Notes under the pieces: generated by a model
Databases searched by the model: none
What the model was told of the DNA's origin: nothing
What the model saw: the letters and a program-made list of their open reading frames with translations, nothing else
Part shown: positions 1-64,000 of the stretch, piece after piece
How the letters are laid out: the number at the start of each line of letters is the position of its first letter
How positions within the stretch are numbered: position 1 is the stretch's first letter
Program-made: the position numbers and the translations under genes
From: Halorussus pelagicus
GTDB lineage: Archaea > Halobacteriota > Halobacteria > Halobacteriales > Haladaptataceae
Assembly (NCBI RefSeq): GCF_004087835.1
Contig: NZ_CP035119.1
Span: 2,542,001-2,606,000 of the forward strand
Reading direction: 5' to 3'
Length of the DNA: 64,000 bases

Positions 1-1
1 G

Positions 2-841
2 CCGACGGTCCTCAACATGCTCGCGGACTACTACGAGGAGAACGACCGTCCGGAGATGAGCGGTGACAATGACGTTCGGGTGACGACTGCGGGGTCGGCT
101 CCGCCGGAGGCGACCATCCGGACCGTCGAGGACGAGTTCGACTGGTATCTCAAGCATCTCTACGGCCTGACCGAGACCGGCCCGCTCGTGACCATCTCGG
201 ACGCGCGCCGCCTGATGGACGACGACGATAGTCGCTTCGCAATCAAGAAACGGCAGGGTATGGGCGTCCTCGGCACGGAAGTCGCGGTCGTGGACGACGA
301 CGGCGAGGAGGTGCCCCGCGACGACTCGACGCTCGGCGAAATCGTCGTTCGGGGCAATCAGGTGATGGACGGCTACTGGAACAAACCCCAAGCGACCGAG
401 GCGGCGTTCAACGAGAAGTGCGAGGGGTGGTTCCACACCGGCGACCTCGCGGTCGTGGACGACCACGGGATGGTGTCGATTCAGGACCGTAAGAAGGACA
501 TCATCATCTCGGGCGGCGAGAACATCTCCAGCATCGAAATCGAGGACACCCTCTTCGACCACGACGAGGTCGCCGCGGTCGCCGTCGTCCCGGCCCCGAG
601 CGACCAGTGGGGCGAGACCCCGAAGGCCTTCGTCGTTCCGGCGTCGGGCGACCCCGAAAACCCCGGCGTGACCGAACAGGAGATTCAGGAGTTCACGAAC
701 GAGCGCATGGCCTCCTACAAGACGGTCCACCGCGTGGAGTTCGTCGCCGAACTCCCCCAGACAGCCACGGGAAAGATTCAGAAGTACGAACTCCGCCAGC
801 GCGAGTGGGACGACGAGGAGCGGATGGTCGGACAGGGGTAG
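2..841 (+). CDS. AMP-dependent acyl-CoA synthetase/ligase, C-terminal part (5' end outside window)
   Basis: The open frame runs in from the window edge, so the protein start lies upstream; the visible part is about 279 residues. It carries the late motifs of the ANL adenylate-forming superfamily: YGLTETGP, GYWNKP, GWFHTGDL, DRKKDIIISGGENI and the C-terminal TGKIQK that supplies the catalytic lysine. Family members activate a carboxylic acid with ATP to an acyl-adenylate and pass it to CoA. The substrate cannot be read from this half; medium/long-chain fatty acids are the usual guess for this motif set. The next gene starts 59 bases downstream. Confidence 0.93.
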   Translation, partial: PTVLNMLADYYEENDRPEMSGDNDVRVTTAGSAPPEATIRTVEDEFDWYLKHLYGLTETGPLVTISDARRLMDDDDSRFAIKKRQGMGVLGTEVAVVDDDGEEVPRDDSTLGEIVVRGNQVMDGYWNKPQATEAAFNEKCEGWFHTGDLAVVDDHGMVSIQDRKKDIIISGGENISSIEIEDTLFDHDEVAAVAVVPAPSDQWGETPKAFVVPASGDPENPGVTEQEIQEFTNERMASYKTVHRVEFVAELPQTATGKIQKYELRQREWDDEERMVGQG

Positions 842-899
842 TGGGACTCCCGCGAGGAAACCCGGAGTCGTTTTCACGGCCCGGCGTCGAACCGAACGC

Positions 900-1559
900 A
901 TGGACGAGGCGGAGGACCCAGTCGAGCGCCGCGAGGTTCGCGCGACGTACGACTACATCGCCGACCACTTCGCGCAGACCCGCGAGTACGCGTGGCCCGA
1001 GGTCGAATCGTTCGTACAGGACGCGCCGCAGGCCGCGACGGCGCTCGACCTCGGCTGTGGCAACGGCCGTCACGCCGAACTGCTCGCGGGCCACGCCGAC
1101 CGCGTCGTGGCCGCGGACGCGAGTCGTGGGCTGCTCGACACCGCCCGCGAGCGCGCCGCCGAGCGGGGGTTCGACGCCGACCTCGTGCAGGCCGACGCCG
1201 CGCGACTCCCACTCCGGGACTCGACGGTCGAACTGGCGGTCTACGTCGCTACGCTTCACCACCTGCCGAGTCGGGCCGCCCGCGTCGGGAGTCTGGACGA
1301 ACTGGCGCGCGTCCTCGCGCCCGAGGGCCGCGCGCTCGTCAGCGCGTGGAGTACCGCCCACGACCGATTCGACCGCGAGAAAGGCTTCGACACCGAAGTC
1401 GAGTGGACCCTGCCGGGCGGCGAGACGGTCGAGCGATTCTATCACATCTACTCGCCCGACGAGTTCGAGGACGACGTGGCCGCGAGCGGACTGGAACTGA
1501 TTGATTTCGAGGTGTCGAGCGGGAACTGCTACGGCGTCGTTCGTCCGGTCTCGGAGTAA
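900..1559 (+). CDS. class I SAM-dependent methyltransferase, Trm9/ABH8-like
   Basis: A 219-residue Rossmann methyltransferase. The N-terminal stretch YDYIADHF..TREYAWPEVESF (about residues 17-38) closely matches the signature of eukaryotic Trm9/ALKBH8 tRNA wobble-uridine methyltransferases. Motif I, LDLGCGNGRH, follows at 49-58, with the acidic ribose-binding residue in VVAADAS, and LHHLPS is a post-motif IV element. Seen: these motifs. Known: Trm9 methyl-esterifies carboxymethyluridine in tRNA. Inferred: a tRNA-modifying role here. A generic small-molecule methyltransferase is the alternative. Confidence 0.85.
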   Translation: MDEAEDPVERREVRATYDYIADHFAQTREYAWPEVESFVQDAPQAATALDLGCGNGRHAELLAGHADRVVAADASRGLLDTARERAAERGFDADLVQADAARLPLRDSTVELAVYVATLHHLPSRAARVGSLDELARVLAPEGRALVSAWSTAHDRFDREKGFDTEVEWTLPGGETVERFYHIYSPDEFEDDVAASGLELIDFEVSSGNCYGVVRPVSE

Positions 1560-1799
1560 TGTCGTCGCTCCCGCGTGCGCGCGAGAAGAAATAGACAGAA
1601 ACTCGCAGTTAGCTCCTCGACCGAAACAGTAAGGCCCTTAATGCAGGGCGGCCAACGACCAAACACGACGCCGCACGCCGGTGGTGAGAAAACGCGATGC
1701 GTTTTCGAGCCTCGGCGCGCGAGCGAACGAAGCGCGCCGGTGTCTTGCCGAACGAAGTGAGGCAAGGCTCGGGGCACAACCAAACGAAGTGAGCGCAGT

Positions 1800-1870
1800 G
1801 CGCCGGTGGTCTAGTGGTATGACTATGGCCTTCCAAGCCATTGACCCGGGTTCAATTCCCGGTCGGCGCA
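1800..1870 (+). tRNA. tRNA-Gly (anticodon TCC)
   Basis: A full cloverleaf can be drawn. The acceptor GCGCCGG pairs with TCGGCGC (one G-U), the anticodon stem ATGGC/GCCAT closes loop CTTCCAA, and the T-arm is CCGGG/CCCGG with loop TTCAATT. Discriminator A is at 1870 and no CCA is encoded. It reads GGA codons. Its 3' end is repeated 113 bases downstream. Confidence 0.97.
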
Positions 1871-1995
1871 TTTCTGTCGAACGCAGTGAGACAAAATACG
1901 CAGGGATTGAACCCTGCCAGTCGCACGCCCACGAGCGAAGCGAGTCGGAACGTCTGGCTCCGGTTCAATTCCCGGTCGGCGCATCTCTGTCGAAC
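1849..1995 (+). repeat. direct duplication of the tRNA-Gly 3' end (old attachment-site scar)
   Basis: The 34 bases at 1849-1882 (T-arm, acceptor 3' strand and 12 bases beyond) recur at 1962-1995 with one mismatch. The 79 bases between them hold only a small hairpin (GCAGGG/CCCTGC) and short GAACGAAGTGAG-type repeats. Duplicated tRNA 3' ends are typical products of integration by tyrosine recombinases. No integrase or cargo remains, so this is probably a scar or an empty tandem site. Confidence 0.7.
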
Positions 1996-2168
1996 TAACT
2001 GGTGAGTGGTTACTCTATCCTCGATTCGAATCCCGACCAGCGTTCGGTCGTCGCGTCCCGCCAGCCCCGAGACGTGTAGGGCCGCATAGTTTTTGCCGGA
2101 CCGCCCCGTAGTTGAAACAGACCTTCCCAGCGACTCACGACGCCTGCGTTCGACTACCAGTTCGGAGA

Positions 2169-5144
2169 ATGAATTCGACGCCCCCAAACGCACCGACTGC
2201 TGGCCCGGTCCGCGCGCTCTACGTCACCGCGGACGCATCGAGAGGCGAGCGACTCGAAGCCGTCTTCGAGGAAGAACGACCGGCGGTGGCGTTCTCCTCG
2301 GTCACCAGCGTCGAGCGCGCGCTCGGCGTCGTGGACGCCGAGTGCATCGACCACGTCGTTCTCGACGCCGACCTTCCGGACTGCGAGGATGCGGCGGTCG
2401 CGCTCGTCCGAGAAACCGACCCGCGCGTCACGACTCTTTCGTTGTCGATGCCCGAGCATGCTCCCGAGTCGGCCGACGAGCACTCGCACTTGTCGGAGAC
2501 CGAACGCGCCCGAGTGCTGGCGACCCGAATTGAGAGTGCGGTCGTCTCCGAGACCTACGTCCGAGACGACGCCGAGGGTGGAGAGTCGGAGCTACGCGAC
2601 CGGATTCGCCAGCAGGAGGCGTTGGCTACGTTCTCCCGGCACGCGCTGGAGGACTGGTCGGTCGGCGACTTGATGAACGAGGCGGTCGAACTCGTGGCTG
2701 ACGCGCTCGACAACGAGTACGCCGGAGTGCTGGAGTACCGCCCGGACGAGGACGACCTGCTCGTTCGGGCCGTCTTCGGGTGGGACGACGACCTCGTGGG
2801 CGCGGCGTCTATCGGGACCGAGCGCGACTCGCAGGCGGGCTACACGTTGCTCTCCGAGGAACCAATTGTCGTCGAAGACATGGCGAACGAGGACCGATTC
2901 GCGGGTGACGTGCTGCTCGACTCCGCGGAGGCGGTCGGCGGCATCAGCGCGATAATCGGGTCGCCCGAGAACCCGTGGGGTATTCTGGGCAGTCACAGTA
3001 CCGACAAACGGTCGTACGCCGACTATCACGTAGAGTTCGTCCAGAGTATCGCCCGGATTCTCGCCGCCGTCCTCCAGCGCCGCGAGCGCGAGCGCCGACT
3101 CGAACGCTCCGAGGCGATGCTCGACGCGGTTGACGACGGCGTGTACGCCCTTGACGCTGACTCCCGATTCGTCGCGGTCAACGACGCCTACGTCGAGTTG
3201 ACCGGTCACGCCCGTGAGGAGTTGCTCGGCGAGCACATCGAGGCGGTTCTCGGGTCGGACCGCTACGAGGAGAGTCGGTGGATTTGCGAGGCGCTCGACG
3301 CCGAGGAGAACTCGATGGCGATGGAGACGACGATGCCGAGCGCCGACGGCGGGTCGGTCCCGGTCGAAGTCCGGGTGGCACCGCTCCCGCTCGGCGACGA
3401 AATCGGTCGCGTCGGAGTGGTTCGGAACGTTTCCGACCGCAAGCGCCGCGAGCAGAAACTCACTTCGCTCAACGAGTTGTTCCAGTCGCTGACCGAGTCC
3501 GACTCCCCGACCGAAATTTGTGATGTCGCGGTTGAGGCCGCCGTCGAGACGCTGGACTTTCCGAACGTCGCGGTCGCGCTGTACGACGACGAGACCAGCA
3601 GACTCGCTACGACCGTCCAACGCTGGGACGGTGAGATAGATGACGCGCTTCTCGGGCGCCACGGCGAGGACGTGGCGTGGCAGACGTTCGTGGCGAGCGA
3701 GACGCGGGCGTTCGAGGATCTCGACGCCGCCCTTGATGCCGACGTAGAGATGGGAAGTGCGCTCGCGGTCCCGCTGGGCAAGTACGGAGTCTTCGTCGCC
3801 GCGGCCGCCGAGACTGACGCCTTCGACTCGGCCGACCGCTCGCTGGCGGACATGCTGTGTTCGAACGTCCGGACCGCGTTGGACCGGGGCGAGCGCGAGG
3901 AGACGCTCCGCGAACAGCGCAACAATTTGCAGGCGAAAAACCGCGAACTCGAACGCGTCAACCGGCTCAACAGCGTGATTCGTGACATAACTAAAGCGCT
4001 GACGCAGGCCGCTTCGGAGGACGAGGCGATGCGAGCGGTCTGCGAGCGACTGACCGAGACCGGTCCCTACCGATTCGCGTGGTTCGGGACGCACGACCGG
4101 ACGACCGACCGAGTCCGACCGGAGACCGGTGCCGGGGTCGAGGATGGCTATCTGGAGGAAATCGAAGTTACCGCAGACGAGGGTGAAGCGGTCGGCGACG
4201 GACCGGCCGGGCGCGCGGTCCGGAGCCGAACGGTGCAGGTCCAGAACGACCTGCTCGGTCACCCGCCGTTCGACCCGTGGCGCGAGCAGGCGCTCGAACG
4301 GGGCTATCGGTCGTGCGTATCGATTCCGGCGAGTTACGACGAGCGACTTCACGGGGTCCTGACTATCTACGCCGACGGGACCGACGTGTTCGACGAACTG
4401 GAGCGTGCGGTGCTGTCGGAACTCGGCGACACCATCGGCTACGCGCTCAACGCGCTCGAACAAAAGCAGGCGCTCGTGAGCGAACGGTCGATAGAACTTG
4501 ACTTCCGCATCCGCGGGTCCGAGAACCCGATTCTCGGGTTCATCGCCGAAAGCGGAGCGCAGTTCGAGTTCGAGAACGCGGTCCAGCGCGACGACGGTCA
4601 GCTACACACGTTCTTCACCATCTCGGGAGCCGACCCCGAGGACGTTCTCGCGTTCGCCGAGGGCGTGATGTGGATAGACCGGATTCGTCTCGTCACAGAG
4701 CGCGACGACGAGGCTCTTTTCGAGTGTACGCTCACCGACCGGGCGTTCCTCCGGTCGCTGATGGAACGCGGCGCGATGCCCCGGACGATAACAGCGACCG
4801 AAGACGGAGGCCGGTTCGTGATTCGAATCCCCCAGCGTGCCGACGTGCGAACGTTCGTCAATCACTTCGAGGACTACTACGAGAATGCGAAGTTGGTCGC
4901 TCGGCGGGAGTGCGACGACCCCGTCGTGACGAGACAGGACTTCGAGTTGGAACTCAGAGAACGACTCACCGAGCGCCAGCGCGAGGTTCTGCGGATGGCA
5001 TACTTCGGCGGCTACTTCGAGTGGCCCCGCGAGAGTTCCGCTCAGGAGATTGCGGACACGCTCGGCGTCTCTCAGCCGACCGTCAGCCGTCACGTTCGGG
5101 GCGCGGAGCGCGCGCTGTTCGGTCTCCTGTTCGAGGACGAGTAG
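2169..5144 (+). CDS. multi-sensor Bat-family transcriptional regulator (receiver-like, GAF, PAS, GAF, GAF, BAT, HTH_10)
   Basis: A 991-residue cytoplasmic sensor-regulator. Rough order: a degenerate receiver-like domain (20-135), first GAF (165-305), a PAS domain with following PAC-like segment (315-425), two more GAF-type domains (440-585 and 610-775), a bacterio-opsin-activator (BAT) domain (780-925), and an HTH_10 helix-turn-helix near 930-985 with LTERQREVLRMAYFGGYF and AQEIADTLGVSQPTVSRHVR. Haloarchaeal Bat proteins use such sensors for light or redox input and activate transcription. An in-frame TTG lies 57 bases upstream; I prefer the ATG at 2169 because the upstream residues are low-complexity and basic. 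The target is unknown. Two small signalling-type genes follow on the same strand. Confidence 0.9.
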   Translation: MNSTPPNAPTAGPVRALYVTADASRGERLEAVFEEERPAVAFSSVTSVERALGVVDAECIDHVVLDADLPDCEDAAVALVRETDPRVTTLSLSMPEHAPESADEHSHLSETERARVLATRIESAVVSETYVRDDAEGGESELRDRIRQQEALATFSRHALEDWSVGDLMNEAVELVADALDNEYAGVLEYRPDEDDLLVRAVFGWDDDLVGAASIGTERDSQAGYTLLSEEPIVVEDMANEDRFAGDVLLDSAEAVGGISAIIGSPENPWGILGSHSTDKRSYADYHVEFVQSIARILAAVLQRRERERRLERSEAMLDAVDDGVYALDADSRFVAVNDAYVELTGHAREELLGEHIEAVLGSDRYEESRWICEALDAEENSMAMETTMPSADGGSVPVEVRVAPLPLGDEIGRVGVVRNVSDRKRREQKLTSLNELFQSLTESDSPTEICDVAVEAAVETLDFPNVAVALYDDETSRLATTVQRWDGEIDDALLGRHGEDVAWQTFVASETRAFEDLDAALDADVEMGSALAVPLGKYGVFVAAAAETDAFDSADRSLADMLCSNVRTALDRGEREETLREQRNNLQAKNRELERVNRLNSVIRDITKALTQAASEDEAMRAVCERLTETGPYRFAWFGTHDRTTDRVRPETGAGVEDGYLEEIEVTADEGEAVGDGPAGRAVRSRTVQVQNDLLGHPPFDPWREQALERGYRSCVSIPASYDERLHGVLTIYADGTDVFDELERAVLSELGDTIGYALNALEQKQALVSERSIELDFRIRGSENPILGFIAESGAQFEFENAVQRDDGQLHTFFTISGADPEDVLAFAEGVMWIDRIRLVTERDDEALFECTLTDRAFLRSLMERGAMPRTITATEDGGRFVIRIPQRADVRTFVNHFEDYYENAKLVARRECDDPVVTRQDFELELRERLTERQREVLRMAYFGGYFEWPRESSAQEIADTLGVSQPTVSRHVRGAERALFGLLFEDE

Positions 5145-5247
5145 CCAATTCCACCAAATTTAGATGTATAATCCCGAAGCGGATTGAACGGGTATATGTA
5201 TATCGTTAATTCCTATCCCTATAGCCCGCTCTAGAGTAGGATATAGA

Positions 5248-5571
5248 ATGAGTACGAGTACAAGCGGAAAATCGTTTGAGCAGCAGTCGGTCAGTCAGCG
5301 CGTCATTGCCGCCGTGGCCGAGGAGACGGGCAAGGAACCGACCGAGGTGGGACCGCTGTACCACGTCATCGACCCCGACGCGCTCGACCGACTGTTCTCG
5401 ACTGTCGGTGGGGGAGATCGGGCGCAGGGTCACGTCGAGTTTGCTTTTGCCGGATGCGATGTCGTCGTCCGCGGAAGCGGGGACGTGGAGGTCACCGAAC
5501 GCGACGTAGCGACCGAACTCTCCGACGACTCTGACGACCACCGTCGAGTTGGAAACTACGAAGAGGCGTAG
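5248..5571 (+). CDS. HalOD1 output-domain protein
   Basis: 107 residues. After a short Ser/Thr-rich start the body (about 15-85) resembles HalOD1, with the typical VSQRVIAAVAEETGKEPTEV helix, the YHVIDPDALDRLF segment, and strands ending GHVEFAFAGCDVVVRGSGDV. HalOD1 is a haloarchaeal domain thought to act as a signalling output; its biochemical function is unknown. It lies next to the Bat-type regulator, fitting a signalling context. A second HalOD1 gene sits at 31758. An AT-rich, TATA-like region spans 5190-5224. Confidence 0.88.
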   Translation: MSTSTSGKSFEQQSVSQRVIAAVAEETGKEPTEVGPLYHVIDPDALDRLFSTVGGGDRAQGHVEFAFAGCDVVVRGSGDVEVTERDVATELSDDSDDHRRVGNYEEA

Positions 5572-5617
5572 CGAGTGCCCACGAGTGAGAAACGTTCGAA
5601 CCAACGAACCAAGACCG

Positions 5618-5839
5618 ATGTCAGATACCGGTGAACCCGGCCGTAGTGCGTCCAACGGCCGACCGACCGACAGCGACGCGGTGAGCGACCGGTGTACCTA
5701 CTGCGACTGTTCGGTGCCGACCGAGGAGTGGCATCCGGTTGCGACCGTCCGGGACGACGACGGCACGGTCGAGATTTACGATTTCTGTAGCGAACCGTGC
5801 CGGACCGCGTGGAAGTCCGAGCGCGCGACCGAAGAGTGA
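5618..5839 (+). CDS. small Cys-rich (DUF7576-like) protein
   Basis: 73 residues with a four-cysteine pattern: CTYCDC near residue 25 and FCSEPCRTAW near 58, compatible with one zinc site (treble-clef/TRASH-like spacing). The first 20 residues are low-complexity. I chose the ATG at 5618 over an upstream in-frame ATG at 5549 because the latter would overlap the HalOD1 gene and add a basic, non-haloarchaeal-looking leader. Function unknown; such proteins usually bind zinc and may be regulators. Confidence 0.75.
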   Translation: MSDTGEPGRSASNGRPTDSDAVSDRCTYCDCSVPTEEWHPVATVRDDDGTVEIYDFCSEPCRTAWKSERATEE

Positions 5840-5878
5840 GAGAGGCGAGGCACAGCAGTCGTGTTTCGGCCGACGTTT

Positions 5879-8266
5879 TCAGGCGTCCGTGACTTCGTAG
5901 ACGACTACGTCGCCCTCGCGGAACGCTTCCTCGATGCCGGGATACTGCTCGAACCGGAGGTCCTCGTCGTCGTACTGGTCGTGGGCGCTCGGACCGACGT
6001 AGACATACCGCACGTCGTATTTGTCCAGCAGTTCGGCCCGGTCGTCCCACGTTCCAGTGTAGACGAGGTCAACGTCGCTGGCCCGTAAGTCGGACTTCTC
6101 GCTCCCGCGATAGACGCCCTCCTGATACACCCACCCGACGACGGTCGGCAGGCCAGTCAGCGAGGCGGCGGGACTCGACCACGAGTATACTTCTCGGCCC
6201 GGCGGCGAGACGATGTGTGGTTGGCCCGCTCGGTCGTCCAACCACTTGATGGCGGCCGCCTCGTCGGGGTGGTCATCTTCGACGTAAGCCTTCCCGGCCA
6301 AGGTCGGGTCGTCGATTCGGTTGGCTTCGCTGGTGAAATGACCGCCGAGCGCGAGCGCGCCGTAGAGCGCGGTCGAGACGACCAGTAGCGCCGCGACGCC
6401 CGTCATGACGCCCTTCCGGTCGATACCGAGCGCCGGGAGTCGCCAGTCGGCGGGACCGGCCGAACTGACGAGACTCGCCAGCGCGGCCCCCGCGGCGGTC
6501 GCCCAGAGGACCCAGACCTGCATGTACACCTTGAAGACGGTGTTGAACCGGCCGCCGATAGCGTTGTCCTGCACGTAGACGAACTCCACGAGCGTCACGA
6601 GACCAGTCCCGGCGACTATCAGCACCGTCTCGTAGCCGACGCCGCGTTCGGTGCGACCGCCGACGGTTCGGAGCAACAGCCACCCGACCGCCAGCAGGGG
6701 AACGACCAGCACCAGCACGGGGTAGCCGAGTTGCCACGCGAACGCCGCGACCGCCAGCGCGAGAAGGCCCGCCCGCGCGGGTCGGACTGCGAGCGCGGTC
6801 CGCGCTCGCGGCCACAAGAACGCCGCAAACACCAACAGGAACGCCCCGTGGACGAGCAGGAGTCCGACCGCGCTCGACTGCTCGGGGAGGACTGCGAGGC
6901 TCCGATTGGTGGCCGAGCGCAGGAGGATGCCGAAGACGAACGGCGCGACCCACGCCACCGCCGCGGCGGCGACGACGCCCGTCACGGCGAACGCGCCGCC
7001 GATTCGGCGGGCCTCGTCGAGAACGAGCCTTCCGGCCGACTGGGTGGCCGTTCCGGTCGCGCTCGCGCTCTCGCCGCCGTCGGTTCGCTCCGCGTCCCGA
7101 CGAGCGTCGCGCTCGTCGGTCGAGACGCCGGGGAACAGGCTTGTCGGGGTCGCTGGCGCGAACAGGACCGCGAGCCAGACCACGCCGAGAGCGGTCGGAA
7201 AGCTCCAGACGTTCACGAGACCGAGCAGGCCGACGACAATCGGGAGGACGCCGAAGACGAGCATTTGGCGACGCCGGAGCGCGCTCGGTCCGGTCCGGTA
7301 GTAGGCGAACCCAAGCGCGGCAATCGACAGCAGGAACGGCGTGCTGAGCATGTGGCCGTGCAGGTCGCCGTTGAGGAACGCAAACAGCGGGAACTCGTTG
7401 ATGGTGCCGGGAATGACCCTACTCGGTGCCCAGTAGCCGAACTCGGACAGTCCCTCCGTCAACAGCGTCCCGGAGGTCGAGTCCGCGATGGGCGAGGCCA
7501 CCCAGTCGGCGACGCCCCGCGCCGTCTCGTCGGGGAGAAGCCAGACGAGTCCCGTAACCGCAGTGACGAGGTTAGCCGCGAAGCCGACGAAGAAGGCTCC
7601 GAACGCGCCGCCGACGCGGCGGGAGGCCCCGCGGGCGTCCGCGAGCGCGCCAGCGAGTCCGTACGCGCCGGTGACAAGCATCGCGTAGAATCCCGAGAGC
7701 GCGAGGTTGTAGGCGTACTGGGTCTCGGTGCCCGTGAGGTGAGTCAGAAGCGCGGACGCGAGGTGGCCGCCGTAGTAGTAGAGGACGTGTTCGCCCGCCC
7801 ACCACATGTCTTGGGGAGGCAGGACCTCGGCGCGCAACAGCGACTTGAGGATGCCGAAATCGAGGAACTTCTCGCCGCCGCCGGGGTGGACCGACGGGTC
7901 AACCGCTCGCACCGCGACGAGAAGGGCGAACGCGACGCCGAAGACAATAGCAGTTTCCGCGTACGCGCGAAGCGGGACGGCGTCCCCGAGCGGTCTGTCT
8001 CCGCCGGGCCGGAGCGACCCGGCGCTCCACAGGACGAGTCCGGAGAGTCCGAGGAGAACGCCGACACCGAGGAACGCTATCCAGCGACCGAACCCGACGT
8101 GTCCGACCCAGAAGCCGACCACGGTCATCACGACCACGGCAATCGGGAGGGCGAAGGCCGCGCCTCTGTCGGGGAATCGGGGGAACAGTCGGGCCGCGAG
8201 CGGTAGGGCGGCGAACGCGAGCGCCTGATACACGACGAACCACAGCAGGACGAGCGCGTACTCCAT
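5879..8266 (-). CDS. DUF2298 multi-spanning membrane protein
   Basis: 795 residues with a dozen or more hydrophobic segments and a soluble C-terminal part (about 660-795). It contains HVLYYYGGH, the tyrosine triplet that names the Chlor_Arch_YYY/DUF2298 family, and acidic loops typical of membrane glycosyltransferase-like (GT-C) folds. Known: DUF2298 proteins are archaeal and Chloroflexi membrane proteins suspected to act on lipid-linked sugars; not proven. Start: family members usually begin MEY-, which is the ATG at 8266; another ATG at 8299 would add 11 residues. Convergent with the gene ending at 5839. Confidence 0.88.
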   Translation of the reverse strand: MEYALVLLWFVVYQALAFAALPLAARLFPRFPDRGAAFALPIAVVVMTVVGFWVGHVGFGRWIAFLGVGVLLGLSGLVLWSAGSLRPGGDRPLGDAVPLRAYAETAIVFGVAFALLVAVRAVDPSVHPGGGEKFLDFGILKSLLRAEVLPPQDMWWAGEHVLYYYGGHLASALLTHLTGTETQYAYNLALSGFYAMLVTGAYGLAGALADARGASRRVGGAFGAFFVGFAANLVTAVTGLVWLLPDETARGVADWVASPIADSTSGTLLTEGLSEFGYWAPSRVIPGTINEFPLFAFLNGDLHGHMLSTPFLLSIAALGFAYYRTGPSALRRRQMLVFGVLPIVVGLLGLVNVWSFPTALGVVWLAVLFAPATPTSLFPGVSTDERDARRDAERTDGGESASATGTATQSAGRLVLDEARRIGGAFAVTGVVAAAAVAWVAPFVFGILLRSATNRSLAVLPEQSSAVGLLLVHGAFLLVFAAFLWPRARTALAVRPARAGLLALAVAAFAWQLGYPVLVLVVPLLAVGWLLLRTVGGRTERGVGYETVLIVAGTGLVTLVEFVYVQDNAIGGRFNTVFKVYMQVWVLWATAAGAALASLVSSAGPADWRLPALGIDRKGVMTGVAALLVVSTALYGALALGGHFTSEANRIDDPTLAGKAYVEDDHPDEAAAIKWLDDRAGQPHIVSPPGREVYSWSSPAASLTGLPTVVGWVYQEGVYRGSEKSDLRASDVDLVYTGTWDDRAELLDKYDVRYVYVGPSAHDQYDDEDLRFEQYPGIEEAFREGDVVVYEVTDA

Positions 8267-8459
8267 CGAGTTATAGGCGAGCGACCGAGCGATAAACATT
8301 TTTGGGTTCGACCCCCTCGAACGGGCGTTCGTCGCGCGCGAGGCGGGTACTCCGGCGGAAATCGTCGCGTTCCAGACGGCGCCCTGCTGAGGGAGAGATT
8401 AATTCGCATACGGCGTCGGAATCAGAACCCTTATCCGTAAGACGGCGTTACCATATGGT

Positions 8460-8534
8460 AGCGGGATGGGATAGCCAGGAGATTCCGGCGGGCTCATAAC
8501 CCGCAGACCGGTGGTTCAAATCCACCTCCCGCTA
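8460..8534 (+). tRNA. initiator tRNA-Met (anticodon CAT)
   Basis: Acceptor AGCGGGA pairs with TCCCGCT, the discriminator is A (8534), and the anticodon loop is CTCATAA. The anticodon stem GCGGG/CCCGC has the three consecutive G-C pairs next to the loop that mark initiator tRNAs, and the acceptor begins with the A-U pair usual in archaeal initiators. No CCA is encoded. Confidence 0.96.
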
Positions 8535-8827
8535 TACTTTTGCGAAACTCACCTCCCAGTGAGGTGTTTCGGTGTGATTACTCTCCGACTCGACTGCGGA
8601 GGGAAGCGTCTCGTCGCCGCCCGGAAGTTGCACCGACAATCCGCGACGTTGTGAATCGGTTCGTCTCCGAAGTCGCCGAGTGCGGACGGTCGATTCCGAA
8701 TACGACTCCAACTATTTTTGTCTATCTTCTCTTCGTGACCAACAGGCGCGCCGTCGCGTATGAGAACTGGATAGGGGCCGACCTCGCCCCGGCCGCGACT
8801 TTATTCAACGTCGCGGGGTAACCACCG

Positions 8828-9523
8828 ATGATGACATCGGTACTATTCGTGGTCAGCGAAGAGGGATACTGGGGAGAAGAGTGTGTAGACCCGCTGGAGA
8901 CGCTCTCGGACACCGACGCCGACGTGGACGTGGCGACGCCGAGCGGGAACACGCCCGTGGTGGACGACCGGTCCATCGACCCCGAAAACGTGGGCGAGGA
9001 GACCGCCGAGTGGGTCAAAGAGGTCCACCGGAACGACCAGCGGCTCCAGAACCCGCAGCCGATAGCGAAGGCCGACACCGACGAGTACGACGCCGTGGTG
9101 TTCCCCGGCGGTCACGGGACCAACTGGGACGTGAACCAGGACAAACACGCACGGAAACTCCTCCGCGAGAGCGTTGAGGGCGACGACCAGAAGGCGCTGG
9201 TCATCTGTCACGCGGTCGGCCTGCTGGCGTTCACCCGCGACAGCGACGGCGAGCTTCTGGTGGCGGGCCGCGACGTGACGGGATTCCCGAACGAGTGGGA
9301 GGAGGGAATCGTGGACGACAACGACCTGATGCCCGGCGGCCGTAAACTTCCCTACTGGGTCGAAGACGAGGTGAAGGCCGCAGGCGGTAACTGGGACGCG
9401 GAACTTGACGCCGACACCAGCGTCACGGTGGACGGCGACCTCATCACCGCCCGCGGGCCGGAGTCGTCCCACGAGGGCGTGATGGCGCTCATCGAGGCGC
9501 TCGGCGTCGCACCGCCCGCATAA
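8828..9523 (+). CDS. DJ-1/PfpI (class I glutamine amidotransferase-like) protein
   Basis: 231 residues. YDAVVFPGGHGTNWD (about 87-101) is the oxyanion strand-loop and ALVICHAVGLL (123-133) is the nucleophile elbow with Cys127-His128. The size and the long insertion between strands resemble the Hsp31/YhbO-like glyoxalase-chaperone branch rather than short PfpI. Members of that branch convert methylglyoxal to lactate or act as stress chaperones; which applies cannot be told. Two ATGs stand side by side (8828, 8831). Confidence 0.9.
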   Translation: MMTSVLFVVSEEGYWGEECVDPLETLSDTDADVDVATPSGNTPVVDDRSIDPENVGEETAEWVKEVHRNDQRLQNPQPIAKADTDEYDAVVFPGGHGTNWDVNQDKHARKLLRESVEGDDQKALVICHAVGLLAFTRDSDGELLVAGRDVTGFPNEWEEGIVDDNDLMPGGRKLPYWVEDEVKAAGGNWDAELDADTSVTVDGDLITARGPESSHEGVMALIEALGVAPPA

Positions 9524-9576
9524 CGGAAAGCACACTTTTATCAGTCGAGTCTCCGCATCGAAGAGACGAGAGTACG

Positions 9577-9855
9577 ATGGCGTTAGACACTCGCGGAGTC
9601 CTCGCAATCATCGCTTGGCTACTGATGACCGTCGCGCTCGTGACCGCCCGACGGGGTGACCGACTGCTCGGAACGTGGATCATGATGCTCGCGTTCGCCG
9701 TCGCCACGCTGTGGTCGGTGCTAAGCATGCTCTGGTCCCAGTCGAATCCCAGCGCATTGACGCCGAAGCTCTGGATAACGATGGTGTCGATGGCGGCGTC
9801 GGCAACGGTCTACTTCGGATACATGGGTCTCCACGGCGAGGGCATCGGCGAGTAG
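9577..9855 (+). CDS. small membrane protein, three predicted TM helices
   Basis: 92 residues with hydrophobic segments near 6-22, 32-52 and 62-82, joined by short polar loops. No recognised family. It lies 53 bases downstream of the DJ-1 gene and may share its transcript. The acidic C-terminus (GEGIGE) is probably external or cytoplasmic depending on topology, which I cannot fix. Confidence 0.7.
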   Translation: MALDTRGVLAIIAWLLMTVALVTARRGDRLLGTWIMMLAFAVATLWSVLSMLWSQSNPSALTPKLWITMVSMAASATVYFGYMGLHGEGIGE

Positions 9856-9970
9856 TTCGGTCGAGTAATCGGTCCTTGCTCTGCGAATCGCGGGGAGAAG
9901 CCCGTGCGTAATTGGCTCAATAACACTATTTATGAGCCTGTTTTACCATCGTCATCTCATAACCATTAGA

Positions 9971-9977
9971 TTTAAAT
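9971..9977 (+). promoter_or_regulatory. TATA box for the ABC-transporter operon (leaderless start)
   Basis: TTTAAAT is centred about 27 bases before the ATG at 10001, the normal archaeal distance from TATA to transcription start. The mRNA is therefore probably leaderless, beginning at or near the ATG. The surrounding 9920-10000 is clearly more AT-rich than the coding background. Confidence 0.7.
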
Positions 9978-10000
9978 GCGTGATTGCATACCACATTGGT

Positions 10001-12046
10001 ATGCCACACCGGCGCAACCGATCGGATGGTACGAACGATAGCCGACGTAAGTTTCTGAAAGCGAGTGGTGCTGGTGCCGTTGCCCTCTCTCTTGCAGGCT
10101 GTAGCAGTGGTGGCGACGACTCGAACGACGCCACGACTGACGACGGCGGAAACGAGACGACCGAAGCGACTCCCACCGAGAGCGACCAGTCCGCCGAAGA
10201 CATCGAGCGCGGCGGGACGCTCGTCTACGGGATGTCCTCTAAGCCGGACACGGCGAACATGCTCACGAGCAGTGGGGTGTATGCCGCCGTCGCGCTGAAC
10301 CGCGTGTACGAGTTCGGTACCGAACTCGACCCCGTCGATCAGTCGGTTCAACCGAATGTCTTCACCGACTGGAGCATCGAGGAGGGCGACAAGCCGAGCG
10401 TCTTCTTCGACATGCGGGAGGGGCTGAAGTGGAACGACGGCGAGGACTTCACCAAGGAGGACGTTCTGTTCACCTACCGGTACTGCATGGAGAACGAGCC
10501 GGGGAACTACGCCTCCGTCGTCGAGCCGATAGAGAGCATCGAAGAGGCCTCAGACAGCGACTGGGACTTCCGCATTGATCTCTCTCAGCCCATCGGCTAC
10601 TGGGAAACCGACACCCTCGGCGGTCTCCCGTTCCTGCCCAAACACAAGTGGGAGGGCAAAGACTACCAGCAGTACAGCCCGATGGAAGAGAACGAAAACG
10701 GTCCCGTCGGTCTCGGTCCGGCCCACCTCACGAAGTTCGACCCGGACACCTCGATGCAGATCGTCTTCGACCACGACAACTACTTCGAGACCCTCAGTAC
10801 CCTCGACTGGAAGCAGGAACACGACCAGCTCATCGCTGGCGGTCCGTTCCTCGACAAGGTCAACTTCAAGGTCTACGGTAGCAAGACCGCAATGACCAAC
10901 GCCTTCCTGCAGGGCGAAATCGACACCCACTACGGCTCGATGTCTACGTCCAAGATCGAGAAGGTGAAAAATACGGACGGCATGAGCCTCATCAACGGGG
11001 TCTCCAGCGGGTTCAGCTACCTCGGTTTCAACGGCCGTCGCAAACCGCTCGACGACGTTGGGTTCAAACAGGCGATAGCGTTCATGTTCGACGAACACTA
11101 CTGGGTCAACCGCCTGAAACAGGGCTACGTGGTCAAGGGCGACTTCGCCCAGACGCCCGGATACGCCAGACCTCGCCCCGACTTCCAGTTCGCGGGCGAA
11201 GACGAAGTCTCGACCCACCCGGCGACCGAAGCCTTCGACTTCCGGAACAAGGAGGCGGCAGTTCCCGACGTGGAGGCCGTCCGCAACTTCCTCACCGAGG
11301 GCAAGGTCATCGACGGCTCGGAAGGCACCTACGCGGGGAAAGACTACCCCGGCAGTCTCTCGGGCGTCAGTGCGAGCCAGTCGGAAGCCAAGTACGACTA
11401 CTCGTTCGGTAGCGTCCAGTCTAGCGTCCTGAAAGACTACGACGGAGCCGACAAGGAGATTCGCGTGGGCGGCAAGACCATTCCCGAGGTCATGGACGGC
11501 GAACCGATTACCTTCTTCATCGACCCGCCGAAGAACACGCCGAAAGAGGCCAAGGCAATCCAGCGATTGGTGGACAACCTCAAGCAACTCGGCATCCCGG
11601 TGAAGACCCAAGCGCTCTCGTTCAACACGATGTCTTCGAGAGTCTACAACGAGGAAGACTTCGACGTGTACCCGATGGGCTGGGGCGGCACCGGACCGTT
11701 CGGCAGTTCGGCCTACTCGTTCTTCCACAGCGACAACGCCGACGACCTCTCGGACGGCAACGACGAGAGCTTCATGTACAACTCCACGGGCTACGGTCTC
11801 TCCGGCGGCAGTGCCGACGACTTCCTCTCGACGGCTCGGAAGGAGTTGGACCCCGAGAAGCGGAATAAGACGACGGCGAAAGCGTTGGAGCGTATCTACC
11901 TCGACATGCCGTACTTCCTGATGCACTACGAGAAGATGCGCTGGCCGGTCAACGACCAGAAGTTCGGCGGATTCATCTCGAACCTCGTGGACCCGCCGTA
12001 CGCCTCGTTCGGCTCGGAGATCAACAACATCCACCTGAAAGAGTAG
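10001..12046 (+). CDS. ABC transporter substrate-binding lipoprotein (peptide/nickel family 5), Tat-exported
   Basis: 681 residues. The N-terminus has a twin-arginine motif (SRRKFLKASG), a hydrophobic stretch and a lipobox LAGC, then an acidic Ser/Thr linker: a Tat lipoprotein anchored outside the membrane, as usual in haloarchaea. The mature part has SBP family 5 features, including an early GGTLVYGMSSKPDTAN segment and a late VNDQKFGGF. It captures oligopeptides or a similar solute for the permeases encoded next. Start chosen at 10001 by the signal peptide and the TATA spacing; an upstream in-frame start is not supported. Confidence 0.93.
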   Translation: MPHRRNRSDGTNDSRRKFLKASGAGAVALSLAGCSSGGDDSNDATTDDGGNETTEATPTESDQSAEDIERGGTLVYGMSSKPDTANMLTSSGVYAAVALNRVYEFGTELDPVDQSVQPNVFTDWSIEEGDKPSVFFDMREGLKWNDGEDFTKEDVLFTYRYCMENEPGNYASVVEPIESIEEASDSDWDFRIDLSQPIGYWETDTLGGLPFLPKHKWEGKDYQQYSPMEENENGPVGLGPAHLTKFDPDTSMQIVFDHDNYFETLSTLDWKQEHDQLIAGGPFLDKVNFKVYGSKTAMTNAFLQGEIDTHYGSMSTSKIEKVKNTDGMSLINGVSSGFSYLGFNGRRKPLDDVGFKQAIAFMFDEHYWVNRLKQGYVVKGDFAQTPGYARPRPDFQFAGEDEVSTHPATEAFDFRNKEAAVPDVEAVRNFLTEGKVIDGSEGTYAGKDYPGSLSGVSASQSEAKYDYSFGSVQSSVLKDYDGADKEIRVGGKTIPEVMDGEPITFFIDPPKNTPKEAKAIQRLVDNLKQLGIPVKTQALSFNTMSSRVYNEEDFDVYPMGWGGTGPFGSSAYSFFHSDNADDLSDGNDESFMYNSTGYGLSGGSADDFLSTARKELDPEKRNKTTAKALERIYLDMPYFLMHYEKMRWPVNDQKFGGFISNLVDPPYASFGSEINNIHLKE

Positions 12047-12240
12047 CACGGTCGCTACTCCCTCTCGAACTTCGTTTTCGTCCGACGAGAACACCATTCG
12101 AATACTAGCGAGTGGTTGATTCGAGGGGGTGCTTTGCCGTGGTAAATCATCACATTGATAACGAACCTCCACAATGAATCTCACGTATTTGCCAGAGTCG
12201 CAGTTAAAACAAGCGAGCAAATGGTAACCGAATACAAAAT

Positions 12241-13230
12241 ATGACACGAATTAGCGCACGATACCTCGGCAAGCGGTTGGTCGTCTCCTACCTGACCCTG
12301 CTTGTCATCATGTCGCTGCTGTTCGTCCTCATCCGGAGCATGCCGGGGTCGTTCATCTCCTCGATGATTACCCCGGAGCTAGACCAAGCGGACATCCAGC
12401 AACTACGCCGGACGTGGGGTCTCAACGAACCGATTTGGAGCCAGTACCTCGACTTCATGATTAACTACCAGACCGGTAACTTCGGTCGGTCGCCGACGTA
12501 CAAGGCACCCGTCTGGGACGTTATCATCAGTCGTCTTCCGCGGACGTTAGTCCTCTTCGGCGCGGCGTTCATCGCCCAGTTCATCATCGGCCCGCTCGTC
12601 GGGATGTACCTCGGCTGGTGGCGCGGCACTCGGAAGGACAAGACCATCTTCACGTCGAGTCTTGCGGTGTACTCGATGCCAGCCTTCTGGCTGGCGTGGT
12701 TGTTCATCTGGCTGTTCAACTACGAACTCGGCTGGTTTCCGAGTACCTACATGTTCACGAAGTTCGCCGAGTTCGACTGGACCGTGATGAACATCATCTT
12801 CGACGTTCTCAAACACATCACGCTTCCGCTCATCAGCATCGCATTCGTCTCGTGGGTCGGTGCGATGCTGGTCATGCGTCCGGAGATGAACAACGTCACC
12901 AGCGAGGACTACGTGTTCCTCGCGCAGGCCAAGGGCCTGAGCGAACGGACCGTGATGATAAAACACGCGGCGCGAAACGCGCTGATTCCGGTGGCGACCC
13001 AAGCCATCGTCGGTCTCGCGTTCCTGCTCGACGGGAGCGTCATCATCGAGAACGTGTTCAGTTGGCCGGGTCTCGGACAGGTCATCGTCACCTCGGTGCT
13101 GAGTCGAGACTACCCGGTCTCGCAAGCGGCGTTCTTCATGCTCGCCATCCTCATCATCGTCATGCGACTCCTGACCGACATCGCGTACACGTATCTCGAC
13201 CCGCGGATCAAGTTCGGAGGTGACTCGTAA
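12241..13230 (+). CDS. ABC transporter permease, DppB/OppB type
   Basis: 329 residues with six hydrophobic segments. The first is preceded by YLGKRLVVSYLTLLVIMSL, typical of DppB. The EAA loop that docks with the ATPases is near residues 220-240 (EDYVFLAQAKGLSERTVM, then KHAARNALIPV). It forms half of the membrane channel with the next gene, whose ATG overlaps this stop (TAATG), indicating translational coupling. Confidence 0.94.
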   Translation: MTRISARYLGKRLVVSYLTLLVIMSLLFVLIRSMPGSFISSMITPELDQADIQQLRRTWGLNEPIWSQYLDFMINYQTGNFGRSPTYKAPVWDVIISRLPRTLVLFGAAFIAQFIIGPLVGMYLGWWRGTRKDKTIFTSSLAVYSMPAFWLAWLFIWLFNYELGWFPSTYMFTKFAEFDWTVMNIIFDVLKHITLPLISIAFVSWVGAMLVMRPEMNNVTSEDYVFLAQAKGLSERTVMIKHAARNALIPVATQAIVGLAFLLDGSVIIENVFSWPGLGQVIVTSVLSRDYPVSQAAFFMLAILIIVMRLLTDIAYTYLDPRIKFGGDS

Positions 13231-14189
13231 TGTCCACGGAGACCGAAAGCTCCTCGCAGTTCGACTCGCTGAAGGAGCGCTGGCGACCACGCATCGAGCG
13301 GTTCCGTCGCGGTTGGGACCGATTTACCGCCGAGAAGATGGGCGTGCTGGGCGTCGTCATCATGGTGGTGTTCATCCTCTGGGCGCTGTTCCCCGACTTC
13401 TTCGCGCCCCACTCGCTGGAGTGGCGGGCGTATCTCGGGACCGAACCCGGACGGATGACGGCCGAGCAGTCCGAATCGCTCCCGCATCCGCCCGCGTTCG
13501 GCGACCCGTTCTGGGCACCGCTCGGAACGAACTACGGCGGAGAGGGCATTCTGACGCTCATCATCCATGCGGCCGACGACGCGCTGTACATCGGCTTCGC
13601 GGCCGGTCTACTGTCGAGTCTCGTGGGCGTTCCGCTCGGACTCATCAGTGGCTTCTACGGAAACACATGGATCGACGAGATCATCCAGCGCATCGTTGAC
13701 GTGATGTTCGGCCTGCCGTTCCTGCCGTTCCTCATCGTCCTCGTGGCGATTCGGGGTATCACGACGACGAACATCATCCTCGGCATCGCGGTCACGTCGT
13801 GGCTCAACAACTGCATCGTCATCCGTGGCGCGACGCTCTCGCTGAAGGAGCGGTCGTACGTCGAGTCCGCAAAGGTCGCGGGCGCGAGCGACACGCGAAT
13901 CGTGTTCCGACACATCATGCCCAACGTCCTGCCGCTGGCGTTCGTCTTCCTCGCGCAGGACGCCGCGACAGCCATCATCGCGCAGGCGTCGCTGGCGTAC
14001 CTCGGACTGGCGGACTTCACCGCCAACTCGTGGGGACTGATGCTCCAGAACATCAAGTCGGGTGGATACGTCTTCGAGGCGTGGTGGTGGCTCATCCCGC
14101 CGGGCGTCTGTATCATGCTCGTCGCGGCGGCGTTCTACTTCGTCGGCTTCTCGATGGAGGACGTGACCAACCCGCAGGAGGACAGCTGA
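13230..14189 (+). CDS. ABC transporter permease, DppC/OppC type
   Basis: 319 residues. A cytoplasmic N-terminal segment precedes the first TM helix (about 33-52). Six TM helices in all, with the EAA-loop region KERSYVESAKVAGASDTRIV near 205-225. It contains an extra loop after TM1 (residues 55-105), common in haloarchaeal DppC. Partner of the preceding DppB-type permease; the two ATPases that power them follow. Confidence 0.94.
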   Translation: MSTETESSSQFDSLKERWRPRIERFRRGWDRFTAEKMGVLGVVIMVVFILWALFPDFFAPHSLEWRAYLGTEPGRMTAEQSESLPHPPAFGDPFWAPLGTNYGGEGILTLIIHAADDALYIGFAAGLLSSLVGVPLGLISGFYGNTWIDEIIQRIVDVMFGLPFLPFLIVLVAIRGITTTNIILGIAVTSWLNNCIVIRGATLSLKERSYVESAKVAGASDTRIVFRHIMPNVLPLAFVFLAQDAATAIIAQASLAYLGLADFTANSWGLMLQNIKSGGYVFEAWWWLIPPGVCIMLVAAAFYFVGFSMEDVTNPQEDS

Positions 14190-14190
14190 A

Positions 14191-15336
14191 ATGTCATTAC
14201 TCGAAGTTAACGATCTCTCGGTGCGATACGACGCTGGCGAGTCGAAAGTCCACGCCGTTGACGAAGTGGACTTCAACGTCGAACACGGCGAGACGTTCGG
14301 TCTCGTCGGCGAGTCGGGCTGTGGCAAGACGACGCTCGGCAAGTCGCTCATCCAGTTGCTCGACTCGAACGGCTCCGTCGAGAGCGGCGAAATCTGGTTC
14401 GACGGCACGCTCCCGCGGTGGGAAGACGAGAGCGGGAACGCCCGCCGCGAGATAATCGAGGACGACCAGTACCCCGTCCGCGAGGACGGGATGACCGACC
14501 TCTCGGAACTGGACGACCAAGACATTCGGGACATCCGGTGGCGCAACATCGCGCTGATTCCCCAGAGCGCGATGAACGCGCTCAATCCCGTCTACAAGGT
14601 CGGCGACCAGATTATCGAGGCCATCCTCCGACACGAACCGAACACGTCCCGAGAGGAGGCCGACGAGCGCGCCCGCGACCTGCTCGAACGGGTCGGCATC
14701 GAACCCGAACGGGCCGACGACTACGCCCACGAGTATTCGGGCGGGATGAAACAGCGCGCGGTCATCGCCATGGCGATGGCGTGCAATCCGGATATGCTCA
14801 TCGCCGACGAGCCGACGACGGCGCTCGACGTTATCATTCAGGACCGAATCCTTGAGGAACTCGAAGAGCTACAGGAGGAGTTCGATGTCTCCATCCTCGT
14901 CATCAGCCACGACATCAGCGTCATGGCCGAAATCTGTGACAAACTCGGCGTGATGTACGGCGGCAAGATGATGGAGAGCGGTCCCAAGCGCGAAGTTCTC
15001 GAAGACGCCGCCAACCCCTACACGCTCGGGTTGAAAAACTCCTTCCCGACGGTCAAACAGGAACAAGAGCAGTTGGTCTCGATTCCGGGGTCACCGCCGA
15101 CGCTACTCGACCCCGGCAAAGGCTGTCGGTTCGCCGACCGGTGTCCGTTCGTGACCGACGAGTGTCACACCGAACACCCGCCGATGTACGACGTTGACGC
15201 CGCCGAGGACGGGACGCGAACCGAAGCCACCGACCGCCACGCACATCGGTCGGCGTGTTACCAAATTGACGACCTCGAACGAATGCGCGAAGACGCAGCC
15301 AAGGAGGAAATATGGACAGAAACGCAGACCCACTGA
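14191..15336 (+). CDS. ABC transporter ATP-binding protein, DppD/OppD type
   Basis: 381 residues. Walker A is GESGCGKTTLGKS (about 36-48), the signature YSGGMKQRA, Walker B MLIADEPTTALD and the switch histidine in LVISHD. The C-terminal oligopeptide/dipeptide (HPY) domain contains GCRFADRCP. There is a longer-than-usual insertion between Walker A and the Q-loop (about 60-115), rich in Asp/Glu. It starts one base after the DppC stop. Hydrolyses ATP to drive peptide-type uptake. Confidence 0.94.
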   Translation: MSLLEVNDLSVRYDAGESKVHAVDEVDFNVEHGETFGLVGESGCGKTTLGKSLIQLLDSNGSVESGEIWFDGTLPRWEDESGNARREIIEDDQYPVREDGMTDLSELDDQDIRDIRWRNIALIPQSAMNALNPVYKVGDQIIEAILRHEPNTSREEADERARDLLERVGIEPERADDYAHEYSGGMKQRAVIAMAMACNPDMLIADEPTTALDVIIQDRILEELEELQEEFDVSILVISHDISVMAEICDKLGVMYGGKMMESGPKREVLEDAANPYTLGLKNSFPTVKQEQEQLVSIPGSPPTLLDPGKGCRFADRCPFVTDECHTEHPPMYDVDAAEDGTRTEATDRHAHRSACYQIDDLERMREDAAKEEIWTETQTH

Positions 15337-16673
15337 TCGAAGTCGAAAATCTCTCGAAATGGTTCGGGATGTCTCAGGGGATCGTAGACCGCCTGATGGG
15401 CAACGAACCCACACCCGTGAAAGCAGTTGACGACGTATCGCTCACCATCAACGAGGGCGACATCATGGGTATCGCGGGCGAGTCCGGCTGTGGAAAGACC
15501 ACGCTGGGCAAACTGCTCGTTCAGCTCTACGAACCGACAAAGGGGAGCATTCACTTCGACGGCAACGACATCACCGAGATGTCCAACGACGAAGAAGAGG
15601 AGTTCCGAAAGCGGGTCCAGATGATCTTTCAGGACCCCTTCGAGAGCCTCAACCCGCGGATGACCGTCTTCCAGTCGGTCGTGGAACCGCTCCGCATCAA
15701 CGACATGCACGACGGCTACAGCGAGCGCCGCGAACGCGTCATCGAGGTGCTCAACGAGGTCGGTCTCTCGCCAGCCGAGGCGTACCTCAACGAGTTCCCC
15801 AAGGAACTCTCCGGCGGCGAACTCCAGCGCGTCGCCATCGCGCGGGCGCTGGTCGTCAACCCCGACTTCGTGGTCTGTGACGAACCCGTCTCGATGCTCG
15901 ACGTGTCTATCCGGGCGGGCGTGTTGAACCTGATGAAGGAGTTGCAGGACGAGTACGGCCTGACCTACGTGTTCATCAGCCACGACCTCTCGCTCATCCG
16001 GTACATGTGCGACCGGACCGCCATCATGTATCTCGGCGACGTTATCGAGCAGGGACCGACCGACGAGGTGGTGATGAACCCCAAACACCCCTACACCGAG
16101 GCGCTGTTCGACGCGGTGCCGGAGGTTGCGCCAGACGCCGAGCGACGCCGCGCGAACGTGACGGGCGAGGTCCCCAACCCGCGAAACCCGCCCTCCGGCT
16201 GTCGGTTCCATCCGCGGTGTTCGAAGATCATCCCGCCTCAGGACTGGTCCGGTAGCCAACCTGCGTTCCGGCGAGCGTTCCAGTTCAAGCGGAAGGTATT
16301 GAGCGAACAACTCGGGCCGGAGGACGTAGAGACCAGTCCCGAGACCGCGAGCGGTCGCGCCGCCGAGGAGTTGATGGAACACGGCCTGTCGCTCGAACTT
16401 CCGGAGGAACACCGCCCCGCCTCCGAGACCGGGAGTCGGATAGATATCGAGACGTTGGACCTGCCTCAAGCGGCCGAGACGGCGATTCGGGAGGCCGCCG
16501 AGCGCGTCGTCCAGAGCGACTACGAGGGCGCGCGCGACGCTCTCGACGGCGAGTTCCAAACGATCTGTGAACACGACCACCCCGACCTCCGCGAGGCCGG
16601 ACCGCAGATAACCGCGTGTCATCTCTACGAGAGTGCAGCGCAGACGCCGAAAGCGCCGGGCGCGGACGACTGA
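15312..16673 (+). CDS. ABC transporter ATP-binding protein, DppF/OppF type, with extended C-terminus
   Basis: 453 residues, overlapping the previous gene by 25 bases in another frame. Walker A is GESGCGKTTLGKL, signature LSGGELQRVAIARAL, Walker B FVVCDEPVSMLD, and the HPY motif GCRFHPRCS lies near residue 300. Family members end soon after the HPY domain (about 330 residues). This one goes on for about 120 residues with a helical tail rich in Glu/Ala and three further cysteines or histidines. Such tails recur in haloarchaeal DppF; the role is unknown. Confidence 0.93.
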   Translation: MDRNADPLIEVENLSKWFGMSQGIVDRLMGNEPTPVKAVDDVSLTINEGDIMGIAGESGCGKTTLGKLLVQLYEPTKGSIHFDGNDITEMSNDEEEEFRKRVQMIFQDPFESLNPRMTVFQSVVEPLRINDMHDGYSERRERVIEVLNEVGLSPAEAYLNEFPKELSGGELQRVAIARALVVNPDFVVCDEPVSMLDVSIRAGVLNLMKELQDEYGLTYVFISHDLSLIRYMCDRTAIMYLGDVIEQGPTDEVVMNPKHPYTEALFDAVPEVAPDAERRRANVTGEVPNPRNPPSGCRFHPRCSKIIPPQDWSGSQPAFRRAFQFKRKVLSEQLGPEDVETSPETASGRAAEELMEHGLSLELPEEHRPASETGSRIDIETLDLPQAAETAIREAAERVVQSDYEGARDALDGEFQTICEHDHPDLREAGPQITACHLYESAAQTPKAPGADD

Positions 16674-16855
16674 CCGCGATGGCTGACCACAGGCGACCGA
16701 GCGCAGGCTGACCGCAGGCGACGAACTCCGGCAAGCGACATTCGCACGGACTCCGCGTTCGCGGACTCGCGGAGCGGGTTTCCGGTCGCTCCGGTCGATT
16801 CTTCACGGATTTCGAAAACGCTTATCTTTCCGCAGTGTGGTAGTTGTGGTAACTT

Positions 16856-17335
16856 ATGGCAGACCGAACGTTACCGCGGCCCCGAAAACCGATTACGCTG
16901 GGGTCGTTTCTGCTCGTCGCGCTCGTCGCCGTGGCGTTGTTCGTTCCGACGTTCTCGGGGCATCTCGCCGTGATGAACACGGTCAGCATGGATGCGACTG
17001 CGACCGACGTGACGCTCTCGGAGGACCGCGAACAGCTCGTCGTCGAGATAGCGGTCCGCAATCCGACGCGGGCCGAGTTCACGGCATCTTACGGCCGACT
17101 CTACGGAAAAGCCGACGGGACGCAACTGACCGGCACCGGGAATCAGGTCGAAGAGACGACGATTCCCGCGGGCGAGACCCGGACCGTGGCCGCCCGGATT
17201 AGCGTCCCGGAAAAACACCGCGAGCGGGCCGCCGAAGCCGTCGAGGCGGGCAGCGTCGTCGTGACGGGACAACTTGAGGGGTCGATACGCGACCAGCGCA
17301 CCGAAATCGAGATCACGGAGGAGACGGATGGCTGA
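16856..17335 (+). CDS. membrane-anchored protein, LEA2-like outer domain
   Basis: 159 residues with one N-terminal TM helix (about 13-33) and a beta-rich outer domain. Pattern: V-L-x-V-E-I-A-V-R-N-P-T, then a Gly-rich turn and ETTIPAGETRTV, typical of an immunoglobulin-like LEA type-2 fold. Function not recognised. Its last 8 bases overlap the start of the next gene, so the two are probably co-translated. Confidence 0.75.
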   Translation: MADRTLPRPRKPITLGSFLLVALVAVALFVPTFSGHLAVMNTVSMDATATDVTLSEDREQLVVEIAVRNPTRAEFTASYGRLYGKADGTQLTGTGNQVEETTIPAGETRTVAARISVPEKHRERAAEAVEAGSVVVTGQLEGSIRDQRTEIEITEETDG

Positions 17336-17774
17336 ACGGACGCTCTCGGGGACGCGGTTCGGATTCGGGGCGATTCGGGGACGACTCCGACTGCTCGTGC
17401 TCGGGTCGCTCATCGGCGTCGTCGCCGGAACTGGCGTGTTCATGTTTCTCAAAGACCATTTTCTGCCGTGGGGTGTCACCGAGATGTGGGCGCTCGCTCT
17501 CGTCGGCGTCGCGGGCGCGTACGCCCACTTCCTCGCGGACGACCTCACGGAGAGTATCAGTCTCTCGCTCGTCGCGGTGCTGGTCGGGCTTGCCGTTCAG
17601 GTCCTCGCGTGGATCGCGCCGCTCTGGGTCCACAGCTACGCGCCGTTCACCCGCGACCTCCTCCTGCCGAAGATGATCGGCGAGGCGCTCGCTAGCGGCC
17701 TGCCACCCTACGTGATCACGTTCTACGGAACGTACTTCGGCGCGCTGATTGTCGGCGGGTACTTCGAGACCTGA
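17328..17774 (+). CDS. polytopic membrane protein, unknown
   Basis: 148 residues with four hydrophobic segments (about 20-40, 52-68, 75-97, 120-143). The ATG at 17328 overlaps the preceding stop; a more upstream frame start would lie inside the previous gene and is rejected. No recognised family. Confidence 0.7.
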   Translation: MAERTLSGTRFGFGAIRGRLRLLVLGSLIGVVAGTGVFMFLKDHFLPWGVTEMWALALVGVAGAYAHFLADDLTESISLSLVAVLVGLAVQVLAWIAPLWVHSYAPFTRDLLLPKMIGEALASGLPPYVITFYGTYFGALIVGGYFET

Positions 17775-17812
17775 CGCGCGCGACGATGCCCCGCTCGATT
17801 CGTATCCCGAAA

Positions 17813-17818
17813 TTTATA
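17813..17818 (+). promoter_or_regulatory. TATA box (TTTATA) for the leaderless gene at 17843
   Basis: TTTATA is centred about 27 bases upstream of a GTG at 17843. The match to archaeal TATA-to-start spacing favours GTG 17843 over the in-frame ATG at 17786, which lies upstream of the box. Confidence 0.55.
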
Positions 17819-17842
17819 CGCCGTCCCGCGCTACGTCATCCC

Positions 17843-18103
17843 GTGCCGAAGAACACGCCACAGCGCGAGAAGACGGTCCGCGAGGAGGGCACGTACGCCA
17901 GCCACGGCGACGACCCGACGCTCGCCGGATACCTCTCGTCGCTGTTTCTGGTGGTCTCTGTGCCGGGATTCATCGCCGCGGCCTACGGCGGCCACTGGAT
18001 CGGACTCTACGCTTACTCGGCCATCGTGCCGGTGTTCGCCGGACTCCTCATGGCGTCGCTCGCCGTGGCGTTCGCCCTGATGCACTGGTTGACCGGACAG
18101 TGA
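17843..18103 (+). CDS. small membrane protein, two or three TM helices
   Basis: 86 residues from the GTG. A polar N-terminus (PKNTPQREKTVREEGTYA) is followed by hydrophobic segments near 30-52 and 57-83. No recognised family; small proteins of this shape are common in haloarchaea. Start set by the TATA box. The alternative ATG at 17786 would add 19 basic residues. Confidence 0.65.
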   Translation: MPKNTPQREKTVREEGTYASHGDDPTLAGYLSSLFLVVSVPGFIAAAYGGHWIGLYAYSAIVPVFAGLLMASLAVAFALMHWLTGQ

Positions 18104-18109
18104 GGTCGG

Positions 18110-18322
18110 TCAGAAGACGTTCGTCCGGAGCGTCATGTAGAACACAACGACCATCGCGGCGACGAGGAGCGAGAACTCGGTTCGCGTCGGGGAGTTCGAA
18201 CTGCCGAGGAAGAAGAAAGCCAGACTGGTGAGACCCAGTCCCGCCGCCAACGCGAACAGCAGCATCGTCCGGTTTCGCTCGTCGGTCAACCAGACGTACA
18301 CCGATTCCTTCGGGTCGTCCAT
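18110..18322 (-). CDS. small membrane protein, two TM helices
   Basis: 70 residues beginning MDDPKESVYVWLTDERNR, then two hydrophobic segments (about 19-40 and 48-66). Convergent with the gene ending at 18103. The longer open frame upstream of the ATG at 18322 is Arg-rich and is a shadow of the neighbouring gene. Confidence 0.7.
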   Translation of the reverse strand: MDDPKESVYVWLTDERNRTMLLFALAAGLGLTSLAFFFLGSSNSPTRTEFSLLVAAMVVVFYMTLRTNVF

Positions 18323-18330
18323 GCGCCGAG

Positions 18331-18864
18331 TCAGTACCAGATCTCCTTGTAATCGCACTCGACCGGTTCGGCCGTGACGTTCTGGACGAGCGCCATCGAG
18401 GTCAGCGCGACCTGCGTGTCGGCGGTGAACTCCGAGTCCTCGTCGCGCCACTCGCAGACGCCGACGCCGACTTCCACTTTCCAGTCGCCGACGGTTATCA
18501 GCCACTCGTCGGGGAGGTCCGCCACGTCGTCGTCAAGCTTGACTCGGAAGAGGTACTTGTAGGTCCTCTCGCAGCGGTCGCTGATGTCCTCGCCCGCCAT
18601 GTACTCGGGGAACGTCGGCGTGCCGAACAGCTGGACCAGTCGGTACAGCGCGGTTCCCACGTCGCCGTCAACGGGTTCGCCGGGTTCCTCGCTCATCGGC
18701 GCGCGAACGTCGAGGTCTCCACGGTCGTTGATTAGGTCTTCAGCCAGCGTCTCGCCGTTCTCACGGCGGCGGCGAATTTCGTCCTGCGAAATCGGTTCGA
18801 GGACGAGGTTCTGCAACTGTTCGAGATCGGGTGCGTCGGGGTGTGTGCGAACGTCGGTTGGCAT
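18331..18864 (-). CDS. conserved haloarchaeal protein of unknown function
   Basis: 177 residues, soluble and acidic, with a mixed alpha/beta pattern: an N-terminal helix with ISQDEIRRRRENGETLAED, and later strands such as DEWLITVGDWKVEVGVG. No domain recognised. It precedes the 70-aa membrane protein gene by 8 bases and follows the 83-aa one by 2 bases, so these three minus-strand genes probably form an operon. Confidence 0.75.
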   Translation of the reverse strand: MPTDVRTHPDAPDLEQLQNLVLEPISQDEIRRRRENGETLAEDLINDRGDLDVRAPMSEEPGEPVDGDVGTALYRLVQLFGTPTFPEYMAGEDISDRCERTYKYLFRVKLDDDVADLPDEWLITVGDWKVEVGVGVCEWRDEDSEFTADTQVALTSMALVQNVTAEPVECDYKEIWY

Positions 18865-18866
18865 GG

Positions 18867-19118
18867 TTAGTAAGCGAAGTAGTTGAAGCCGCGCCACCCG
18901 AGATAGCCGACGGCCAGCGTACCGACGCCGACGCCGGTTACTGCGAGTGCCTCGAAGCTAGTGACCGCTCCCTGCTCGATGGGGTCGAGGTTGAAATAGA
19001 GGGTGATACCCGTCGTGATGAGGATGTATCCGATTACGACCCCGAGAAGCATGACTGCCAACGATGCAAAACCCGCCGGACCGCGTAGGGGTTTCGGGAC
19101 TTGTTCGCGTATCGCCAT
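18867..19118 (-). CDS. small membrane protein, two TM helices
   Basis: 83 residues. Basic start MAIREQVPKPLR, TM segments near 17-40 and 54-74, and an aromatic C-terminus (WRGFNYFAY). First gene of a three-gene leftward group; AT-rich sequence at 19119-19142 is a plausible promoter. Confidence 0.7.
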   Translation of the reverse strand: MAIREQVPKPLRGPAGFASLAVMLLGVVIGYILITTGITLYFNLDPIEQGAVTSFEALAVTGVGVGTLAVGYLGWRGFNYFAY

Positions 19119-19261
19119 GGTTTGTGGTATTATTCGCCAAGGTTAAAACTTCCGCACTTTCAGTCGCGTATCGAATCGGCCGCCAGTTGCCTCTCCTCTC
19201 CGGAGCGATGGAGTTCGATAGAGACGGCGGAAAATCCCGAGAAAAACGCTCCGAACGGTCG

Positions 19262-19618
19262 CTATTCGCTGGTGTCGCGGTCGGCACGGGCGTCGCGGGT
19301 ATCGCCGTCGTCGGTCTCGACGTGTTCGAGACCGTCGCCGCCGAGCGGCGACATCTCGGGGTCGAAGTCGCCGGACTGGTCGGGGTCGGGCGACGGCTCT
19401 TCGGACTCGCCGGACCGGTTGGGGTCGCCCGAGGGTACGTCCACGTAGTCTTCGACCGGCGTCCGAAATCGGTAGCCGAGTGCGATGAAGAGTCCGCCAA
19501 GAACGACTCGGACGACGACGTACGGCGAGGTCAGGGGTGCCTGCCCGGTCACGACGCCGCCGTGAAGCGCCTCGCCCACGAGGAGCGCGCCGACCACGAG
19601 CAGGGTCGTGCTCACCAT
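19262..19618 (-). CDS. membrane protein with acidic tail
   Basis: 118 residues from the ATG at 19618. Two TM helices (about 3-22 and 33-50) are followed by a 65-residue acidic, Ser/Pro/Asp-rich disordered tail. A TTG at 19657 in the same frame would add 13 hydrophobic residues and cannot be excluded. Function unknown. Confidence 0.65.
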   Translation of the reverse strand: MVSTTLLVVGALLVGEALHGGVVTGQAPLTSPYVVVRVVLGGLFIALGYRFRTPVEDYVDVPSGDPNRSGESEEPSPDPDQSGDFDPEMSPLGGDGLEHVETDDGDTRDARADRDTSE

Positions 19619-19972
19619 CGCCAAGAACCGTACTGAAAGCACGACTAAAGGTAGCAAGGCACGTAAGTTACGCCTTCCGATTTTTCGACGAGAACGGCGA
19701 CGTTTTCGATGTAATCGCGTAAGACGAGTGCCGTCGAGAAACGTCGCGTTACTCGACGGTCGAGTCGCCGAAAAGGTAATCGATGCTACTAGATAAGTCG
19801 AATCGTAATTCGGCGGCTGACGGTGTCAGCCGACCGTGCCAGACGTATCAACTACGTATCCTGTCGGCCACAATTTTGATTAACCTCCCATTGAGCATGT
19901 ATGCTAAACTATGGCGACGTATCTTCTCTCTGTTACGAGGTTTTTTGCGTCATTAGGCGAGGGGAGTAGCCA
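19619..19972. other. intergenic region upstream of the pilus locus
   Basis: 354 bases, more AT-rich than its surroundings toward the right. Between 19870 and 19915 it holds ATTTTGATTAACC and ATGTATGCTAAAC stretches suitable as promoter elements for the pilus genes. The only coding candidate is the 21-codon frame described separately at 19911. Nothing else recognised. Confidence 0.5.
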
Positions 19973-19976
19973 ATGA
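19911..19976 (+). CDS. possible 21-aa leader peptide overlapping pilB start
   Basis: An ATG frame of 21 codons (MATYLLSVTRFFASLGEG...) ends in TGA that overlaps the pilB-type ATG as ATGA. The purine-rich GAGGGGAG sits just before that overlap, as for a coupled restart. The arrangement could tie translation of the long ATPase to this leader. It is short enough to be chance; the overlap is the only support. Confidence 0.3.
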   Translation: MATYLLSVTRFFASLGEGSSQ

Positions 19977-22900
19977 GCGACGAGCGGGACGGCGACGAGA
20001 AATCGCCGGGAAACGAACGGTCGGACGGGCAACGACCGGACCGCGACGGGAGCGAGGGAGACGCGCACGACGACTCGGGGTCCGAGAGCGCGCCAGCGGA
20101 CGAGGACGCCGAGGAAAGCGTCTCCGACGCCACCGACCGCGGAGCGTCCGGCTATGTGGACTCGCCCGAAGCGGAGGCGGACGCCGACGACACGGACTCC
20201 GGAGACGATTCGGACGCTGAAAGCGATTCGACGGACGACGGGGACCTCGACGGCGCGGACGACTCGGCGACCGGCGACGAATCCGAAATCGCGGACGACG
20301 ATTCCGGGACCGGCGAGAGTTCCGAAGTCGATTCCGAGACCGGCGAGACCGACGCTGACGGCGGAGACGCCGACGAATCCAGGGGCAACGAGTCCGAAGA
20401 CGACGAGGCCGGAGGCAGCGAGTCCGAAGACGACGACTCAGGCGAAGGAGAGACCAACCCTGAAGGCGATTCCGAGGAGACTGACGGACCGCGCTCGCTC
20501 GATATCAGCGACGAAAAACTTGCCAGCGCGGGGGTCACGGTCGACGAGTACGACTGGGAGGAGTTCAAATCGGAGTTCTTCTACGAGGACGGCGGTCCGC
20601 CGACCAACTGGCGGGGCAAGCCCCAGCCCTTCGAGGCCGAGCAGTTCCTCGGCCACGACCCCGGCGAAACCGGCGAGCGCGTCCGAGACGGGACCGAGAC
20701 CGCCGCGGGACTCAGCGCCTACTTCGAGGCGTTCCTCGACCCGGAGGAGACGCCGGTCGCGCTCGGCGAGTACCTCTGGGAGCATTTCCGCTACGAGTAT
20801 TACTACGACGAAGCCGAGGAGGGGATGGCGCTCCCGCGCGACGAGTCGGGCGAAGTCGTCCCCTTCGACCGGAGCGAGTGGCTCGGTCACGACGACTTCT
20901 CGGCCAGCGTCTTCGAGGTCGGAACGGCAGTTACCGACGTGAGTGCGTCGTTCGAGGCGTGGCTCGACCCCGCGACCACGCCGGTCACGAAGGGGAGGTA
21001 CTACTGGGAACACTTCAAGTACGAATACTACTACACCGACACCGACGTTACCGCGCCCGAGCGACCCCGCGACGACGAGGGAGAAATCGACCGCTTCGAG
21101 AAGGAAGAGTGGCTCGGGTTCCCCGAGGAAGACCTCGAACAGCGACTCGCGCAGGGCGCGGCCAACGCCGAACACATGCTGGAGGTTGAGGACGAGCGCA
21201 CCCTCGACGTGCCCGAGGAGTTGGACGAGGACGCCTTCTTCTCGACGGTGGAGGGCCACACCACGGTGGTCAATCGCTACGACCTCGAAAAGGAGGTCTC
21301 GCTCCCGAAAAAACAGCACTTCCGGGAGACCGACCGCTACTGGGTCAACAAGCCCTACTCGTTCGTCGTCATCTTCCACTCCGCCAAGGAGAACGAGACG
21401 AAATACTACCTCGTCGAACCGTACTGCACCCCCATCGAGGACGACCTCACGGAGTTCCTGACGAAGAAGCTCCGGTCGTCCATCAAATACTCCAGCGACG
21501 ACGTGGTCGTAGACGCCGAGGAGGAAGAGCGCGGCGACGTAATCCAACGCGAGACCCTGCAACTGCTCGCGCGCTACGACCTCTACGCCGAGAACGACGG
21601 CGAGCGCGCCGAGCAGTTGCAGGAACTGCTCGACCGCTACGACGAAACCAGAGACGCGGTGAGCGCCTACCTCGAACGCCTCCGCGAGGAGACCGACGCC
21701 GCGGTCCAACCGCTCCGGGAGTACATCAAGGAGCGCCGCGAGCGAAAGGCCGACGCGAGCGCCGAGCGCGACGCGGAAGACCGCGAACGCGACGGCGAGG
21801 ATTCCGAGAAGGCCGCCGCCGAGGCGGCGGCCGACGGCGAAGCGTCGGAAGTCGAGGCAGAGAGAGAACCCGAACCGTCACCGGACGGCGAGAGCGACCC
21901 CTCGACGGACGCCGAGACCGACGACGAGGATGTCGCGGCGGACGGCGGGACGGTCGGCGACGACTCGGACGCGAACGCCGATAGCGACCCCGAAACCGCT
22001 GAGACTCCCGACGAACCGGAATCGTCCGACGAACCGGAATCGTCGGAGTCACCCGACAAACAGGAATCTCCCGAATCGTCCGATACCCCCTCCGACGAGA
22101 CCGCAGGTAACGCCGAAACCGCAGGCGGGGATGTCGAAACTGTGGACGAAGACCTGCCCGCGACGAAGAAAGCCGACGCCGAGGCCGAGAGCGATCTGCC
22201 CGCGAGCGCGGACGAGGACGCCGAACCCACAGTCCGACTCGACGAGTATATCGACCTCGACTTCGAGGCGGAAGGGACGCTGCGCGAGCAGGTCCGGGCC
22301 GCGGTCGAAGCCAAAATCGAGGAACTGGAACCCGACGAGTCGGGCGGTCTCGACGGCATCATGGTCCGGCCCGAACCGGTCCTCATCGAGGAGGACAACG
22401 ACGACCTCTCGGAGTACCAGACCGAGAAACTACTCTACTACCTCCGGCGGGACTTCGTGGGCTACGAGCGAATCGACGGCATCAAACACGACATCAACGT
22501 CGAGGACATCTCCTGTGACGGCTACAACTCGCCGGTGTTCGTCTATCACACCGACTACGAGCAGGTCATCACGAACGTCTATCACGGCGAGAGCGAACTG
22601 GACGACTTCGTGGTCAAGATGGCCCAGCGCTCGGGCAAGGGCATCAGCAAGCGCGAACCGCAGGTGGACGCCACCCTGCCCGACGGCTCTCGCGCCCAGT
22701 TGACGCTCGGCCGCGAGGTCAGCGACCACGGCACCAACTACACCATCCGGCAGTTCAAGGACGTGCCGTTCACCCCCGTGGACCTCGTGAACTGGAACAC
22801 GTTCTCGCTGGAGGAGATGGCGTTCATGTGGCTCGCCATCGAGAACCACAAGTCGCTCATCTTCGCCGGAGGCACAGCGTCGGGCAAGACCACCAGCCTG

Positions 22901-24232
22901 AACGCCGTCTCGCTGTTCATCCCGTCGAACACGAAAATCGTCTCCATCGAGGACACCCGCGAGGTCGAACTGCCACAGCGCAACTGGATTGCGTCGGTCA
23001 CCCGGCCGTCGTTCAGCGACGACGACAAGGGAGACGTGGACGAGTTCGACTTGCTGGAAGCCGCGCTCCGCCAACGACCCGACTACATCGTGATGGGCGA
23101 GATTCGCGGCGAGGAGGGCCGCACACTCTTTCAGGTCATGTCCACGGGCCACACGACCTACACCACGTTCCACGCCGACACTGTCGGTGAGGTGCTAAAG
23201 CGGTTCACCACCGAACCCATCAACGTCTCGAAGACGCTGTTCACGGCGCTCGATTTGGTCTCCATCCAGACCCAGACGCGAGTGCAGGGGAGCAAGGTCC
23301 GCCGGAACAAGTCGCTCACGGAAATCAACGAGTACAGCGCCGAGAACGACGAAATCAACGTTCAAGACATCTTCCAGTGGCGCGCAGAGGACGACGAGTT
23401 CATGCGCCTCTCGGGGTCGAACACGATGGAGGACATCATGTTCGACCGCGGGTGGGACCACGAGCGACTGGAGGACGAGATTCTCAAGCGCCGGGTCATC
23501 CTCGCGTACCTCATCAGGAACAGTCTCAACGAGTACACGCAGGTCGCCGCGACGGTGCAGGCGTTCATCAACGACCCCGAGACCATCCTGACGCTCGTTG
23601 CCAACGAGAAACTGGAAGATAGCTTGGAGGACCTCCGGGAGATGGAGAGCGTCCAAATCGACGTGGACCCCAAGAAAGAAGAGATGGTGCCTCGCCCGGA
23701 CCCCTCCGAGGAGACCTACGAACTCGCCAAGGGCATCCTCGCGGAGGCCGAGGACCGACTCTTGGACGACTACCGCGGGGCCGACGCCAACGTGGACGGT
23801 CTCGCAGTCGCGCTGGCGAAGTCGGCCGAACCCACCGACGCCCCCGATGAAATCGAGGCCGAACCCGGCGCGGGCGACCGGCCGACCCGAAGCGATTCGG
23901 AAGGCGACGACTCGGAGACTTCCGAAACAAGCGACTCGCCTGACGCCGACCGGGGCGACGACGAGCGAGTCCGAGACACCGAGTCGGTCGGCCCGGAAGA
24001 CAGCGTTCGGAACATCAACGAGGCCGGAGAACTCGGAAGCTTCCCCGACGAGTACGACGAGGAGGAGTACGACGAGGGCGAAGAGGGCGCGGTCGGCGAC
24101 GACCGCGCCGACGCCAATTCCGGCGAGTCTACGGCGGCAGATGCGCCGGAGGGAGACGAGTCGTTCGGCGACTTCGAGGCCGCGTTCGATGGCGACGAGA
24201 ATCGGTCATCTGACGACGAGGAGGACGCATGA
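19973..24232 (+). CDS. type II/IV secretion (PilB/GspE-family) ATPase with three N-terminal repeats
   Basis: 1419 residues, roughly twice the usual archaeal PilB length. Residues 1-180 are acidic and disordered. Three tandem copies of a roughly 76-residue unit follow, starting near 189, 265 and 341 (WEEFKSEFFYED, WEHFRYEYYYDE, WEHFKYEYYYTD, each ending in a WLG or FLG box). A second acidic disordered region spans about 590-740. The motor domain (about 750-1240) has Walker A GGTASGKTT near 966, the SIEDTREVELPQ Asp box, Walker B DYIVMGEIRGEE near 1034 and the His box STGHTTYTTFHAD. The C-terminal tail is acidic. It powers assembly of a type IV pilus-like structure and overlaps the PilC gene by 4 bases. 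Confidence 0.93.
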   Translation: MSDERDGDEKSPGNERSDGQRPDRDGSEGDAHDDSGSESAPADEDAEESVSDATDRGASGYVDSPEAEADADDTDSGDDSDAESDSTDDGDLDGADDSATGDESEIADDDSGTGESSEVDSETGETDADGGDADESRGNESEDDEAGGSESEDDDSGEGETNPEGDSEETDGPRSLDISDEKLASAGVTVDEYDWEEFKSEFFYEDGGPPTNWRGKPQPFEAEQFLGHDPGETGERVRDGTETAAGLSAYFEAFLDPEETPVALGEYLWEHFRYEYYYDEAEEGMALPRDESGEVVPFDRSEWLGHDDFSASVFEVGTAVTDVSASFEAWLDPATTPVTKGRYYWEHFKYEYYYTDTDVTAPERPRDDEGEIDRFEKEEWLGFPEEDLEQRLAQGAANAEHMLEVEDERTLDVPEELDEDAFFSTVEGHTTVVNRYDLEKEVSLPKKQHFRETDRYWVNKPYSFVVIFHSAKENETKYYLVEPYCTPIEDDLTEFLTKKLRSSIKYSSDDVVVDAEEEERGDVIQRETLQLLARYDLYAENDGERAEQLQELLDRYDETRDAVSAYLERLREETDAAVQPLREYIKERRERKADASAERDAEDRERDGEDSEKAAAEAAADGEASEVEAEREPEPSPDGESDPSTDAETDDEDVAADGGTVGDDSDANADSDPETAETPDEPESSDEPESSESPDKQESPESSDTPSDETAGNAETAGGDVETVDEDLPATKKADAEAESDLPASADEDAEPTVRLDEYIDLDFEAEGTLREQVRAAVEAKIEELEPDESGGLDGIMVRPEPVLIEEDNDDLSEYQTEKLLYYLRRDFVGYERIDGIKHDINVEDISCDGYNSPVFVYHTDYEQVITNVYHGESELDDFVVKMAQRSGKGISKREPQVDATLPDGSRAQLTLGREVSDHGTNYTIRQFKDVPFTPVDLVNWNTFSLEEMAFMWLAIENHKSLIFAGGTASGKTTSLNAVSLFIPSNTKIVSIEDTREVELPQRNWIASVTRPSFSDDDKGDVDEFDLLEAALRQRPDYIVMGEIRGEEGRTLFQVMSTGHTTYTTFHADTVGEVLKRFTTEPINVSKTLFTALDLVSIQTQTRVQGSKVRRNKSLTEINEYSAENDEINVQDIFQWRAEDDEFMRLSGSNTMEDIMFDRGWDHERLEDEILKRRVILAYLIRNSLNEYTQVAATVQAFINDPETILTLVANEKLEDSLEDLREMESVQIDVDPKKEEMVPRPDPSEETYELAKGILAEAEDRLLDDYRGADANVDGLAVALAKSAEPTDAPDEIEAEPGAGDRPTRSDSEGDDSETSETSDSPDADRGDDERVRDTESVGPEDSVRNINEAGELGSFPDEYDEEEYDEGEEGAVGDDRADANSGESTAADAPEGDESFGDFEAAFDGDENRSSDDEEDA

Positions 24233-26247
24233 GCCACGGAGCGTCCAGTCCCGAGCGGTCGGCCGACGCGCTGGCCGACGCGTTCTACCCCCTCTTCGAC
24301 TACCTCTTCGACGAGGACGGCGACTTCGTGGCCGACGTGGAGACGAAACTCGCGGAGGCGCGGATGGCCGACACCGTGGAACTCTACCTCTCGCGGGGGC
24401 TGGCGGTCGGCGTCCTCGCGGGCGTCGTCCTCTGGTTGCTCGGCACGTTCGTCGGCTACGTGCTGTTCGTGACCGGCGTCGTCGAGGTGGGCATTCTCAT
24501 CGGCGTGCCGGTGCCCAACCAAACCGTCGCGTGGATAATCAAGACGTTCAAGATTCCCTCGCTGGTCGCGGTCAGCGGGCTGATATTCGGCGCGATAGGC
24601 TTCGCCATTGGCTTCGGCATCGTCGTCGGGATTCCGTACATGCGGGCCAGCGAGCGCGAGCGAGAGATAAACATGCTCCTGCCCGACGCCATCTCGTTCA
24701 TGTACGCTCTCTCGGTCGGCGGGCTGAACCAACTCGAAATTCTGGAGGCGATGGCGAAGGCCGACGACACGTACGGCGAGGTGTCCCACGAGTTCCAGTC
24801 CATCGTCCAAGAGACCGAGTATTTCGACACCGACTACCGGACCGCCATCCAGACGCGGGCGATTGAGACGCCGAGCGACGAACTGAGCCAGTTTCTCACC
24901 GACATGCTCTCCATCGTCAACTCCGGCGGCGACATGAGTGACTTCCTTGACGACAAGAAGGACAAGCACATGCGGACCGCCAAACAGCAACAGGAGATGA
25001 CCTTGGAGACGCTGGAGCTGTTCGGCGAGATGTATATGACCCTCTCGTTGTTCCCCCTGCTCCTCATCATCATCCTCGTCATCATGTCGATGCTCGGGGA
25101 GGCCCAAGAGTCGATGCTCTACGCGACGGTGTACGGCCTGATTCCCCTGACCGGCGTCGGGTTCCTCGTGCTGGTCTCGACGGTCAAACAGGACGAACCC
25201 GGTGACGGCTATCTCAATCCCTCGGACGGCGGCGACCGACTCGAAGCATCGACGGGCGCGGGCCTGCTCCACCTCGGTCTCATCGAGCGCTACGTCGGCG
25301 ACTTCTCGGTCTTCGACCGCATCAAAAGCCGCGAGGGAACCTACGAGACCGTCGAGTTGCTCAAGCAACCGCACGTCTTCTTTCGGGACCATCCGCTGTT
25401 CATCCTCGGTCTCACGTTCCCGGCGTCGCTGGTGCTAGTCGGTAACGCGGTCTGGACCGGGACCGCGCCCCGGACGTTCCAGCAGATGGTCGCTCGACCC
25501 ATCTGGGGCACGTTCATCTACGTCTACGTCCCGGTGTACGTCAACTTCCTGCCGCTGGCGATTTTCCATACGTGGAACGTCCGGTCCCGGCAGGCGGTCG
25601 TCAGCAAACTCTCGGACAATCTGCGAAAGCTCTCGTCGGCCAACGACACCGGCCTCACGCTGCTCGAATCCATCCGGACCGTCGCCGACACTTCGTCGGG
25701 AAAGCTGGCCGACGAGTTCGACGTGATTCACGCGAAGGTCGAGTACGGGATGGGGCTGAAGCCCGCGCTCATCGAGTTCAACAACCGCTATCACATCCCG
25801 CGCCTCGCACGGACCGTGAAGCTCGTCTCCAAAGCTCAGGAGGCCTCCAGCCGGATTACGGCGGTCCTCTCGACGGCGGCCCAAGCCAGCGAGAATCAGG
25901 ACGACATCGCCCGCGAGCGCAAGTCCCGCTCGCGGATGCAGGTCGTCATCATCATCATGACCTACCTCACCCTGCTCGCGGTGATGGCCATCCTGAAGGT
26001 GAGGTTCCTCGACGTGATGGCCGGACTCGCGGGACAGGCCTCCTCGGGCGACGGAGCGGGGGCCTCGCAGTTCGGCGGCGGCATCGACACGAAACTGCTG
26101 TCGATGCTGTTTTTCCACGCCGTGACCCTGCAAGCGATACTCTCGGGGTTCATCGCGGGCTATATCCGCGATGCGTCGCTGCTGTCCGGCGTGAAGTTCG
26201 CCGTCGTGCTACCGACCGTCGCGCTCGTCACCTTCGCGTTCATCTGA
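24229..26247 (+). CDS. type II secretion F-family (PilC/TadC-like) membrane platform protein
   Basis: 672 residues containing two T2SSF-type halves. The first has TM helices near 65-90, 115-140, 275-300 and 305-325; the second near 395-420, 430-455, 570-590 and 620-670. Each is preceded by a cytoplasmic helical bundle (LPDAISFMYALSVGGLNQLE and LSDNLRKLSSANDTGLTLLE). It forms the inner-membrane platform on which the PilB motor acts. It overlaps the ATPase gene by ATGA. Confidence 0.92.
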   Translation: MSHGASSPERSADALADAFYPLFDYLFDEDGDFVADVETKLAEARMADTVELYLSRGLAVGVLAGVVLWLLGTFVGYVLFVTGVVEVGILIGVPVPNQTVAWIIKTFKIPSLVAVSGLIFGAIGFAIGFGIVVGIPYMRASEREREINMLLPDAISFMYALSVGGLNQLEILEAMAKADDTYGEVSHEFQSIVQETEYFDTDYRTAIQTRAIETPSDELSQFLTDMLSIVNSGGDMSDFLDDKKDKHMRTAKQQQEMTLETLELFGEMYMTLSLFPLLLIIILVIMSMLGEAQESMLYATVYGLIPLTGVGFLVLVSTVKQDEPGDGYLNPSDGGDRLEASTGAGLLHLGLIERYVGDFSVFDRIKSREGTYETVELLKQPHVFFRDHPLFILGLTFPASLVLVGNAVWTGTAPRTFQQMVARPIWGTFIYVYVPVYVNFLPLAIFHTWNVRSRQAVVSKLSDNLRKLSSANDTGLTLLESIRTVADTSSGKLADEFDVIHAKVEYGMGLKPALIEFNNRYHIPRLARTVKLVSKAQEASSRITAVLSTAAQASENQDDIARERKSRSRMQVVIIIMTYLTLLAVMAILKVRFLDVMAGLAGQASSGDGAGASQFGGGIDTKLLSMLFFHAVTLQAILSGFIAGYIRDASLLSGVKFAVVLPTVALVTFAFI

Positions 26248-26249
26248 CC

Positions 26250-26825
26250 ATGCTCCGGAACACATCCACCGCCGAGGACGCGCGCCCCGCCGACGAGCGC
26301 GGCGACCGTTCGACCGCGGGCGAGGACGAAAATCGATACGCCTCTCGCGCGCAGACGAGCATCGACTTCGTGGTCGGGATGAGCGTCTTCCTGCTGACGG
26401 TGGCGTTCGTCGTCACGTTCCTGCCGAGCGCGTTCGAACCGTTCACCGCGACCGGGTCGGGCGACGTGCTGGCGGCCGACCGGACCGCGGGCCTGCTGGC
26501 CGAACAACTGCTCGCACATCCGACAACTCCCGGCGCGTTCGACCCGGCGTGTACCGCCGAGTTCTTCGACGCCGCGGGCGACGGCGCGGGCGGGGTCGCG
26601 GGGTGTCAGTTCACCACCGACGCCGCGGACTTGGACGCCGCGCTCGGTCTCGGTCCCGCGACGGCGGTCAACGTTACGATAGCGGAGGACGGAACTATCC
26701 GGTCGAGAAACGGCGTCACGCTCGCGGCGGGACCGACGCCGCCCGACTCCGAGAACGTGGTCGTCTCTCGCCGGGTCGTTCTGCTCGGCGGCGACGACGC
26801 CGACCTCTACGTGAGGATGTGGTAG
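26250..26825 (+). CDS. pilin-like protein (DUF7287 type), pilus locus
   Basis: 191 residues. A charged N-terminus ends in SRAQTSIDFVVGM, then a hydrophobic helix (about 40-60): a class III-like prepilin signal with possible cleavage after Ala in RA|Q. The globular part has two Cys (about 92 and 111) that may form a disulfide. The start is the ATG 2 bases after the PilC stop; a longer frame upstream is a shadow of PilC. First of five pilin-like genes; probably a minor pilin. Confidence 0.8.
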   Translation: MLRNTSTAEDARPADERGDRSTAGEDENRYASRAQTSIDFVVGMSVFLLTVAFVVTFLPSAFEPFTATGSGDVLAADRTAGLLAEQLLAHPTTPGAFDPACTAEFFDAAGDGAGGVAGCQFTTDAADLDAALGLGPATAVNVTIAEDGTIRSRNGVTLAAGPTPPDSENVVVSRRVVLLGGDDADLYVRMW

Positions 26826-26826
26826 C

Positions 26827-27444
26827 ATGTCGGGGAAACGCAGTTCCGGACGGTCGCGCTCCCGCGGGCAGGCCCACACTCTCGAAGCGTTCATGGCCGC
26901 GCTGTTAGTCGTTTCTGGCGTCCTGTTCGCGCTTCAGGCGACGGCCGTGACGCCGCTGACCGCCAGCACGTCGAACCAGCACATCGAGACCCAACACCGG
27001 ACCGCGGCCGCCGACGTGCTGGCGACGGCGGCCGAGAACGGCACGCTCCGCCCGGCGGTGACGTTCTGGAACGCCAGCGAGGGGGCGTTCGTCCGGACCG
27101 GAAGCCGCGGATTCTACGCGAACGGCGGGCCACCCAACGCCTTCGGGACCGCGCTGAACGACACGTTCGGCGACCTCTCAACGATGGACCGCCGCATCGC
27201 GTACAACGTCATCGTCCGGTATCGGACCGCGGAGAACGGCACACGAACGCAGACGATGGTCTACATGGGGTCGCCCAGCGACAACGCGGCGTCGGCGACC
27301 CGGACCGTCACGCTGGCCGACGACACGCCGCTCTCGGGCGCGAGTGGCACCGTCTCGTCGGCCAGTTTCTACGCGCAGGACGCCGCGCCCAACGCGAGTT
27401 TCTACAACGTCATGGAGGTGCAACTTGTCGTATGGCAGATGTGA
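26827..27444 (+). CDS. pilin-like protein (DUF7288 type), pilus locus
   Basis: 205 residues. RSRGQAHTLEAFM precedes a hydrophobic helix (about 22-40); the charge-Gly-Gln pattern fits archaeal prepilin cleavage (RG|Q). The rest is a beta-rich extracellular domain with Asn-X-Ser/Thr sequons. Starts one base after the previous stop and overlaps the next gene by 13 bases. Confidence 0.8.
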   Translation: MSGKRSSGRSRSRGQAHTLEAFMAALLVVSGVLFALQATAVTPLTASTSNQHIETQHRTAAADVLATAAENGTLRPAVTFWNASEGAFVRTGSRGFYANGGPPNAFGTALNDTFGDLSTMDRRIAYNVIVRYRTAENGTRTQTMVYMGSPSDNAASATRTVTLADDTPLSGASGTVSSASFYAQDAAPNASFYNVMEVQLVVWQM

Positions 27445-28397
27445 TGCATCGAGACCGCGGACAGCTAATCCTCGTGACCGGTCTCGCGGTCGCGGTGACG
27501 CTGGTCGCGCTGGTCCTGCTGTTGAACACGGTCATCTACACGCAGAACCTCGCCACGCGCGGGGCGGAAGTCGAGGACGGCGGGGCCGTCTCCTTCCAGC
27601 AGGAGACCATCGCGGGCGTCGGCGACGTCGTAGACGCCGAGAACCGCGCGGAGTACGACACCCGCACGAAGGTCGAGGCGAACGTCACCGCGGGCGTCAA
27701 GCGCTACGACAGGTTGGCGTCTCGCTACAGCGCCGAGCGCTCGACGCTCGCGGTCGTCGAGACCGAGACAGTGGACCTGACGGAGGGGCGCATCCTCCGC
27801 CAGACCGACGCCTCGCGGAACTTCACGAGCGACGGCGAGTCGGCCGACTGGACGCTCGTCGAGGACGCCGGGTCGGGAGACGGGCCGGGCGTACGCGGGT
27901 TCGCGCTGACCGTCGCCCGCGACGAACTGAGCGGGACGGCGGGGTCGGCGTTCGCGGTCCGCGCAGTGGGGAGTTCCGACGAGTGGCAGGCCCGCATCTA
28001 CGACGACGGCGGGGCCATCACCGTCGCGGTGAAAAACGGGAGCGAGGCGTCGGCCACCGCGGTCTGCTCGGTGATGGTCTCGGAGGCGACCATTGACCTC
28101 ACGTCGGGCACCGTCGGCGGCCAACGATGTCCGGCGTTAGTCTGGGCGAACGGCGTCGCCGCGCCCTACGACGTGGCGTTCGAGAATGCCGACGACGCGA
28201 CTGGAACGTACGGAGTGACCGTTAACACGTCTGCGGCCGGGACCGACGTGCGGACGGGGAACGTCGCGGGACCGGGGACCTCGTCGTCGCCGCGGTCGGC
28301 ACCCGCAGTGTACGCCGCCCGGTTCGAGATACACTTCGAGACGCCGACGCTCACGTATCACACCACCGTCCGGTCAGCGCCGGGTGAGCCGCGATGA
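27432..28397 (+). CDS. pilin-like protein (DUF7261 type), pilus locus
   Basis: 321 residues. HRDRGQLILVTGLAVAVTLV gives a prepilin-like signal (RG|Q) running straight into the TM helix (about 10-34). The large outer domain has a single pair of Cys (about 215 and 234). The C-terminal stop overlaps the next gene's ATG by 4 bases. Likely exported minor pilin or pseudopilin. Confidence 0.8.
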   Translation: MADVMHRDRGQLILVTGLAVAVTLVALVLLLNTVIYTQNLATRGAEVEDGGAVSFQQETIAGVGDVVDAENRAEYDTRTKVEANVTAGVKRYDRLASRYSAERSTLAVVETETVDLTEGRILRQTDASRNFTSDGESADWTLVEDAGSGDGPGVRGFALTVARDELSGTAGSAFAVRAVGSSDEWQARIYDDGGAITVAVKNGSEASATAVCSVMVSEATIDLTSGTVGGQRCPALVWANGVAAPYDVAFENADDATGTYGVTVNTSAAGTDVRTGNVAGPGTSSSPRSAPAVYAARFEIHFETPTLTYHTTVRSAPGEPR

Positions 28398-28900
28398 CGG
28401 GACGCGGAAGACGCCGCGATTCCTCCGGATTCGGTGGCGACACGCGGAGCGTCTCGGTTACGGTCAACTACGCACTCAACCTCGTGGTGGCGACGATGCT
28501 CATCGGCGGGGTGTTGACCGCGACCGGCGGGATGGTTCAGGACCGCCGGGAGTCGGCCGCCCGGACCGAACTGTCGGTCCTCGGCGAGCGAATCGCGGGC
28601 GACCTGATGGCCGCCGACAGGTTGGCTCAAACCGGGAGCGCCGGACCGGAAACTGACCCCACAGTCTCGATTTCGACGGCGGTCCCCGAGCGAGTCGCGG
28701 GCACGCGCTACGACGTGCGGGTCAACGCCACGGAGTCGAACGCCCGCCTCGTCCTCCAGTCGGACACGCCCGAGGTGACCGTCGAGGTCGGGTTCCACAA
28801 CGACACCGCGGTCCGGAACGCGACGGTCCGGGGCGGCGACCTCCGAATCGTCCTGAACACGGATTCCGACCCCGACAGACTGGAGGTGCGTTCGAGATGA
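28394..28900 (+). CDS. pilin-like protein (DUF7266 type), pilus locus
   Basis: 168 residues. The N-terminal GDTRSVSVTVNYALNLVVAT leads into a TM helix (about 20-45), followed by a helix and a small beta domain. The signal deviates from the RG|Q pattern of its neighbours. ATGA overlaps on both sides show tight coupling in the pilus operon. Confidence 0.78.
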   Translation: MTGRGRRRDSSGFGGDTRSVSVTVNYALNLVVATMLIGGVLTATGGMVQDRRESAARTELSVLGERIAGDLMAADRLAQTGSAGPETDPTVSISTAVPERVAGTRYDVRVNATESNARLVLQSDTPEVTVEVGFHNDTAVRNATVRGGDLRIVLNTDSDPDRLEVRSR

Positions 28901-29673
28901 TGGACCGCCGGGGCGTCAGCGAGACCATCGGATTCGTCTTCGTGTTCGCGCTGGTGACGGCCTCCGTCGGCGTCGTCTACACCACGGGTATCGGCGGACT
29001 GGCCGACGCCCGCGACGACGAGCAACTGACCAACGCGGTCCGGGCGTTCGACGTGTTGGACGACAACGTCGAGGACCTGACCCGCGAGGGCGCGCCCAGT
29101 CGGGCGACCGAACTCAAACTCTCGGAGGCCACCCTCGGGTTCGGCGACCCCGTGTCCGTCGAGGTGCAGGTCAACCACACCGTCACGGACGCGAACGCGA
29201 CCTACCGGGGGAGTACCCGGCCGCTGGTCTACTCCGGGACGGCGGGGAAGGCGGTGTTCTCGGCGGGCGCGACGTTCCGTGTGGACGGCGACTCGGCGGC
29301 GATGCGCAACGAACCCGACCTGCTCGTGAACGAACGTCGCTCGCTGGTTCCCCTGCTGGTGACCTACCCCCGAACCGACTCCGGAGGCGTCGGCGGTTCC
29401 TCGACGGTCCTGCTGGTCGCTCATCGACAGTCCCAACAGCTCGACGGCGAGTTCGACACCGGACCGGATTCGGCTGACGAAGCGCGGGTCAACGTCACCG
29501 TCGAGTCGCCCCGCGCCGCGGCGTGGGGTCGCTACTTTGAGGAGCAGGGGATGGTGCCCCCGCCCTCGAACCCGTCGCTCGCCGACCCCGGCGACGGCGA
29601 GGTAACCTACCAGTTCCGGACCGACCATCTGCTCGTCCCCGAGACGGTCGTGGAGTTCGAAATTCAGGCCTGA
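28897..29673 (+). CDS. pilin-like protein (DUF7289-related), pilus locus
   Basis: 258 residues. MDRRGVSETIGFVFVFALVT is a clear class III-like signal (RRG|V with Glu at +3), continuing into the TM helix. The outer domain contains AAAWGRYFEEQGM, which resembles a segment (YEAWGRFFEQRTG) in the large convergent protein at 29729-31507, so the two share a domain family. Last gene of the operon. Confidence 0.82.
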   Translation: MMDRRGVSETIGFVFVFALVTASVGVVYTTGIGGLADARDDEQLTNAVRAFDVLDDNVEDLTREGAPSRATELKLSEATLGFGDPVSVEVQVNHTVTDANATYRGSTRPLVYSGTAGKAVFSAGATFRVDGDSAAMRNEPDLLVNERRSLVPLLVTYPRTDSGGVGGSSTVLLVAHRQSQQLDGEFDTGPDSADEARVNVTVESPRAAAWGRYFEEQGMVPPPSNPSLADPGDGEVTYQFRTDHLLVPETVVEFEIQA

Positions 29674-29728
29674 GTCGCGGCTGTCGCCGGGAGTTCGGAG
29701 GGGAGACAAAGCGAACTGACGACCGATT

Positions 29729-31507
29729 TTACGCGCTCGTCACGTTCACGCGACTGACGCTGACGTGGAGGTAGGTCACTCGCGGAACGTCACCGCTCAC
29801 GCCGACGACCGGCTGGACGGACCGGAGCGCCCGGTCGAAGTGAATCGACCCACCCGCCTTCAAGAGGGTGTTGCCGCCGCCGACGATGCCGCCAAACAGT
29901 TCCGACTGGGTGCGGACCGTAATCGAACCGCTCTGGGTGTCGGTGCCCGGTGCGTAGATGAGACCGACGAGTTTCGCGCTGTCGTCGAGTTTCACGTCGA
30001 GTCCCGGCCCGGCGTACACCCGGAAGACCGGCGACTCGTGGGTCGCCGTGTCGCCGACTTCGCCGCCGATGACGTGGAACCTCGATCCGGTCGTGTAGAG
30101 TTTCACCATGCCGCCGTCGGGGTCCGCAACGTCGATGTTCACGTCGTTCCAGACGATGTTGTCATCCACGACCAGCGTCACGTCGCCGCCGGTGTTGTCG
30201 AACTCCACGGTCTGTGAGGAGTCGAGTGTCTCGGTGTCCACGTAGTACGCGCCGGAGGGAAGGGTGAGCGTCGATTCGGACTCGTTCCACTCGTCGGTGC
30301 TCTCGTTGATGGCTGTCACGGCGTCGTTGTCGTTGTTCGAGGCGTCGCTGTACGTCGCGTCCTTCCGGGTGACCAACTCGCCGATGGGACTGATGTCTGG
30401 TGCCGTGCCGTTGTTCGCCTGCCAACCATCGACCGACTTGCATCCGCCACCGTTGTCCTTGCAGTTGATAGTTCCACCGTAGGAGACGTTGCCGTGGACC
30501 GCGACGCCGCCGCCGAAGTCCACGGTGCCGCCGCCAGTCCGGATGTCGCCGTAGACTTCTGCACCGCCGGTCAACTCGACGCTCCCCTTCGTGACGATGG
30601 TTCCCTCGTAGGGCATCGACGGACTGCCGGAGTACGGGCCGTCAGAGGAATTGTAGCTGTCGGTGAACGACGACCCGCCAGCGCCCTGAATGGTCATCTG
30701 GTCGGGCGTCGTCCCCGCCAGCGCGTTCGTCACGTTCTGGGTCTCGGTCGGCGCGACCAGCGTGATGACGACTCGCTTGCGGGCGTGGTCGTACGTGACC
30801 TCCCCACCAGTCCGTTGCTCGAAGAACCGGCCCCACGCCTCGTAGTACGCGCTCCGGACCGTGACGGTCACTTCGCCGTTTTCGAGCGGATTTCGGAAGG
30901 CGGCGTCGCCCTGCTTGGGGAACTTCGACTCGGTGGGACCGCCGCGAGCCATCCGAATCGTCCCGTCGAGCGAGTCGGTCCCGTTCACGCTGACCAGCGG
31001 GAGCGTCAGCGTGGTCCCCCGATAGTGGAACTCCGGCGGCGAGACCATCGTACTGCCGCCGTCAGTCCGTCGCCAGACGCCGCCGCCCTGATAGGCGATG
31101 TCGGTGTCGCCGTTCTCGTAGGTTATCGCGCCGAGCGTCCGGTTCATCACGTCGTGTTCGGTCGTGCCGTCGGTCCGGTTGACGACCCGGATTCGCATCC
31201 ACCCGCTCCGATTCTCGACCGAGACGCCGCCGACGCCGAGCGAGGCTCGCTGTGCGGGCGAGGACCCGATGCCGACCAGACTCGCCTTCGAGTCGAGTTG
31301 CGTCATCGCGTTCTCGGCGCTGTCTATCTCTGAGGTTCGCTTAGAGTCGTCGAGTGCCGACGACCCGAACGCGACGATGAGACCCGTGCCCATAATCGTG
31401 ATTCCGAGCAGGAGGACGACGCCCAACACCTCCGACTGGCCCCGCCGGTCCGAACCCCTCTCTCCCGACCGCGTGTCCCCGAGCGATGAACGCCGCCGAC
31501 CGGTCAT
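29729..31507 (-). CDS. large pilin-like surface protein (DUF7289/DUF7305 type)
   Basis: 592 residues. SDRRGQSEVLGVVLLLGI is a prepilin-type signal (RRG|Q, Glu at +3) with its TM helix near 24-46. An N-terminal DUF7289-like domain runs to about 280. A Gly-rich beta-helix-like region follows (repeated GSVELTGGAEVYGDI, GGTVDFGGGVAVHG, GNVSYGGTI) with a CKDNGGGC cysteine pair, then a C-terminal beta domain. Such proteins look like surface-exposed subunits or adhesins. Convergent with the pilus operon, 55 bases apart. Confidence 0.82.
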   Translation of the reverse strand: MTGRRRSSLGDTRSGERGSDRRGQSEVLGVVLLLGITIMGTGLIVAFGSSALDDSKRTSEIDSAENAMTQLDSKASLVGIGSSPAQRASLGVGGVSVENRSGWMRIRVVNRTDGTTEHDVMNRTLGAITYENGDTDIAYQGGGVWRRTDGGSTMVSPPEFHYRGTTLTLPLVSVNGTDSLDGTIRMARGGPTESKFPKQGDAAFRNPLENGEVTVTVRSAYYEAWGRFFEQRTGGEVTYDHARKRVVITLVAPTETQNVTNALAGTTPDQMTIQGAGGSSFTDSYNSSDGPYSGSPSMPYEGTIVTKGSVELTGGAEVYGDIRTGGGTVDFGGGVAVHGNVSYGGTINCKDNGGGCKSVDGWQANNGTAPDISPIGELVTRKDATYSDASNNDNDAVTAINESTDEWNESESTLTLPSGAYYVDTETLDSSQTVEFDNTGGDVTLVVDDNIVWNDVNIDVADPDGGMVKLYTTGSRFHVIGGEVGDTATHESPVFRVYAGPGLDVKLDDSAKLVGLIYAPGTDTQSGSITVRTQSELFGGIVGGGNTLLKAGGSIHFDRALRSVQPVVGVSGDVPRVTYLHVSVSRVNVTSA

Positions 31508-31757
31508 GTCCGCCCCATCGAACCGGGGACTTATAAACTAAGCCGCCACCCCTCGAGAAAAATTCACTAGCGCATTGACGAGATCGGAAGCTCCAAATCG
31601 GCGTCGGAGGCGACCGGATTCCGGAGACGGCGAGCAGATTCCGGAGCTTCCGGACGGAGACCACTCCTTCGAAAGTCCGCCATCAGGGTTTCTCCGGGCG
31701 GTTCTGCTCACCGGAAACTCTTTGTACGCCCCACACTGAGAACCGGTAGCAACCAGA

Positions 31758-32087
31758 ATGAGTATGTCGAGAAAGAACATCGACCTCGTAGAAATCGAAT
31801 CTACCTCCGAAAACGGCGCGGCCAACTCTACCTACGTCTTCAACATCAGCCAGCACATGCTCGACGGAGAAGTGTGCACAGGTGTCGCGCTCGCACTCTC
31901 GGAAGTCGTCGAGCGCGACCCCGCACAGATGACGCCGCTGAGTTCCGTGGTAGACTGTGACGCGCTCCAGTTGTTCTTCCAGACGCGGCGCTACGGCGAC
32001 CTCCGGGACGACGTTTCGGTGTCGTTCCCCTACGACGTGTACGAGGTCACTGTCCATTCGAGCGGGCGCGTTCTAGTGCGGGGGTGA
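31758..32087 (+). CDS. HalOD1 output-domain protein
   Basis: 109 residues. VSMAV-type start is absent, but the body has the HalOD1 arrangement: a helix GVALALSEVVERDPAQMTPL, SSVVDCDALQLFF, then strands VSFPYDVYEVTVHSSGRVLV. Function unknown; probable regulatory output. Stand-alone gene, 250 bases from its divergent neighbour. Confidence 0.8.
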   Translation: MSMSRKNIDLVEIESTSENGAANSTYVFNISQHMLDGEVCTGVALALSEVVERDPAQMTPLSSVVDCDALQLFFQTRRYGDLRDDVSVSFPYDVYEVTVHSSGRVLVRG

Positions 32088-32178
32088 CTGCGGCGTCGCG
32101 GCCGAGCCGACTTCTTGACCATCGGTCTCGCGCGCGGTCAGCGATACAACTACGGTCGTTCAGTTAGTGTGCTACCGT

Positions 32179-32388
32179 ATGGCAATTGCGTCGAGGCGAC
32201 CGGATTGGCGGGTCGTCGCGCTCGTCGGCGTTCTCGTCGGCGCAGGTGTGCTACAGGTGGTCGTCGCAGCGGGTGTCGGCGACGAGGACGCCCAACTCGT
32301 CGTTATCGGGAGCGCCAGTATCGTCATGTTGCTCGCGCTCGGCGTCGTGATGTTACTCGCCCGCAGCGGAGGCGAACGCCGACGGTGA
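32179..32388 (+). CDS. small membrane protein, two TM helices
   Basis: 69 residues starting MAIASRRPDWRVV, with hydrophobic segments near 13-30 and 40-60 and a basic end. The ATG at 32179 is preferred to a start four codons upstream. A broken small membrane gene follows 10 bases later. Confidence 0.65.
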   Translation: MAIASRRPDWRVVALVGVLVGAGVLQVVVAAGVGDEDAQLVVIGSASIVMLLALGVVMLLARSGGERRR

Positions 32389-32398
32389 CGGTCCACAC

Positions 32399-32548
32399 AT
32401 GCCCGCCGACAGTGACATCCTCGGCGTCGCGTACCTCGTCGCTCGCTCTCCGGCGGTCCGGTACGCCGCGTGGCTGGTCGCGTTCGCGGTCTGAATGGCG
32501 TGGTTCGTCGCCGTCGCGCGCGAGTGGCTTTCGCGGACCGACTTCTAA
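32399..32548 (+). pseudogene. small membrane-protein gene interrupted by in-frame TGA
   Basis: From ATG 32399 the frame reads 31 codons (MPADSDILGVAYLVARSP..., hydrophobic end WLVAFAV), meets TGA at 32492-32494, and resumes in the same frame with ATG and 16 more codons (MAWFVAVAREWLSRTDF) to TAA. The two halves make one plausible 49-residue single-TM protein in which the TGA replaces what is probably Trp (TGG). A nonsense mutation or a sequencing error are the simplest explanations. Confidence 0.45.
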
Positions 32549-33009
32549 CTCTGGAGATGAGTTCCGACTGTGGAGGTACTTTCGGGCGACGGACCTCCCG
32601 CTGGTCGGTCGTCGGATTTTGAATACAGCAATAGCCGCCGCTCACGAGTTTGAACAGACGGAGTAGGTCAGACAGCGGTAACCCGTGTGGAAACCACGCG
32701 GGCTGAAAGGTCGCTTCCCGACCGTGCCGTCTACGTAATGAATTCGTCCATCGGTACAAAACACCTCCGATACGCGGATGTCGGAGGCGTCGATACGGTC
32801 TGGCGGAGCGCTCCGTGCGCATCTGTCGCTCGACGCCGAGAACGACGACTCGACGGGGTCAAAGAGACGTAACTCGGCGTTGTGCTTTTGGTCCCCGGTT
32901 ACGGGCGAAAAATGCGGATGGACTCGGCGGGGTGTCGGCTTCTCGCGGGATGCGCGGGTTCTCGTTCGATGCCGGGTCTCGCTTCTCGTGGTGGGGGAGT
33001 TGCTCGAAA
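32549..33009. other. intergenic region holding the left attachment site
   Basis: 460 bases without a credible gene. Frames present are Arg-rich or shadows. Left of 32909 is the chromosomal sequence that once lay downstream of tRNA-Ala; right of 32931 is element sequence leading to the integrase stop at 33010. Confidence 0.6.
32909..32931 (+). repeat. left attachment repeat (attachment-site copy without the tRNA)
   Basis: 23 bases identical to 61867-61889 (AAAATGCGGATGG followed by ACTCGGCGGG). Only the 3' 13 bases of the tRNA sequence are present here, so the functional tRNA lies at the other end. Sequence on both sides diverges at once. Confidence 0.88.
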
Positions 33010-34044
33010 TCATGCGTCTTGGAGGAACTCGCGTCGAAGTTCCATTTTCTCGCGCTCGGTTCGCTGGTCGTAGTGCTGGTCGAGGACATCACTGCTGACG
33101 TTACACCGGTCGGTGACGATTTCCTCGGGGGTGCCGTCGCGGAGGTGCTTCGTGATCGCGCCGCGCCGGATGCCGTGGGGCGACCGCGACGAAGGACACT
33201 CGCTGGCCCGGTCGCGGTTCATGTACGGACAGTCGTCAGGGTCCTCGTTGTGCGGACAGTCGGCGACCATGCACGGCCGCGTCCACTGGTAGACCGTCCG
33301 ACGAATCGGTGTCTCGGTGAGACGGCCCTGCTCGCTGGTGATAAGCGGCTCGCGGCCGTAGTCGTCGGTCACGTCGTGGCGGTTGTGGTCGATGTAGTCC
33401 TGTAGGACCTCCGCGTAGTGGTCGCCGACCGCGATGGTCCGGTTCGCCGCCTTCGCGTTCTTCAGCGGCGTCTCGTTCTCGGGCCGATGCCGGAGTTCGA
33501 GGCACGGGGCGTCCGGGTCGAAGTCGCCCACGTCGAACGCGCGCAGGCTACCCAACCGGATACCAGTGTGCCACAGTAGCGCGAGGATGACGTGGTCGCG
33601 GCTCGCGTACTCGAACTGCTCGACGTATTCGAGGATAGCTTCCGCACGGTCCTCCGACAGCTTCTCGTCTTTTGCCTCCTCCTCTGGGTCGATTTCGGGG
33701 AGCAGAACACGCTCGCGCATTCCCGACTCGACGGCATCGATGCTCGCCGCAAATTCGAGGAAGACCCGGAGCGTAGCGAGGTTACTCCGGAGGGTTGTCT
33801 TCGAGACGCCGTCGTCACGGTACCCGTCGCCCTCGCCGTTCCGTCTCCAGACGCGGTACCGGTGGAGGTCTCGCCCGGTGAGTTCGTTCAGGTTCTCGAT
33901 GTGCTCCTCTTCGCAGAACGCGATGAACGCGTTCAGCCGATAGCGCTGGTTCTCCAGCGACTTCTCCGACAGTTCCGGCTCTCGATGGCTGAGGTACAGG
34001 TTCACCGCCTCCGCGGGCGGGAGCGGTTCGAGGTCGCTACTCAC
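33010..34044 (-). CDS. tyrosine recombinase/integrase
   Basis: 344 residues from the GTG at 34044. The N-terminal SAM-like core-binding domain spans about 8-110. The catalytic domain has Arg in HTGIRLGSLRAFDVGDF (about 178-194), the box SPHGIRRGAITKHL (about 290) and the tyrosine in LDQHYDQRTE near residue 325. A CPHNEDPDDCPY insertion looks zinc-binding. It catalyses site-specific integration at tRNA-Ala. The GTG overlaps the upstream stop by 8 bases, and the open frame upstream of it is a shadow. Last gene of a leftward operon, 79 bases from the attachment repeat. Confidence 0.93.
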   Translation of the reverse strand: MSSDLEPLPPAEAVNLYLSHREPELSEKSLENQRYRLNAFIAFCEEEHIENLNELTGRDLHRYRVWRRNGEGDGYRDDGVSKTTLRSNLATLRVFLEFAASIDAVESGMRERVLLPEIDPEEEAKDEKLSEDRAEAILEYVEQFEYASRDHVILALLWHTGIRLGSLRAFDVGDFDPDAPCLELRHRPENETPLKNAKAANRTIAVGDHYAEVLQDYIDHNRHDVTDDYGREPLITSEQGRLTETPIRRTVYQWTRPCMVADCPHNEDPDDCPYMNRDRASECPSSRSPHGIRRGAITKHLRDGTPEEIVTDRCNVSSDVLDQHYDQRTEREKMELRREFLQDA

Positions 34045-34441
34045 TGAGCATCGCCTCCTGCCCGGTCCACTCCGCAAGTGCGTCTCGCTTGTCGTCGGAA
34101 AGTCCCGCACGGAGCGCTCCCGCACCCTTCTCGCCCTTCTCCGTCAGCGAGATGCTCTCCTCTCGGAAGGGAGTGCCATCGACGTAGCCCAGCTGGTCGA
34201 ACCTGTCGATAGCGTCCTTACACTCCCACTCGGCGTTCGTGCCGTCAACGACCGTGCCGAACACCTCGATAGCGAGGTCCGAGGTTCGCGCGAAAATGTC
34301 GTCGCCGTCGAGGTCGTCGTCGGCCGCGCTCAGAGCGAGCAGAATCAAATCGTCTGCTCGGTCAACCGGCGCGGATTCTCGTTGGTAGAGCGGTTTCGCT
34401 GTCGATTCGTTGTTGCCGTTGTCCTGCGTGTTGGTTGCCAT
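34037..34441 (-). CDS. small soluble protein, possible winged helix
   Basis: 134 residues from ATG 34441. A polar N-terminus (20-45) is followed by helices with ADDLILLALSAADDDLDGDD and a C-terminal part (IDRFDQLGYVDGTPFREESI, LTEKGEKGAGAL) that reads like the recognition helix and wing of a winged helix. It directly precedes the integrase with an 8-base overlap, so it may control or assist integration or excision. Inference only. Confidence 0.6.
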   Translation of the reverse strand: MATNTQDNGNNESTAKPLYQRESAPVDRADDLILLALSAADDDLDGDDIFARTSDLAIEVFGTVVDGTNAEWECKDAIDRFDQLGYVDGTPFREESISLTEKGEKGAGALRAGLSDDKRDALAEWTGQEAMLSE

Positions 34442-34448
34442 ATTTGTC

Positions 34449-34616
34449 TCACTCCTCGATGGAAGCGGCCGCTCGTAGCTTGTACTGCTCATTTTCTCCT
34501 GCCTCGATGCTGTTCTCCTCTCGGAACTCCTCGCAACTCGGACAGTAGCGAGCGCACGGCCCAGAATGGAAGATGTACGTCTTCGTCTGTCGTCCGCACC
34601 CGTCGCACCGAGTCAT
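34449..34616 (-). CDS. Cys-rich micro-protein (zinc-ribbon-like)
   Basis: 55 residues with CDGCGRQ near the start and CARYCPSCEEF about 18 residues later: two CxxC pairs, a zinc-ribbon layout. Its ATG overlaps the stop of the gene before it (ATGA). Function unknown. Confidence 0.65.
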   Translation of the reverse strand: MTRCDGCGRQTKTYIFHSGPCARYCPSCEEFREENSIEAGENEQYKLRAAASIEE

Positions 34617-34741
34617 GCGTCCTCCCAGCAGCGTCGAGCGGACCGATGTTTCGTCAGTCCGAGAAACGTCCGTCGAACTGCTCCGCAGTCGCAGACGAAC
34701 CGACCCACGAAGCGGTCGAGGGTCGTCTGACGACCGGTCAC
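34613..34741 (-). CDS. 42-aa micro-protein with GTG start
   Basis: 42 residues from GTG 34741, containing VCDCGAVRRTFLGL; basic C-terminus. The start overlaps the upstream TGA (GTGA) and the stop overlaps the downstream ATG (ATGA). These overlaps are the main reason to accept so short a gene. The CxC motif is shared in style with the neighbouring zinc-type proteins. Confidence 0.5.
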   Translation of the reverse strand: MTGRQTTLDRFVGRFVCDCGAVRRTFLGLTKHRSARRCWEDA

Positions 34742-34884
34742 GGCGACCCCTCCTCGGAGACGATGTCGGAGTTGAGGTTGTCCTCACACCTGTCGCACGT
34801 CGTGATGAGTCCGTCCGGGTTCTCCACCTCAACGAGGCGCACGTCCTCGCTGGTTATCCCACATCCGTCACACGTCAGACTCAT
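34738..34884 (-). CDS. Cys-rich micro-protein (zinc-ribbon-like)
   Basis: 48 residues: MSLTCDGCGITSEDVRLVEV, then CDRCEDNL, i.e. two CxxC pairs about 24 residues apart, a classical zinc ribbon. ATGA overlap with the upstream gene. Possibly a DNA- or protein-binding adaptor. Confidence 0.65.
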   Translation of the reverse strand: MSLTCDGCGITSEDVRLVEVENPDGLITTCDRCEDNLNSDIVSEEGSP

Positions 34885-35279
34885 CGCGTCTCGACCTCCT
34901 CGACCGCGGACAGCGCCTGCTTGATGAGCGCGGTGTCGAGTTCGCCGTCGTCGAGCGAGTCGATGACCTCGGAGACGGCGACGGTCTCGTGAAGCGCGCA
35001 GAACCGGTCGGTCGGACCGCAGCCGGTCTCGCAGCGCAGGCCGCTGTGGATAGCTCGGCATCGCGCGGGGAACTGCTCGGAGACGGCCGCGATGAGCGTC
35101 CGCGGGTCGCAGTCGATGGTCACCGGGTCGGTCTCGGCGGCGTGCGTCGCGCACAGTCCCTCGTCCGGTCCGCGGCCGCAGGAGTTCCGACAGCGCCGAC
35201 GCTCGGACCGTGAGATAGCTCGACAGCGCCCGCTCGGGTACGCCCGAGTCGAGACCGCGACCTCGCGTTCGATGCTCAT
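34881..35279 (-). CDS. Cys-rich protein with two CR-x-C repeats
   Basis: 132 residues. It holds two similar Cys/His clusters: RCRNSCGRGPDEGLCATH (about 29-46) and RCETGCGPTDRFCALH (about 82-97), each C-x3/4-C-x6/7-C-x2-H, so probably two zinc knuckles from an internal duplication. The C-terminal helix is acidic. Overlaps neighbours by ATGA on both sides. Confidence 0.65.
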   Translation of the reverse strand: MSIEREVAVSTRAYPSGRCRAISRSERRRCRNSCGRGPDEGLCATHAAETDPVTIDCDPRTLIAAVSEQFPARCRAIHSGLRCETGCGPTDRFCALHETVAVSEVIDSLDDGELDTALIKQALSAVEEVETR

Positions 35280-36235
35280 CGCTGTCCTCCAACGTCCTCG
35301 ATGGCGTCGAGGACCTCGCGGAGTTGGTCGGCGTTCATCCCGTTGACCTTCTCGACGATTTCCCGCGAGAGCGTGTCTCGTGGCTCGGCCGCACGAGGTC
35401 GAGGGGTGTTGTGGGTCTCGGTCCAGAGTTCGTACATCGCGGCCTCGCCGAGCAGGAGCCGGACGCGCTCGCCGGTCGCAGTGCTCAGTGCGAGCATCCA
35501 CTCGTCGCCGTCGTTCCACGGCCCGTAGACGATGCTTGAACCATCGTTCTCGACAGTGAACTCGTAGGTCGCAAGGTCCGTTCCGCCGTCGGTCGCAACT
35601 TCATCCGCCCGGCAGAACGTTTCGTGAAGTTCGTCGGTCTTCCCGCAGTTCGGACACGTCACGCGGACACAGCCACAGGGAAGACTCGTTGTCGCAGGGT
35701 CCGGACTCGTCTCGTCGCAGAAGCCACAGTGGTACGGTTCACTCTTCCTCTTCGGAGGTTCGCGCCCGCCGTCGGTCATGACCTCCTGCTCGCCATCTTC
35801 CTCCGTCTCGGGGGTGGCGTCGTCCTGTTGGCCGACTCGCTCGGGAGTGGTGTCACCCGACCGCCATTGGTCCGCGCAGTTCTCGGTGCAGAACCAGCCG
35901 GTGATGTTGGTGGCTTCGACTTTCCAGTCGGGTCCGTCCTTGAACGCCATCTGGCACCAGTCGCACCACGGGTCCCACGGGGTCGCCCCGCCGTCGGTCG
36001 CCATCTCCGGCTCACCGATGGCCGCGTCCTGCTCGGTCGGTCGCTCGATGGTCGAGGCCGCGACCAGCCGCGCGTGTTCGGCCTCGTTGAGGACCGGGAT
36101 GACGCCCGTCAGGTCGTCGTAGTGCTCGGGGTAGTCCTCACAGATGTCGGCGAACAGGCGGTCGGTGAGGTCGTGAGCCGCGTTGTCGCTCAGGTCCTCG
36201 GGGTCGAGGCCTTCGACGCGAATGAAGAACGACAT
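35276..36235 (-). CDS. multi-zinc-finger acidic protein
   Basis: 319 residues with several Cys clusters: CDWCQMAF and FCTENCADQW (about 90-125), HCGFCDETS, CGCVRVTCPNCGKT (about 170-205). Between them are linkers with the recurring tripeptide DGG. The C-terminal 110 residues form a separate domain (YEFTVENDGSSIVYGPWNDG...). It reads as a string of zinc modules, maybe a scaffold or regulator. TAATG overlap with the upstream gene. Confidence 0.65.
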   Translation of the reverse strand: MSFFIRVEGLDPEDLSDNAAHDLTDRLFADICEDYPEHYDDLTGVIPVLNEAEHARLVAASTIERPTEQDAAIGEPEMATDGGATPWDPWCDWCQMAFKDGPDWKVEATNITGWFCTENCADQWRSGDTTPERVGQQDDATPETEEDGEQEVMTDGGREPPKRKSEPYHCGFCDETSPDPATTSLPCGCVRVTCPNCGKTDELHETFCRADEVATDGGTDLATYEFTVENDGSSIVYGPWNDGDEWMLALSTATGERVRLLLGEAAMYELWTETHNTPRPRAAEPRDTLSREIVEKVNGMNADQLREVLDAIEDVGGQR

Positions 36236-36513
36236 TACGCGTCACCTCCGTCCGCCGCGATGGTCTCGGCCTTCCAGTCGGGCGTCACGTCTTCGACGCG
36301 CTGAACTTGCTCGCTACCGGACGGCGTCTCCAGCACGGGACCTGAACAGACCTGTGCGAACTGGTTGTCCATCCCCTTCAGGAAGACGACCGCGTCGTCC
36401 TCGGGGACCATGAAGTTCTCGGGGGCCAGAACGAACGTCTCCTCTGAGACGACCGCGAATCGCTCGTCGTTGATTTCGAGCATCTGGCCGTCAACCGCGT
36501 TCTTCAGGGTCAT
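36235..36513 (-). CDS. small acidic protein of unknown function
   Basis: 92 residues, beta-rich (MLEINDERFAVVSEETFVLA, FMVPEDDAVVFLKGMDNQF), one Cys, disordered acidic end. No family recognised. It lies between the RHH-like gene and the zinc-finger protein gene with 4- and 1-base overlaps. Confidence 0.6.
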   Translation of the reverse strand: MTLKNAVDGQMLEINDERFAVVSEETFVLAPENFMVPEDDAVVFLKGMDNQFAQVCSGPVLETPSGSEQVQRVEDVTPDWKAETIAADGGDA

Positions 36514-36632
36514 GCTGACCCCTCGCTAATCAGTCGCTGGAGAACGTCATCGAACGTTTCTCCGGGTTCTTTCGCACGATTCAGCCGTTTCCATGTGTCC
36601 GCTGAGACGGACACGGTTGTCATTTCTGCCAT
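36510..36632 (-). CDS. ribbon-helix-helix-like micro-protein, first gene of the integrase operon
   Basis: 40 residues: MAEMTTVSVSADTWKRLNRA, then a helix with TFDDVLQRLI. The short N-terminal strand (TTVSVS), helix and second helix match the minimal RHH/VapB-antitoxin plan (DUF7557-like). It heads the leftward operon down to the integrase. A paralogue on the opposite strand begins 107 bases away, suggesting a paired switch. Confidence 0.6.
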   Translation of the reverse strand: MAEMTTVSVSADTWKRLNRAKEPGETFDDVLQRLISEGSA

Positions 36633-36647
36633 AGTATTACAGGAGCA

Positions 36648-36678
36648 TTGTTCTATTGACTTGGTTCTGTTGTTCTAT
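36648..36678. promoter_or_regulatory. two direct TTGTTCTAT repeats between divergent RHH genes
   Basis: TTGTTCTAT occurs at 36648-36656 and 36670-36678, 22 bases apart (about two helical turns), in the 107-base AT-rich gap between the two divergent RHH-like genes. RHH proteins bind such tandem sites as dimers of dimers. Candidate operator, by inference. Confidence 0.5.
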
Positions 36679-36684
36679 AGGGCC

Positions 36685-36933
36685 TTAGATACTGACTTTA
36701 TCCAAAAACCTATACCCCACAGAAACCATTGATTCGACAATGAGCGACGACATTACATCTATACAGGTAACAACCGACACGTGGCAGGAACTGAACGTCC
36801 GAAAAGCACCGGGCGACACTTTTGACGACGTTATCCAACGACTGCTTGAGCAAGGCGACGAGTAGTCTCGCCTAACTGCCGCCGTCGTCGCCGAGACACC
36901 GTCCACGCCCGCGCCGCAGTGCGGGCAGTTCAT
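36685..36933 (-). CDS. short zinc-ribbon-start ORF, antisense to the RHH gene
   Basis: 82 codons beginning MNCPHCGAGVDGV, a zinc-ribbon half, with an ATGA overlap to the upstream gene. The last 60 codons run antisense across 36740-36865 and lack haloarchaeal composition (Ser/Val-rich). Either only the first 20-25 residues matter or the ORF has been extended by loss of a stop. Shown because the coupled start is convincing; the C-terminus is doubtful. Confidence 0.35.
   Translation of the reverse strand: MNCPHCGAGVDGVSATTAAVRRDYSSPCSSSRWITSSKVSPGAFRTFSSCHVSVVTCIDVMSSLIVESMVSVGYRFLDKVSI
36740..36865 (+). CDS. ribbon-helix-helix-like micro-protein (divergent paralogue)
   Basis: 41 residues: MSDDITSIQVTTDTWQELNV, then TFDDVIQRLL. 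It aligns with the protein encoded at 36510-36632 through TWxxLN and the G-[DE]-TFDDV-[IL]-QRL block. A TATA-like AACCTATA lies about 27-34 bases upstream, fitting leaderless transcription. It likely competes with or complements its paralogue at the shared control region. Confidence 0.6.
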   Translation: MSDDITSIQVTTDTWQELNVRKAPGDTFDDVIQRLLEQGDE

Positions 36934-37154
36934 GCTGACCCTCCCTTGTCAACCACGACCAGTTGCGCGCGAGCGACGAGGTCGCCCGAGCGCTTGTCGA
37001 GCAATCGGTGGTAGTGACCGTCGCCGCGCTGGCGCGCGCAGGTCTGGCACCAGACGTGGTCGTTGGTCGCTTCCCAGTTGCGGTGGCCGCGCGGGCACGC
37101 CCACCGCCACCGCGAGGTGTCGTTGTTGAGCCTGACTATCGGTTCTCCCGACAT
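36930..37154 (-). CDS. Cys/His micro-protein (zinc-binding)
   Basis: 74 residues from ATG 37154: MSGEPIVRLNNDTSRWRWAC, with C near 20, H near 24, a CQTC pair near 35-40 and a HYHRLLDKRSGDLV stretch. The Cys/His spacing and the Trp-rich strand suggest a zinc-ribbon. Upstream codons in this frame are a shadow. First gene of a short leftward unit read from the structured region at 37155-37567. Confidence 0.6.
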   Translation of the reverse strand: MSGEPIVRLNNDTSRWRWACPRGHRNWEATNDHVWCQTCARQRGDGHYHRLLDKRSGDLVARAQLVVVDKGGSA

Positions 37155-37567
37155 GTGTTTCGGAGTAACACACGGGTTTGTTAAGAATCTAATTCTTGCA
37201 CGCGGTGAAAGTGAAAGTAGTCCGGTTTCACCGCGGAAGTTATTTGATTTTGTTAGTCTCGCGGTCGATTCACGTCGTTTCCGTCGTGCGGAACTATCAA
37301 GTCCCGTCGTCGTGTTTGCGTACATGGCTTCCGTACCTGTCTTACGGAGGCTCACGCGGACCCGCTGCCCCTAACAGCGGGGTCCGCTTCGTTTTCGAGC
37401 GATGGACCCATCGGCGAGCGACGGGTCCGCGATTGTCTCCGTGATTTCTCCCTTTAGAGTAATGCGTAATAAATCTTGATACCGATTAGTATCATGAACA
37501 CACCAACAGGTATTAACAGCGGACGGGTGACATGCAATTATGAGAATTGAGCATCGAGAGCGGGGTA
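37155..37567. other. structured divergent intergenic region (possible origin, control region or ncRNA)
   Basis: 413 bases with no credible gene but four inverted repeats: CGCGGTGAAA/TTTCACCGCG (37201-37210 and 37226-37235); a CCGTA...TACGG hairpin near 37330-37347; a long hairpin GCGGACCCGCTG/CAGCGGGGTCCGC with one bulge (about 37356-37387), followed by TTCGTTTTCG; and CGATGGACCCATCG just after. AT-rich ends flank it. It separates the leftward and rightward control genes of the element. Confidence 0.5.
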
Positions 37568-37840
37568 ATGCGCCCGCTGGTGACGTGGATGACTAAGTCA
37601 GACCCTGCTATCCTCGAATTTTTTGAGGAGCAGGACATTTCTATGCCGCCAGCGGTTGTATCCTTCAACATCGAAGGAGTATCGCATCCGACTGTAAAAC
37701 GTCGAATGCCTGAATTGGCCGACCATGGCTTGCTGGAGAAGGTAGAAGGAAAACGAGGGTACTATCGGATTACGGACCGAGGTCGTGCCTATCTCGCTGG
37801 CGACCTCGACGCCGAGGACTTAGAGAGCGACGAGGAGTAA
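37568..37840 (+). CDS. phiH1-repressor-like winged-helix protein
   Basis: 90 residues from ATG 37568 (MRPLVTWMTKSDPAILEFFE). The order DPAILEFFEE, PPAVVSFNIEG, SHPTVKRRMPELADHGLLEK, GYYRITDRGRAYLAGDLD is characteristic of the haloarchaeal phiH1-type repressor family: helix-turn-helix followed by a GYYRIT wing. Such proteins keep proviruses quiet by repressing early genes. A TTG seven codons upstream is possible but less likely. Confidence 0.85.
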   Translation: MRPLVTWMTKSDPAILEFFEEQDISMPPAVVSFNIEGVSHPTVKRRMPELADHGLLEKVEGKRGYYRITDRGRAYLAGDLDAEDLESDEE

Positions 37841-37844
37841 ACTG

Positions 37845-38420
37845 TCAGCTTCGGTTCTTCAGAATACTTGCGAAGGGCACCGTCGTACTTTCCGGGTCGC
37901 GGTATCGGATGACCAGATACGGGAGCATACAGAGCACTCCAAGTGCAAATGAACCGGGATAAAGACTCACCGCACTTTGTACTGCCACAATTGTGGCGAA
38001 GACAAATAGAAGAGCCATGAGCGGACGGAATATCTTACTGTCACCGTCTCCGTAGGGTTGCCGCTTGATGTCCCGAGCAGCCACGTCGGAGAAAACATCG
38101 GCCTCGAATGCTTGTAGCTCGTGGTCGAACTCGCCGGTAGTCAATTTGCCATCCTGATAGTCTTCTGCCGCAGATGAGAGTTGCTTTGCTTGCGTGGCCT
38201 CGGCCCGTCCGTCGAGTTCGATACTTGAACTACAGACTGGACAAACGAGGTCGTAGGAGCCGAAACCAAGAGGGATGAGTGGTATGAAGTACAAAGAGAA
38301 CCAGCGACGGTACTTGAGCAAGTGAAAGTAGCTCTCGTTACTGCAATGCGGGCACTCCATCGGATACGTAGGCCCGTACTCTTTCGTCCGATGCGACCAC
38401 CCGAATATGATGAAGAGCAT
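37845..38420 (-). CDS. zinc-ribbon membrane protein
   Basis: 191 residues. An N-terminal zinc-ribbon: CPHCSNESYFHLLKY, then a hydrophobic stretch FSLYFIPLIPLGFGSYDLVC with CPVCSS completing the ribbon. A soluble helical part (70-125) precedes two TM helices near 130-150 and 155-170. Resembles zinc_ribbon_15 membrane proteins of haloarchaea. Convergent with the repressor gene, 4 bases apart. Confidence 0.75.
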   Translation of the reverse strand: MLFIIFGWSHRTKEYGPTYPMECPHCSNESYFHLLKYRRWFSLYFIPLIPLGFGSYDLVCPVCSSSIELDGRAEATQAKQLSSAAEDYQDGKLTTGEFDHELQAFEADVFSDVAARDIKRQPYGDGDSKIFRPLMALLFVFATIVAVQSAVSLYPGSFALGVLCMLPYLVIRYRDPESTTVPFASILKNRS

Positions 38421-38520
38421 ACTCTATCCCAATATTCTGACAACATAAAACTAACGTCGTTTAGCGGTTCATCGCTTGTCACTCGGTTTCTGCTTCAACG
38501 TGGGGTCATTTCGGAGAGCG

Positions 38521-38631
38521 TGTCCGGTTCTGCGCACAAAGCTGGCAGATAATGGCTTAGTTGAAAAAGTCGATGACCATCCTATCGGAGTAAAAGTAGA
38601 CGGTCCAAGATACGCATGGTCGGGCGATTAA
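38521..38631 (+). pseudogene. remnant of a second winged-helix repressor
   Basis: A 36-codon frame without a start reads LRTKLADNGLVEKVDDHPIG, then VKVDGPRYAWSGD and TAA. LADNGLVEKV parallels LADHGLLEKV in the intact repressor 0.8 kb upstream, and PRYAWSGD parallels its GRAYLAGD. The N-terminal half is gone; sequence before 38515 does not continue the domain. Confidence 0.5.
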
Positions 38632-38719
38632 CTTGCTCGACAGATTGGACATTGAATCGAGCGCCTCACCTATCACCGAACCCGAATAATTAACTTTCGT
38701 CGGTATTAGCCACAGGATA

Positions 38720-39901
38720 ATGGCCGGATGCGCGATTTGTGGCGAGACAGACGACCTCACCCGACGGTGCAACTACTGCGGGACGGAGGTCTGTTCGTCG
38801 CACACGCTCCCGGAGAAGCACAACTGTCCCTCGACTCGGGCCGCGAACGACGCCGGGAAACACTTCGAGAGCGCCTTCGATGCGACGCTCGGCGACTCGT
38901 CGGACTCCGCGAGTGAATCGCCCAAGGCGATGGACAAGAGCAAGATTCGAACCTACGGAACGGAAGAGGCCGTCGAGGACCTCGATTCGAGTCCACCAGT
39001 CCAGACGAAGTCGAACGACGACAAGAACATCGACAAGGAATTGAACAAGATCAAGCGCCGCCAGCGCTGGAACGCCATCGTCGGGACAGTGACCGACCCG
39101 CTAAACCGCGCTCGTCGCTGGACGGCCTCGAAGCTCCCCGGACGCGGAAACTCTACTCGAAGTACGGGACGTGGTTCATCGTCGGTTCTTTCCTCGCTAC
39201 TCTCGGCTCGGTTTCTCCTCGTCGTCCTGATCTCCGTGGCGACCGTCGGTCAACTGGGCGTCGTCGGTATTCCCGGCTTCCCCGTCGATACCTCTCCAGC
39301 GGAGTCGTTCTTGGAGGACACAGAAGGCGCGGTCGCAAACGCTACTGACGAAGAAACGCGTCGGTCTGATTCCGAAGCGTCGGACTCGTCGAGTGACGGT
39401 TCGGGCCTGTTTGACAACGACCTCAACCGAACCCAAATCGAGTATCTGGTTCACGAGGAGATAAACGAACGGCGACAAGATCGGGGTCTGCAACCGCTCA
39501 AGTTTAATCCGCACCTTAGGAATATTGCTCGAAATCACAGCCGCGACATGGGCGAGCAGGGCTACTTTTCGCACACATCACCGGACGGCGATTCGATGGA
39601 AGACCGCTACGAGGAGTACGGCTACATGTGTGAGGTGCCAATGAGTGGAAACAGATATGCGACCGGTGCTGAGAATATTGCGTACACTTACGCGAACGAA
39701 AATGTTCTCCGAGATAATGGAGAGAGCGTCTACTACTCGAACGAAAAAGAACTGGCTCGCGGCCTCGTGAACCAGTGGATGAACTCGACAGGCCACCGGA
39801 AGAACATCCTCCGGGACTACTGGCAAAAAGAGGGTATTGGCGTCTACATCATCGAAGTTGATGGTAAGACGCGGGTCTATGCAACCCAGAACTTCTGTTA
39901 A
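38720..39901 (+). CDS. AN1-type zinc finger, TM helix and CAP (SCP/PR1) domain protein
   Basis: 393 residues. An N-terminal AN1-like finger: CAICGETDDLTRRCNYCGTE, then CSSHTLPEKHNC. Then a disordered linker, a TM helix about 155-180 (FLLVVLISVATVGQLGVVGI), an acidic linker, and a CAP domain about 230-393 with EINERRQDRGLQPLKFNPHL, HSRDMGEQGYFSHTSPDG, GAENIAY and GHRKNIL. Cytoplasmic zinc finger and outside CAP domain joined through the membrane. CAP proteins are usually secreted, with lipid-binding or protease-like roles. Lower G+C than neighbours in the C-terminal half. Confidence 0.88.
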   Translation: MAGCAICGETDDLTRRCNYCGTEVCSSHTLPEKHNCPSTRAANDAGKHFESAFDATLGDSSDSASESPKAMDKSKIRTYGTEEAVEDLDSSPPVQTKSNDDKNIDKELNKIKRRQRWNAIVGTVTDPLNRARRWTASKLPGRGNSTRSTGRGSSSVLSSLLSARFLLVVLISVATVGQLGVVGIPGFPVDTSPAESFLEDTEGAVANATDEETRRSDSEASDSSSDGSGLFDNDLNRTQIEYLVHEEINERRQDRGLQPLKFNPHLRNIARNHSRDMGEQGYFSHTSPDGDSMEDRYEEYGYMCEVPMSGNRYATGAENIAYTYANENVLRDNGESVYYSNEKELARGLVNQWMNSTGHRKNILRDYWQKEGIGVYIIEVDGKTRVYATQNFC

Positions 39902-40572
39902 CCGCAATCAAGATACTTCTCGCGCCGGTCCACAATCCGCCGCGCGGTGTCCTTCGAGACTCCGTCGATGTCCTCGGCGATGGCTCGAAACGAGACTCCG
40001 TCCGCCCGCAAGTCGATGACTTCCAGTGCGGTCTCGAAGGCGTCGTCATCGTGGTCTGGAACGAATCGCTCTTTCTCTGGACCGTACTGGAGACCGAACG
40101 GCGGCCGCCCGTTCGGGAGACCGTTCTGGGCGCGATACTCGGCCTCGGCGCGTCCGCGCTCGGCCTCCTTGCGTTTCTCGGCGTCGTCGGCGTCGGCCTG
40201 CGCCGACTCGCGGGTGAGCGCGTAGGGGTCGTCCAGATCGACGCGCTCCCCGACCTCGACGACGTGGACATCAACGCCCATCGAGTCGAGATCGAGGAGC
40301 AGGCGAAGTCGCTCCTTGCTGTCGCGGGAAAGCCGCGACCGGTCCCGGACGACGACGTGGTCTACGTCACCGTCTTCGAGACGGTCGAGCATGGCTTGGT
40401 ACTCCTCGCGGTCGGCGGAGTACCCGCTGGCGTGTTGGCCGTCGTCGAAGATTTGTTCGAGGTCGAAGCCGCGTTCGTCGGCGTACTCGCGGATGGACTC
40501 GCGCTGTTCCGGGAGCGACTTCCCGTCTTGGGAGAGACGAGCGTAGCCGACGGCGCGCTCCTCGTTAGTCAT
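39898..40572 (-). CDS. serine recombinase (resolvase family)
   Basis: 224 residues from ATG 40572. The resolvase domain starts AVGYARLSQDGKSLPEQRES, with the probable catalytic serine in ARLSQDG and conserved arginines in VVVRDRSRLSRDSKER. A coiled segment (about 125-150) is followed by a HTH (SFRAIAEDIDGVSKDTARRI). It resolves or inverts DNA by serine chemistry; inside an integrated element it may resolve multimers. Its 3' end overlaps the CAP gene tail by 4 bases. Confidence 0.88.
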   Translation of the reverse strand: MTNEERAVGYARLSQDGKSLPEQRESIREYADERGFDLEQIFDDGQHASGYSADREEYQAMLDRLEDGDVDHVVVRDRSRLSRDSKERLRLLLDLDSMGVDVHVVEVGERVDLDDPYALTRESAQADADDAEKRKEAERGRAEAEYRAQNGLPNGRPPFGLQYGPEKERFVPDHDDDAFETALEVIDLRADGVSFRAIAEDIDGVSKDTARRIVDRREKYLDCG

Positions 40573-41104
40573 GGCTATCGGCCTCCAACGCATCCCGAGA
40601 CCGGGAGGGTGTGAGATCGGGGCGGAAATCTGGGTCTGAGTGAATTCGTGCATGACACGAGTCGCACACGAGAATTGTTTCTTCCGGGGTGTAACTGGTG
40701 TGATGGTGGTGAATCGGATGGGTTTCCGTGAACACGCCCGTTTCGATGTGGAACGTCTCTTCTTGCACGGGAGAAGTGAATTTAAGGATATCCGACACTG
40801 TAACCTCCGCTAGGTCGTCGCACTCCGTACAAGCAGTTTTGAGAAGATGCTTCTGTGAAAACGGCAGCTTACCGCCGATATTCACCGTCAATCGATGGAT
40901 GAGGGCTTGTCCCCCGCAACCACAGTCTCCGGTGTACTCCTGTACGGTGCATTCCGCTTTTCCTTCAAGAGTAGCGTACTCGTCACCTTCGCAAACTGTG
41001 CAAGACCGGCCTTCGTCAAGATTCTCCCACGCTTGGGGTACGATATCTTGTTCGTACGTCTCGACGGCTTCTTGTGCGGTCTGTTTGGCAACGTCACTAA
41101 TCAT
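40565..41104 (-). CDS. HNH-like protein with Cys clusters
   Basis: 179 residues from ATG 41104. Three Cys pairs (SCTVCEGDE, CGCGGQ, TACTECDD) fit zinc ribbons. The C-terminal HPIHHHHTSYTPEETILVC...CHARIHSDPDF has an HH-N/H-like core of the HNH-nuclease type with CxxC support. Probably a DNA-cutting or DNA-binding protein. It overlaps the recombinase gene by 8 bases. Confidence 0.65.
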   Translation of the reverse strand: MISDVAKQTAQEAVETYEQDIVPQAWENLDEGRSCTVCEGDEYATLEGKAECTVQEYTGDCGCGGQALIHRLTVNIGGKLPFSQKHLLKTACTECDDLAEVTVSDILKFTSPVQEETFHIETGVFTETHPIHHHHTSYTPEETILVCDSCHARIHSDPDFRPDLTPSRSRDALEADSHD

Positions 41105-41288
41105 CGCTACTCTCCTCGACGAATCGCACTTCGACGGCTCCAGTATCTTCATTAATCGACCACTTCACGCGAGCGTTGTCGCCGGTCGGAGCGCTTTTGA
41201 TAGCGAGTATTTCGGACGGGATTGTAGTTGCCCAACTGGATTGTGATCGCTGCCACGGTTTGGTGGTGTATTCGAACTCGTCGGTCAT
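41097..41288 (-). CDS. AbrB/SpoVT-like small DNA-binding protein
   Basis: 63 residues: TKPWQRSQSSWATTIPSEIL...AIKSAP..., then ARVKWSINEDTGAVEVRF. The pattern of a short strand, SWATTIPSEIL loop-helix and returning beta strands resembles the AbrB swapped-hairpin fold. Overlaps the HNH gene by 8 bases. The AT-rich 41289-41340 upstream, with TATATGTTTAAAAA, is its likely promoter. Confidence 0.6.
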   Translation of the reverse strand: MTDEFEYTTKPWQRSQSSWATTIPSEILAIKSAPTGDNARVKWSINEDTGAVEVRFVEESSDD

Positions 41289-41438
41289 GGTCTATTTCAT
41301 GCTATACTTGATGTTATATGTTTAAAAAGGTGCGCGGTGGTTCTGTGGTGTCTCAGAACCGGGGGGTTCTGAGACGGATTCTACCCTAACGAGGTATTAG
41401 GATTTTAAGTGGGCCTCCTTACACCAAGACGGACCACA

Positions 41439-41642
41439 ATGAGTACATCAAAAACGACGCCGCAGGAAACCGACGCCGATACTGACGAATGGACGACTGT
41501 CGGCGTTCGGCCGTTGTTCTACGCGAACGGCTCGTACCGCGTGACCGTCACGAAGGCCAAAGACGAGGTGGCGCTCGTCGAGGGCGAAAAGTACGTGATC
41601 AAGACCCGCGAAGACGGGGCGATTCTCCTCGACCCGCAGTAA
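41439..41642 (+). CDS. small AbrB-like or beta-barrel protein
   Basis: 67 residues from ATG 41439: polar N-terminus, then RPLFYANGSYRVTVTKAKDE and ALVEGEKYVIKTREDGAILL. A short beta-hairpin domain compatible with an AbrB-like fold. TTTTAAG at about 41403 lies about 30 bases upstream, fitting leaderless transcription. Faces the other AbrB-like gene across 150 bases. Confidence 0.55.
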   Translation: MSTSKTTPQETDADTDEWTTVGVRPLFYANGSYRVTVTKAKDEVALVEGEKYVIKTREDGAILLDPQ

Positions 41643-41717
41643 CCCGGCCGAGAGCTAACAGGGGAGAGACAGAAATGATAGAAGGCAAGAAAAACAATCT
41701 CCGGGAGGCCGAGGCCG

Positions 41718-41846
41718 ATGCTGAGTGACGCGGCTTCGACGGGGTGTCTCAGTTCCGGTTGTTCGCTGGAAGTAGCTTCGCTGTGGCTGGTCGGTCTTCT
41801 ACTTCTCACGACGCTCTTCCTACTCGTCCAGCACCAACGCCCGTAG
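41718..41846 (+). CDS. 42-aa single-TM micro-protein
   Basis: MLSDAASTGCLSSGCSLEVA is followed by a TM helix (WLVGLLLLTTLFLLV) and QHQRP. It is preceded by a 17-codon frame (41675-41728) and overlaps the convergent gene by 27 bases. Composition and hydrophobic pattern look real; no family. Confidence 0.4.
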   Translation: MLSDAASTGCLSSGCSLEVASLWLVGLLLLTTLFLLVQHQRP

Positions 41847-42233
41847 CCGCGTCACATCTTCCGCGGTTCCGTGGCGGTGGATGCCGTACACTTCTTCGAG
41901 CACACCGGTTAGAACGACGAGCGTGACCGCGAGTACCATCGGCGACCGGAGAACGAGAACGTGGACCGACGCGGTACTCGCGCCGATCGTCACCGCGAGC
42001 GGCACCGACAGCCAGTAGGGTTCGAGCAACTCCGCGGGCTCCTCGGCGTTGAGGTCTTCGAGGGCGACCCAGACCGCGGCGTACGCACGCACGTAGATGA
42101 CCATCTGGAGAGGGATGGCCAGCAGTTCGTAGCCGGAGAGAAAAAGGAGCGTCATCGCGGCGAGCAGGGTACTATACCTGTCGGGGAGTACGTCACACCA
42201 TCCGGCGGCGCTACGCGCCACCACCGTGGTCAT
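41820..42233 (-). CDS. membrane protein following the vWA gene
   Basis: 137 residues from ATG 42233 (MTTVVARSAAGWCDVLPDRY), overlapping the vWA gene end by 23 bases. Hydrophobic segments near 21-38, 40-55, 72-90 and 95-113. Third gene of the MoxR-vWA operon, so possibly the membrane partner of that pair. No family recognised. The longer upstream frame is a shadow of the vWA gene. Confidence 0.65.
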   Translation of the reverse strand: MTTVVARSAAGWCDVLPDRYSTLLAAMTLLFLSGYELLAIPLQMVIYVRAYAAVWVALEDLNAEEPAELLEPYWLSVPLAVTIGASTASVHVLVLRSPMVLAVTLVVLTGVLEEVYGIHRHGTAEDVTRLRALVLDE

Positions 42234-43332
42234 CCTCCAGTTTCTCGTAGCTCTCGACGAGTGCGTCGGCCAGCCGTTCCAACTCGGTGTGAACGTAGCC
42301 ATCCTCACCGAACATCCGTGCGAGGTTGCGTTCGGAGACACCGCCGAAGCCGACACCGATGACCGTGAACCCCTCGTCTCGGAGTTCATCGACGGTTTCG
42401 GCGGCCTCTCGGCAGGCGTCCGTCTTGTCGAGGTCGGTCCGAGACAGCACGGTCGGGTGGCCGTCGTGGACGACGAGCAGGAGCTTCTCGTCGGCGGCCA
42501 CTCGGTCGAGGAGGCTCGCGCAGTGCAATAGCCCTGCCGAGATCGGGTCTGACGACCGGGGGCGCACCGCGAGGAGGTGTTCCCAGTCGAATTTCTCCCG
42601 CGGCCGCGTGAGGACGACGCTGTCCGCGGAGCGACTACCGCCCTGCCACGCGTTTGCGACGACCTCGCCGCCGAACTTCTGGACCGCGTCGAGGAACGCA
42701 CCGACGGCCGATTTCGACTCGACCTCGTACTGACCCATCGACCCGGACTGGTCGAGCGAGACGCCGACCGCGACGTTGCCGCCGGTCACCTCGGTCCACT
42801 CCTCGTAGGGGTCAGTGGTCGTGTCGCCACAGACGTACCGAGTCGCCTGTCGAAGGTCCAGCGTTCCCGGCTCGTCAACTGGGCGACGGCGCTCGTCGCT
42901 GAAGATGTCCAGAAACGCCGAGTAGACCTTGCAGTCGATGGCAGTTTCGCGGATACGCTCGTGGATGTCCGGCAATGGAGCCGCTCCGTCGTACTCGGCG
43001 ATACGCTCGTTGCGCTCGCTCTCGTCAGCGACCACGTCAACCGTCACGTTCTGAAGGACCTCGTCCTCCTGCTCGATGTTGGAGTCGAGGCCCATGATCT
43101 GGTCGAGGTCCTCCTCCGACCACTCCTCGGGGTCGTCGTCCGAGTCGGCGTCCGTAGCCGTCGCCGTATCTGGGTCCACGTCACTGAGATGGGATTCAAC
43201 CAGTAACGCGGTGTTGGCGGGGAACTCCATCAGCTTAGCCTCCTCGCCGGTAGTCCCCCTCTCTCTCTCTCGGTCTGTCCCGTGACGGAACAGGAACCGG
43301 ACTAACTCCCCGGCGTTAGCGTGGAGCATCAA
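42211..43332 (-). CDS. von Willebrand factor A (CobT/ViaA-like) protein
   Basis: 373 residues. An acidic N-terminal half has DDDPEEWSEEDLDQIMGLDS, like the metal-binding acidic belt of CobT/ViaA proteins. The vWA domain (about 190-360) has the MIDAS motif VSLDQSGSMGQ (DxSxS) and ends VIGVGFGGVSERNLARMFG. MoxR ATPases work with such vWA proteins as chaperones for metal insertion or particle maturation. It overlaps the MoxR gene by 4 bases. Confidence 0.88.
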   Translation of the reverse strand: MMLHANAGELVRFLFRHGTDRERERGTTGEEAKLMEFPANTALLVESHLSDVDPDTATATDADSDDDPEEWSEEDLDQIMGLDSNIEQEDEVLQNVTVDVVADESERNERIAEYDGAAPLPDIHERIRETAIDCKVYSAFLDIFSDERRRPVDEPGTLDLRQATRYVCGDTTTDPYEEWTEVTGGNVAVGVSLDQSGSMGQYEVESKSAVGAFLDAVQKFGGEVVANAWQGGSRSADSVVLTRPREKFDWEHLLAVRPRSSDPISAGLLHCASLLDRVAADEKLLLVVHDGHPTVLSRTDLDKTDACREAAETVDELRDEGFTVIGVGFGGVSERNLARMFGEDGYVHTELERLADALVESYEKLEDDHGGGA

Positions 43333-44543
43333 GCGACCCCCTGTGTCTGGTCTACCGTCGTGTCGGCGTCACCCGAGAGGTGATGTTCGACGAGGCGCTC
43401 GACCGCGCGCGCCGGACTGCCGTCGGCGTAGAGCGAGTCGTTCTCCGGGTCCGGTTCGAGGACATCGCCCCAGTCGTATCGGGGGTTGATCAGCGCCGTC
43501 TGCGCAGCCCGTAGGAGTGGGTCAGGTCGCGTCCCGTCGTAGGCCGCATAGGTGCGAGCCCAGCGGAAGAGCGTCGATGTTGGAACGCCACGTTGAATCG
43601 TTCCGCCCCTGTCAGCGGCCTTTCGCCGGAGGTCGTTGGCGATGGTGACCATCGTCTCCGCGACCTCGTTGGCGACCGGCGTCTCGTCGGCGAGCAGGTC
43701 AACCTCTCGCGCTCGGTCAACGAGGCCGAGATACGGGACCGGAAACGTGTTTCCGTGGCGGCGCTCCTCGGCGGGGTCCACGTCGAACGTCTTGTATTGC
43801 GCTCCTTCGTTCATCGTCGAGAACGAGATCAGGTTCTCGGTGTTCCCCCGAATCTCCTCGTTGGCTCTCGGTTTAACCGTCACTGACGTTCGGGAGTCGA
43901 GAACCGACTGGAGTGGCGACTTGTTCCGGAACGGACTGCGGTTGATCTCGTCCCAGAGGACGACGACCGGCCGGTCCTGCGAACACAGCAGCGCCCGGAC
44001 GACGGGGCCGTCAACCCAGACCGATTCGCCTCCGAGTAGGTGCGGTGAGCCGACGAGGCTTGCTTCCTTCATCTGTGCCGTAATCTGAACCTCGATAACC
44101 GGCCAGCCGCGTTCGGCGGCGAGACGGCGAACGAGTGTCGTCTTTCCGGTGCCGGGCGGACCGACCAAACGGAAGTGCGGAATCGGCCCGTTAGTCTCGC
44201 GCTGGTCGAGGGCGGCCTCGATGTCCTCGAACTCACCGAGGACGCTGATGTAGTTCGGAACCTCGTCGATGGTCGGGACCAAGCTGTCCCAGTCGTACTC
44301 CCGATCTCCGAGGACCGGCAGGGTATCGAGGTCGTGGTCAGCGTCGTCGGCCGGGATGCTGTAGACGAATCCCCGGCCGGTGTCCTTCTCGTGGCGGGCC
44401 AACCGCGTGTCGTCGTCTTCGGCCATCTTCTTGAGTTCCCGTGAGACGTGAGAACGGTCGCTAATACCGTCGATCTCACGGGTTATTTCGGGAGCAGTGA
44501 GAGCGCCTGCGCGGATGGCCGCGTGCGCGTCGGCGACTTTCAT
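43329..44543 (-). CDS. MoxR-type AAA+ ATPase with N-terminal winged helix
   Basis: 404 residues. Residues 1-65 form a winged-helix-like domain (ALTAPEITREIDGISDRSHV, then a FVYSIP wing). The AAA core has Walker A LVGPPGTGKTTLVRRL near 130, Walker B VVVLWDEINRSPFRNKSPLQ near 195, and a C-terminal lid (about 300-400). MoxR/RavA enzymes remodel proteins together with vWA partners; the next gene encodes one. GGAGGT stands 6 bases before the ATG, preceded by a nested palindrome, so this mRNA has a leader. Confidence 0.9.
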   Translation of the reverse strand: MKVADAHAAIRAGALTAPEITREIDGISDRSHVSRELKKMAEDDDTRLARHEKDTGRGFVYSIPADDADHDLDTLPVLGDREYDWDSLVPTIDEVPNYISVLGEFEDIEAALDQRETNGPIPHFRLVGPPGTGKTTLVRRLAAERGWPVIEVQITAQMKEASLVGSPHLLGGESVWVDGPVVRALLCSQDRPVVVLWDEINRSPFRNKSPLQSVLDSRTSVTVKPRANEEIRGNTENLISFSTMNEGAQYKTFDVDPAEERRHGNTFPVPYLGLVDRAREVDLLADETPVANEVAETMVTIANDLRRKAADRGGTIQRGVPTSTLFRWARTYAAYDGTRPDPLLRAAQTALINPRYDWGDVLEPDPENDSLYADGSPARAVERLVEHHLSGDADTTVDQTQGVA

Positions 44544-44555
44544 TCGGTACCTCCT

Positions 44556-44616
44556 CGTTGCGGAATCTGTCGGTTGTTGCGCACTCCGTGCGCACGCCCC
44601 ACTAAGTTCCGCAACG
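44556..44616 (-). promoter_or_regulatory. nested palindrome in the MoxR mRNA leader
   Basis: Outer arms CGTTGCGGAA (44556-44565) and TTCCGCAACG (44607-44616) pair perfectly over 10 bases. Inside, TGCGCAC (44578-44584) and GTGCGCA (44588-44594) pair over 7 with a 3-base loop. The structure ends 12 bases before the ATG and abuts the Shine-Dalgarno GGAGGT (44549-44554). Could be an operator or an RNA switch on MoxR translation. Confidence 0.6.
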
Positions 44617-44769
44617 TATGGGTGTGAATAGAAGTTCGCCGACGGCTATCGCTACCAACTGAGGGTCGGCTGGCCCTTTGCGCGTTTAGTATAATATAAC
44701 TAATCGAGTGGTAATTGGTCGGTAGGTCTGTTGGTCGTCGCCGTCCTGCGGTTTTCTCCAGCATAGCTA

Positions 44770-45723
44770 TTATTTCCCAGTAATTTCGGCCAAGAAGTCG
44801 TTCGTGGCGAATTGGTCAACGTCCTTCTTAACGTTCGAGACGTGCGATTGGCTCATCAGACAGGCGACTTCACCGATTTTTGTCTGTGGTAGCGCTACGC
44901 CGGGATGCTTGAGCAGGTTCGCAATGATTTCGTCGCGGGTCTCCTCGCGGGCGGTCTTCCGCTCCGCCTCGACGCGCTCCTGGTGGTCCTCGCGGCTGAT
45001 GTACTTCGACTCGCCGTCCGCCCCACTCCCAATCTCGTCCCATTTCTCGGACGTAAGGGACTGATACACTGGATTGTCACCGTCGAGGGCGTCCCACGTC
45101 ATCGTCTGGGTCGGTGTCGGGTACGTCCTGCCCTCGAACGGGTTCTTGTTCAACTCGTAGACGCGGGCGAGGCCGCGGCGCTGGACCAGAATCCAGTAGT
45201 CCGCGAGGTCGAGGATGTTCTTGTCGATGTGCGACGAGGCGGGCATGTTGAAGATGACGTACTTCTCGGCGACACGCGCCATCGAGACCATCTTCGAGAG
45301 TACCTTGTTCGTCGTCGTCATCGCGTCCCGCGAGTTCATTCCGGCCTCGGCCTCGTCGAGGATGAGCGCGCTTTGGTGTGGTTCGGCCGAGTAGGCGTTG
45401 ATCATCTCCTCGGGAGTGAGCGTCGCTTTCGAGGGCGTCAGGCCCTTGTCCGACTGGTCCATCGCCCGCGCCAGCTTGATGGAAAGCGTCGTCTTGCCGG
45501 AGCCGCGCTCGTTGTCCCAGTCGGAGACGATGACCGTGAAGTCGCGGTTCTGGGAGGCTCGCTTCTCGTACTCCTCCCAGAACGGCGAGTCGGTGAACGA
45601 CTCGCCGCCGATCTCGTCGCCGACCGGGTCGTCGAGGAGTTCCGGCGGGAGCGAGGGACTCTCGGGCTGAGGCGGTTCGGGGAGTTCGAGGAGGTCGAGG
45701 TCAGCGTTGGTGGTGGTGCTCAT
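44770..45723 (-). CDS. P-loop ATPase (Zot/FtsK-like) with C-terminal winged helix
   Basis: 317 residues. Walker A in DNERGSGKTTLSIKLA (about 73-88), Walker B SALILDEAEAGMNSRD (about 117-133), and YVIFNMPASSHIDKN as the sensor strand. The core resembles additional-strand ATPases such as Zot or viral packaging enzymes. The C-terminal 60 residues (LPQTKIGEVACLMSQSHVSN) make a winged-helix-like domain. In a particle-forming element such an ATPase commonly drives DNA packaging or extrusion; inference. ATGA overlap with the upstream gene. Confidence 0.78.
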   Translation of the reverse strand: MSTTTNADLDLLELPEPPQPESPSLPPELLDDPVGDEIGGESFTDSPFWEEYEKRASQNRDFTVIVSDWDNERGSGKTTLSIKLARAMDQSDKGLTPSKATLTPEEMINAYSAEPHQSALILDEAEAGMNSRDAMTTTNKVLSKMVSMARVAEKYVIFNMPASSHIDKNILDLADYWILVQRRGLARVYELNKNPFEGRTYPTPTQTMTWDALDGDNPVYQSLTSEKWDEIGSGADGESKYISREDHQERVEAERKTAREETRDEIIANLLKHPGVALPQTKIGEVACLMSQSHVSNVKKDVDQFATNDFLAEITGK

Positions 45724-46262
45724 CCGGCCACCTCCTCGGTGTCACCGGACTCGTCGGCGCTGGCGTCCGGGTCTTCGACGGCGTCCTCGACGCTGGTTTC
45801 AGGCACATCGTCACCGGGTTGTGCGCCGAAGTCGAGTTCGACCAGTGCGAGATTCAGCCGGTCGTAAGCCGAGAACAGAATATCGGCCGGGAGGCAGATC
45901 GTCTCGTCAACCATCTCGGTTTCGTCGGCCTCGCCCATTTTCCGGCGGGTCCGCTCGGACGTGCTCTTCGCCGTTCGCCACTTGTCGAGTGAGTTGAGGT
46001 AGAGGTTCCCCTGTTGGGTCTCGTGAATCGCTTTTCGCTTGAATAACTCGGGCTTCTTCGCCAGATACGGTCGAAGCCGGTTGTAGTACCGGATGACCGC
46101 CTTGTGAAGTTCGACGTGTGCTTCTTCGAGTTTCGCGTTGTTGTCTTTGTAGAACACGTCGATGTAGAGGTCCATCGCGGCGTCGGCCTGTTTCCGCGCT
46201 TTATGAATGGTGTTGAGTGATTTCCGGGCGCGCTCCGGAGTGTCGTCGTCGTAGTTCGACAT
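45720..46262 (-). CDS. helical protein paired with the P-loop ATPase
   Basis: 180 residues. Residues 10-130 are predicted alpha-helical with charged heptads (KSLNTIHKARKQADAAMDLY, KWRTAKSTSERTRRKMGEAD), followed by an acidic disordered tail. No family recognised. It is the first gene of the two-gene ATPase operon, divergent from the membrane-protein module and sharing its control region at 46263-46394. Confidence 0.65.
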   Translation of the reverse strand: MSNYDDDTPERARKSLNTIHKARKQADAAMDLYIDVFYKDNNAKLEEAHVELHKAVIRYYNRLRPYLAKKPELFKRKAIHETQQGNLYLNSLDKWRTAKSTSERTRRKMGEADETEMVDETICLPADILFSAYDRLNLALVELDFGAQPGDDVPETSVEDAVEDPDASADESGDTEEVAG

Positions 46263-46293
46263 ACGAAAACGACAGAGTGGAAATCACTGTCAG

Positions 46294-46360
46294 ATTACCG
46301 TAACGCGGTACAATGCTGGAGACTGGTACTCGCTACTGCAGAATGTATCATTACGGTAAT
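46294..46360. promoter_or_regulatory. two copies of palindromic motif ATTACnGTAAT between divergent operons
   Basis: ATTACGGTAAT (46350-46360) is a perfect palindrome about its centre. ATTACCGTAAC (46294-46304) matches it at 10 of 11 positions when aligned on ATTACnGTAAT. They lie 56 bases apart, one beside each divergent start; the right copy abuts a TATA-like AATTATTA about 30-38 bases before ATG 46395. Candidate operator pair for the switch between the ATPase operon and the particle module. Confidence 0.6.
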
Positions 46361-46394
46361 TATTAGGCGAGAGACGGGTTTTTCGGACACGTAC

Positions 46395-46877
46395 ATGTCC
46401 GCAGGCATGGCAACCTCGGGGGCGACCGCGTCCTCGGGACCGACGGCAACGCTCGACGGCTTCCGTCAGGCGACGGCGGAAGCCATCGCACAAGGTAAAG
46501 AGAAAACGGCTAACGGCGCAGAAGTCGCTGGCGAGACGCTCCGTAGCGCGGTCGAAGTAGACTTCGCGTCCGAGGGACTGACCGAGGACTGGGAACTCTC
46601 GAAGACCAAGGCGCAGCAGGACCTCGAAGAAAGCGACTCGAAGATGGCGCGGTTCTTCGGCCCCGAGAGTACCATGATTGGCGTCCTGACGGTCGCCGTC
46701 GTGCTCTACCTCATGCCGGTCATCCTCTCGAAGGTCGGCAACGCGGGCGGGAACATCAGCGGCCCGCTGGGTAACATCAACAGCGGTGAGCAGGCCGCGG
46801 GTGTCATCGAGTTCGGGTGGCTTGTGCCCCTCCTGATGATCGTGTTCATGGTCTTCGCGTACCTGAACCGGGCCTAA
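46395..46877 (+). CDS. two-TM membrane protein, first gene of the particle module
   Basis: 160 residues. A Ser/Ala/Thr-rich start (MSAGMATSGATASSGPTATL), an amphipathic helical region (20-85), a TM helix near 93-112, a Gly-rich loop (SKVGNAGGNISGPLGNINSG), and a second TM helix near 136-156. The Gly/Asn-rich loop lies between the two helices. Reminiscent of small internal membrane proteins of pleomorphic viruses but not recognised as homologous. Confidence 0.7.
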   Translation: MSAGMATSGATASSGPTATLDGFRQATAEAIAQGKEKTANGAEVAGETLRSAVEVDFASEGLTEDWELSKTKAQQDLEESDSKMARFFGPESTMIGVLTVAVVLYLMPVILSKVGNAGGNISGPLGNINSGEQAAGVIEFGWLVPLLMIVFMVFAYLNRA

Positions 46878-46952
46878 TAGTATCGTTTGTAACCATCCCG
46901 CGCGGTATCGCTCCCAATCCAATCCCGTCCCTTCGACCTCGTACCACCGCTC

Positions 46953-47423
46953 ATGCAGCGATTCATCATCGTGGCGGCGGCGGTCGTCCTGCTGTTCGGC
47001 GCACCCCTCGTTTTGGGGTCCGCTCTTCAGGGGACCGCCACCGACTACCACGCGACCGAGACGCTCACCGTCGCGGATAGCGCCGGAAACACCGCGACGT
47101 GGCAGACGCTCGGCAACAACTCGCTGTACGGCAACGAGACGGTTTCTCAGAATGGGACGACGCTGAACGAGTCCGAGGACTACCGGCTCAACGCGAGCGC
47201 CGGGACGATCGACTTCGTGACCTGTTCAGAACAAGGTGTCTCCGCCGGACCGGGATGTCCGGTGGAGGGGAACGAGGCAACCGTCGATTACTGGTACGAA
47301 TCGGCCGACCAACGTATACGGCCGCTGGCGGTCGGAATTGGACTGCTCTTCGGAGCAGGGAGCGATATCGGGCTTCTCATCGCCGTGGTCGCCGCGCTCC
47401 TCGCGGCGACCAAGGTGACGTAA
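46953..47423 (+). CDS. secreted protein with C-terminal membrane anchor
   Basis: 156 residues. Signal peptide (MQRFIIVAAAVVLLFGAPLV), an extracellular domain (about 25-118) with several Asn-X-Ser/Thr sequons and one Cys pair (C near 91 and 100), then two hydrophobic segments (about 125-155). Likely exposed on the outside of a membrane. No family. Confidence 0.68.
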   Translation: MQRFIIVAAAVVLLFGAPLVLGSALQGTATDYHATETLTVADSAGNTATWQTLGNNSLYGNETVSQNGTTLNESEDYRLNASAGTIDFVTCSEQGVSAGPGCPVEGNEATVDYWYESADQRIRPLAVGIGLLFGAGSDIGLLIAVVAALLAATKVT

Positions 47424-47429
47424 CCAGAC

Positions 47430-47744
47430 ATGCTCGTTCAAGTGTACCTCTTCGTGTTGGCTGCGGCTGCAATAGCCAGCTACCTCGCGGTAGCTCGCCG
47501 TGGCGAACTTCAAGATGCTGACCTCCTGATGGCCGTGTTCGGAGCGCTCGCGTTCGCGCTGTGTGGCGTCGCGTCGCTCAACCTCGAAGTCGTGTCCAAC
47601 GGCTCGATACTGGCGACTGAGGCGTACTACCTCGCGGTACTGTGGTTCCTGTGCGCGTTCGCAGATGTGCTCATCGTGTACGGCCTGCTGATTTCGAAAC
47701 TCGACGTTGACCGTCGAGATGTGCTCGGAGGTGTGTTTCAGTGA
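47430..47744 (+). CDS. small membrane protein, three TM helices
   Basis: 104 residues with hydrophobic segments near 3-21, 32-50 and 65-86. Starts 6 bases after the previous stop, and overlaps the next gene by 4 bases (GTGA). No family. Confidence 0.65.
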   Translation: MLVQVYLFVLAAAAIASYLAVARRGELQDADLLMAVFGALAFALCGVASLNLEVVSNGSILATEAYYLAVLWFLCAFADVLIVYGLLISKLDVDRRDVLGGVFQ

Positions 47745-48283
47745 GTAAGACCAAGCAGAACGGCCAGACCGGGACCGCCGGAACGGCGACGGCTTCGTCG
47801 GGGAACAGCGCAGGAAACGACGACTACAGCGACCTGAACAAGACCCAGAACGGTGCGCTCGACGGCGACCGTCAGTACCTCGCCGAGGTGGTCAAATCCG
47901 ACGTGGGTAGCCAATACATCGAGTTCATGGAGGCCGAACTCTCGCGCGCCCACCAACTGGCGAACCGCTCGGAGGCGGAGTTCTGGGAGTTCAAGAACAT
48001 GGTCCACAAGCGGACCTTCGAGTATCTTGCCCAGCATCCGCCCTCCGGGTCGCGGATGACCGGACCCGCCCGGAAGTTGGTGTACGGCGACGGCCTCGGC
48101 GATAAGACACCGCTCACCCCCGACCAAGTGCGCGAAATCGAGTCCATCGAGAGTCTCATCCTCGCAAAGGCGTCGGGTGGCAAGGACATGGCTCAACAGG
48201 ATATCATCAAGACGATGCGGCAAGAGCAGACCCGCTACACGGAGCGTGAAGGAGAGGGCCTGCTCGGGCGCTTATTCGGGTGA
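47741..48283 (+). CDS. soluble helical protein of the particle module (GTG start)
   Basis: 180 residues. A Gly/Ser/Thr-rich disordered start is followed by a helical body (FMEAELSRAHQLANRSEAEF, TPDQVREIESIESLILAKAS). The GTG overlaps the preceding stop. No TM helix; one of the few soluble products in this run, so a matrix-like or accessory role is possible. Confidence 0.63.
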   Translation: MSKTKQNGQTGTAGTATASSGNSAGNDDYSDLNKTQNGALDGDRQYLAEVVKSDVGSQYIEFMEAELSRAHQLANRSEAEFWEFKNMVHKRTFEYLAQHPPSGSRMTGPARKLVYGDGLGDKTPLTPDQVREIESIESLILAKASGGKDMAQQDIIKTMRQEQTRYTEREGEGLLGRLFG

Positions 48284-48289
48284 TCACTC

Positions 48290-49030
48290 ATGGATTTCCA
48301 AGACATCGACTACGAAGCGTACATTCAGAAGGCACGGAACACGATCGCAAGCGCCCTGTTCATCCCGGCGATGATGATCGCCGGGACCTCGGCGCTCAAG
48401 ATCGACGACACCGGCCGTATCAAGCTCCGGCCAGCGACCGAGAAGACCGAACCCCAGCGCGGGTTGAAGAGCGACGGGAAGTTCCGGAAGGCTGGCGGTC
48501 AGGGAAGTCTGTTCAAGTTCTACGGCTCGACGGTCGGAATCATCGTCGAGGACATCGAGGCGCTGGTCAACCCCGCGACGCTCGAAATCCTCGAAGGAAA
48601 AGAGCGCGTCGAGACCGACGGCGGCGACGCCTACGACGAGGAGAAACGCGTCGGCGCGCCCGAGAAGGGCAAGGACGAGGACGACTACGAGGAAGACCTC
48701 GTCGAGGAGGTGCCGGTGAGGTCGGACTTCATGGTGAACTTCGGGCATTTGGAGAACTACACGCCGTTCAGCATGCTCGACGGCAACGGGTTCCGGAAGA
48801 CGACCGATTACGTTCGCACGAGCGTGGCGAAGTACGGCCAGACGAGTCCGATGACCCAGACGGCGTTCTCCATCGTCCTGCTGCTCATCGGGTACTGGAT
48901 GGGGAGCAATCAGGGTGGCGGGGGCGGCGGCGGGGCTGGCGGCGGCAGTATCCCGATGCCGTACATCAGCGTCCCGACCGACTACCTCGTGACTGGCTTC
49001 GACCTCGCGGCGATGGGAGGGTTGTTCTGA
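48290..49030 (+). CDS. membrane-associated protein with Gly-rich C-terminus
   Basis: 246 residues. A hydrophobic segment near 18-35 (SALFIPAMMIAGTSAL) is followed by a soluble domain (40-190) containing KFYGSTVGIIVEDIEALVNP, a strongly acidic patch (105-135), a TM helix near 190-205, and a GGGGGGGAGGGS run (about 208-219) before a hydrophobic end. Overlaps the next gene by one base (TGATG). Confidence 0.63.
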   Translation: MDFQDIDYEAYIQKARNTIASALFIPAMMIAGTSALKIDDTGRIKLRPATEKTEPQRGLKSDGKFRKAGGQGSLFKFYGSTVGIIVEDIEALVNPATLEILEGKERVETDGGDAYDEEKRVGAPEKGKDEDDYEEDLVEEVPVRSDFMVNFGHLENYTPFSMLDGNGFRKTTDYVRTSVAKYGQTSPMTQTAFSIVLLLIGYWMGSNQGGGGGGGAGGGSIPMPYISVPTDYLVTGFDLAAMGGLF

Positions 49031-49407
49031 TGAACGTCCGAGAATCACTCGGCGAAGCGTCCGAGAACTTCGATGGAAGTTCGATTACGAGGGGGTTCAT
49101 CGTGTTGATCGCCTGCGTCACCCTCGGAACGCAGATGGCGGTCCTGTTCGCGTTTCAGGATCGGCTCACTGCCGACCAGTTTGACGCTATCTGGTCGGTC
49201 TCGAAGGTCGGTTTCTACGCGCTGGTGGGAGTTCCGGCTCTGAACTACCTCAGTGAGTTTTTCGCGGCGTTCGAGATTTGGTCCCCGGAAGGCGAGTCGG
49301 AAGAGCAGGAGACCGACGCAGATGAGGTCCAGTTCGGCGAGATGTCGGAGGACAGCGGCGGCAAGGTGATCGACGGCGAGGAGCAAGCTCGGGAGGGGTC
49401 GGCGTGA
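49030..49407 (+). CDS. two-TM protein with acidic tail
   Basis: 125 residues from ATG 49030. TM helices near 20-43 and 58-80, then a 45-residue Glu/Asp-rich tail (EEQETDADEVQFGEMSEDSG...). The longer upstream frame is a shadow. One-base overlap upstream and GTGA overlap downstream. No family. Confidence 0.63.
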   Translation: MNVRESLGEASENFDGSSITRGFIVLIACVTLGTQMAVLFAFQDRLTADQFDAIWSVSKVGFYALVGVPALNYLSEFFAAFEIWSPEGESEEQETDADEVQFGEMSEDSGGKVIDGEEQAREGSA

Positions 49408-49625
49408 CGATCTACGTCGAGCACGACCCGACGCGCGACGACCGGAAAGGCGATTGGGTCGTGAAGAACGGCGCGGGCCGCGGTGGTAGCATCCTCTCAC
49501 GTCACCACCGGAAGGGGAAGGCGAGATCGGTCGCGCAGAAAGAAGCACGGAAGCGAAATACGGATGTCCACGTCCAGAACTCGTCGTCCGGTCAGTGGAA
49601 GCAAGGGCGGGGCTGGGGGAGGTAA
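49404..49625 (+). CDS. DUF2188-like small protein
   Basis: 73 residues with the DUF2188 layout: GDWVVKNGAGRGGSILSRHH, then RSVAQKEARKRNTDVHVQNS. In this family a W-V-K strand is followed by a helix and a -V-H- strand; the function is unknown. GTG start overlapping the previous stop. Confidence 0.65.
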   Translation: MTIYVEHDPTRDDRKGDWVVKNGAGRGGSILSRHHRKGKARSVAQKEARKRNTDVHVQNSSSGQWKQGRGWGR

Positions 49626-49626
49626 G

Positions 49627-52518
49627 ATGCCGAGACCGCCCGTTCGCCGAGGAGGTGGGAGCCGTGACGATGACTCGTCCAGCGACGAGACCGAGTCTGA
49701 CGACTCGGAGACTGTCGGGAACGACGGTCCTGGAGGGACCGCACCGACACAGGGCGAGTTGACCGGTGGTCTGGGGTCGGATTCCGGGTCCGAATCGGAC
49801 TCCGGAAGTAGTGACTCCTCGGACTCCAACTCGGGAAGTAGCGGCGCTTCTGGGTCCGGCTCGGCAGGCGATGGGTTCGACAAGGACATGGCCAACGAGG
49901 CTCGCTATGGCGATGACAGCCCTAACGATACGACTCCAGAGGACGACACGGATACGTCGTCGAGGTCCGGAGAGAAATACTCCGAGGAGGTGATGCCTGC
50001 CGAACGACCGACTGTCGTCACCGATGACGGTGCCCCTGACCTTTCGAGGGACACCGTTCAGGAGACAGTATCGGAGGTCCAGCGCAACGTTGCGAGCGAG
50101 TACGGGAGTGAAGTTAGCCCGTCTGATGTTCGTGTGCGCGTGACTGGTGAGAACGTGGTGGAAGTCCTCGGACTGTCCCGTGGCGCACAGCGTGACGTGC
50201 TCGAGGACCGTCTGAAGGAGCAAACTGGCGCGGAAGATGTCGAGTTCTCAAAAGAGGATGGCGACCTCACTGCGAGACCCATCTTCGGCGATCAGCCCGA
50301 GAGAATTGATGGTCCGAGAGGAGGACCGGACCTAACGAACGACCAGTCGGATGTCGGTGAGGAGTTCTCCCTCGGCCCGCCTCGAAACGCCGACGAGAAA
50401 CGCCGCGTCGGTTCCGGCGGGCAACTTGGTGAAGAGTTGATGGAAAAGCAGGTTGAGGACGACTCAGACGTGAACGTCGATGTCGGCCGGGACGAGCAGG
50501 GTGGTTTTGTTCTTGACCGGACGGAGACCACGACCAACATCCGCGAACGGATCGCCGAAGAGACCGAGAACATCGACGAGTCGGACATAAAGCGCGTCTT
50601 CCGGAAGGGGCCGGATAGTGTTGAGGATCTCGCGGCCGACAAGGAGGCTGAGACCGGTTACGGAGTCGAGCTAACGCGCGAAGCACGCAAGACCCTCCTC
50701 AGGCAGAAAGCCCGCGAACAGAACCCGAACGCGGAGAACATCGAGGTCGTCGAGAACGAGAAGGGCGACCTCGTCGCGCAGATCGAAGGGCAACAGGCCG
50801 AAGAACAGTTCGGTGATTATCAGGCCGAAATTCCGTTCACCGGCGGTGAAACCGTCGAGGACTACCTCGAAGGAGGGTCGCAGGCCATCAGTAGCGCGAT
50901 TCAGGATACGTCGAGCGCGCTCTTCGATGAGGGAGGGATCGCCTCGGAGTCGATTATCGCCGAAGAGTTGGAGGACACCGCAAACGATTTGCGAGCGAGA
51001 GGGTACGACGATGCGGCTTCGTCGCTGGAAGGAACCAGTGTCGCGTTAGAGGAGAGTCTCCGGTCGTTCGGGAAGGGCACCTTCGAGGGGGCCGCAAACA
51101 TTGCAAACGTCCCGAGGGCGGCACTCGGGCTGAAGGAAGGCGCTGAGTACCTTGTTTACGCCGGGTCCGAGACGCTCGCTGGAGACGGAGACGAAGTCGC
51201 TGAACAGACTGATGACGCACTCGTGTCGGCTGGCGCGGCCGCTGTCGATGCTGCGCAGTCGAACCCGGCGGAGTTTTCCGGGCAACTTGTCGGGTCGTTA
51301 GGCGGGAGTGCTGCCGCCATCTCCGGTGCCTCGAAGCTGTCCTCGACGGCGGGTCGGGCGGCGGCCTACGGGATTCAACCCGGCGAGGAACTGGTCGGAA
51401 GTGTTGCGACGCGACTCGCCTCGAAGACAGCGACTGGTTCGCGGGTCGTCTCCCAAATGCCTGGTAACAAACTCGGTCCTGAAGAGTTGAGTGTCGTCGC
51501 AGGCAAAAAGGCAGGACAGAAACTCCGTGAGACGGTCGATGATCCGCGAGTGAGGCAGTTCCTGCGCGATGAGCGCAGGCAGGCCCAGCCGCTTGGGCCG
51601 GGAACTGGTGCAGGGGACCAGTTGACACTGACGAGAGACCGTGAAGAATCGAACAGCGAGACGACGGAGTCGGACGAGGAGCTTTCAGACCTCGATAAGG
51701 AACTGGAAGAACTTCGAGAGAAGGTCTCGGAACAGGACGTTCGGGAGACAGACGAGTGGACCCCCGAGTCGGCCGAGGTCAGTGAGGCCGAGCCGGGGGC
51801 GACCCCGACGGAGGATCTCCGCGAACTAACTCCTGACGACCAGTCTGTCGAAGAAGTGGCCGAGAGTACCCCGACGACGGACGTTCGGGAGACTTCAGAG
51901 ACAGATCTTGAGTCAGAAATCGGTGTTAAACCGGGGTCACAGTCGAAGAGCCTTGACCAGACCATCCGAGAGATAGACGAGCTAAATCAGGGCCTGAGAC
52001 AGCAGTTCGAACTTCAAGACGCCCAGAAAACGACGGCTGAGACAGAAAAGACGACGGAGGTGGGCGTCGAAGCGCGGACGGTTGAGGAAGAGGAGGCGGC
52101 GACGACGCTTCGTGACCTGCAGGAGGAGGTTCAACGCGACCTCGATTCGACGTTCGAGGATACTGCGTCTCGGCTCCGTGAAGCGCAGGCGACTGATCAA
52201 GGCGTCACAGTCGAGAGTTCAGTGGACCTCTCCACCGAGATGGACCAAACCCTCGACCTCGATTTCGAGCAGGACCTCGATCAGGACCTGCAGCTCGACC
52301 AAGAGTTCAATCAGGACTTCGAGCGGGACCTCGACCTGCGGAAGAAGTTCGACAGACGGAAGAAGGAACTTCCGGGTGGCGACCAGCCCCGGTCCGACTT
52401 CTGGCAGGAGTTCGAGGAGATAGGCGGTCTCTTCAGCAAGGAGTACCGGAACCCGGTGGCGTCACTTGACGAGATGGACGCCGAGTTCGACGCGGCCTTC
52501 GAGGAGGGATTCGAGTGA
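49627..52518 (+). CDS. 963-aa disordered/coiled structural-type protein with Asp-Leu repeat end
   Basis: Starts at ATG 49627. Residues 1-130 are Ser/Asp/Gly-rich and disordered. Two similar modules follow (about 135-215 and 345-425: QRNVASEYGSEV..., RKTLLRQKAREQNPNAENIE...VENEKGDLVA). A central Ala/Gly-rich, partly hydrophobic region (about 445-660) is followed by coiled coil and acidic linkers (about 680-860), a short repeat of DLD/DQDL/DFE units (about 870-915), then a basic patch KKFDRRKKELPGG. No family recognised. It is the largest product and may be a scaffold or tape-like organiser of the particle. Confidence 0.7.
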   Translation: MPRPPVRRGGGSRDDDSSSDETESDDSETVGNDGPGGTAPTQGELTGGLGSDSGSESDSGSSDSSDSNSGSSGASGSGSAGDGFDKDMANEARYGDDSPNDTTPEDDTDTSSRSGEKYSEEVMPAERPTVVTDDGAPDLSRDTVQETVSEVQRNVASEYGSEVSPSDVRVRVTGENVVEVLGLSRGAQRDVLEDRLKEQTGAEDVEFSKEDGDLTARPIFGDQPERIDGPRGGPDLTNDQSDVGEEFSLGPPRNADEKRRVGSGGQLGEELMEKQVEDDSDVNVDVGRDEQGGFVLDRTETTTNIRERIAEETENIDESDIKRVFRKGPDSVEDLAADKEAETGYGVELTREARKTLLRQKAREQNPNAENIEVVENEKGDLVAQIEGQQAEEQFGDYQAEIPFTGGETVEDYLEGGSQAISSAIQDTSSALFDEGGIASESIIAEELEDTANDLRARGYDDAASSLEGTSVALEESLRSFGKGTFEGAANIANVPRAALGLKEGAEYLVYAGSETLAGDGDEVAEQTDDALVSAGAAAVDAAQSNPAEFSGQLVGSLGGSAAAISGASKLSSTAGRAAAYGIQPGEELVGSVATRLASKTATGSRVVSQMPGNKLGPEELSVVAGKKAGQKLRETVDDPRVRQFLRDERRQAQPLGPGTGAGDQLTLTRDREESNSETTESDEELSDLDKELEELREKVSEQDVRETDEWTPESAEVSEAEPGATPTEDLRELTPDDQSVEEVAESTPTTDVRETSETDLESEIGVKPGSQSKSLDQTIREIDELNQGLRQQFELQDAQKTTAETEKTTEVGVEARTVEEEEAATTLRDLQEEVQRDLDSTFEDTASRLREAQATDQGVTVESSVDLSTEMDQTLDLDFEQDLDQDLQLDQEFNQDFERDLDLRKKFDRRKKELPGGDQPRSDFWQEFEEIGGLFSKEYRNPVASLDEMDAEFDAAFEEGFE

Positions 52519-52805
52519 CCCGTCGGAGTTTCGTCGAGGACGACCGCGCGATCGGGTACCATATCGTCATCGCGCTGTTCGTTCTCGGTGCGTTTGCGCT
52601 CACGTTCGCGTTCATCGGGCCGATTTTTGACAAGAGTCAGGAGATGGCGGTCAACCGGTCGGCGGACACTCGGTACGAAGGATACGCGAGCAACGGTATC
52701 GGCTACATGGCGCAGGCCCGCCATTCGATGCCGTTCCTCGTGATGATCCTCGTGACGGTGTTCCTGTTCGGAAAGGCGGTGCTGTTGTCGAGTCGGAGGT
52801 ACTGA
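52515..52805 (+). CDS. two-TM membrane protein (GTG start)
   Basis: 96 residues. TM helices near 15-35 and 70-88, with a polar loop between (DKSQEMAVNRSADTRYEGYA). GTG overlaps the TGA of the 963-aa gene. No family. Confidence 0.63.
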   Translation: MTRRSFVEDDRAIGYHIVIALFVLGAFALTFAFIGPIFDKSQEMAVNRSADTRYEGYASNGIGYMAQARHSMPFLVMILVTVFLFGKAVLLSSRRY

Positions 52806-52807
52806 CC

Positions 52808-53068
52808 ATGCTTCGTGGCATTCAGTTCCTGTTCAAGGTCCTGCTGCTCGGGATCGTCTTTCTCACGTTCGCGCCGAGTCTACTGGGTCGGTTAGGAAAT
52901 AAAGCGGCAGGGTCCAGACTGATCGAGTCCGGAGCGTGGTCGATGGGCCCGCTCGATAATTTCGCGTGGTTGGTTCTGGAGATTCTGCCGATTGCGGTGT
53001 TTATCGGGTGCTTCGCGTGGGTGCTGCTGGCGGTCGTCGCCAAGTTGGGGCTCGCAGGGAGGCAGTGA
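52808..53068 (+). CDS. two-TM membrane protein
   Basis: 86 residues. Hydrophobic segments near 6-24 and 52-80, with a small polar loop. Two bases after the previous stop. No family. Confidence 0.63.
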   Translation: MLRGIQFLFKVLLLGIVFLTFAPSLLGRLGNKAAGSRLIESGAWSMGPLDNFAWLVLEILPIAVFIGCFAWVLLAVVAKLGLAGRQ

Positions 53069-53070
53069 TT

Positions 53071-53154
53071 ATGACACGACTGAAACTCCAAACTGGTTCG
53101 GCGAGCATCGCACCGGAAAACCGCGGTCAGATGGAGGACACAGATGGCGCGTAA
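53071..53154 (+). CDS. possible 27-aa micro-gene preceding the spike gene
   Basis: MTRLKLQTGSASIAPENRGQ and seven more residues, ending TAA. It fills exactly the gap between neighbours (2 bases after one stop, overlapping the next start by 11). The gene-packing fits; the length does not allow more confidence. Confidence 0.35.
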   Translation: MTRLKLQTGSASIAPENRGQMEDTDGA

Positions 53155-55528
53155 GAGTATCGTCGTGTTCGCGCTCGTGGCAGTGTATCTGGCAACATCA
53201 GTGGGTCCTGTCACGGCGGCGCATGGAGAATTAGCCGTCGGAAGTGAGCACTCGACGGGCGCAGAGTTATCGGGTGCGACGACACTCGAAAATGTGACGG
53301 TTGACGGTTCTGGTGAGGCAGCTAGCGTGTCACTGGCTACCGGACTCACGGACGGTTTTGAAGACGACGATCTGGGAGCCTTCCCCAGTGACTGGGCGGG
53401 AGATAGCGCAGAAGTCGTCTCGTCGCCCGTTCACGACGGCACCCGATCGGTAAACGTCACTGGGGGCGACCTTGACCAGTCGGTCCAGACCTCCACGGCG
53501 AACGCGAGCGCGTGGCTGTACTCGCATACGGACGCTGGGACGCTCATCTACTTGAACGAGGATGGTAACTCGATTGTAAACGTTGGAATCCGGAATGGCG
53601 ACCTCGTTTACTATGACGGGTCGTGGACTACGATTGCAACGACCCCTGGGAACAACGAATGGGTGTGGGTGAATGTCCGTGACATTGACCCGAGTTCCGA
53701 CACCGCGACGGTTGAGTGGATGATACAAAGCGGGGCGTCTGGTAGCAGCACGGTCAATTTCCGCAACGACATGACGAACGGCTACGATACGTTCCAAATC
53801 CAGCAACAAGAGACGGACGTGGGAACTGTCGATGCGGTGGACGCGGGAACTCACGCCGAGACAGGATTGTACGTGAGCGATAACCACACCGCGACCAACG
53901 CGAAAAAGGCCTGGACGAATCTCTCGATCTCGAACGCGACCGCGACTGTCGAGTGGCAGGCGTGGACTGGTACGCAGTGGCAGGTGGTTGATTCATCAAC
54001 ATTCTCGAATTCAGGCAATAAGACCGTCAATATCTCCGGAGCCGACTTTGACTCCCCAAAGTGGCGGGTGGACGTGACCCTCGAAAAGACGGGGAGCAAC
54101 CCGACGGCCGAACTGCACGACGAGGGGATGCTCGTCGAGACAGACCCACCCACCGCTGATACCGTGAACGCGACGCCAGCGAACGGAAACGGAACGAGCG
54201 GACGGTCCATCACGGTCGAGGTCCCGGTCAACGACACCGACTTCGGTAAAACCCAAGGCGACTCCGTGGACGCGTCACTCATCCTCGACGGCGTCGAGGA
54301 AGCGACAACGACGTTAGCCAGCAACGGGACCGCCAGTGTGTCGGTCTCGAACGTCTCGGGCGGGACCCATTCCTATCACTGGATTCTCACGGACTCCTAC
54401 GGGCATACCGTCTCGACGGACTCGTTAGAGTTCAAATCGCCGCTCATCCTTCATATTCACGACGGCGACAACCGGTCGGCGCTCGTAACGTCGGAGATCG
54501 ACATGGAGATCATCGAAACGAACGGTGACTTCCGAGAGACGCGCTCGGTCTCGGACGGGACGGCCGTCGTCGGCGCGGTTCCAGATACTCAGCTTAAAAT
54601 TCGTCTCACCGCCGACGAGTATCAAAGCCGCCGGATGCTGATCAACCACCCCTATTCACGGACGAACCGGCATACAGTCCTGCTAAACAAAAGCGATTCC
54701 CAGACGTTCCAACAGTGTTTCGAGGTCAACTCACAGAGCGCGGGATTCGAGCCTGCGGATACGTGGCTGGTCCTCGAAAGCTACATCGACGGCGAGTGGC
54801 GCGACGCCGCAGGAACGTACTTCGGCTCGACCAACTACGCGTGCGTCGGTGTCACCGATGGGGAGGAGTACCGACTTATCGTCAACGAGGGGTCGAAATC
54901 GAAAGACCTCGGTGGGTACACTGCTGATAGCGGATTCGCAAACCAAATTCTGCAACTGAACGTCCGGAGTGTCGATGTCGGGGTCTCAGCGGGAACGCCG
55001 TACGCGATGAGCGTCCGCGGGTCGCACAACGAGACGACCGGCGAGGGAACGATCAGCATCACGTTCGCGTCCCACGACCAGTCAGTGTCCGATTTAGAGC
55101 TTCTCGTCTACCAGAAGGGCAACGAGAGTAACGTCGTCTTCGAGAAGACGGTGTACGGGACCGTCGAGACCTATGCGGCGTCGGTCCCCATCGACGCGAA
55201 CGAGACCGACGAGACGTTCATCGTCGAATGGAGCGCGACAGAAGGAACGAACAAGACGATTAGCGGTCAGCAGAAGGTGAACGTCTACCGCGGGAGCGTC
55301 GAAACGGGTCTCGGTCCGATGTGGCAAAAGGTCGGATACGGGAGTCTCATCCTCCTCATCGGTGGACTGTTCGGGCCGATATCTGCGCCGATTGGCTCGG
55401 TCGTGACGGCGTCGGTCGCCGGTGCGCTGTGGTACAGCGGAGTCCTCGACCTCCGAATCGGCGTGATTCTCTACGCCGGGAGCGTCGGACTCGCCTTCTA
55501 TCTCAGCAGTCGCATGGGGGGTCGATAA
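53144..55528 (+). CDS. 794-aa exported spike-like protein with C-terminal membrane anchor
   Basis: Signal peptide MARKSIVVFALVAVYLATSV, cleaved near ...VTAAHG. Three beta-rich regions follow: a jelly-roll/LamG-like one (about 60-205: DGFEDDDLGAFPSDW, then YSHTDAGTLIYL), a middle one (about 230-330), and an Ig-like region (about 335-425, GGTHSYHWILTDSYGHT). A further beta domain reaches 710, with one Cys pair (near 526 and 567), and many Asn-X-Ser/Thr sequons lie between. The last 80 residues hold three hydrophobic segments. Candidate receptor-binding spike of the particle, or a cell-surface adhesin. Confidence 0.8.
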   Translation: MARKSIVVFALVAVYLATSVGPVTAAHGELAVGSEHSTGAELSGATTLENVTVDGSGEAASVSLATGLTDGFEDDDLGAFPSDWAGDSAEVVSSPVHDGTRSVNVTGGDLDQSVQTSTANASAWLYSHTDAGTLIYLNEDGNSIVNVGIRNGDLVYYDGSWTTIATTPGNNEWVWVNVRDIDPSSDTATVEWMIQSGASGSSTVNFRNDMTNGYDTFQIQQQETDVGTVDAVDAGTHAETGLYVSDNHTATNAKKAWTNLSISNATATVEWQAWTGTQWQVVDSSTFSNSGNKTVNISGADFDSPKWRVDVTLEKTGSNPTAELHDEGMLVETDPPTADTVNATPANGNGTSGRSITVEVPVNDTDFGKTQGDSVDASLILDGVEEATTTLASNGTASVSVSNVSGGTHSYHWILTDSYGHTVSTDSLEFKSPLILHIHDGDNRSALVTSEIDMEIIETNGDFRETRSVSDGTAVVGAVPDTQLKIRLTADEYQSRRMLINHPYSRTNRHTVLLNKSDSQTFQQCFEVNSQSAGFEPADTWLVLESYIDGEWRDAAGTYFGSTNYACVGVTDGEEYRLIVNEGSKSKDLGGYTADSGFANQILQLNVRSVDVGVSAGTPYAMSVRGSHNETTGEGTISITFASHDQSVSDLELLVYQKGNESNVVFEKTVYGTVETYAASVPIDANETDETFIVEWSATEGTNKTISGQQKVNVYRGSVETGLGPMWQKVGYGSLILLIGGLFGPISAPIGSVVTASVAGALWYSGVLDLRIGVILYAGSVGLAFYLSSRMGGR

Positions 55529-55529
55529 T

Positions 55530-55889
55530 ATGGGAATGCGAGGAAAGGAGATGGTGATTTTAATCGTCTGCATCGTCGCGGCGACGGCGTTTGCCTCGGC
55601 GACGCTTGCTCCGACGTTCGGAGTTTACCCGACGACGGGAGTCAAAGAGGACGTGGATGACGCGAACAGGGCGTACGAGAACTCGTCCGGGGAGGTCTCC
55701 GATTCAGGGTCGCTCAACCCTGCTGACGCGCTCGGAATCGTCGGTCGGACACTCGGGATTCTCGGGAACTTGGATGGCGTTCTCGTGAATCTGGGGGTTC
55801 CGAAGCGCGCGGCGGTGTTCTTCGCGTACCCCGTCTACGCGATAATCGGTTGGACAATCCTTCAAATCGTGCTCCGAACGAGGTTGTAA
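55530..55889 (+). CDS. membrane protein, two TM helices
   Basis: 119 residues. TM near 7-26 (VILIVCIVAATAFASATL), a polar outer loop (30-70), and a hydrophobic C-terminal stretch (90-115). Starts one base after the spike gene; may be its membrane partner. Confidence 0.63.
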   Translation: MGMRGKEMVILIVCIVAATAFASATLAPTFGVYPTTGVKEDVDDANRAYENSSGEVSDSGSLNPADALGIVGRTLGILGNLDGVLVNLGVPKRAAVFFAYPVYAIIGWTILQIVLRTRL

Positions 55890-55892
55890 CCC

Positions 55893-56207
55893 ATGTTCGA
55901 GCTACTTCCTCTCCAAGAGTCAGGCGGACTGTTGGAGTTCTGGGCGGAAGGGAACTTCATCGAGGGCATCATCCGGACCTTCATGAACCCGATGGGTCCG
56001 GCGTTCGTGGTCTGGGTGCTGGTTGCGTTCGGCGGGTCGTTTGCCGTCTACTCGCGGTCGCCTGCTCCGCTGGTCGTCGTGTCGGTCATCGTCGGCGGGA
56101 TGGCTGCACCGGTTCTGCCCGGTCTCGGCAGCAACGTCTTGATGCTTATCGCCATCGGTGCCGGTGCGTCGGCGCTGTGGACGCTCTATCAGGGAGTGGG
56201 ACAATGA
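55893..56207 (+). CDS. membrane protein, three TM helices
   Basis: 104 residues with hydrophobic segments near 35-52, 55-75 and 78-95. Short acidic amphipathic N-terminus (FELLPLQESGGLLEFWAEGN). Overlaps the next gene by 4 bases. Confidence 0.63.
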   Translation: MFELLPLQESGGLLEFWAEGNFIEGIIRTFMNPMGPAFVVWVLVAFGGSFAVYSRSPAPLVVVSVIVGGMAAPVLPGLGSNVLMLIAIGAGASALWTLYQGVGQ

Positions 56208-56428
56208 CTTCGACCGACGAGATGGAGGCGCTCATCAAGCCAGCCTACTGGTCGGGGGTCGCTGGATTCGTCGCGTTCGGCGCGATGTCGTGGACCTCGT
56301 TCCACGGGTTTCCGGTTGCGAGCCAGTTCTGTAGCGCGCTGTTTCTTGGGTGCTATCTCGGAGCAGTCCTCTACCTGATGGTGGTGAGTGAACTCTCCTC
56401 GTCGTCTGCGAGAGGTGAGACAGTGTGA
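56204..56428 (+). CDS. two-TM membrane protein
   Basis: 74 residues from ATG 56204. TM helices near 14-32 and 40-62. ATGA overlap upstream and GTGA overlap downstream. The upstream long frame is a shadow. Confidence 0.62.
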   Translation: MTSTDEMEALIKPAYWSGVAGFVAFGAMSWTSFHGFPVASQFCSALFLGCYLGAVLYLMVVSELSSSSARGETV

Positions 56429-56781
56429 CCGCGGTGTACGCAGTCTTCCGACCGGCATATCTGCTTCACGAGGTGATGCACTACCTCGCGGCACTCCTGT
56501 TTGCCGAGGACGTGGAGTTCGGGGTGACCGCACAGGGCCGTCCGTGGCTCGACGTTGAGTTCGCCGAGGAGGCGGCAGTGTGGCCGCAGGTCGTCGTCGG
56601 AGTTGCACCGGTAGTCACGGGCGGGATGTTCCTCGCGGCGTACATGTGGATTGTTCTGTCGCCGCTCTCGGGGAGCGGGTGGTTCTGGCTTGCGCCGGTC
56701 CATCTCTACGTGTTGGCGTCTGCGGTGGTCTGGGCGACGCCGTCGGACCGAGACTTAGACCCTCTCCGCGAGTTACTCTAA
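56425..56781 (+). CDS. HExxH integral-membrane protein (putative metallopeptidase)
   Basis: 118 residues from GTG 56425. AYLLHEVMHYLAALLFAEDV (about 11-30) contains HEVMH, the HExxH zinc motif, at the start of a hydrophobic helix, as in DUF3267/M50-type membrane peptidases. Three more TM-like segments follow (about 50-70, 72-88, 90-105). A third zinc ligand is not obvious; Asp near 113-116 is a candidate. Last gene of the module, followed at once by a hairpin terminator. Confidence 0.6.
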   Translation: MTAVYAVFRPAYLLHEVMHYLAALLFAEDVEFGVTAQGRPWLDVEFAEEAAVWPQVVVGVAPVVTGGMFLAAYMWIVLSPLSGSGWFWLAPVHLYVLASAVVWATPSDRDLDPLRELL

Positions 56782-56788
56782 GTTGATG

Positions 56789-56807
56789 CGGTAGGTCTCG
56801 CCTACCG
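56789..56807 (+). terminator. hairpin terminator of the particle module
   Basis: CGGTAGG (56789-56795) and CCTACCG (56801-56807) form a 7-bp stem with loop TCTCG, starting 8 bases after the last stop. Runs of T follow further down. Position supports termination of the rightward operon. Confidence 0.6.
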
Positions 56808-56906
56808 TAGAGGAGATAGGGGTAGGATTTTCCTAACCGCGTATACGGCTCTACTACCCGTTCTATCCGTTCTACCTTCTGGTTTCGGCAGATTGGCCAA
56901 TCCACG

Positions 56907-56958
56907 GCGGGCCGGGCCGTTCTGGCCCGGCCCGCAATTGTCCTGCCCCTTAGGGGCA
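56907..56958. other. two strong hairpins in intergenic DNA
   Basis: GCGGGCCGGGCC (56907-56918) pairs perfectly with GGCCCGGCCCGC (56924-56935) around loop GTTCT; a second hairpin TGCCCC/GGGGCA follows at 56944-56958. They sit 8 bases apart between the particle module and the gene at 56994. Possible bidirectional terminator, RNA element or origin structure. Confidence 0.5.
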
Positions 56959-56993
56959 AAGGCTCTTGAGGGGTCCGCATATATCGGTCGAGT

Positions 56994-57386
56994 ATGGTCT
57001 CACCGAATGATACTTGGGAAGAAACGGAGCATGGGTACGAGAATGGAGATACGTCGGTCATTGTAAGCGAGGTTGAGGGCCGAATCATCAATGATGGTCA
57101 GCGAAAGAGCTTCACGGGATACGAAGTCCAAATTTGGGAGGGGCCAGCGGGCTACGCGAGTCCGACGGAAATTGCCACTTACGAAGAGCCACGGCCTGCA
57201 TGGGAGTTGGCGAACCTGCTAACTCGTCTGTACGGAACGTATCCCGCTAACTTGCTGATGGGGTTGGAGGGGCCGGAGGGAGATTCGTTGCCGCGTGGTC
57301 TGGCTGATCGAGACCCTGCGCAACTTCTTCGTGACGTTCTGGGCTACGAGGCGTCCTATGTTGATGAGGCGCTCGGGGACGACTGA
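56994..57386 (+). CDS. hypothetical soluble protein
   Basis: 130 residues, alpha/beta: DTSVIVSEVEGRIIN, GYEVQIWEGPAGYASP, then helical RPAWELANLLTRLYGTYPAN and a C-terminal acidic helix. No family recognised. Stand-alone rightward gene, flanked by hairpin-rich DNA on both sides and convergent to the DUF7845-like gene. Confidence 0.6.
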   Translation: MVSPNDTWEETEHGYENGDTSVIVSEVEGRIINDGQRKSFTGYEVQIWEGPAGYASPTEIATYEEPRPAWELANLLTRLYGTYPANLLMGLEGPEGDSLPRGLADRDPAQLLRDVLGYEASYVDEALGDD

Positions 57387-57487
57387 TCGGGTGTGAGTCC
57401 CACCGTGGTTTCCGCTGTTCCGCTGAATTTGCGGAGGCAGGGGGTACTTTTTTTGGTGGGTGCCCTTAGGCACACCTTCTAAGGGGG

Positions 57488-57508
57488 GCTTCCCGTTGGA
57501 TGGGAAGC
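57488..57508. terminator. hairpin between convergent genes
   Basis: GCTTCCC (57488-57494) pairs with GGGAAGC (57502-57508). An oligo-T run TTTTTTT lies at about 57449-57455, preceded by further GC-rich hairpin sequence. Within the 269-base convergent gap, so likely termination for one or both genes. Confidence 0.45.
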
Positions 57509-57655
57509 TCGCCGGGAAGGGCCGCACCTCCGTACTCACTGGTCGCATATCTCAGACTGGCTAAAGCAAGTTAGCTTGTGTTTCGAGGAAGAGAAGTAAA
57601 ATTGTAGTTGTATAAATTGCCCCGAAGAATAGTGTTGCCACTACTTAGTCGCGCG

Positions 57656-59308
57656 TCAGTTGGTGGAACTATCCATTATTCGTTCATGTTCGTCCGATCC
57701 GTATATCAGTCGGTGGTAGCCGTTGCCCGTATTGAACTCGATGATCGCTTTGTGAAGTGGCGCGTCGAATCCGGCTTTCGTCCAGACGACCTCAAGGTAC
57801 TCCAAGACCTTCCCGATGTACTCTCCTGAACTCTGCCGATACCGGTTGAGGACCGACGTGATCTTGATGTGGACGCGGTCGCGTGGTGCGCTCCCGTCGT
57901 TGATAACTTCGGCACCGTACTGAGTCAGCCATCGCTGGAAGGCCGAGCCTTTCTCTTTCAGTTGCCGTGGGTCGAGATCGAGGATGCGCGCGGCTTGGTC
58001 GGCGGCGGCCTCGACGGTCTCCTCGACGCGCTCGAAGACGGCGGCGAACTCTTGGCGAATCTTCTTCGACCGCCACTTGACGACGCCGTTGTCGGATTCA
58101 AGGAGCGCGTCGCACCGCTTGAGGGTGCGGTAGAGCGTCGAGACTGAGGTATCCGCCTCGTCGATGACTTCTTCGTAGTGGCACTGGCCGCTGTCGGTCA
58201 TCGCTTCGAGGTGGTCCATGTCGGCGTCGGTCAACTCGCGCATCTGTTGGACGAGTAGCGCTTCCTGCGAGGCTTCGAGTTTCGGCGTTGGGTCGTCGTA
58301 GAGCCGGAGCGTCGGATTCTCGTCGTAGGCGCTCACGTCGAAGTGGCTGTCAGGGACGAACGTCGTCTGGTCGGGGTCGGTTGGGACGTTCGACCAGTAG
58401 AGGAGGTTGATGAGCGTTTCGTTGAGTTCACGCTGGAGGTCGTCGATCTTCGACCAGCGAACGGTCGAGTTGTTCAGCTCCTTGTTGAAGAGCACGCCGA
58501 GTTTTGGGTGGTGGGTCGGGTCGGTTTCATCGACGCTGTCGGGGTTCTTCAGGAGGTAGCTCTTGACCTGCTTCCCGCGATTCCCGACCGGAAGTTCGCG
58601 GGCGGCCGACTGCCGGAGCGGGAGTCGGTGCATCTTGCCGACGGTGTCCTCGTTATCGACCTCCAGCGAGTAGCGCACGCCCTCCTCGTCGAGGAGAAGG
58701 TGATGGAGTTTCTGGAGGATGCCGCTGGTGCCGATGATTTTCTGGTTCATCGACCGGCGGATGCGGAGATAGCGTTCGTAAGAGTGAGCGTTCGACGAGT
58801 CGTGGATGTAGCGCGGGTTGAAGTATTCGTGGTTGAACCGCTGGCCCGCCTCCGCGAACAGCAACTGGACGAGTTGGGGGAGGAGTCGTTCGTACTCCTC
58901 GGGTTCGAGGTTGCTGCCTTGGACGTGGACGTTGACGCCTTCGTTCGGGATGGAGTCGCGGTCGCAGGGAGTCGAGATGCGGTCGCCCGACTCGTAGTGT
59001 TCCATGCCCTTGAACCGGGGTCGGACGTGGAACGTGACCTTGCGTTCGCCGTGACCGCGGGCTTTCAGTCGGGGCTCGTAAAGTCGCGGCGCGTCGATGG
59101 GGTCGTCGGGTCGGGGTGCGATGCCACCCTTCTGGTAGTAGAGTTCGAACGACCACTGTTCACCGTCGAGGTCGTATTCCAGTTGGTCGGCGTGGCCGTC
59201 GAACTGGTTGACGAGGAGGTTCGTGACGGCCCAGTAGGGCGAGAGACCATGCTCGAAGAAGTTCCAGTCGGCCTCCAGTTCGTGGGGCGCGCTGGCGACG
59301 TGCGTCAA
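57656..59308 (-). CDS. DUF7845-like protein, candidate replication initiator
   Basis: 550 residues. The N-terminus (APHELEADWNFFEHGLSPYW) and the DGEQWSFELYYQKGGIAPRP segment match my memory of haloarchaeal DUF7845 proteins. A middle winged-helix region (about 360-430: LTDADMDHLEAMTDSGQCHY, DEADTSVSTLYRTLKRCDAL) is followed by long helices. Proteins of this type occur in haloarchaeal plasmids and proviruses; a replication role is inferred from context and size. Overlaps the next leftward gene by 4 bases. Confidence 0.6.
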   Translation of the reverse strand: MTHVASAPHELEADWNFFEHGLSPYWAVTNLLVNQFDGHADQLEYDLDGEQWSFELYYQKGGIAPRPDDPIDAPRLYEPRLKARGHGERKVTFHVRPRFKGMEHYESGDRISTPCDRDSIPNEGVNVHVQGSNLEPEEYERLLPQLVQLLFAEAGQRFNHEYFNPRYIHDSSNAHSYERYLRIRRSMNQKIIGTSGILQKLHHLLLDEEGVRYSLEVDNEDTVGKMHRLPLRQSAARELPVGNRGKQVKSYLLKNPDSVDETDPTHHPKLGVLFNKELNNSTVRWSKIDDLQRELNETLINLLYWSNVPTDPDQTTFVPDSHFDVSAYDENPTLRLYDDPTPKLEASQEALLVQQMRELTDADMDHLEAMTDSGQCHYEEVIDEADTSVSTLYRTLKRCDALLESDNGVVKWRSKKIRQEFAAVFERVEETVEAAADQAARILDLDPRQLKEKGSAFQRWLTQYGAEVINDGSAPRDRVHIKITSVLNRYRQSSGEYIGKVLEYLEVVWTKAGFDAPLHKAIIEFNTGNGYHRLIYGSDEHERIMDSSTN

Positions 59309-59544
59309 GCGTCGTCACCTCCCTGCTCGGTGGCCGTGCTGGACTGCTCACCGACGGTCTCCGTCACGAACTCCTCGCCGTTGTAGAACGTCTTCTTCCC
59401 CGCTCCGATAAACGCATCACAGTTCGGGCAACGGCGTTGGTATGAGATTCGACCGCGCTTTAGACGCTTCCTCACGTCCATCGGTTCCATGTCCTCACGA
59501 CACTCCGGACACCGCTCGGTTTCGTCTGTGGGCTGCTCAGTCAT
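59305..59544 (-). CDS. zinc-ribbon micro-protein
   Basis: 79 residues from ATG 59544. CPECREDMEPMDVRKRL and RCPNCDAFIGAGKKTF make a complete two-knuckle zinc ribbon (CxxC, 25 residues, CxxC). Disordered acidic end. It overlaps the methyltransferase by 8 bases and the DUF7845-like gene by 4. Confidence 0.7.
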   Translation of the reverse strand: MTEQPTDETERCPECREDMEPMDVRKRLKRGRISYQRRCPNCDAFIGAGKKTFYNGEEFVTETVGEQSSTATEQGGDDA

Positions 59545-61105
59545 CGGAGACCACCTCCTCGTACGCCGGGATTTCGACCTCGGGGTCGTCGGAGAGGCCC
59601 GCATCGAACGTCGAGAGGGTCGCGGTCTCGGCGGCGAGGATGTGCTCGGCGAGCGCGGTCGCCATCCCGACCGGGACGGCGTTCCCGATTTGGGCGCGGC
59701 GAGTGCGCTTCGTGTCGCCGGTAATCTCGTAGTCGGCCGGGAACCCCTGCGCTTGCTTGGTCTCCGGCGGGTCGAGCATCCGGTACTGGAGGTCGATACC
59801 CCACGGGTAGATGTCCGGATGGACGAGCGCGTACCGTGCGCGCGTCGTCAGCGTCGGGAGTGGCTCGGCGACCGACTGGGCGGCGTGGTCTGGCGTGCCC
59901 TTGTAATCGACGAGGAACGGCGTGAACAACCGGCCGTCGTGGTTCCGAGCGGTGACGGTGTGGAGCGGTTGGTCGTCAGGGTCGAACGCGGGGTTCGAGT
60001 GTTTACCGCCGCTGGACCCGTTTCGCGGGAGGACGAACGCGTCGGCCTCGATGAAGTGAATCGCGCCGCGCTTAGCGATGGTCGGGAGCGGGTCGGTCTC
60101 GGCGTCACGCGGGAGTGCGCCGGAGTGCTGGCCCATCACCATCGGCGTCGAGGCCTCGCTCTCGTCGGTGACCGCGACCTCGCCGCGCACGAGGAACGGG
60201 TCAGTCCGCTCGGTCAGCGCCTCCGCGAGGTCTTCGACCCGGACCACGTCGTCTTGGAGCGCGTAGATGTCCTCTTCGGTGAGGCGTTCGAGCGCGTCGG
60301 CGTACGGCGCGAGACGGTCGTCGCAGAAGTCTCGGATGCCGTGGGCGATGCGGTCCATCGTCTTGCCGGAGAGCGCCTTTGAGCGCGCGAACAGCGACTC
60401 GCCACGGTCGCTCCAGTCGATGACCGCGCTGGCCGGTACCCAGTCGGCGAGGTCGTCGTCCGGGTCGTCGGAGTGGGTCCGTGGGGGAGCAGTCGGTCGT
60501 TTCGTCCGGCTGGCGATGACGAACAGGCGCTGGCGGGTTGTCGGGTCGCCGTAGTCGGCGGCTCGGAGCTTGACGCCGTAGCGGTCCTTCTCGTCGCGGA
60601 TGACGGTGTACCCGAGCGCTTGGAGCATTCCAATCCAGCGCTCGTAGATTGAGCCGTCGCGGGTCGGTTCGCCATCTACGACTGGTCCCCACGACCGGAG
60701 GTCGCCGACGTTCTCGATGAGCAGGTGCTTCGGGCGGAGGAGTTCGACCCAGCGCAGGACGTGCCACGGACTGGCGCGTTCCTGCTCTTGGACCGGTTGG
60801 CCGCCACGGGCCTTCGAGAAGTGCGTGCAGGACGGGCCAGCGGTGAGCAGGTCCACGTCGTTCGCCGGGGCGACGTTGGGCGGGTGGAGCGCCTCGACCT
60901 TGGCGTGGTAGTGGTCGGCCCACGGGTGGTTTGCTTCGTGGGTCGCTATCGCGTCTTCGCTGTGGTTGACCGCGACCAGCTTGAGGTCCTCGCCGGGGGT
61001 GTAGCCGAGGTTCCGAGCGGCGTTGGCCACGCCGGTTGAGATGCCGCCGCCGCCCGCGAACAGGTCCACGACGTGCAATGTCTCGCTCGTCGAGTCGTCG
61101 CTCAC
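59537..61105 (-). CDS. DNA (cytosine-5) methyltransferase
   Basis: 522 residues. Motif I VVDLFAGGGGISTG (about 12-25), motif IV LTAGPSCTHFSKARGG (88-103) with the catalytic Cys in PSC instead of the usual PPC or PCQ, motif VI LIENVGDL, motif VIII TTRQRLFVIA, and motifs IX-X PPETKQAQGFPADYEITG and RRAQIGNAVPVGMATALA. A long target-recognition region lies between. It methylates cytosine at C5. No cognate nuclease is recognised nearby, so it is probably a protective (orphan) modification enzyme of the element. Confidence 0.93.
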   Translation of the reverse strand: MSDDSTSETLHVVDLFAGGGGISTGVANAARNLGYTPGEDLKLVAVNHSEDAIATHEANHPWADHYHAKVEALHPPNVAPANDVDLLTAGPSCTHFSKARGGQPVQEQERASPWHVLRWVELLRPKHLLIENVGDLRSWGPVVDGEPTRDGSIYERWIGMLQALGYTVIRDEKDRYGVKLRAADYGDPTTRQRLFVIASRTKRPTAPPRTHSDDPDDDLADWVPASAVIDWSDRGESLFARSKALSGKTMDRIAHGIRDFCDDRLAPYADALERLTEEDIYALQDDVVRVEDLAEALTERTDPFLVRGEVAVTDESEASTPMVMGQHSGALPRDAETDPLPTIAKRGAIHFIEADAFVLPRNGSSGGKHSNPAFDPDDQPLHTVTARNHDGRLFTPFLVDYKGTPDHAAQSVAEPLPTLTTRARYALVHPDIYPWGIDLQYRMLDPPETKQAQGFPADYEITGDTKRTRRAQIGNAVPVGMATALAEHILAAETATLSTFDAGLSDDPEVEIPAYEEVVSDD

Positions 61106-61431
61106 GCGGTCTCACCTCCCGCGAAGTCGCCGAGGGTGGCAGTCGTCGGGCCGTCTTCGTCGTCGGTGTCGGGTTCCGGCGACTCGTGAAGCTCGCTCCA
61201 GTGAGTCGGCGAGCTACCGCGGACGCGCGCCGCGAGCAACCGACGATGGCAGAAGGTGTCGTCCTTCTCCAAGCAGACGAGCCAGACGGTCTGGCCGTCG
61301 TCGAGGCGGTCGCGCAGGCCGTCGATGCACTTGCGCGGGCCGACCCGCTCCAGATAGCCGAGGTAGCGGTCGCGGGCGAGGTTGAGGGTGGCGACGGCGC
61401 GCTGGTGCGCCGTGGCAAGGTCGGCGGTCAC
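61102..61431 (-). CDS. DUF488-like small protein
   Basis: 109 residues. VWLVCLEKDDTFCHRRLLAA (about 49-68) is the conserved C-terminal core of DUF488-type proteins, where C-x-EKD-x4-CHR-x-LLA holds two Cys and a His. The N-terminal part expected for the family is reduced. An acidic disordered tail follows. It overlaps the methyltransferase by 4 bases, so it probably belongs to the DNA-modification unit. Confidence 0.65.
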   Translation of the reverse strand: MTADLATAHQRAVATLNLARDRYLGYLERVGPRKCIDGLRDRLDDGQTVWLVCLEKDDTFCHRRLLAARVRGSSPTHWSELHESPEPDTDDEDGPTTATLGDFAGGETA

Positions 61432-61598
61432 GCGCGGTCACCTCGGTTCGAGAGGCCGGGAACGTCGTCGGCAGTGTGGTCTTCAAGGAAGTGTTCCGAA
61501 CGGCGCTCGTAGTCGGAGAACTCGTAGCCGCACGGACACTTGGTCATCCGAACGTAGGTGACGCCTTGAAGCGGGTAGCGGCTCCTCTTCAGCGCCAT
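61428..61598 (-). CDS. C2H2-type zinc-finger micro-protein
   Basis: 56 residues from ATG 61598 (MALKRSRYPLQGVTYVRMTK), then CPCGYEFSDYERRSEHFLED-H: C-x-C-x12-H-x4-H, a single finger. The start overlaps the stop of the previous micro-gene (TAATG) and supports this ATG. Function unknown. Confidence 0.6.
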   Translation of the reverse strand: MALKRSRYPLQGVTYVRMTKCPCGYEFSDYERRSEHFLEDHTADDVPGLSNRGDRA

Positions 61599-61717
61599 TA
61601 GGGCCGACACCTCCCGTCATCGAGGGCGGGACACTCTTTTTCAGGTGTGTCGATGGCGAGACCGCAGTAGGTACAGACGGGCGTGAGGTGGTCAACGCTC
61701 ACGCGGACCACCTCCAT
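61598..61717 (-). CDS. 39-aa Cys-rich micro-protein, first gene of the right leftward operon
   Basis: MEVVRVSVDHLTPVCTYCGL, then IDTPEKECPALDDGRCRP. CTYC and C-x7-C make a compact zinc-binding pattern. The TAA overlaps the ATG of the next gene. The upstream 150 bases to the attachment repeat contain no other gene. Confidence 0.55.
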   Translation of the reverse strand: MEVVRVSVDHLTPVCTYCGLAIDTPEKECPALDDGRCRP

Positions 61718-61866
61718 CCCCTATCCTGACCGCCGGAAGGCGGCGACCCGCGTTCCGGTTGCGCGGCTACTCGCTTTCTGTTGGGGGTGTATCGAGATGC
61801 CGATTCACCGGTTTCCGGGGAGTACAGACGTGTAGATGTCTGTTTAGTCCCCCTTGAAACGGCGGT

Positions 61867-61889
61867 AAAATGCGGATGGACTCGGCGGG
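61867..61889 (+). repeat. right attachment repeat, overlapping tRNA-Ala 3' end
   Basis: Identical to 32909-32931. Positions 61877-61889 are the last 13 bases of tRNA-Ala (minus strand) and 61867-61876 lie beyond the tRNA. The element is read to end here. Confidence 0.88.
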
Positions 61890-61948
61890 ATTTGAACCCG
61901 CGGCCTTCCCCGTGCCAGGGGGATGATCTACCGCTGATCTACGAGCCC
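61877..61948 (-). tRNA. tRNA-Ala (anticodon GGC)
   Basis: 72 bases. Acceptor GGGCTCG pairs with CGAGTCC (one G-U), D-arm GATC/GATC, anticodon stem TCCCC/GGGGA closing loop CTGGCAC, T-arm GCGGG/CCCGC with loop TTCAAAT, discriminator A. Integration rebuilt the 3' end, so the gene stays intact. Reads GCC/GCU codons. Confidence 0.97.
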
Positions 61949-62473
61949 TCGAACGCATTTCTTCGTTGGCCGGGGTTACTGATAAACCTCTCGGAATCGC
62001 CCGACTATCGAGAAGGAGTGACAGAGGAGGTGAGTAACTGGGTGGAGAGAATCCGTCGGTAGTCGAGTTGGTGGGTTCGACCATCCGGTTCAGCAGGAAG
62101 ACGGGGCGTCCGTAGCTAGCTACTGCCGACGCCACTCATTCCGCAACCGCGTCCGCTGAGCCTGCACTCGCTTCGCTCGCGCAGACCTCGCGCGCTAATG
62201 GGGAGACACGAGGTCGCGCCAGCGCGCGCCGGAATGATTGTTCGAACTTCTCGAAACGACGGACGTGTGAGAGCGAGGAGGACAATAGGATATAGTAAAG
62301 CTTTACCCTTGCAGGTGTATCCCCAAATGTACGGGAACAGCACAGCCGCAAATCTGACTCGTCGGGTGCTTGCCCGACTCGGGATTGCGGACGTGCGCCG
62401 CGTCAGACCGACGCATCAGCACGCATACCTCACAATCGGCGATAGCGGCCTGTGCAGTTCCAATCAGACAACT
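61949..62473. other. intergenic region with long structured leader of the uS15 gene
   Basis: 525 bases without a credible gene. TATAGTAAAG (62291-62300) is a good TATA element; the overlapping 12-base palindrome GTAAAGCTTTAC is at 62295-62306. Transcription from there would give a leader of about 150 bases with hairpin GTCGGG/CCCGAC near 62362-62380. The left part includes the tRNA-Ala promoter region and short GCGAGCGAAG-like repeats. Confidence 0.5.
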
Positions 62474-62941
62474 ATGGCACGAATGCACACCCGCCGCCGT
62501 GGCTCGTCCGACTCGGACAAGCCCGTGGCAGACGAACCGCCGGAGTGGAGCGACGTAGACGAAGACGCCATCGAAGAGCGCGTCGTCAAACTGGCCGAAC
62601 AGGGCCACAGCCCGAGCCAGATCGGTCTGAAGCTTCGTGACGAGGGCGTGAAAGGCACGCCTATCCCGGACGTGAAGCTTGCGACCGGCAAGAAAGTCAC
62701 CGAGATTCTCGAGGAGAACGACGCCACTGGCGACGTTCCGGAGGACCTCTACAACCTGCTTGAGCGGGCCGTCCGCCTGCGCGAGCACATGGACGAGAAC
62801 CCCCAAGACGCCGCCAACAAGCGCGCGCTTCAGAACACCCAGTCGAAGGCTCGACGCCTCATCGACTACTACCGCGGCGACGAACTCAGCGTTGACTTCA
62901 CGTACTCCTACGACACCGCCAAGGAAATCACCGAAGAGTAA
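62474..62941 (+). CDS. rps15: 30S ribosomal protein uS15 (S15, archaeal type)
   Basis: 155 residues from ATG 62474 (MARMHTRRRGSSDSDKPVAD). The archaeal/eukaryal extension with PPEWSDVDEDAIEERVVKLA precedes the core helices (GHSPSQIGLKLRDEGVKGTP, then LLERAVRLREHMDENPQDAA and NTQSKARRLIDYYR). Binds 16S rRNA early in small-subunit assembly. A much longer upstream open frame exists but the ATG at 62474 gives the standard length. Confidence 0.97.
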   Translation: MARMHTRRRGSSDSDKPVADEPPEWSDVDEDAIEERVVKLAEQGHSPSQIGLKLRDEGVKGTPIPDVKLATGKKVTEILEENDATGDVPEDLYNLLERAVRLREHMDENPQDAANKRALQNTQSKARRLIDYYRGDELSVDFTYSYDTAKEITEE

Positions 62942-62946
62942 CCTGA

Positions 62947-64000
62947 ATGTCCACCTCGGGTCGATCCACAAGCGGTGACCACACCCACTCGGCCAGCGAC
63001 GTGGCCGCCGAACTGCGCGAGACCGACTTCGTTCGCGTCCTCGCGCGTGCCGACGGCGACTGCCTCGCGGCGGCCGGACTGCTCGCTCGCGCCTGCGCCG
63101 ACCGCGGCGTTCCGTATCAGGTTCGAGTCGGGCGATTCGGCGAGACGCTGGCTCGTCCCACAGACTCCTCTGACGAGGACTCAACGGACGCCCGCGACAC
63201 TGCTGTCGCCATCGGTCTCGACCCCGCGACGGAGGTTCACCTGCCGGGCGAGACGACCCCGGCCAGCGTGACCGCCTTCGACGCCGCGGGCGAACTCGGT
63301 GCGACCCCCGACGCCGTGCTGGCGCTCGCGGGGGTCGTCGCCGCAGGCCACCCCGCGGGAGCGGGCGAGAGCGCACACGTCCTCGAACGCGCACGCGAGG
63401 CCGGTCTCGACCGGAGACTCGGTGTCGGCGTGCCGACCGACGACCTCGTGGACGGACTCGCACACTCGACGCTCGCGCACGCCGACTACTCCGGCGACAG
63501 CGAGACCGTACAGGCCGCGCTCGCCGAACTCGGCCTGCCCGCGGAACTCGACGAGGCGGCCCACCGAGCGGTCGCCTCGGAGTTCGCGCTCGCGGTCGCG
63601 GGCCGAGAGGGCGCGACCGACCGCGCCGCCGAGACCGTCGAGCGCGCGCTCCGGCCGCACGCGATTCCGGACGAGGAGTCCGGCGACGCGGGGACGGCGA
63701 GCGCACCGTTCGCCACGGTCGAAGGCTACGCCGACGTGCTGGAAGCCGCCGCGCGCGAGCGACCGGGAACCGGCGTCGCGCTGGCGCTCGGTCACGACGC
63801 TCGCGCCGACGCGCTCGATGCGTGGCGCGACCACGCCGAGCGCGCTCACGCGGTTCTGCGCGAGGGCACGACTGGCCGGTACGACGGCCTGTTCGTGCTT
63901 CGCACGGAGAGCGCTCCCGTCGAGACGGTTGCCCGTCTCCTGCGGGACTTCCGGTCGCCCGAACCCGTCGCGCTCGTCGTCGGCGAGTCCGAGGCCGCCG
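62947..64000 (+). CDS. RecJ-like single-strand exonuclease (DHH family), N-terminal part, runs off the window
   Basis: Begins 5 bases after the uS15 stop: ATG 62947, reading MSTSGRSTSGDHTHSASDVA; 351 codons are visible without a stop. DGDCLAAAGLLARACADRGV occupies the place of the DHH-family first motif (D-x-D/x2-A), and AVAIGLDPATE fits the second strand with a metal-site Asp. In haloarchaea a RecJ-like gene follows rps15 and precedes genes for KEOPS Pcc1 and S3ae, which supports the call. Involved in DNA repair or replication processing. Confidence 0.8.
   Translation, partial: MSTSGRSTSGDHTHSASDVAAELRETDFVRVLARADGDCLAAAGLLARACADRGVPYQVRVGRFGETLARPTDSSDEDSTDARDTAVAIGLDPATEVHLPGETTPASVTAFDAAGELGATPDAVLALAGVVAAGHPAGAGESAHVLERAREAGLDRRLGVGVPTDDLVDGLAHSTLAHADYSGDSETVQAALAELGLPAELDEAAHRAVASEFALAVAGREGATDRAAETVERALRPHAIPDEESGDAGTASAPFATVEGYADVLEAAARERPGTGVALALGHDARADALDAWRDHAERAHAVLREGTTGRYDGLFVLRTESAPVETVARLLRDFRSPEPVALVVGESEAA

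Follow-up and report, generated by a model that had tools for sequence, protein, structure and literature searches.

The window, a 64,000-nucleotide stretch of Halorussus pelagicus DNA, contains a 29-kb element (32919-61889) bounded by 13-bp repeats. One copy of the att sequence CCCGCCGAGTCCA lies near the integrase gene (32919-32931), while the other (61877-61889) forms the 3' end of a tRNA-Ala. The SNJ2-type tyrosine integrase, with 48% identity to the SNJ2 integrase, is encoded at one end of the element (33010-34044, minus strand), at the far end of a leftward gene cluster, and a DUF7845 protein of the SNJ2 Rep family (57656-59308, minus strand; 347 bits) is encoded at the other. A DUF7845 Rep, a short att site at the 3' end of a tRNA and an integrase of the SNJ2 family together mark it as an integrated element of the SNJ2 type. 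Its cargo includes a serine resolvase (39898-40572), an AAA_5 ATPase and VWA pair (42211-44426), a cytosine methylase (59537-61105) and, at 49888-52518 and 53327-55528, large proteins not assigned to any family. An S15-Halobacteria ribosomal protein leader (Rfam RF03143) is located just outside the element, at 62331-62396.

Between the leftward cluster and a divergent winged-helix (wHTH) gene (37568-37840, plus strand; phrog_2440, the same PHROG as SNJ2 gp04) lies a hairpin-rich region, 37155-37567. An earlier note had reported four inverted repeats here, and a sequence scan locates all of them: a leftmost hairpin with 10/10 bp (37201-37210/37226-37235), two further hairpins at 37327-37335/37343-37351 and 37404-37412/37420-37428, and one with a single bulge at 37356-37367/37375-37387, part of which is listed as I25. 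An additional long-range pairing joins 37344-37364 and 37422-37442 (81%). On both strands, the region folds better than 100 of 100 dinucleotide shuffles, with z-scores of -3.1 (plus) and -4.0 (minus). The arms, on whose conservation the earlier note had staked its proposals, are indeed retained in relatives with compensatory changes over ~37284-37447. The leftmost of the four hairpins lies outside this conserved core. The region is non-coding only in part, as relatives share, in the same frame, an open reading frame that begins at 37325 on the minus strand. From the sequence, the inverted repeats of the core are best read as a ~160-nt element pointing leftward, which would form the 5' leader of the integrase operon carried by the integrated SNJ2-like element.

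Nucleotide searches matched ~37282-37445 in plasmid records, three from Halorussus and one from Halobaculum. Within the family, 15 of 28 genomes carry the element, some of them several times. A covariance model, R1, built from 28 loci aligned on the minus strand, matched 194 of the 391 genomes of the class (57 of 86 genera). Its successor R2, built on 91 matches from 90 loci that share less than 86% identity and used with a cut-off of E<=1e-4, raised the count to 201 of the 391 Halobacteria genomes, which represent 61 of the 86 genera; the best E-value exceeds 1e-9 in 20 of the 201, leaving 181 secure. In a search of the phylum, 14 of 148 genomes matched, all from the element's own order. One genome yielded 15 matches, including weak and opposite-strand ones; weak opposite-strand matches are echoes of the palindromic P3 hairpin (see below). 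No Rfam 15 family reached its gathering threshold at this place in the window or in 20 loci, and the best sub-threshold match was mir-2518 (23.6 bits against a threshold of 61). A scan of IMG/VR for P3 gave 0 matches with an exact pattern, which makes this result uninformative.

The family also extends to known mobile replicons. Integrase records numbered 14 for phages and 27 for plasmids, and those examined comprised HRPV9 with seven further viruses and seven plasmids. The RNA is present in SNJ2, HRPV9, Halfgib1, Humcor2 and pHK2, viruses and a plasmid with a related integrase, and matches weakly in Harhisp1 (22 bits), while a strong match was absent from HHPV4, LSV-48N, HRTV-25 and six of the seven plasmid integrase loci tested. 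Literature searches, which took in passages of PMC8371274, PMC13107129, PMC10599561 and PMC8241225, brought up no account of the leader. The SNJ2 lysogeny module, made up of a regulator gene (orf4) and an int-orf2-orf3 operon, has the same gene arrangement as the locus in the window, and those passages describe no leader RNA for it.

The element opens at its predicted 5' end with X1 (37437-37442, minus strand). When 90 loci are aligned at X1 without gaps, an A-rich BRE occupies -35 to -32 and a TATA box -31 to -27; in the window, these form the TCAAGA-TTTATTA promoter at 37467-37479 (minus strand), which keeps a fixed distance from the element across loci. The usual archaeal spacing of TATA box to start places the first transcribed base at X1. 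Owing to these two regularities, the leader RNA is predicted to begin at ~37442-37445, about 37443, and to read left. No comparable AT-rich signal occurs on the other side of the element among the aligned loci. Overlapping the BRE, a near-palindrome, TGATACCGATTAGTATCA (37477-37494), is a candidate operator for the wHTH protein; across loci, the best inverted-repeat score of the promoter region is at least 8 in 14 of 91, compared with 1.1% of shuffles.

A second promoter-like module (CACTTTCACTTTCACCGCG ... TTCTTAAC; 37180-37235, minus strand) includes the leftmost hairpin and would serve the zinc gene start at 37154. It consists of CACTTTCACTTTCAC with a TATA-like stretch behind it, lies ahead of the zinc gene and overlaps the first open reading frame. 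Of 90 loci, 11 have its motif in the 200 nt that follow the core, and none has it in the control region. The leftmost hairpin was thus ruled out as a member of the family, its motif being found in a minority of loci only. The earlier note had also argued that the region is no terminator, and this stands: the terminator-like match on the plus strand is the reverse reading of one arm of a conserved RNA helix, plus-strand scanning gave 2 matches where 1.8 are expected by chance, and the element sits at the 5' end of an operon.

The structure of the core was assessed in 91 members from 90 loci that are less than 86% identical. P2 (37404-37412 with 37420-37428) shows double changes in 9/9 pairs with 89-95% of cells paired, and P3 (37356-37367 with 37375-37387) shows them in 9/11 pairs with 95% of cells paired. 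Between P3 and the start codon lies X' (37342-37351), a switching strand that can pair either with X1, forming helix P1, or with X2 (37326-37336), forming helix H2 directly 5' of the start codon. All of these lie on the minus strand, as does a further hairpin, H1 (37289-37306), which starts 17 nt after the AUG within the coding sequence. P1, P2 and P3 together make a three-way junction in which 93.2% of 2263 cells are paired; 22 of its 26 pairs show double changes (12.6 in shuffles and 6-14 when slid), and 194 cells are changed on both sides, compared with 48 in shuffles. H2 shows double changes in 9/9 pairs (4.8 in shuffles, 4-6 slid), with 87.6% of cells paired. R1, to which the alignment was fitted, contains H2, P2 and P3 and lacks P1, and the P1 count is therefore the freer test.

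Disjoint pairs of relatives, which limit the effects of inheritance, gave a further measure of compensation. X1 compensates for 34 of 67 changes in X' (2-6 slid), and X2 for 57 of 75 (0-11 slid). For example, X1, X' and X2 read ACGCGAG, CUCGCGU and ACGCGAA in SNJ2, and ACGAGCG, CGCUCGU and ACGAACG in locus L083. Since X' is unable to pair with both X1 and X2, the RNA has two folds. Moreover, the computed energies of the folds are close: across 141 loci, after those with an unclear X' or no contiguous 5-bp X1-X' duplex had been dropped, the energy of the open form (P1) minus that of the closed form (H2) has a median of -1.5 kcal/mol, and 112 of the 141 lie within 5. Because P1 and H2 both covary and are mutually exclusive, a bistable translational switch is the best reading of the core.

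Two features stand against a switch mechanism, namely mixed wobble counts and a near-universal A.C mismatch in H2. In P2, wobbles are G.U in 100 cases and A.C in 10, as expected for an RNA of the minus strand, the likely strand of the element, but the balance of G.U to A.C leans the opposite way in H2 (1 to 88), P3 (10 to 41) and P1 (14 to 36). H2 has exactly one mismatch in 79 of 91 members and an A.C mismatch in 83 of 91, so that the closed helix is rarely perfect, while X1 mismatches X' once in 43 of 91. We take the lone A.C mismatch of H2 to tune the closed state, but G.U pairing in an antisense RNA would be consistent with it as well.

Several other structural ideas were tried and dropped. 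An alternative fold through the long-range arms GCGGACCC/GGGTCC (a-b', a'-b) had support among the first 28 loci and was abandoned since pHK2 and Halfgib1, in which P2 is replaced wholesale, lose these pairings and keep P1. A T-loop or tRNA-like reading of H1 failed by eye on the misfit of its loop, and inspection by eye found no kink-turn.

The position of the start codon is fixed, with an ATG one nucleotide after H2 in 91 of 91 aligned rows and H1 beginning 17 nt after the ATG in 85 of 91. These counts bear on a possible role at the level of transcription, as a put-like RNA that RNA polymerase would bind where the operon begins, for antitermination or processivity. Such a role would suit an RNA that begins at the first transcribed base and is kept while the downstream genes change, but the fixed 1-nt spacing from H2 to the AUG and the mostly 17-nt spacing to H1 point to translation, and we consider it improbable.

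In the window, the ATG at 37325 opens the first open reading frame of the leftward operon (36930-37325, minus strand; 131 aa; N-terminus MYANTTTGLDSSAR), which runs through the second promoter-like module into a zinc-binding part from ~37154; phrog_36874 spans residues 1-127. Across relatives, 169 loci were taken at the outset, L109, which has no ATG, was dropped, and eight loci with a mis-assigned X' were excluded from the counts of reading frames. The frame mostly begins M-x5-(R/T)-G-x-(E/Q/K)-x-P, and either encodes ~30 aa with a stop overlapping the next start or forms the N-terminal part of a longer zinc-binding or PadR-like protein. A stop/start overlap occurs in 128 of 160 such frames, compared with 97 of 320 in other frames. 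Furthermore, synonymous sites in the H1 loop are fixed (CTT for 67 of 70 Leu, GAA for 95 of 98 Glu), so the RNA constraint seems to extend into the coding sequence. In SNJ2, it is orf3 that starts at the conserved ATG; according to passages of PMC8371274, this gene shares a transcript with orf2 and int and promotes recombination. A divergent sub-family (G000:C4:55908-56052, locus L065, and L034:2371-2520) has a different leader, with X' GCGGUCGUU and X2 AACGAACCGC, and the same kind of reading-frame start, MHAFTQTGLECPAR / MFAYTQTGLECPAR.

The gene neighbourhood is similarly conserved. A divergent winged-helix gene is present at 164 of 167 loci (control, 1 of 167), starting 115-155 nt from the element (5th-95th percentile). 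None is recognised in Humcor2. The earlier note's suggestion of a regulatory structure, small RNA or control centre was right in kind, the region holding a conserved structured RNA between a repressor-type wHTH gene and a leftward operon. Downstream, an integrase like that of the window lies on the same strand in 65 of the 105 loci with at least 5 kb of downstream sequence, and never on the opposite strand; the remaining 40 lack such an integrase within range. A coiled-coil protein gene occurs in 26 of the 39 of these integrase-less loci that were examined, so that integrases are not the only genes the RNA accompanies. Roughly one in four of the long-flank loci (L140, L152, L158, L167, L196 and others) combine the RNA, the wHTH gene and the coiled-coil gene with no integrase, and these are possibly domesticated regulators.

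That several copies can share a genome might suggest that processing of the leader yields a small RNA that acts in trans on related elements, as an immunity RNA. Such an RNA is improbable, a shade more so than the put-like one, as nearly every copy of the element stands in cis ahead of an ATG that opens an in-frame reading frame, and no conserved 3' end or terminator was seen.

The earlier note's proposal of a replication origin fares worse. Passages of PMC13107129 place the SNJ2 origin hairpin downstream of the Rep gene orf19 and report replication from orf19 plus the 210 bp beyond it, a fragment that lacks the integrase leader region. A hairpin downstream of the Rep gene is what a betapleolipovirus rolling-circle (RCR) origin calls for, and the leader of the window lies 20 kb from the DUF7845 gene. 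Linking the region to the gene at 57656-59308 was apt, as this encodes the Rep of the same element, but an origin should adjoin that gene. The SNJ2 hairpin is likewise conserved and belongs to the same kind of element; it differs from the structure described here in lying at the other end of the element and in being a DNA origin, where that of the window is a leader. Just downstream of the DUF7845 gene, in 57380-57660, there is a hairpin, GGGCTTCCCGTTGGATGGGAAGC, that is possibly the rolling-circle origin of this element. A DNA function for the core, as a replication origin, a single-strand origin or protein-bound palindromes, would account for the hairpins and for their presence on replicons with an RCR-type Rep. 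Yet the promoter, ATG and reading frame occupy fixed places, the P2 wobbles favour one strand and the SNJ2 origin maps elsewhere, which together make any such function highly improbable; the origin and single-strand origin readings were rejected.

A ligand-sensing riboswitch, in which the junction would be a metabolite or ion aptamer, P1 the sensor helix and H2 the expression platform, deserves more weight. The leader appears to occupy a 5' UTR, judging by the promoter at a fixed distance and the ATG directly downstream, and P1 and H2, sharing X', are two exclusive helices of which one masks the start region. Translational riboswitches with a three-way junction resemble it in that the 3' strand of the closing helix P1 alternatively pairs at the start codon with near-equal energies. 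However, the highly conserved, ligand-binding unpaired nucleotides of riboswitches were not found here: only C19, G20, T36, T99 and G117 are unpaired leader columns conserved to at least 85%, and the junction has few conserved unpaired bases, which sets it apart from a typical metabolite aptamer. Furthermore, P2 is replaced wholesale in pHK2 and Halfgib1 and almost lost in Humcor2, and no metabolic gene was recognised in the operons looked at. The leader also differs from those riboswitches in residing in archaeal mobile elements and in a structure that continues into the coding region, and its ligand is only hypothetical. We regard ligand sensing as unlikely, though the least so of these alternatives. 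The fluoride riboswitch of Thermococcus kodakarensis, named in passages of PMC8241225 (2021) as the sole experimentally shown archaeal riboswitch, is also an archaeal leader RNA thought to act on translation; it shows no relation to the present family in gene context or by Rfam match.

We favour, with a probability of roughly two in three, a bistable 5' leader RNA that opens and closes the first start codon of the integrase operon. Leftward transcription would begin at X1 (~37443) from a promoter probably repressed by the divergent wHTH protein. In the open form, X1-X' would close the three-way junction with P2 and P3, leaving X2 and the start codon at 37325 free, whereas in the closed form the X'-X2 hairpin, ending one nucleotide before the start codon, would block ribosome loading. 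As X1 is made long before X2, P1 would be favoured first; fresh transcripts may thus start out open and close with time, or P1 may be held by a bound factor. Kinetic-trap leaders, that of the MS2 maturation gene among them, expose the start site in a short-lived fold until a competing one takes over; MS2 is an RNA phage and its leader has no sequence in common with the haloarchaeal one, which makes the comparison an analogy only. Translation of the first reading frame would be coupled to the next gene by the overlapping stop and start codons found in most loci, and the choice of fold may therefore set the output of the accessory genes and the integrase if the two folds exchange in cells. The leader would in this way gate excision, and it probably helps to decide whether the integrated element stays silent or leaves the chromosome. 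The SNJ2 repressor Orf4 reportedly silences int. On a broader proposition our confidence is evenly divided: that this large, previously undescribed family of two-state leader RNAs, carried by the viruses and integrated elements of about half of the Halobacteria, forms with the divergent repressor a two-layer lysogeny switch, in which translation of the integrase operon would depend on RNA folding and not on protein binding alone.

Very few natural regulatory leader RNAs are known from archaea, and the putative family described here occurs in 201 of 391 genomes. Its presence in SNJ2, a genetically tractable temperate virus, would allow a direct test of post-initiation control of excision, and the family would offer natural haloarchaeal RNA switches for study.

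Follow-up and report, generated by a model that had tools for sequence, protein, structure and literature searches.

Positions 46395 to 56781 of the window, which is the whole 64-kb part of a 3.49-Mb haloarchaeal genome analysed here (contig C1:2542001-2606000), carry a compact set of genes coding mostly for small membrane proteins around one spike-like protein. The question is what this set builds, and whether it belongs to the chromosome or to a mobile element. The comparisons described below indicate that the region 32909-61889 (29 kb) is very probably a temperate virus of the lemon-shaped LSV-48N type, integrated into the chromosome. With similarly high confidence, the 15-gene block is the virion-morphogenesis operon of this virus.

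The integrated element and its boundaries

The features of the element outside the structural block are as follows (positions in the window).

32909..32931, no strand: attL, exact 23-bp direct repeat
33010..34044, minus strand: tyrosine integrase, 41% identical to LSV-48N CDS30 (E 5e-87)
34037..34441, minus strand: small gene overlapping the integrase start (gene calling)
38720-39901, strand not given: AN1 zinc-finger and CAP-domain protein; homologues in related elements L083, L039 and L052
42211..43329, minus strand: vWA-domain protein, cargo; without homologue in the related elements that were compared
43329..44543, minus strand: MoxR-type AAA+ ATPase, partner of the vWA protein; homologues in tailed haloviruses
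44770..45723, minus strand: P-loop ATPase with C-terminal HTH; homologue of His1 gp16, BLv25 ORF1 and LSV-48N CDS23
45720..46262, minus strand: w41, conserved ATPase partner; LSV-48N CDS22; 22 loci
57656..59308, minus strand: Rep-Arvir (DUF7845) rolling-circle replication initiator; LSV-48N CDS26
59537..61105, minus strand: C5 cytosine DNA methyltransferase; a longer, different one in LSV-48N
61102..61431, minus strand: DUF488-like gene; LSV-48N CDS28
61867..61889, no strand: attR, identical 23 bp, overlapping the tRNA-Ala(GGC) 3' end
61877-61948, minus strand: tRNA-Ala(GGC), its 3' end covered by attR

The integrase gene is located just inside the left end of the element, and it is the integrated form, with its att repeats, that is found here, the circular form being seen in relatives only. 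A joined-flank query was used, in which the distance from the homologue of the left flank to the tRNA gene is measured in congeners. This distance is 0.7-2.0 kb in seven congeners, compared with 29.3 kb here, and it is larger in other congeners (2.4-28.6 kb), for which reason the tRNA-Ala site looks like, and may be, an insertion hotspot. At the same tRNA-Ala gene, two congeners (G391 and G400) have about 28 kb that is devoid of this ATPase family.

The P-loop ATPase family occurs in one of the 18 genomes of the genus, in two of the 28 of the family and in 25 of the 391 of the class (haloarchaea), and the structural marker g4 is found in 28 of 391 haloarchaeal genomes. The att repeats, the short site in congeners and this sparse occurrence show that the element is mobile and is not a housekeeping locus. 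The distribution in the genus and family is thus not that of a conserved, non-mobile chromosomal locus, the alternative that a preliminary description of this DNA had set against its own proposal.

It is possible, but rather unlikely, that the element is a defective provirus remnant, of the same origin but having lost the ability to make particles. Insertion could account for the MoxR/vWA pair, the resolvase and the CAP gene. Against this, the module, replication and integrase genes are all open reading frames in the gene calling, with no apparent frameshifts, and the two copies of the 23-bp att repeat match perfectly. The MoxR-vWA pair is missing from all the related elements that were compared, but genes related to it occur in tailed haloviruses; a virion-assembly chaperone role, for which the ATV proteins p618 and p892 (cited in PMC7911831) offer an analogy, is our guess for the pair.

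The structural module and its counterparts in LSV-48N

Gene calling gives 15 plus-strand genes from 46395 to 56781, with a spacing of -4 to +6 bp throughout, except for +75 before g2 and +75 before g11. Hydrophobic TM segments are present in about twelve of the 15 products.

46395..46877, plus strand: g1, probable major capsid protein, variable N-terminus and 2-TM hairpin; LSV-48N CDS20 position
46953..47423, plus strand: g2, minor virion protein, signal and C-terminal TM; LSV-48N CDS19, BLv25 ORF3, His1 gp23
47430..47744, plus strand: g3, 3-TM protein; LSV-48N CDS18; 17 loci
47741..48283, plus strand: g4, soluble protein, good structural-module marker; LSV-48N CDS17
48290..49030, plus strand: g5, C-terminal-TM protein; LSV-48N CDS16 by position
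49030..49407, plus strand: g6, TM protein; no homologue in related elements
49404..49625, plus strand: g7, DUF2188-like small basic protein; similar small gene at this place in Halomarina
49627..52518, plus strand: g8, 963-aa disordered/coiled protein; LSV-48N CDS15
52515..52805, plus strand: g9, 2-TM protein, possible second MCP-like paralogue; LSV-48N CDS14 by position
52808..53068, plus strand: g10, 2-TM protein; LSV-48N CDS13 by position
53144..55528, plus strand: g11, spike/adhesin: signal, ectodomain, TM segments at the C-terminus; LSV-48N CDS12 (E 1e-61)
55530..55889, plus strand: g12, membrane protein; LSV-48N CDS11
55893..56207, plus strand: g13, multi-TM protein; LSV-48N CDS10
56204..56428, plus strand: g14, small TM protein; LSV-48N CDS09 by position
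56425..56781, plus strand: g15, membrane zincin-like protease; LSV-48N CDS08; HExxH in 10/10 homologues

The preliminary description agrees with these gene calls in its coordinates, sizes, overlaps and number of TM products, as well as in the 963-residue disordered protein and the 794-residue protein with a signal and an anchor; its count of about 16 coupled genes becomes 15, and the DUF2188-like homologue that it recognised, g7, has no Pfam match at E<0.1. Scans of the module with Pfam and PHROGs give almost nothing. The PHROG label of g2, 'major tail protein with Ig-like domain' (E 0.004), which LSV-48N CDS19 also receives, is judged uninformative.

LSV-48N (PP151251.1) is a lemon-shaped virus of Haloferax, described in EMBO Rep 2025, with lemon-shaped particles visualized by EM, 13 virus proteins detected by MS in the supernatant, both integrated and circular forms, and a reported release without lysis; it was published as related to Haloferax proviruses only (PMC12714723). 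By sequence comparison, it is the closest described relative of the element. Thirteen of the 15 module genes are collinear with LSV-48N CDS20-CDS08 (g1-g5 with CDS20-16, g8 with CDS15, g9/g10 with CDS14/13 and g11-g15 with CDS12-08), and nine of these have sequence or profile support, namely g2, g3, g4, g8, g11, g12, g13 and g15, and g1 via the MCP profile, with g5, g9, g10 and g14 matching by position only. The BLAST matches are those of g11 (E 1e-61), g2 (1e-8), g8 (2e-8) and g15 (2e-4) in the module and of the ATPase (3e-7), the integrase (5e-87), DUF7845 (4e-43) and DUF488 (2e-5) outside it, to which the profile searches add g3, g4, g12 and g13. Homologues of most of the genes, arranged in the same order, are found in many other archaeal genomes as well as in an isolated virus, so the module is more than a chance arrangement.

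The two elements share the structural gene order, the spike, the integrase, DUF488, Rep-Arvir and the integrated state, and both have the DnaA-like ATPase and its partner gene on the divergent strand. They differ in that identity is low (about 25-41%, most structural proteins being <=35% identical to their counterparts), the LSV-48N methyltransferase is different and longer, g6 and g7 are extra here, the MoxR-vWA, resolvase and CAP cargo is on this element, and LSV-48N is 24.9 kb long, compared with 29.0 kb, and has a second integrase. As a member of the LSV-48N kind, this element is new and divergent.

The preliminary description proposed an envelope or particle assembly set, as in pleomorphic viruses or pR1SE-type vesicle plasmids, and saw in it a candidate for an undescribed system. 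A mobile element with a set of particle-assembly genes is indeed what is found, but its relatives are LSV-48N and, more distantly, BLv25 and His1, and the novelty of the system is not upheld, as the isolated Haloferax virus has the corresponding gene order. It is highly improbable that the spike and the membrane proteins coat a DNA-carrying lipid vesicle, in the manner of pleolipoviruses or pR1SE. The many small TM proteins and the signal-anchored spike would fit such a vesicle, and the Rep-Arvir initiator is common to the betapleolipovirus SNJ2 (PMC13107129). Nevertheless, tblastn queries with the spike and the ATPase match no pleolipovirus in the phage collection, searches of the plasmid collection, which may not contain pR1SE, give no pR1SE match, no structural-gene similarity is found with SNJ2, a pleomorphic virus, and the structural gene order fits the lemon-shaped LSV-48N. 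As judged by the spike and ATPase queries and by gene order, the structural genes are not pleolipovirus-like. Likewise, a membrane-protein operon adjoining ATPases could belong to a non-viral integrative element that codes for a secretion or conjugation machinery; this is extremely improbable, as the proteins scanned include no member of the T4SS, pilus or relaxase families, and the homologous module sits in a virus with particles observed by EM.

Within the virion-morphogenesis operon, g8 is without TM segments and may be a scaffold or internal protein. The spike protein g11 (794 aa) has a signal peptide and C-terminal TM segments, and this general layout, with the ectodomain in between, is also that of His1 gp27, BLv25 ORF8 and LSV-48N CDS12. 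Its structure model (pLDDT 40) is too poor for a fold search, and the match of its profile to a bacterial Ig-like domain in the PDB (E 0.007) is taken as supporting a beta-rich ectodomain only. The g15 protein resembles the DUF3267 putative zincin peptidases, just below the Pfam cut-off, and the HExxH metalloprotease motif is kept in all ten family members compared; this protease may mature virion proteins or assist exit.

The candidate capsid protein and the relation to His1 and BLv25

The LSV-48N paper found none of the ORFs of that virus to resemble a known capsid protein (PMC12714723). Between the ATPase pair and g2, the related loci have a gene whose product combines a variable N-terminus with two TM helices; in several of them this gene is tandem-duplicated. 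The corresponding position is taken by BLv25 ORF2, annotated as MCP, and by His1 gp21, between gp16 and gp23. An MCP profile seeded only with His1 gp21 and BLv25 ORF2, and then iterated, ranks the g1-position ORF first in 19/19 genomes, including LSV-48N, in a run in which one known off-position ORF was removed manually and another off-position ORF entered the profile; g1 is rank 1 among the 362 ORFs of this element. When the alignment setting is faster and no ORF is excluded, the number is 8-10/19, so that the result depends on alignment settings. The 24 control seeds (nine other His1/BLv25 seeds and 15 column shuffles) never give more than 3, and none of them converged on the g1 position. 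The assignment of g1 as the major capsid protein is therefore well supported by these profile comparisons but not proven, and its derivation through His1 and BLv25 is probably new relative to the LSV-48N paper. The g9 protein may be a second MCP-like paralogue or a chance likeness among two-TM proteins. Neither the g11 profile nor the MCP profile finds a credible virion homologue in the PDB, and the best match of the latter, presenilin (E 0.03), is taken as chance. The structure model of g1 (pLDDT 61, pTM 0.22) is too poor for a fold search.

The spindle-shaped virus BLv25 of Halorubrum (OQ850971.1) has the same ATPase-MCP-g2 neighbourhood (ORF1-ORF3) and a spike-like ORF8 with C-terminal TM segments, but its genome is 13 kb and has no significant match to g4, g13, g15, the integrase or DUF7845, with g12 matching weakly. 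In GenBank, BLv25 (L001) is classified under Caudoviricetes, which fits neither its name nor its genes. In His1 (Halspiviridae, Salterprovirus), the ATPase gp16 is homologous, the MCP gp21 is linked by profile, gp23 resembles g2 and gp27 weakly resembles the N-terminal part of g11. A tblastn search of the phage collection with the ATPase matches both viruses, and a g2 profile built without them has BLv25 ORF3 as its top match (E 2e-8), followed by His1 gp23 (E 0.025). Unlike the element, His1 has a linear genome that is bounded by terminal repeats and codes for a type-B DNA polymerase, and the integrase, Rep-Arvir, g4, g8 and g12-g15 are without match in it. A two-TM spindle-virus MCP, a feature of Halspiviridae, is present here by the iterated, setting-dependent profile. 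The element is not placed in this family because there is no PolB among the element proteins scanned, it is integrated, and it has a rolling-circle initiator.

Proposed working and wider occurrence

The DUF7845 protein belongs to the rolling-circle initiator family Rep-Arvir, as shown in 2026, and LSV-48N has one (PMC13107129). Its Y251 is invariant in eight homologues, K-x precedes it in most, and, as judged by eye, it resembles the published catalytic motif. In SNJ2, which also has a Rep-Arvir initiator, the replication operon forms only after circularisation (PMC13107129). Joining the ends of the element would place the integrase upstream of DUF488, the methyltransferase and Rep on one strand, and this is the order of the circular LSV-48N genome.

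Gene identity and order are observed, and from these the individual protein roles and the activity of this copy are inferred as follows. The integrase would excise the 29-kb element at the observed tRNA-Ala att sites, and circularisation would align the integrase operon with DUF488, the methyltransferase and Rep in one direction of transcription, as in SNJ2. Rep-Arvir would then start rolling-circle replication, which others have shown for SNJ2 and which the matching gene order suggests here. The capsid would be a two-helix membrane capsid formed by g1, with g2, g3, g5, g6, g9, g10 and g12-g14 as minor membrane proteins and the long coiled or disordered g8 as an internal or scaffold protein. 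The signal-anchored spike g11 would bind the host, the P-loop ATPase, with a presumed packaging or replication role, may package or deliver DNA, and the g15 metalloprotease may mature virion proteins or help exit. By likeness to LSV-48N, the particles would probably leave without lysis.

The g11 profile also matches genomes outside the haloarchaea, where the neighbourhoods have MCP-like, g3, g11, g12 and g13 genes in similar order, often with the ATPase and integrase; some of these loci (L100-L107) have a long disordered protein and an integrase. Three of these genomes have mcrA and are methanogens, and three others have dsrA. No earlier report of the module outside the haloarchaea was found in the literature searched, mostly without subscription journals. 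Scans of viral contigs with g5 and with the ATPase give no relatives, and a scan of genome contigs gives only three. Evenly balanced, in our judgment, is the joint proposition that LSV-48N, His1, BLv25 and this element form one broad spindle-virus lineage with a conserved ATPase and two-helix capsid protein, that its spike-g12-g13 module extends across haloarchaea, methanogens and dsrA-bearing archaea, and that the membrane HExxH protease of the haloarchaeal members is a conserved, previously unrecognised maturation or egress enzyme.

Lemon-shaped particles are the commonest shape in several hypersaline waters (PMC12714723), and few genomes of lemon-shaped viruses are known. The present data name the likely capsid protein of LSV-48N, tie this virus to His1 and BLv25, and place relatives, as traced by the ATPase or by g4, in 25-28 of 391 haloarchaeal genomes, with spike-module relatives beyond the haloarchaea. 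For finding and classifying such viruses, g4, g11 and the MCP profile can serve as markers, and g15 is a testable protease.

Among the relatives, a 34.6-kb contig of Halomarina oriensis (NZ_WSZK01000004) has the module and is very probably circular, since joining its ends gives an intact w41. The module is also on a 23.5-kb plasmid of Natronomonas pharaonis, a 3.8-kb stretch of which is 100% identical to the chromosome of its host. A plasmid of Halomicrobium urmianum (L004) has a tandem repeat of a 14,077-bp block that includes genes for the spike, DUF7845 and the integrase; this may be a concatemer or an artefact of the assembly. In another genome (G287), two copies of the ATPase region (L015 and L032), 99.9% identical, lie about 41 kb apart on one chromosome.
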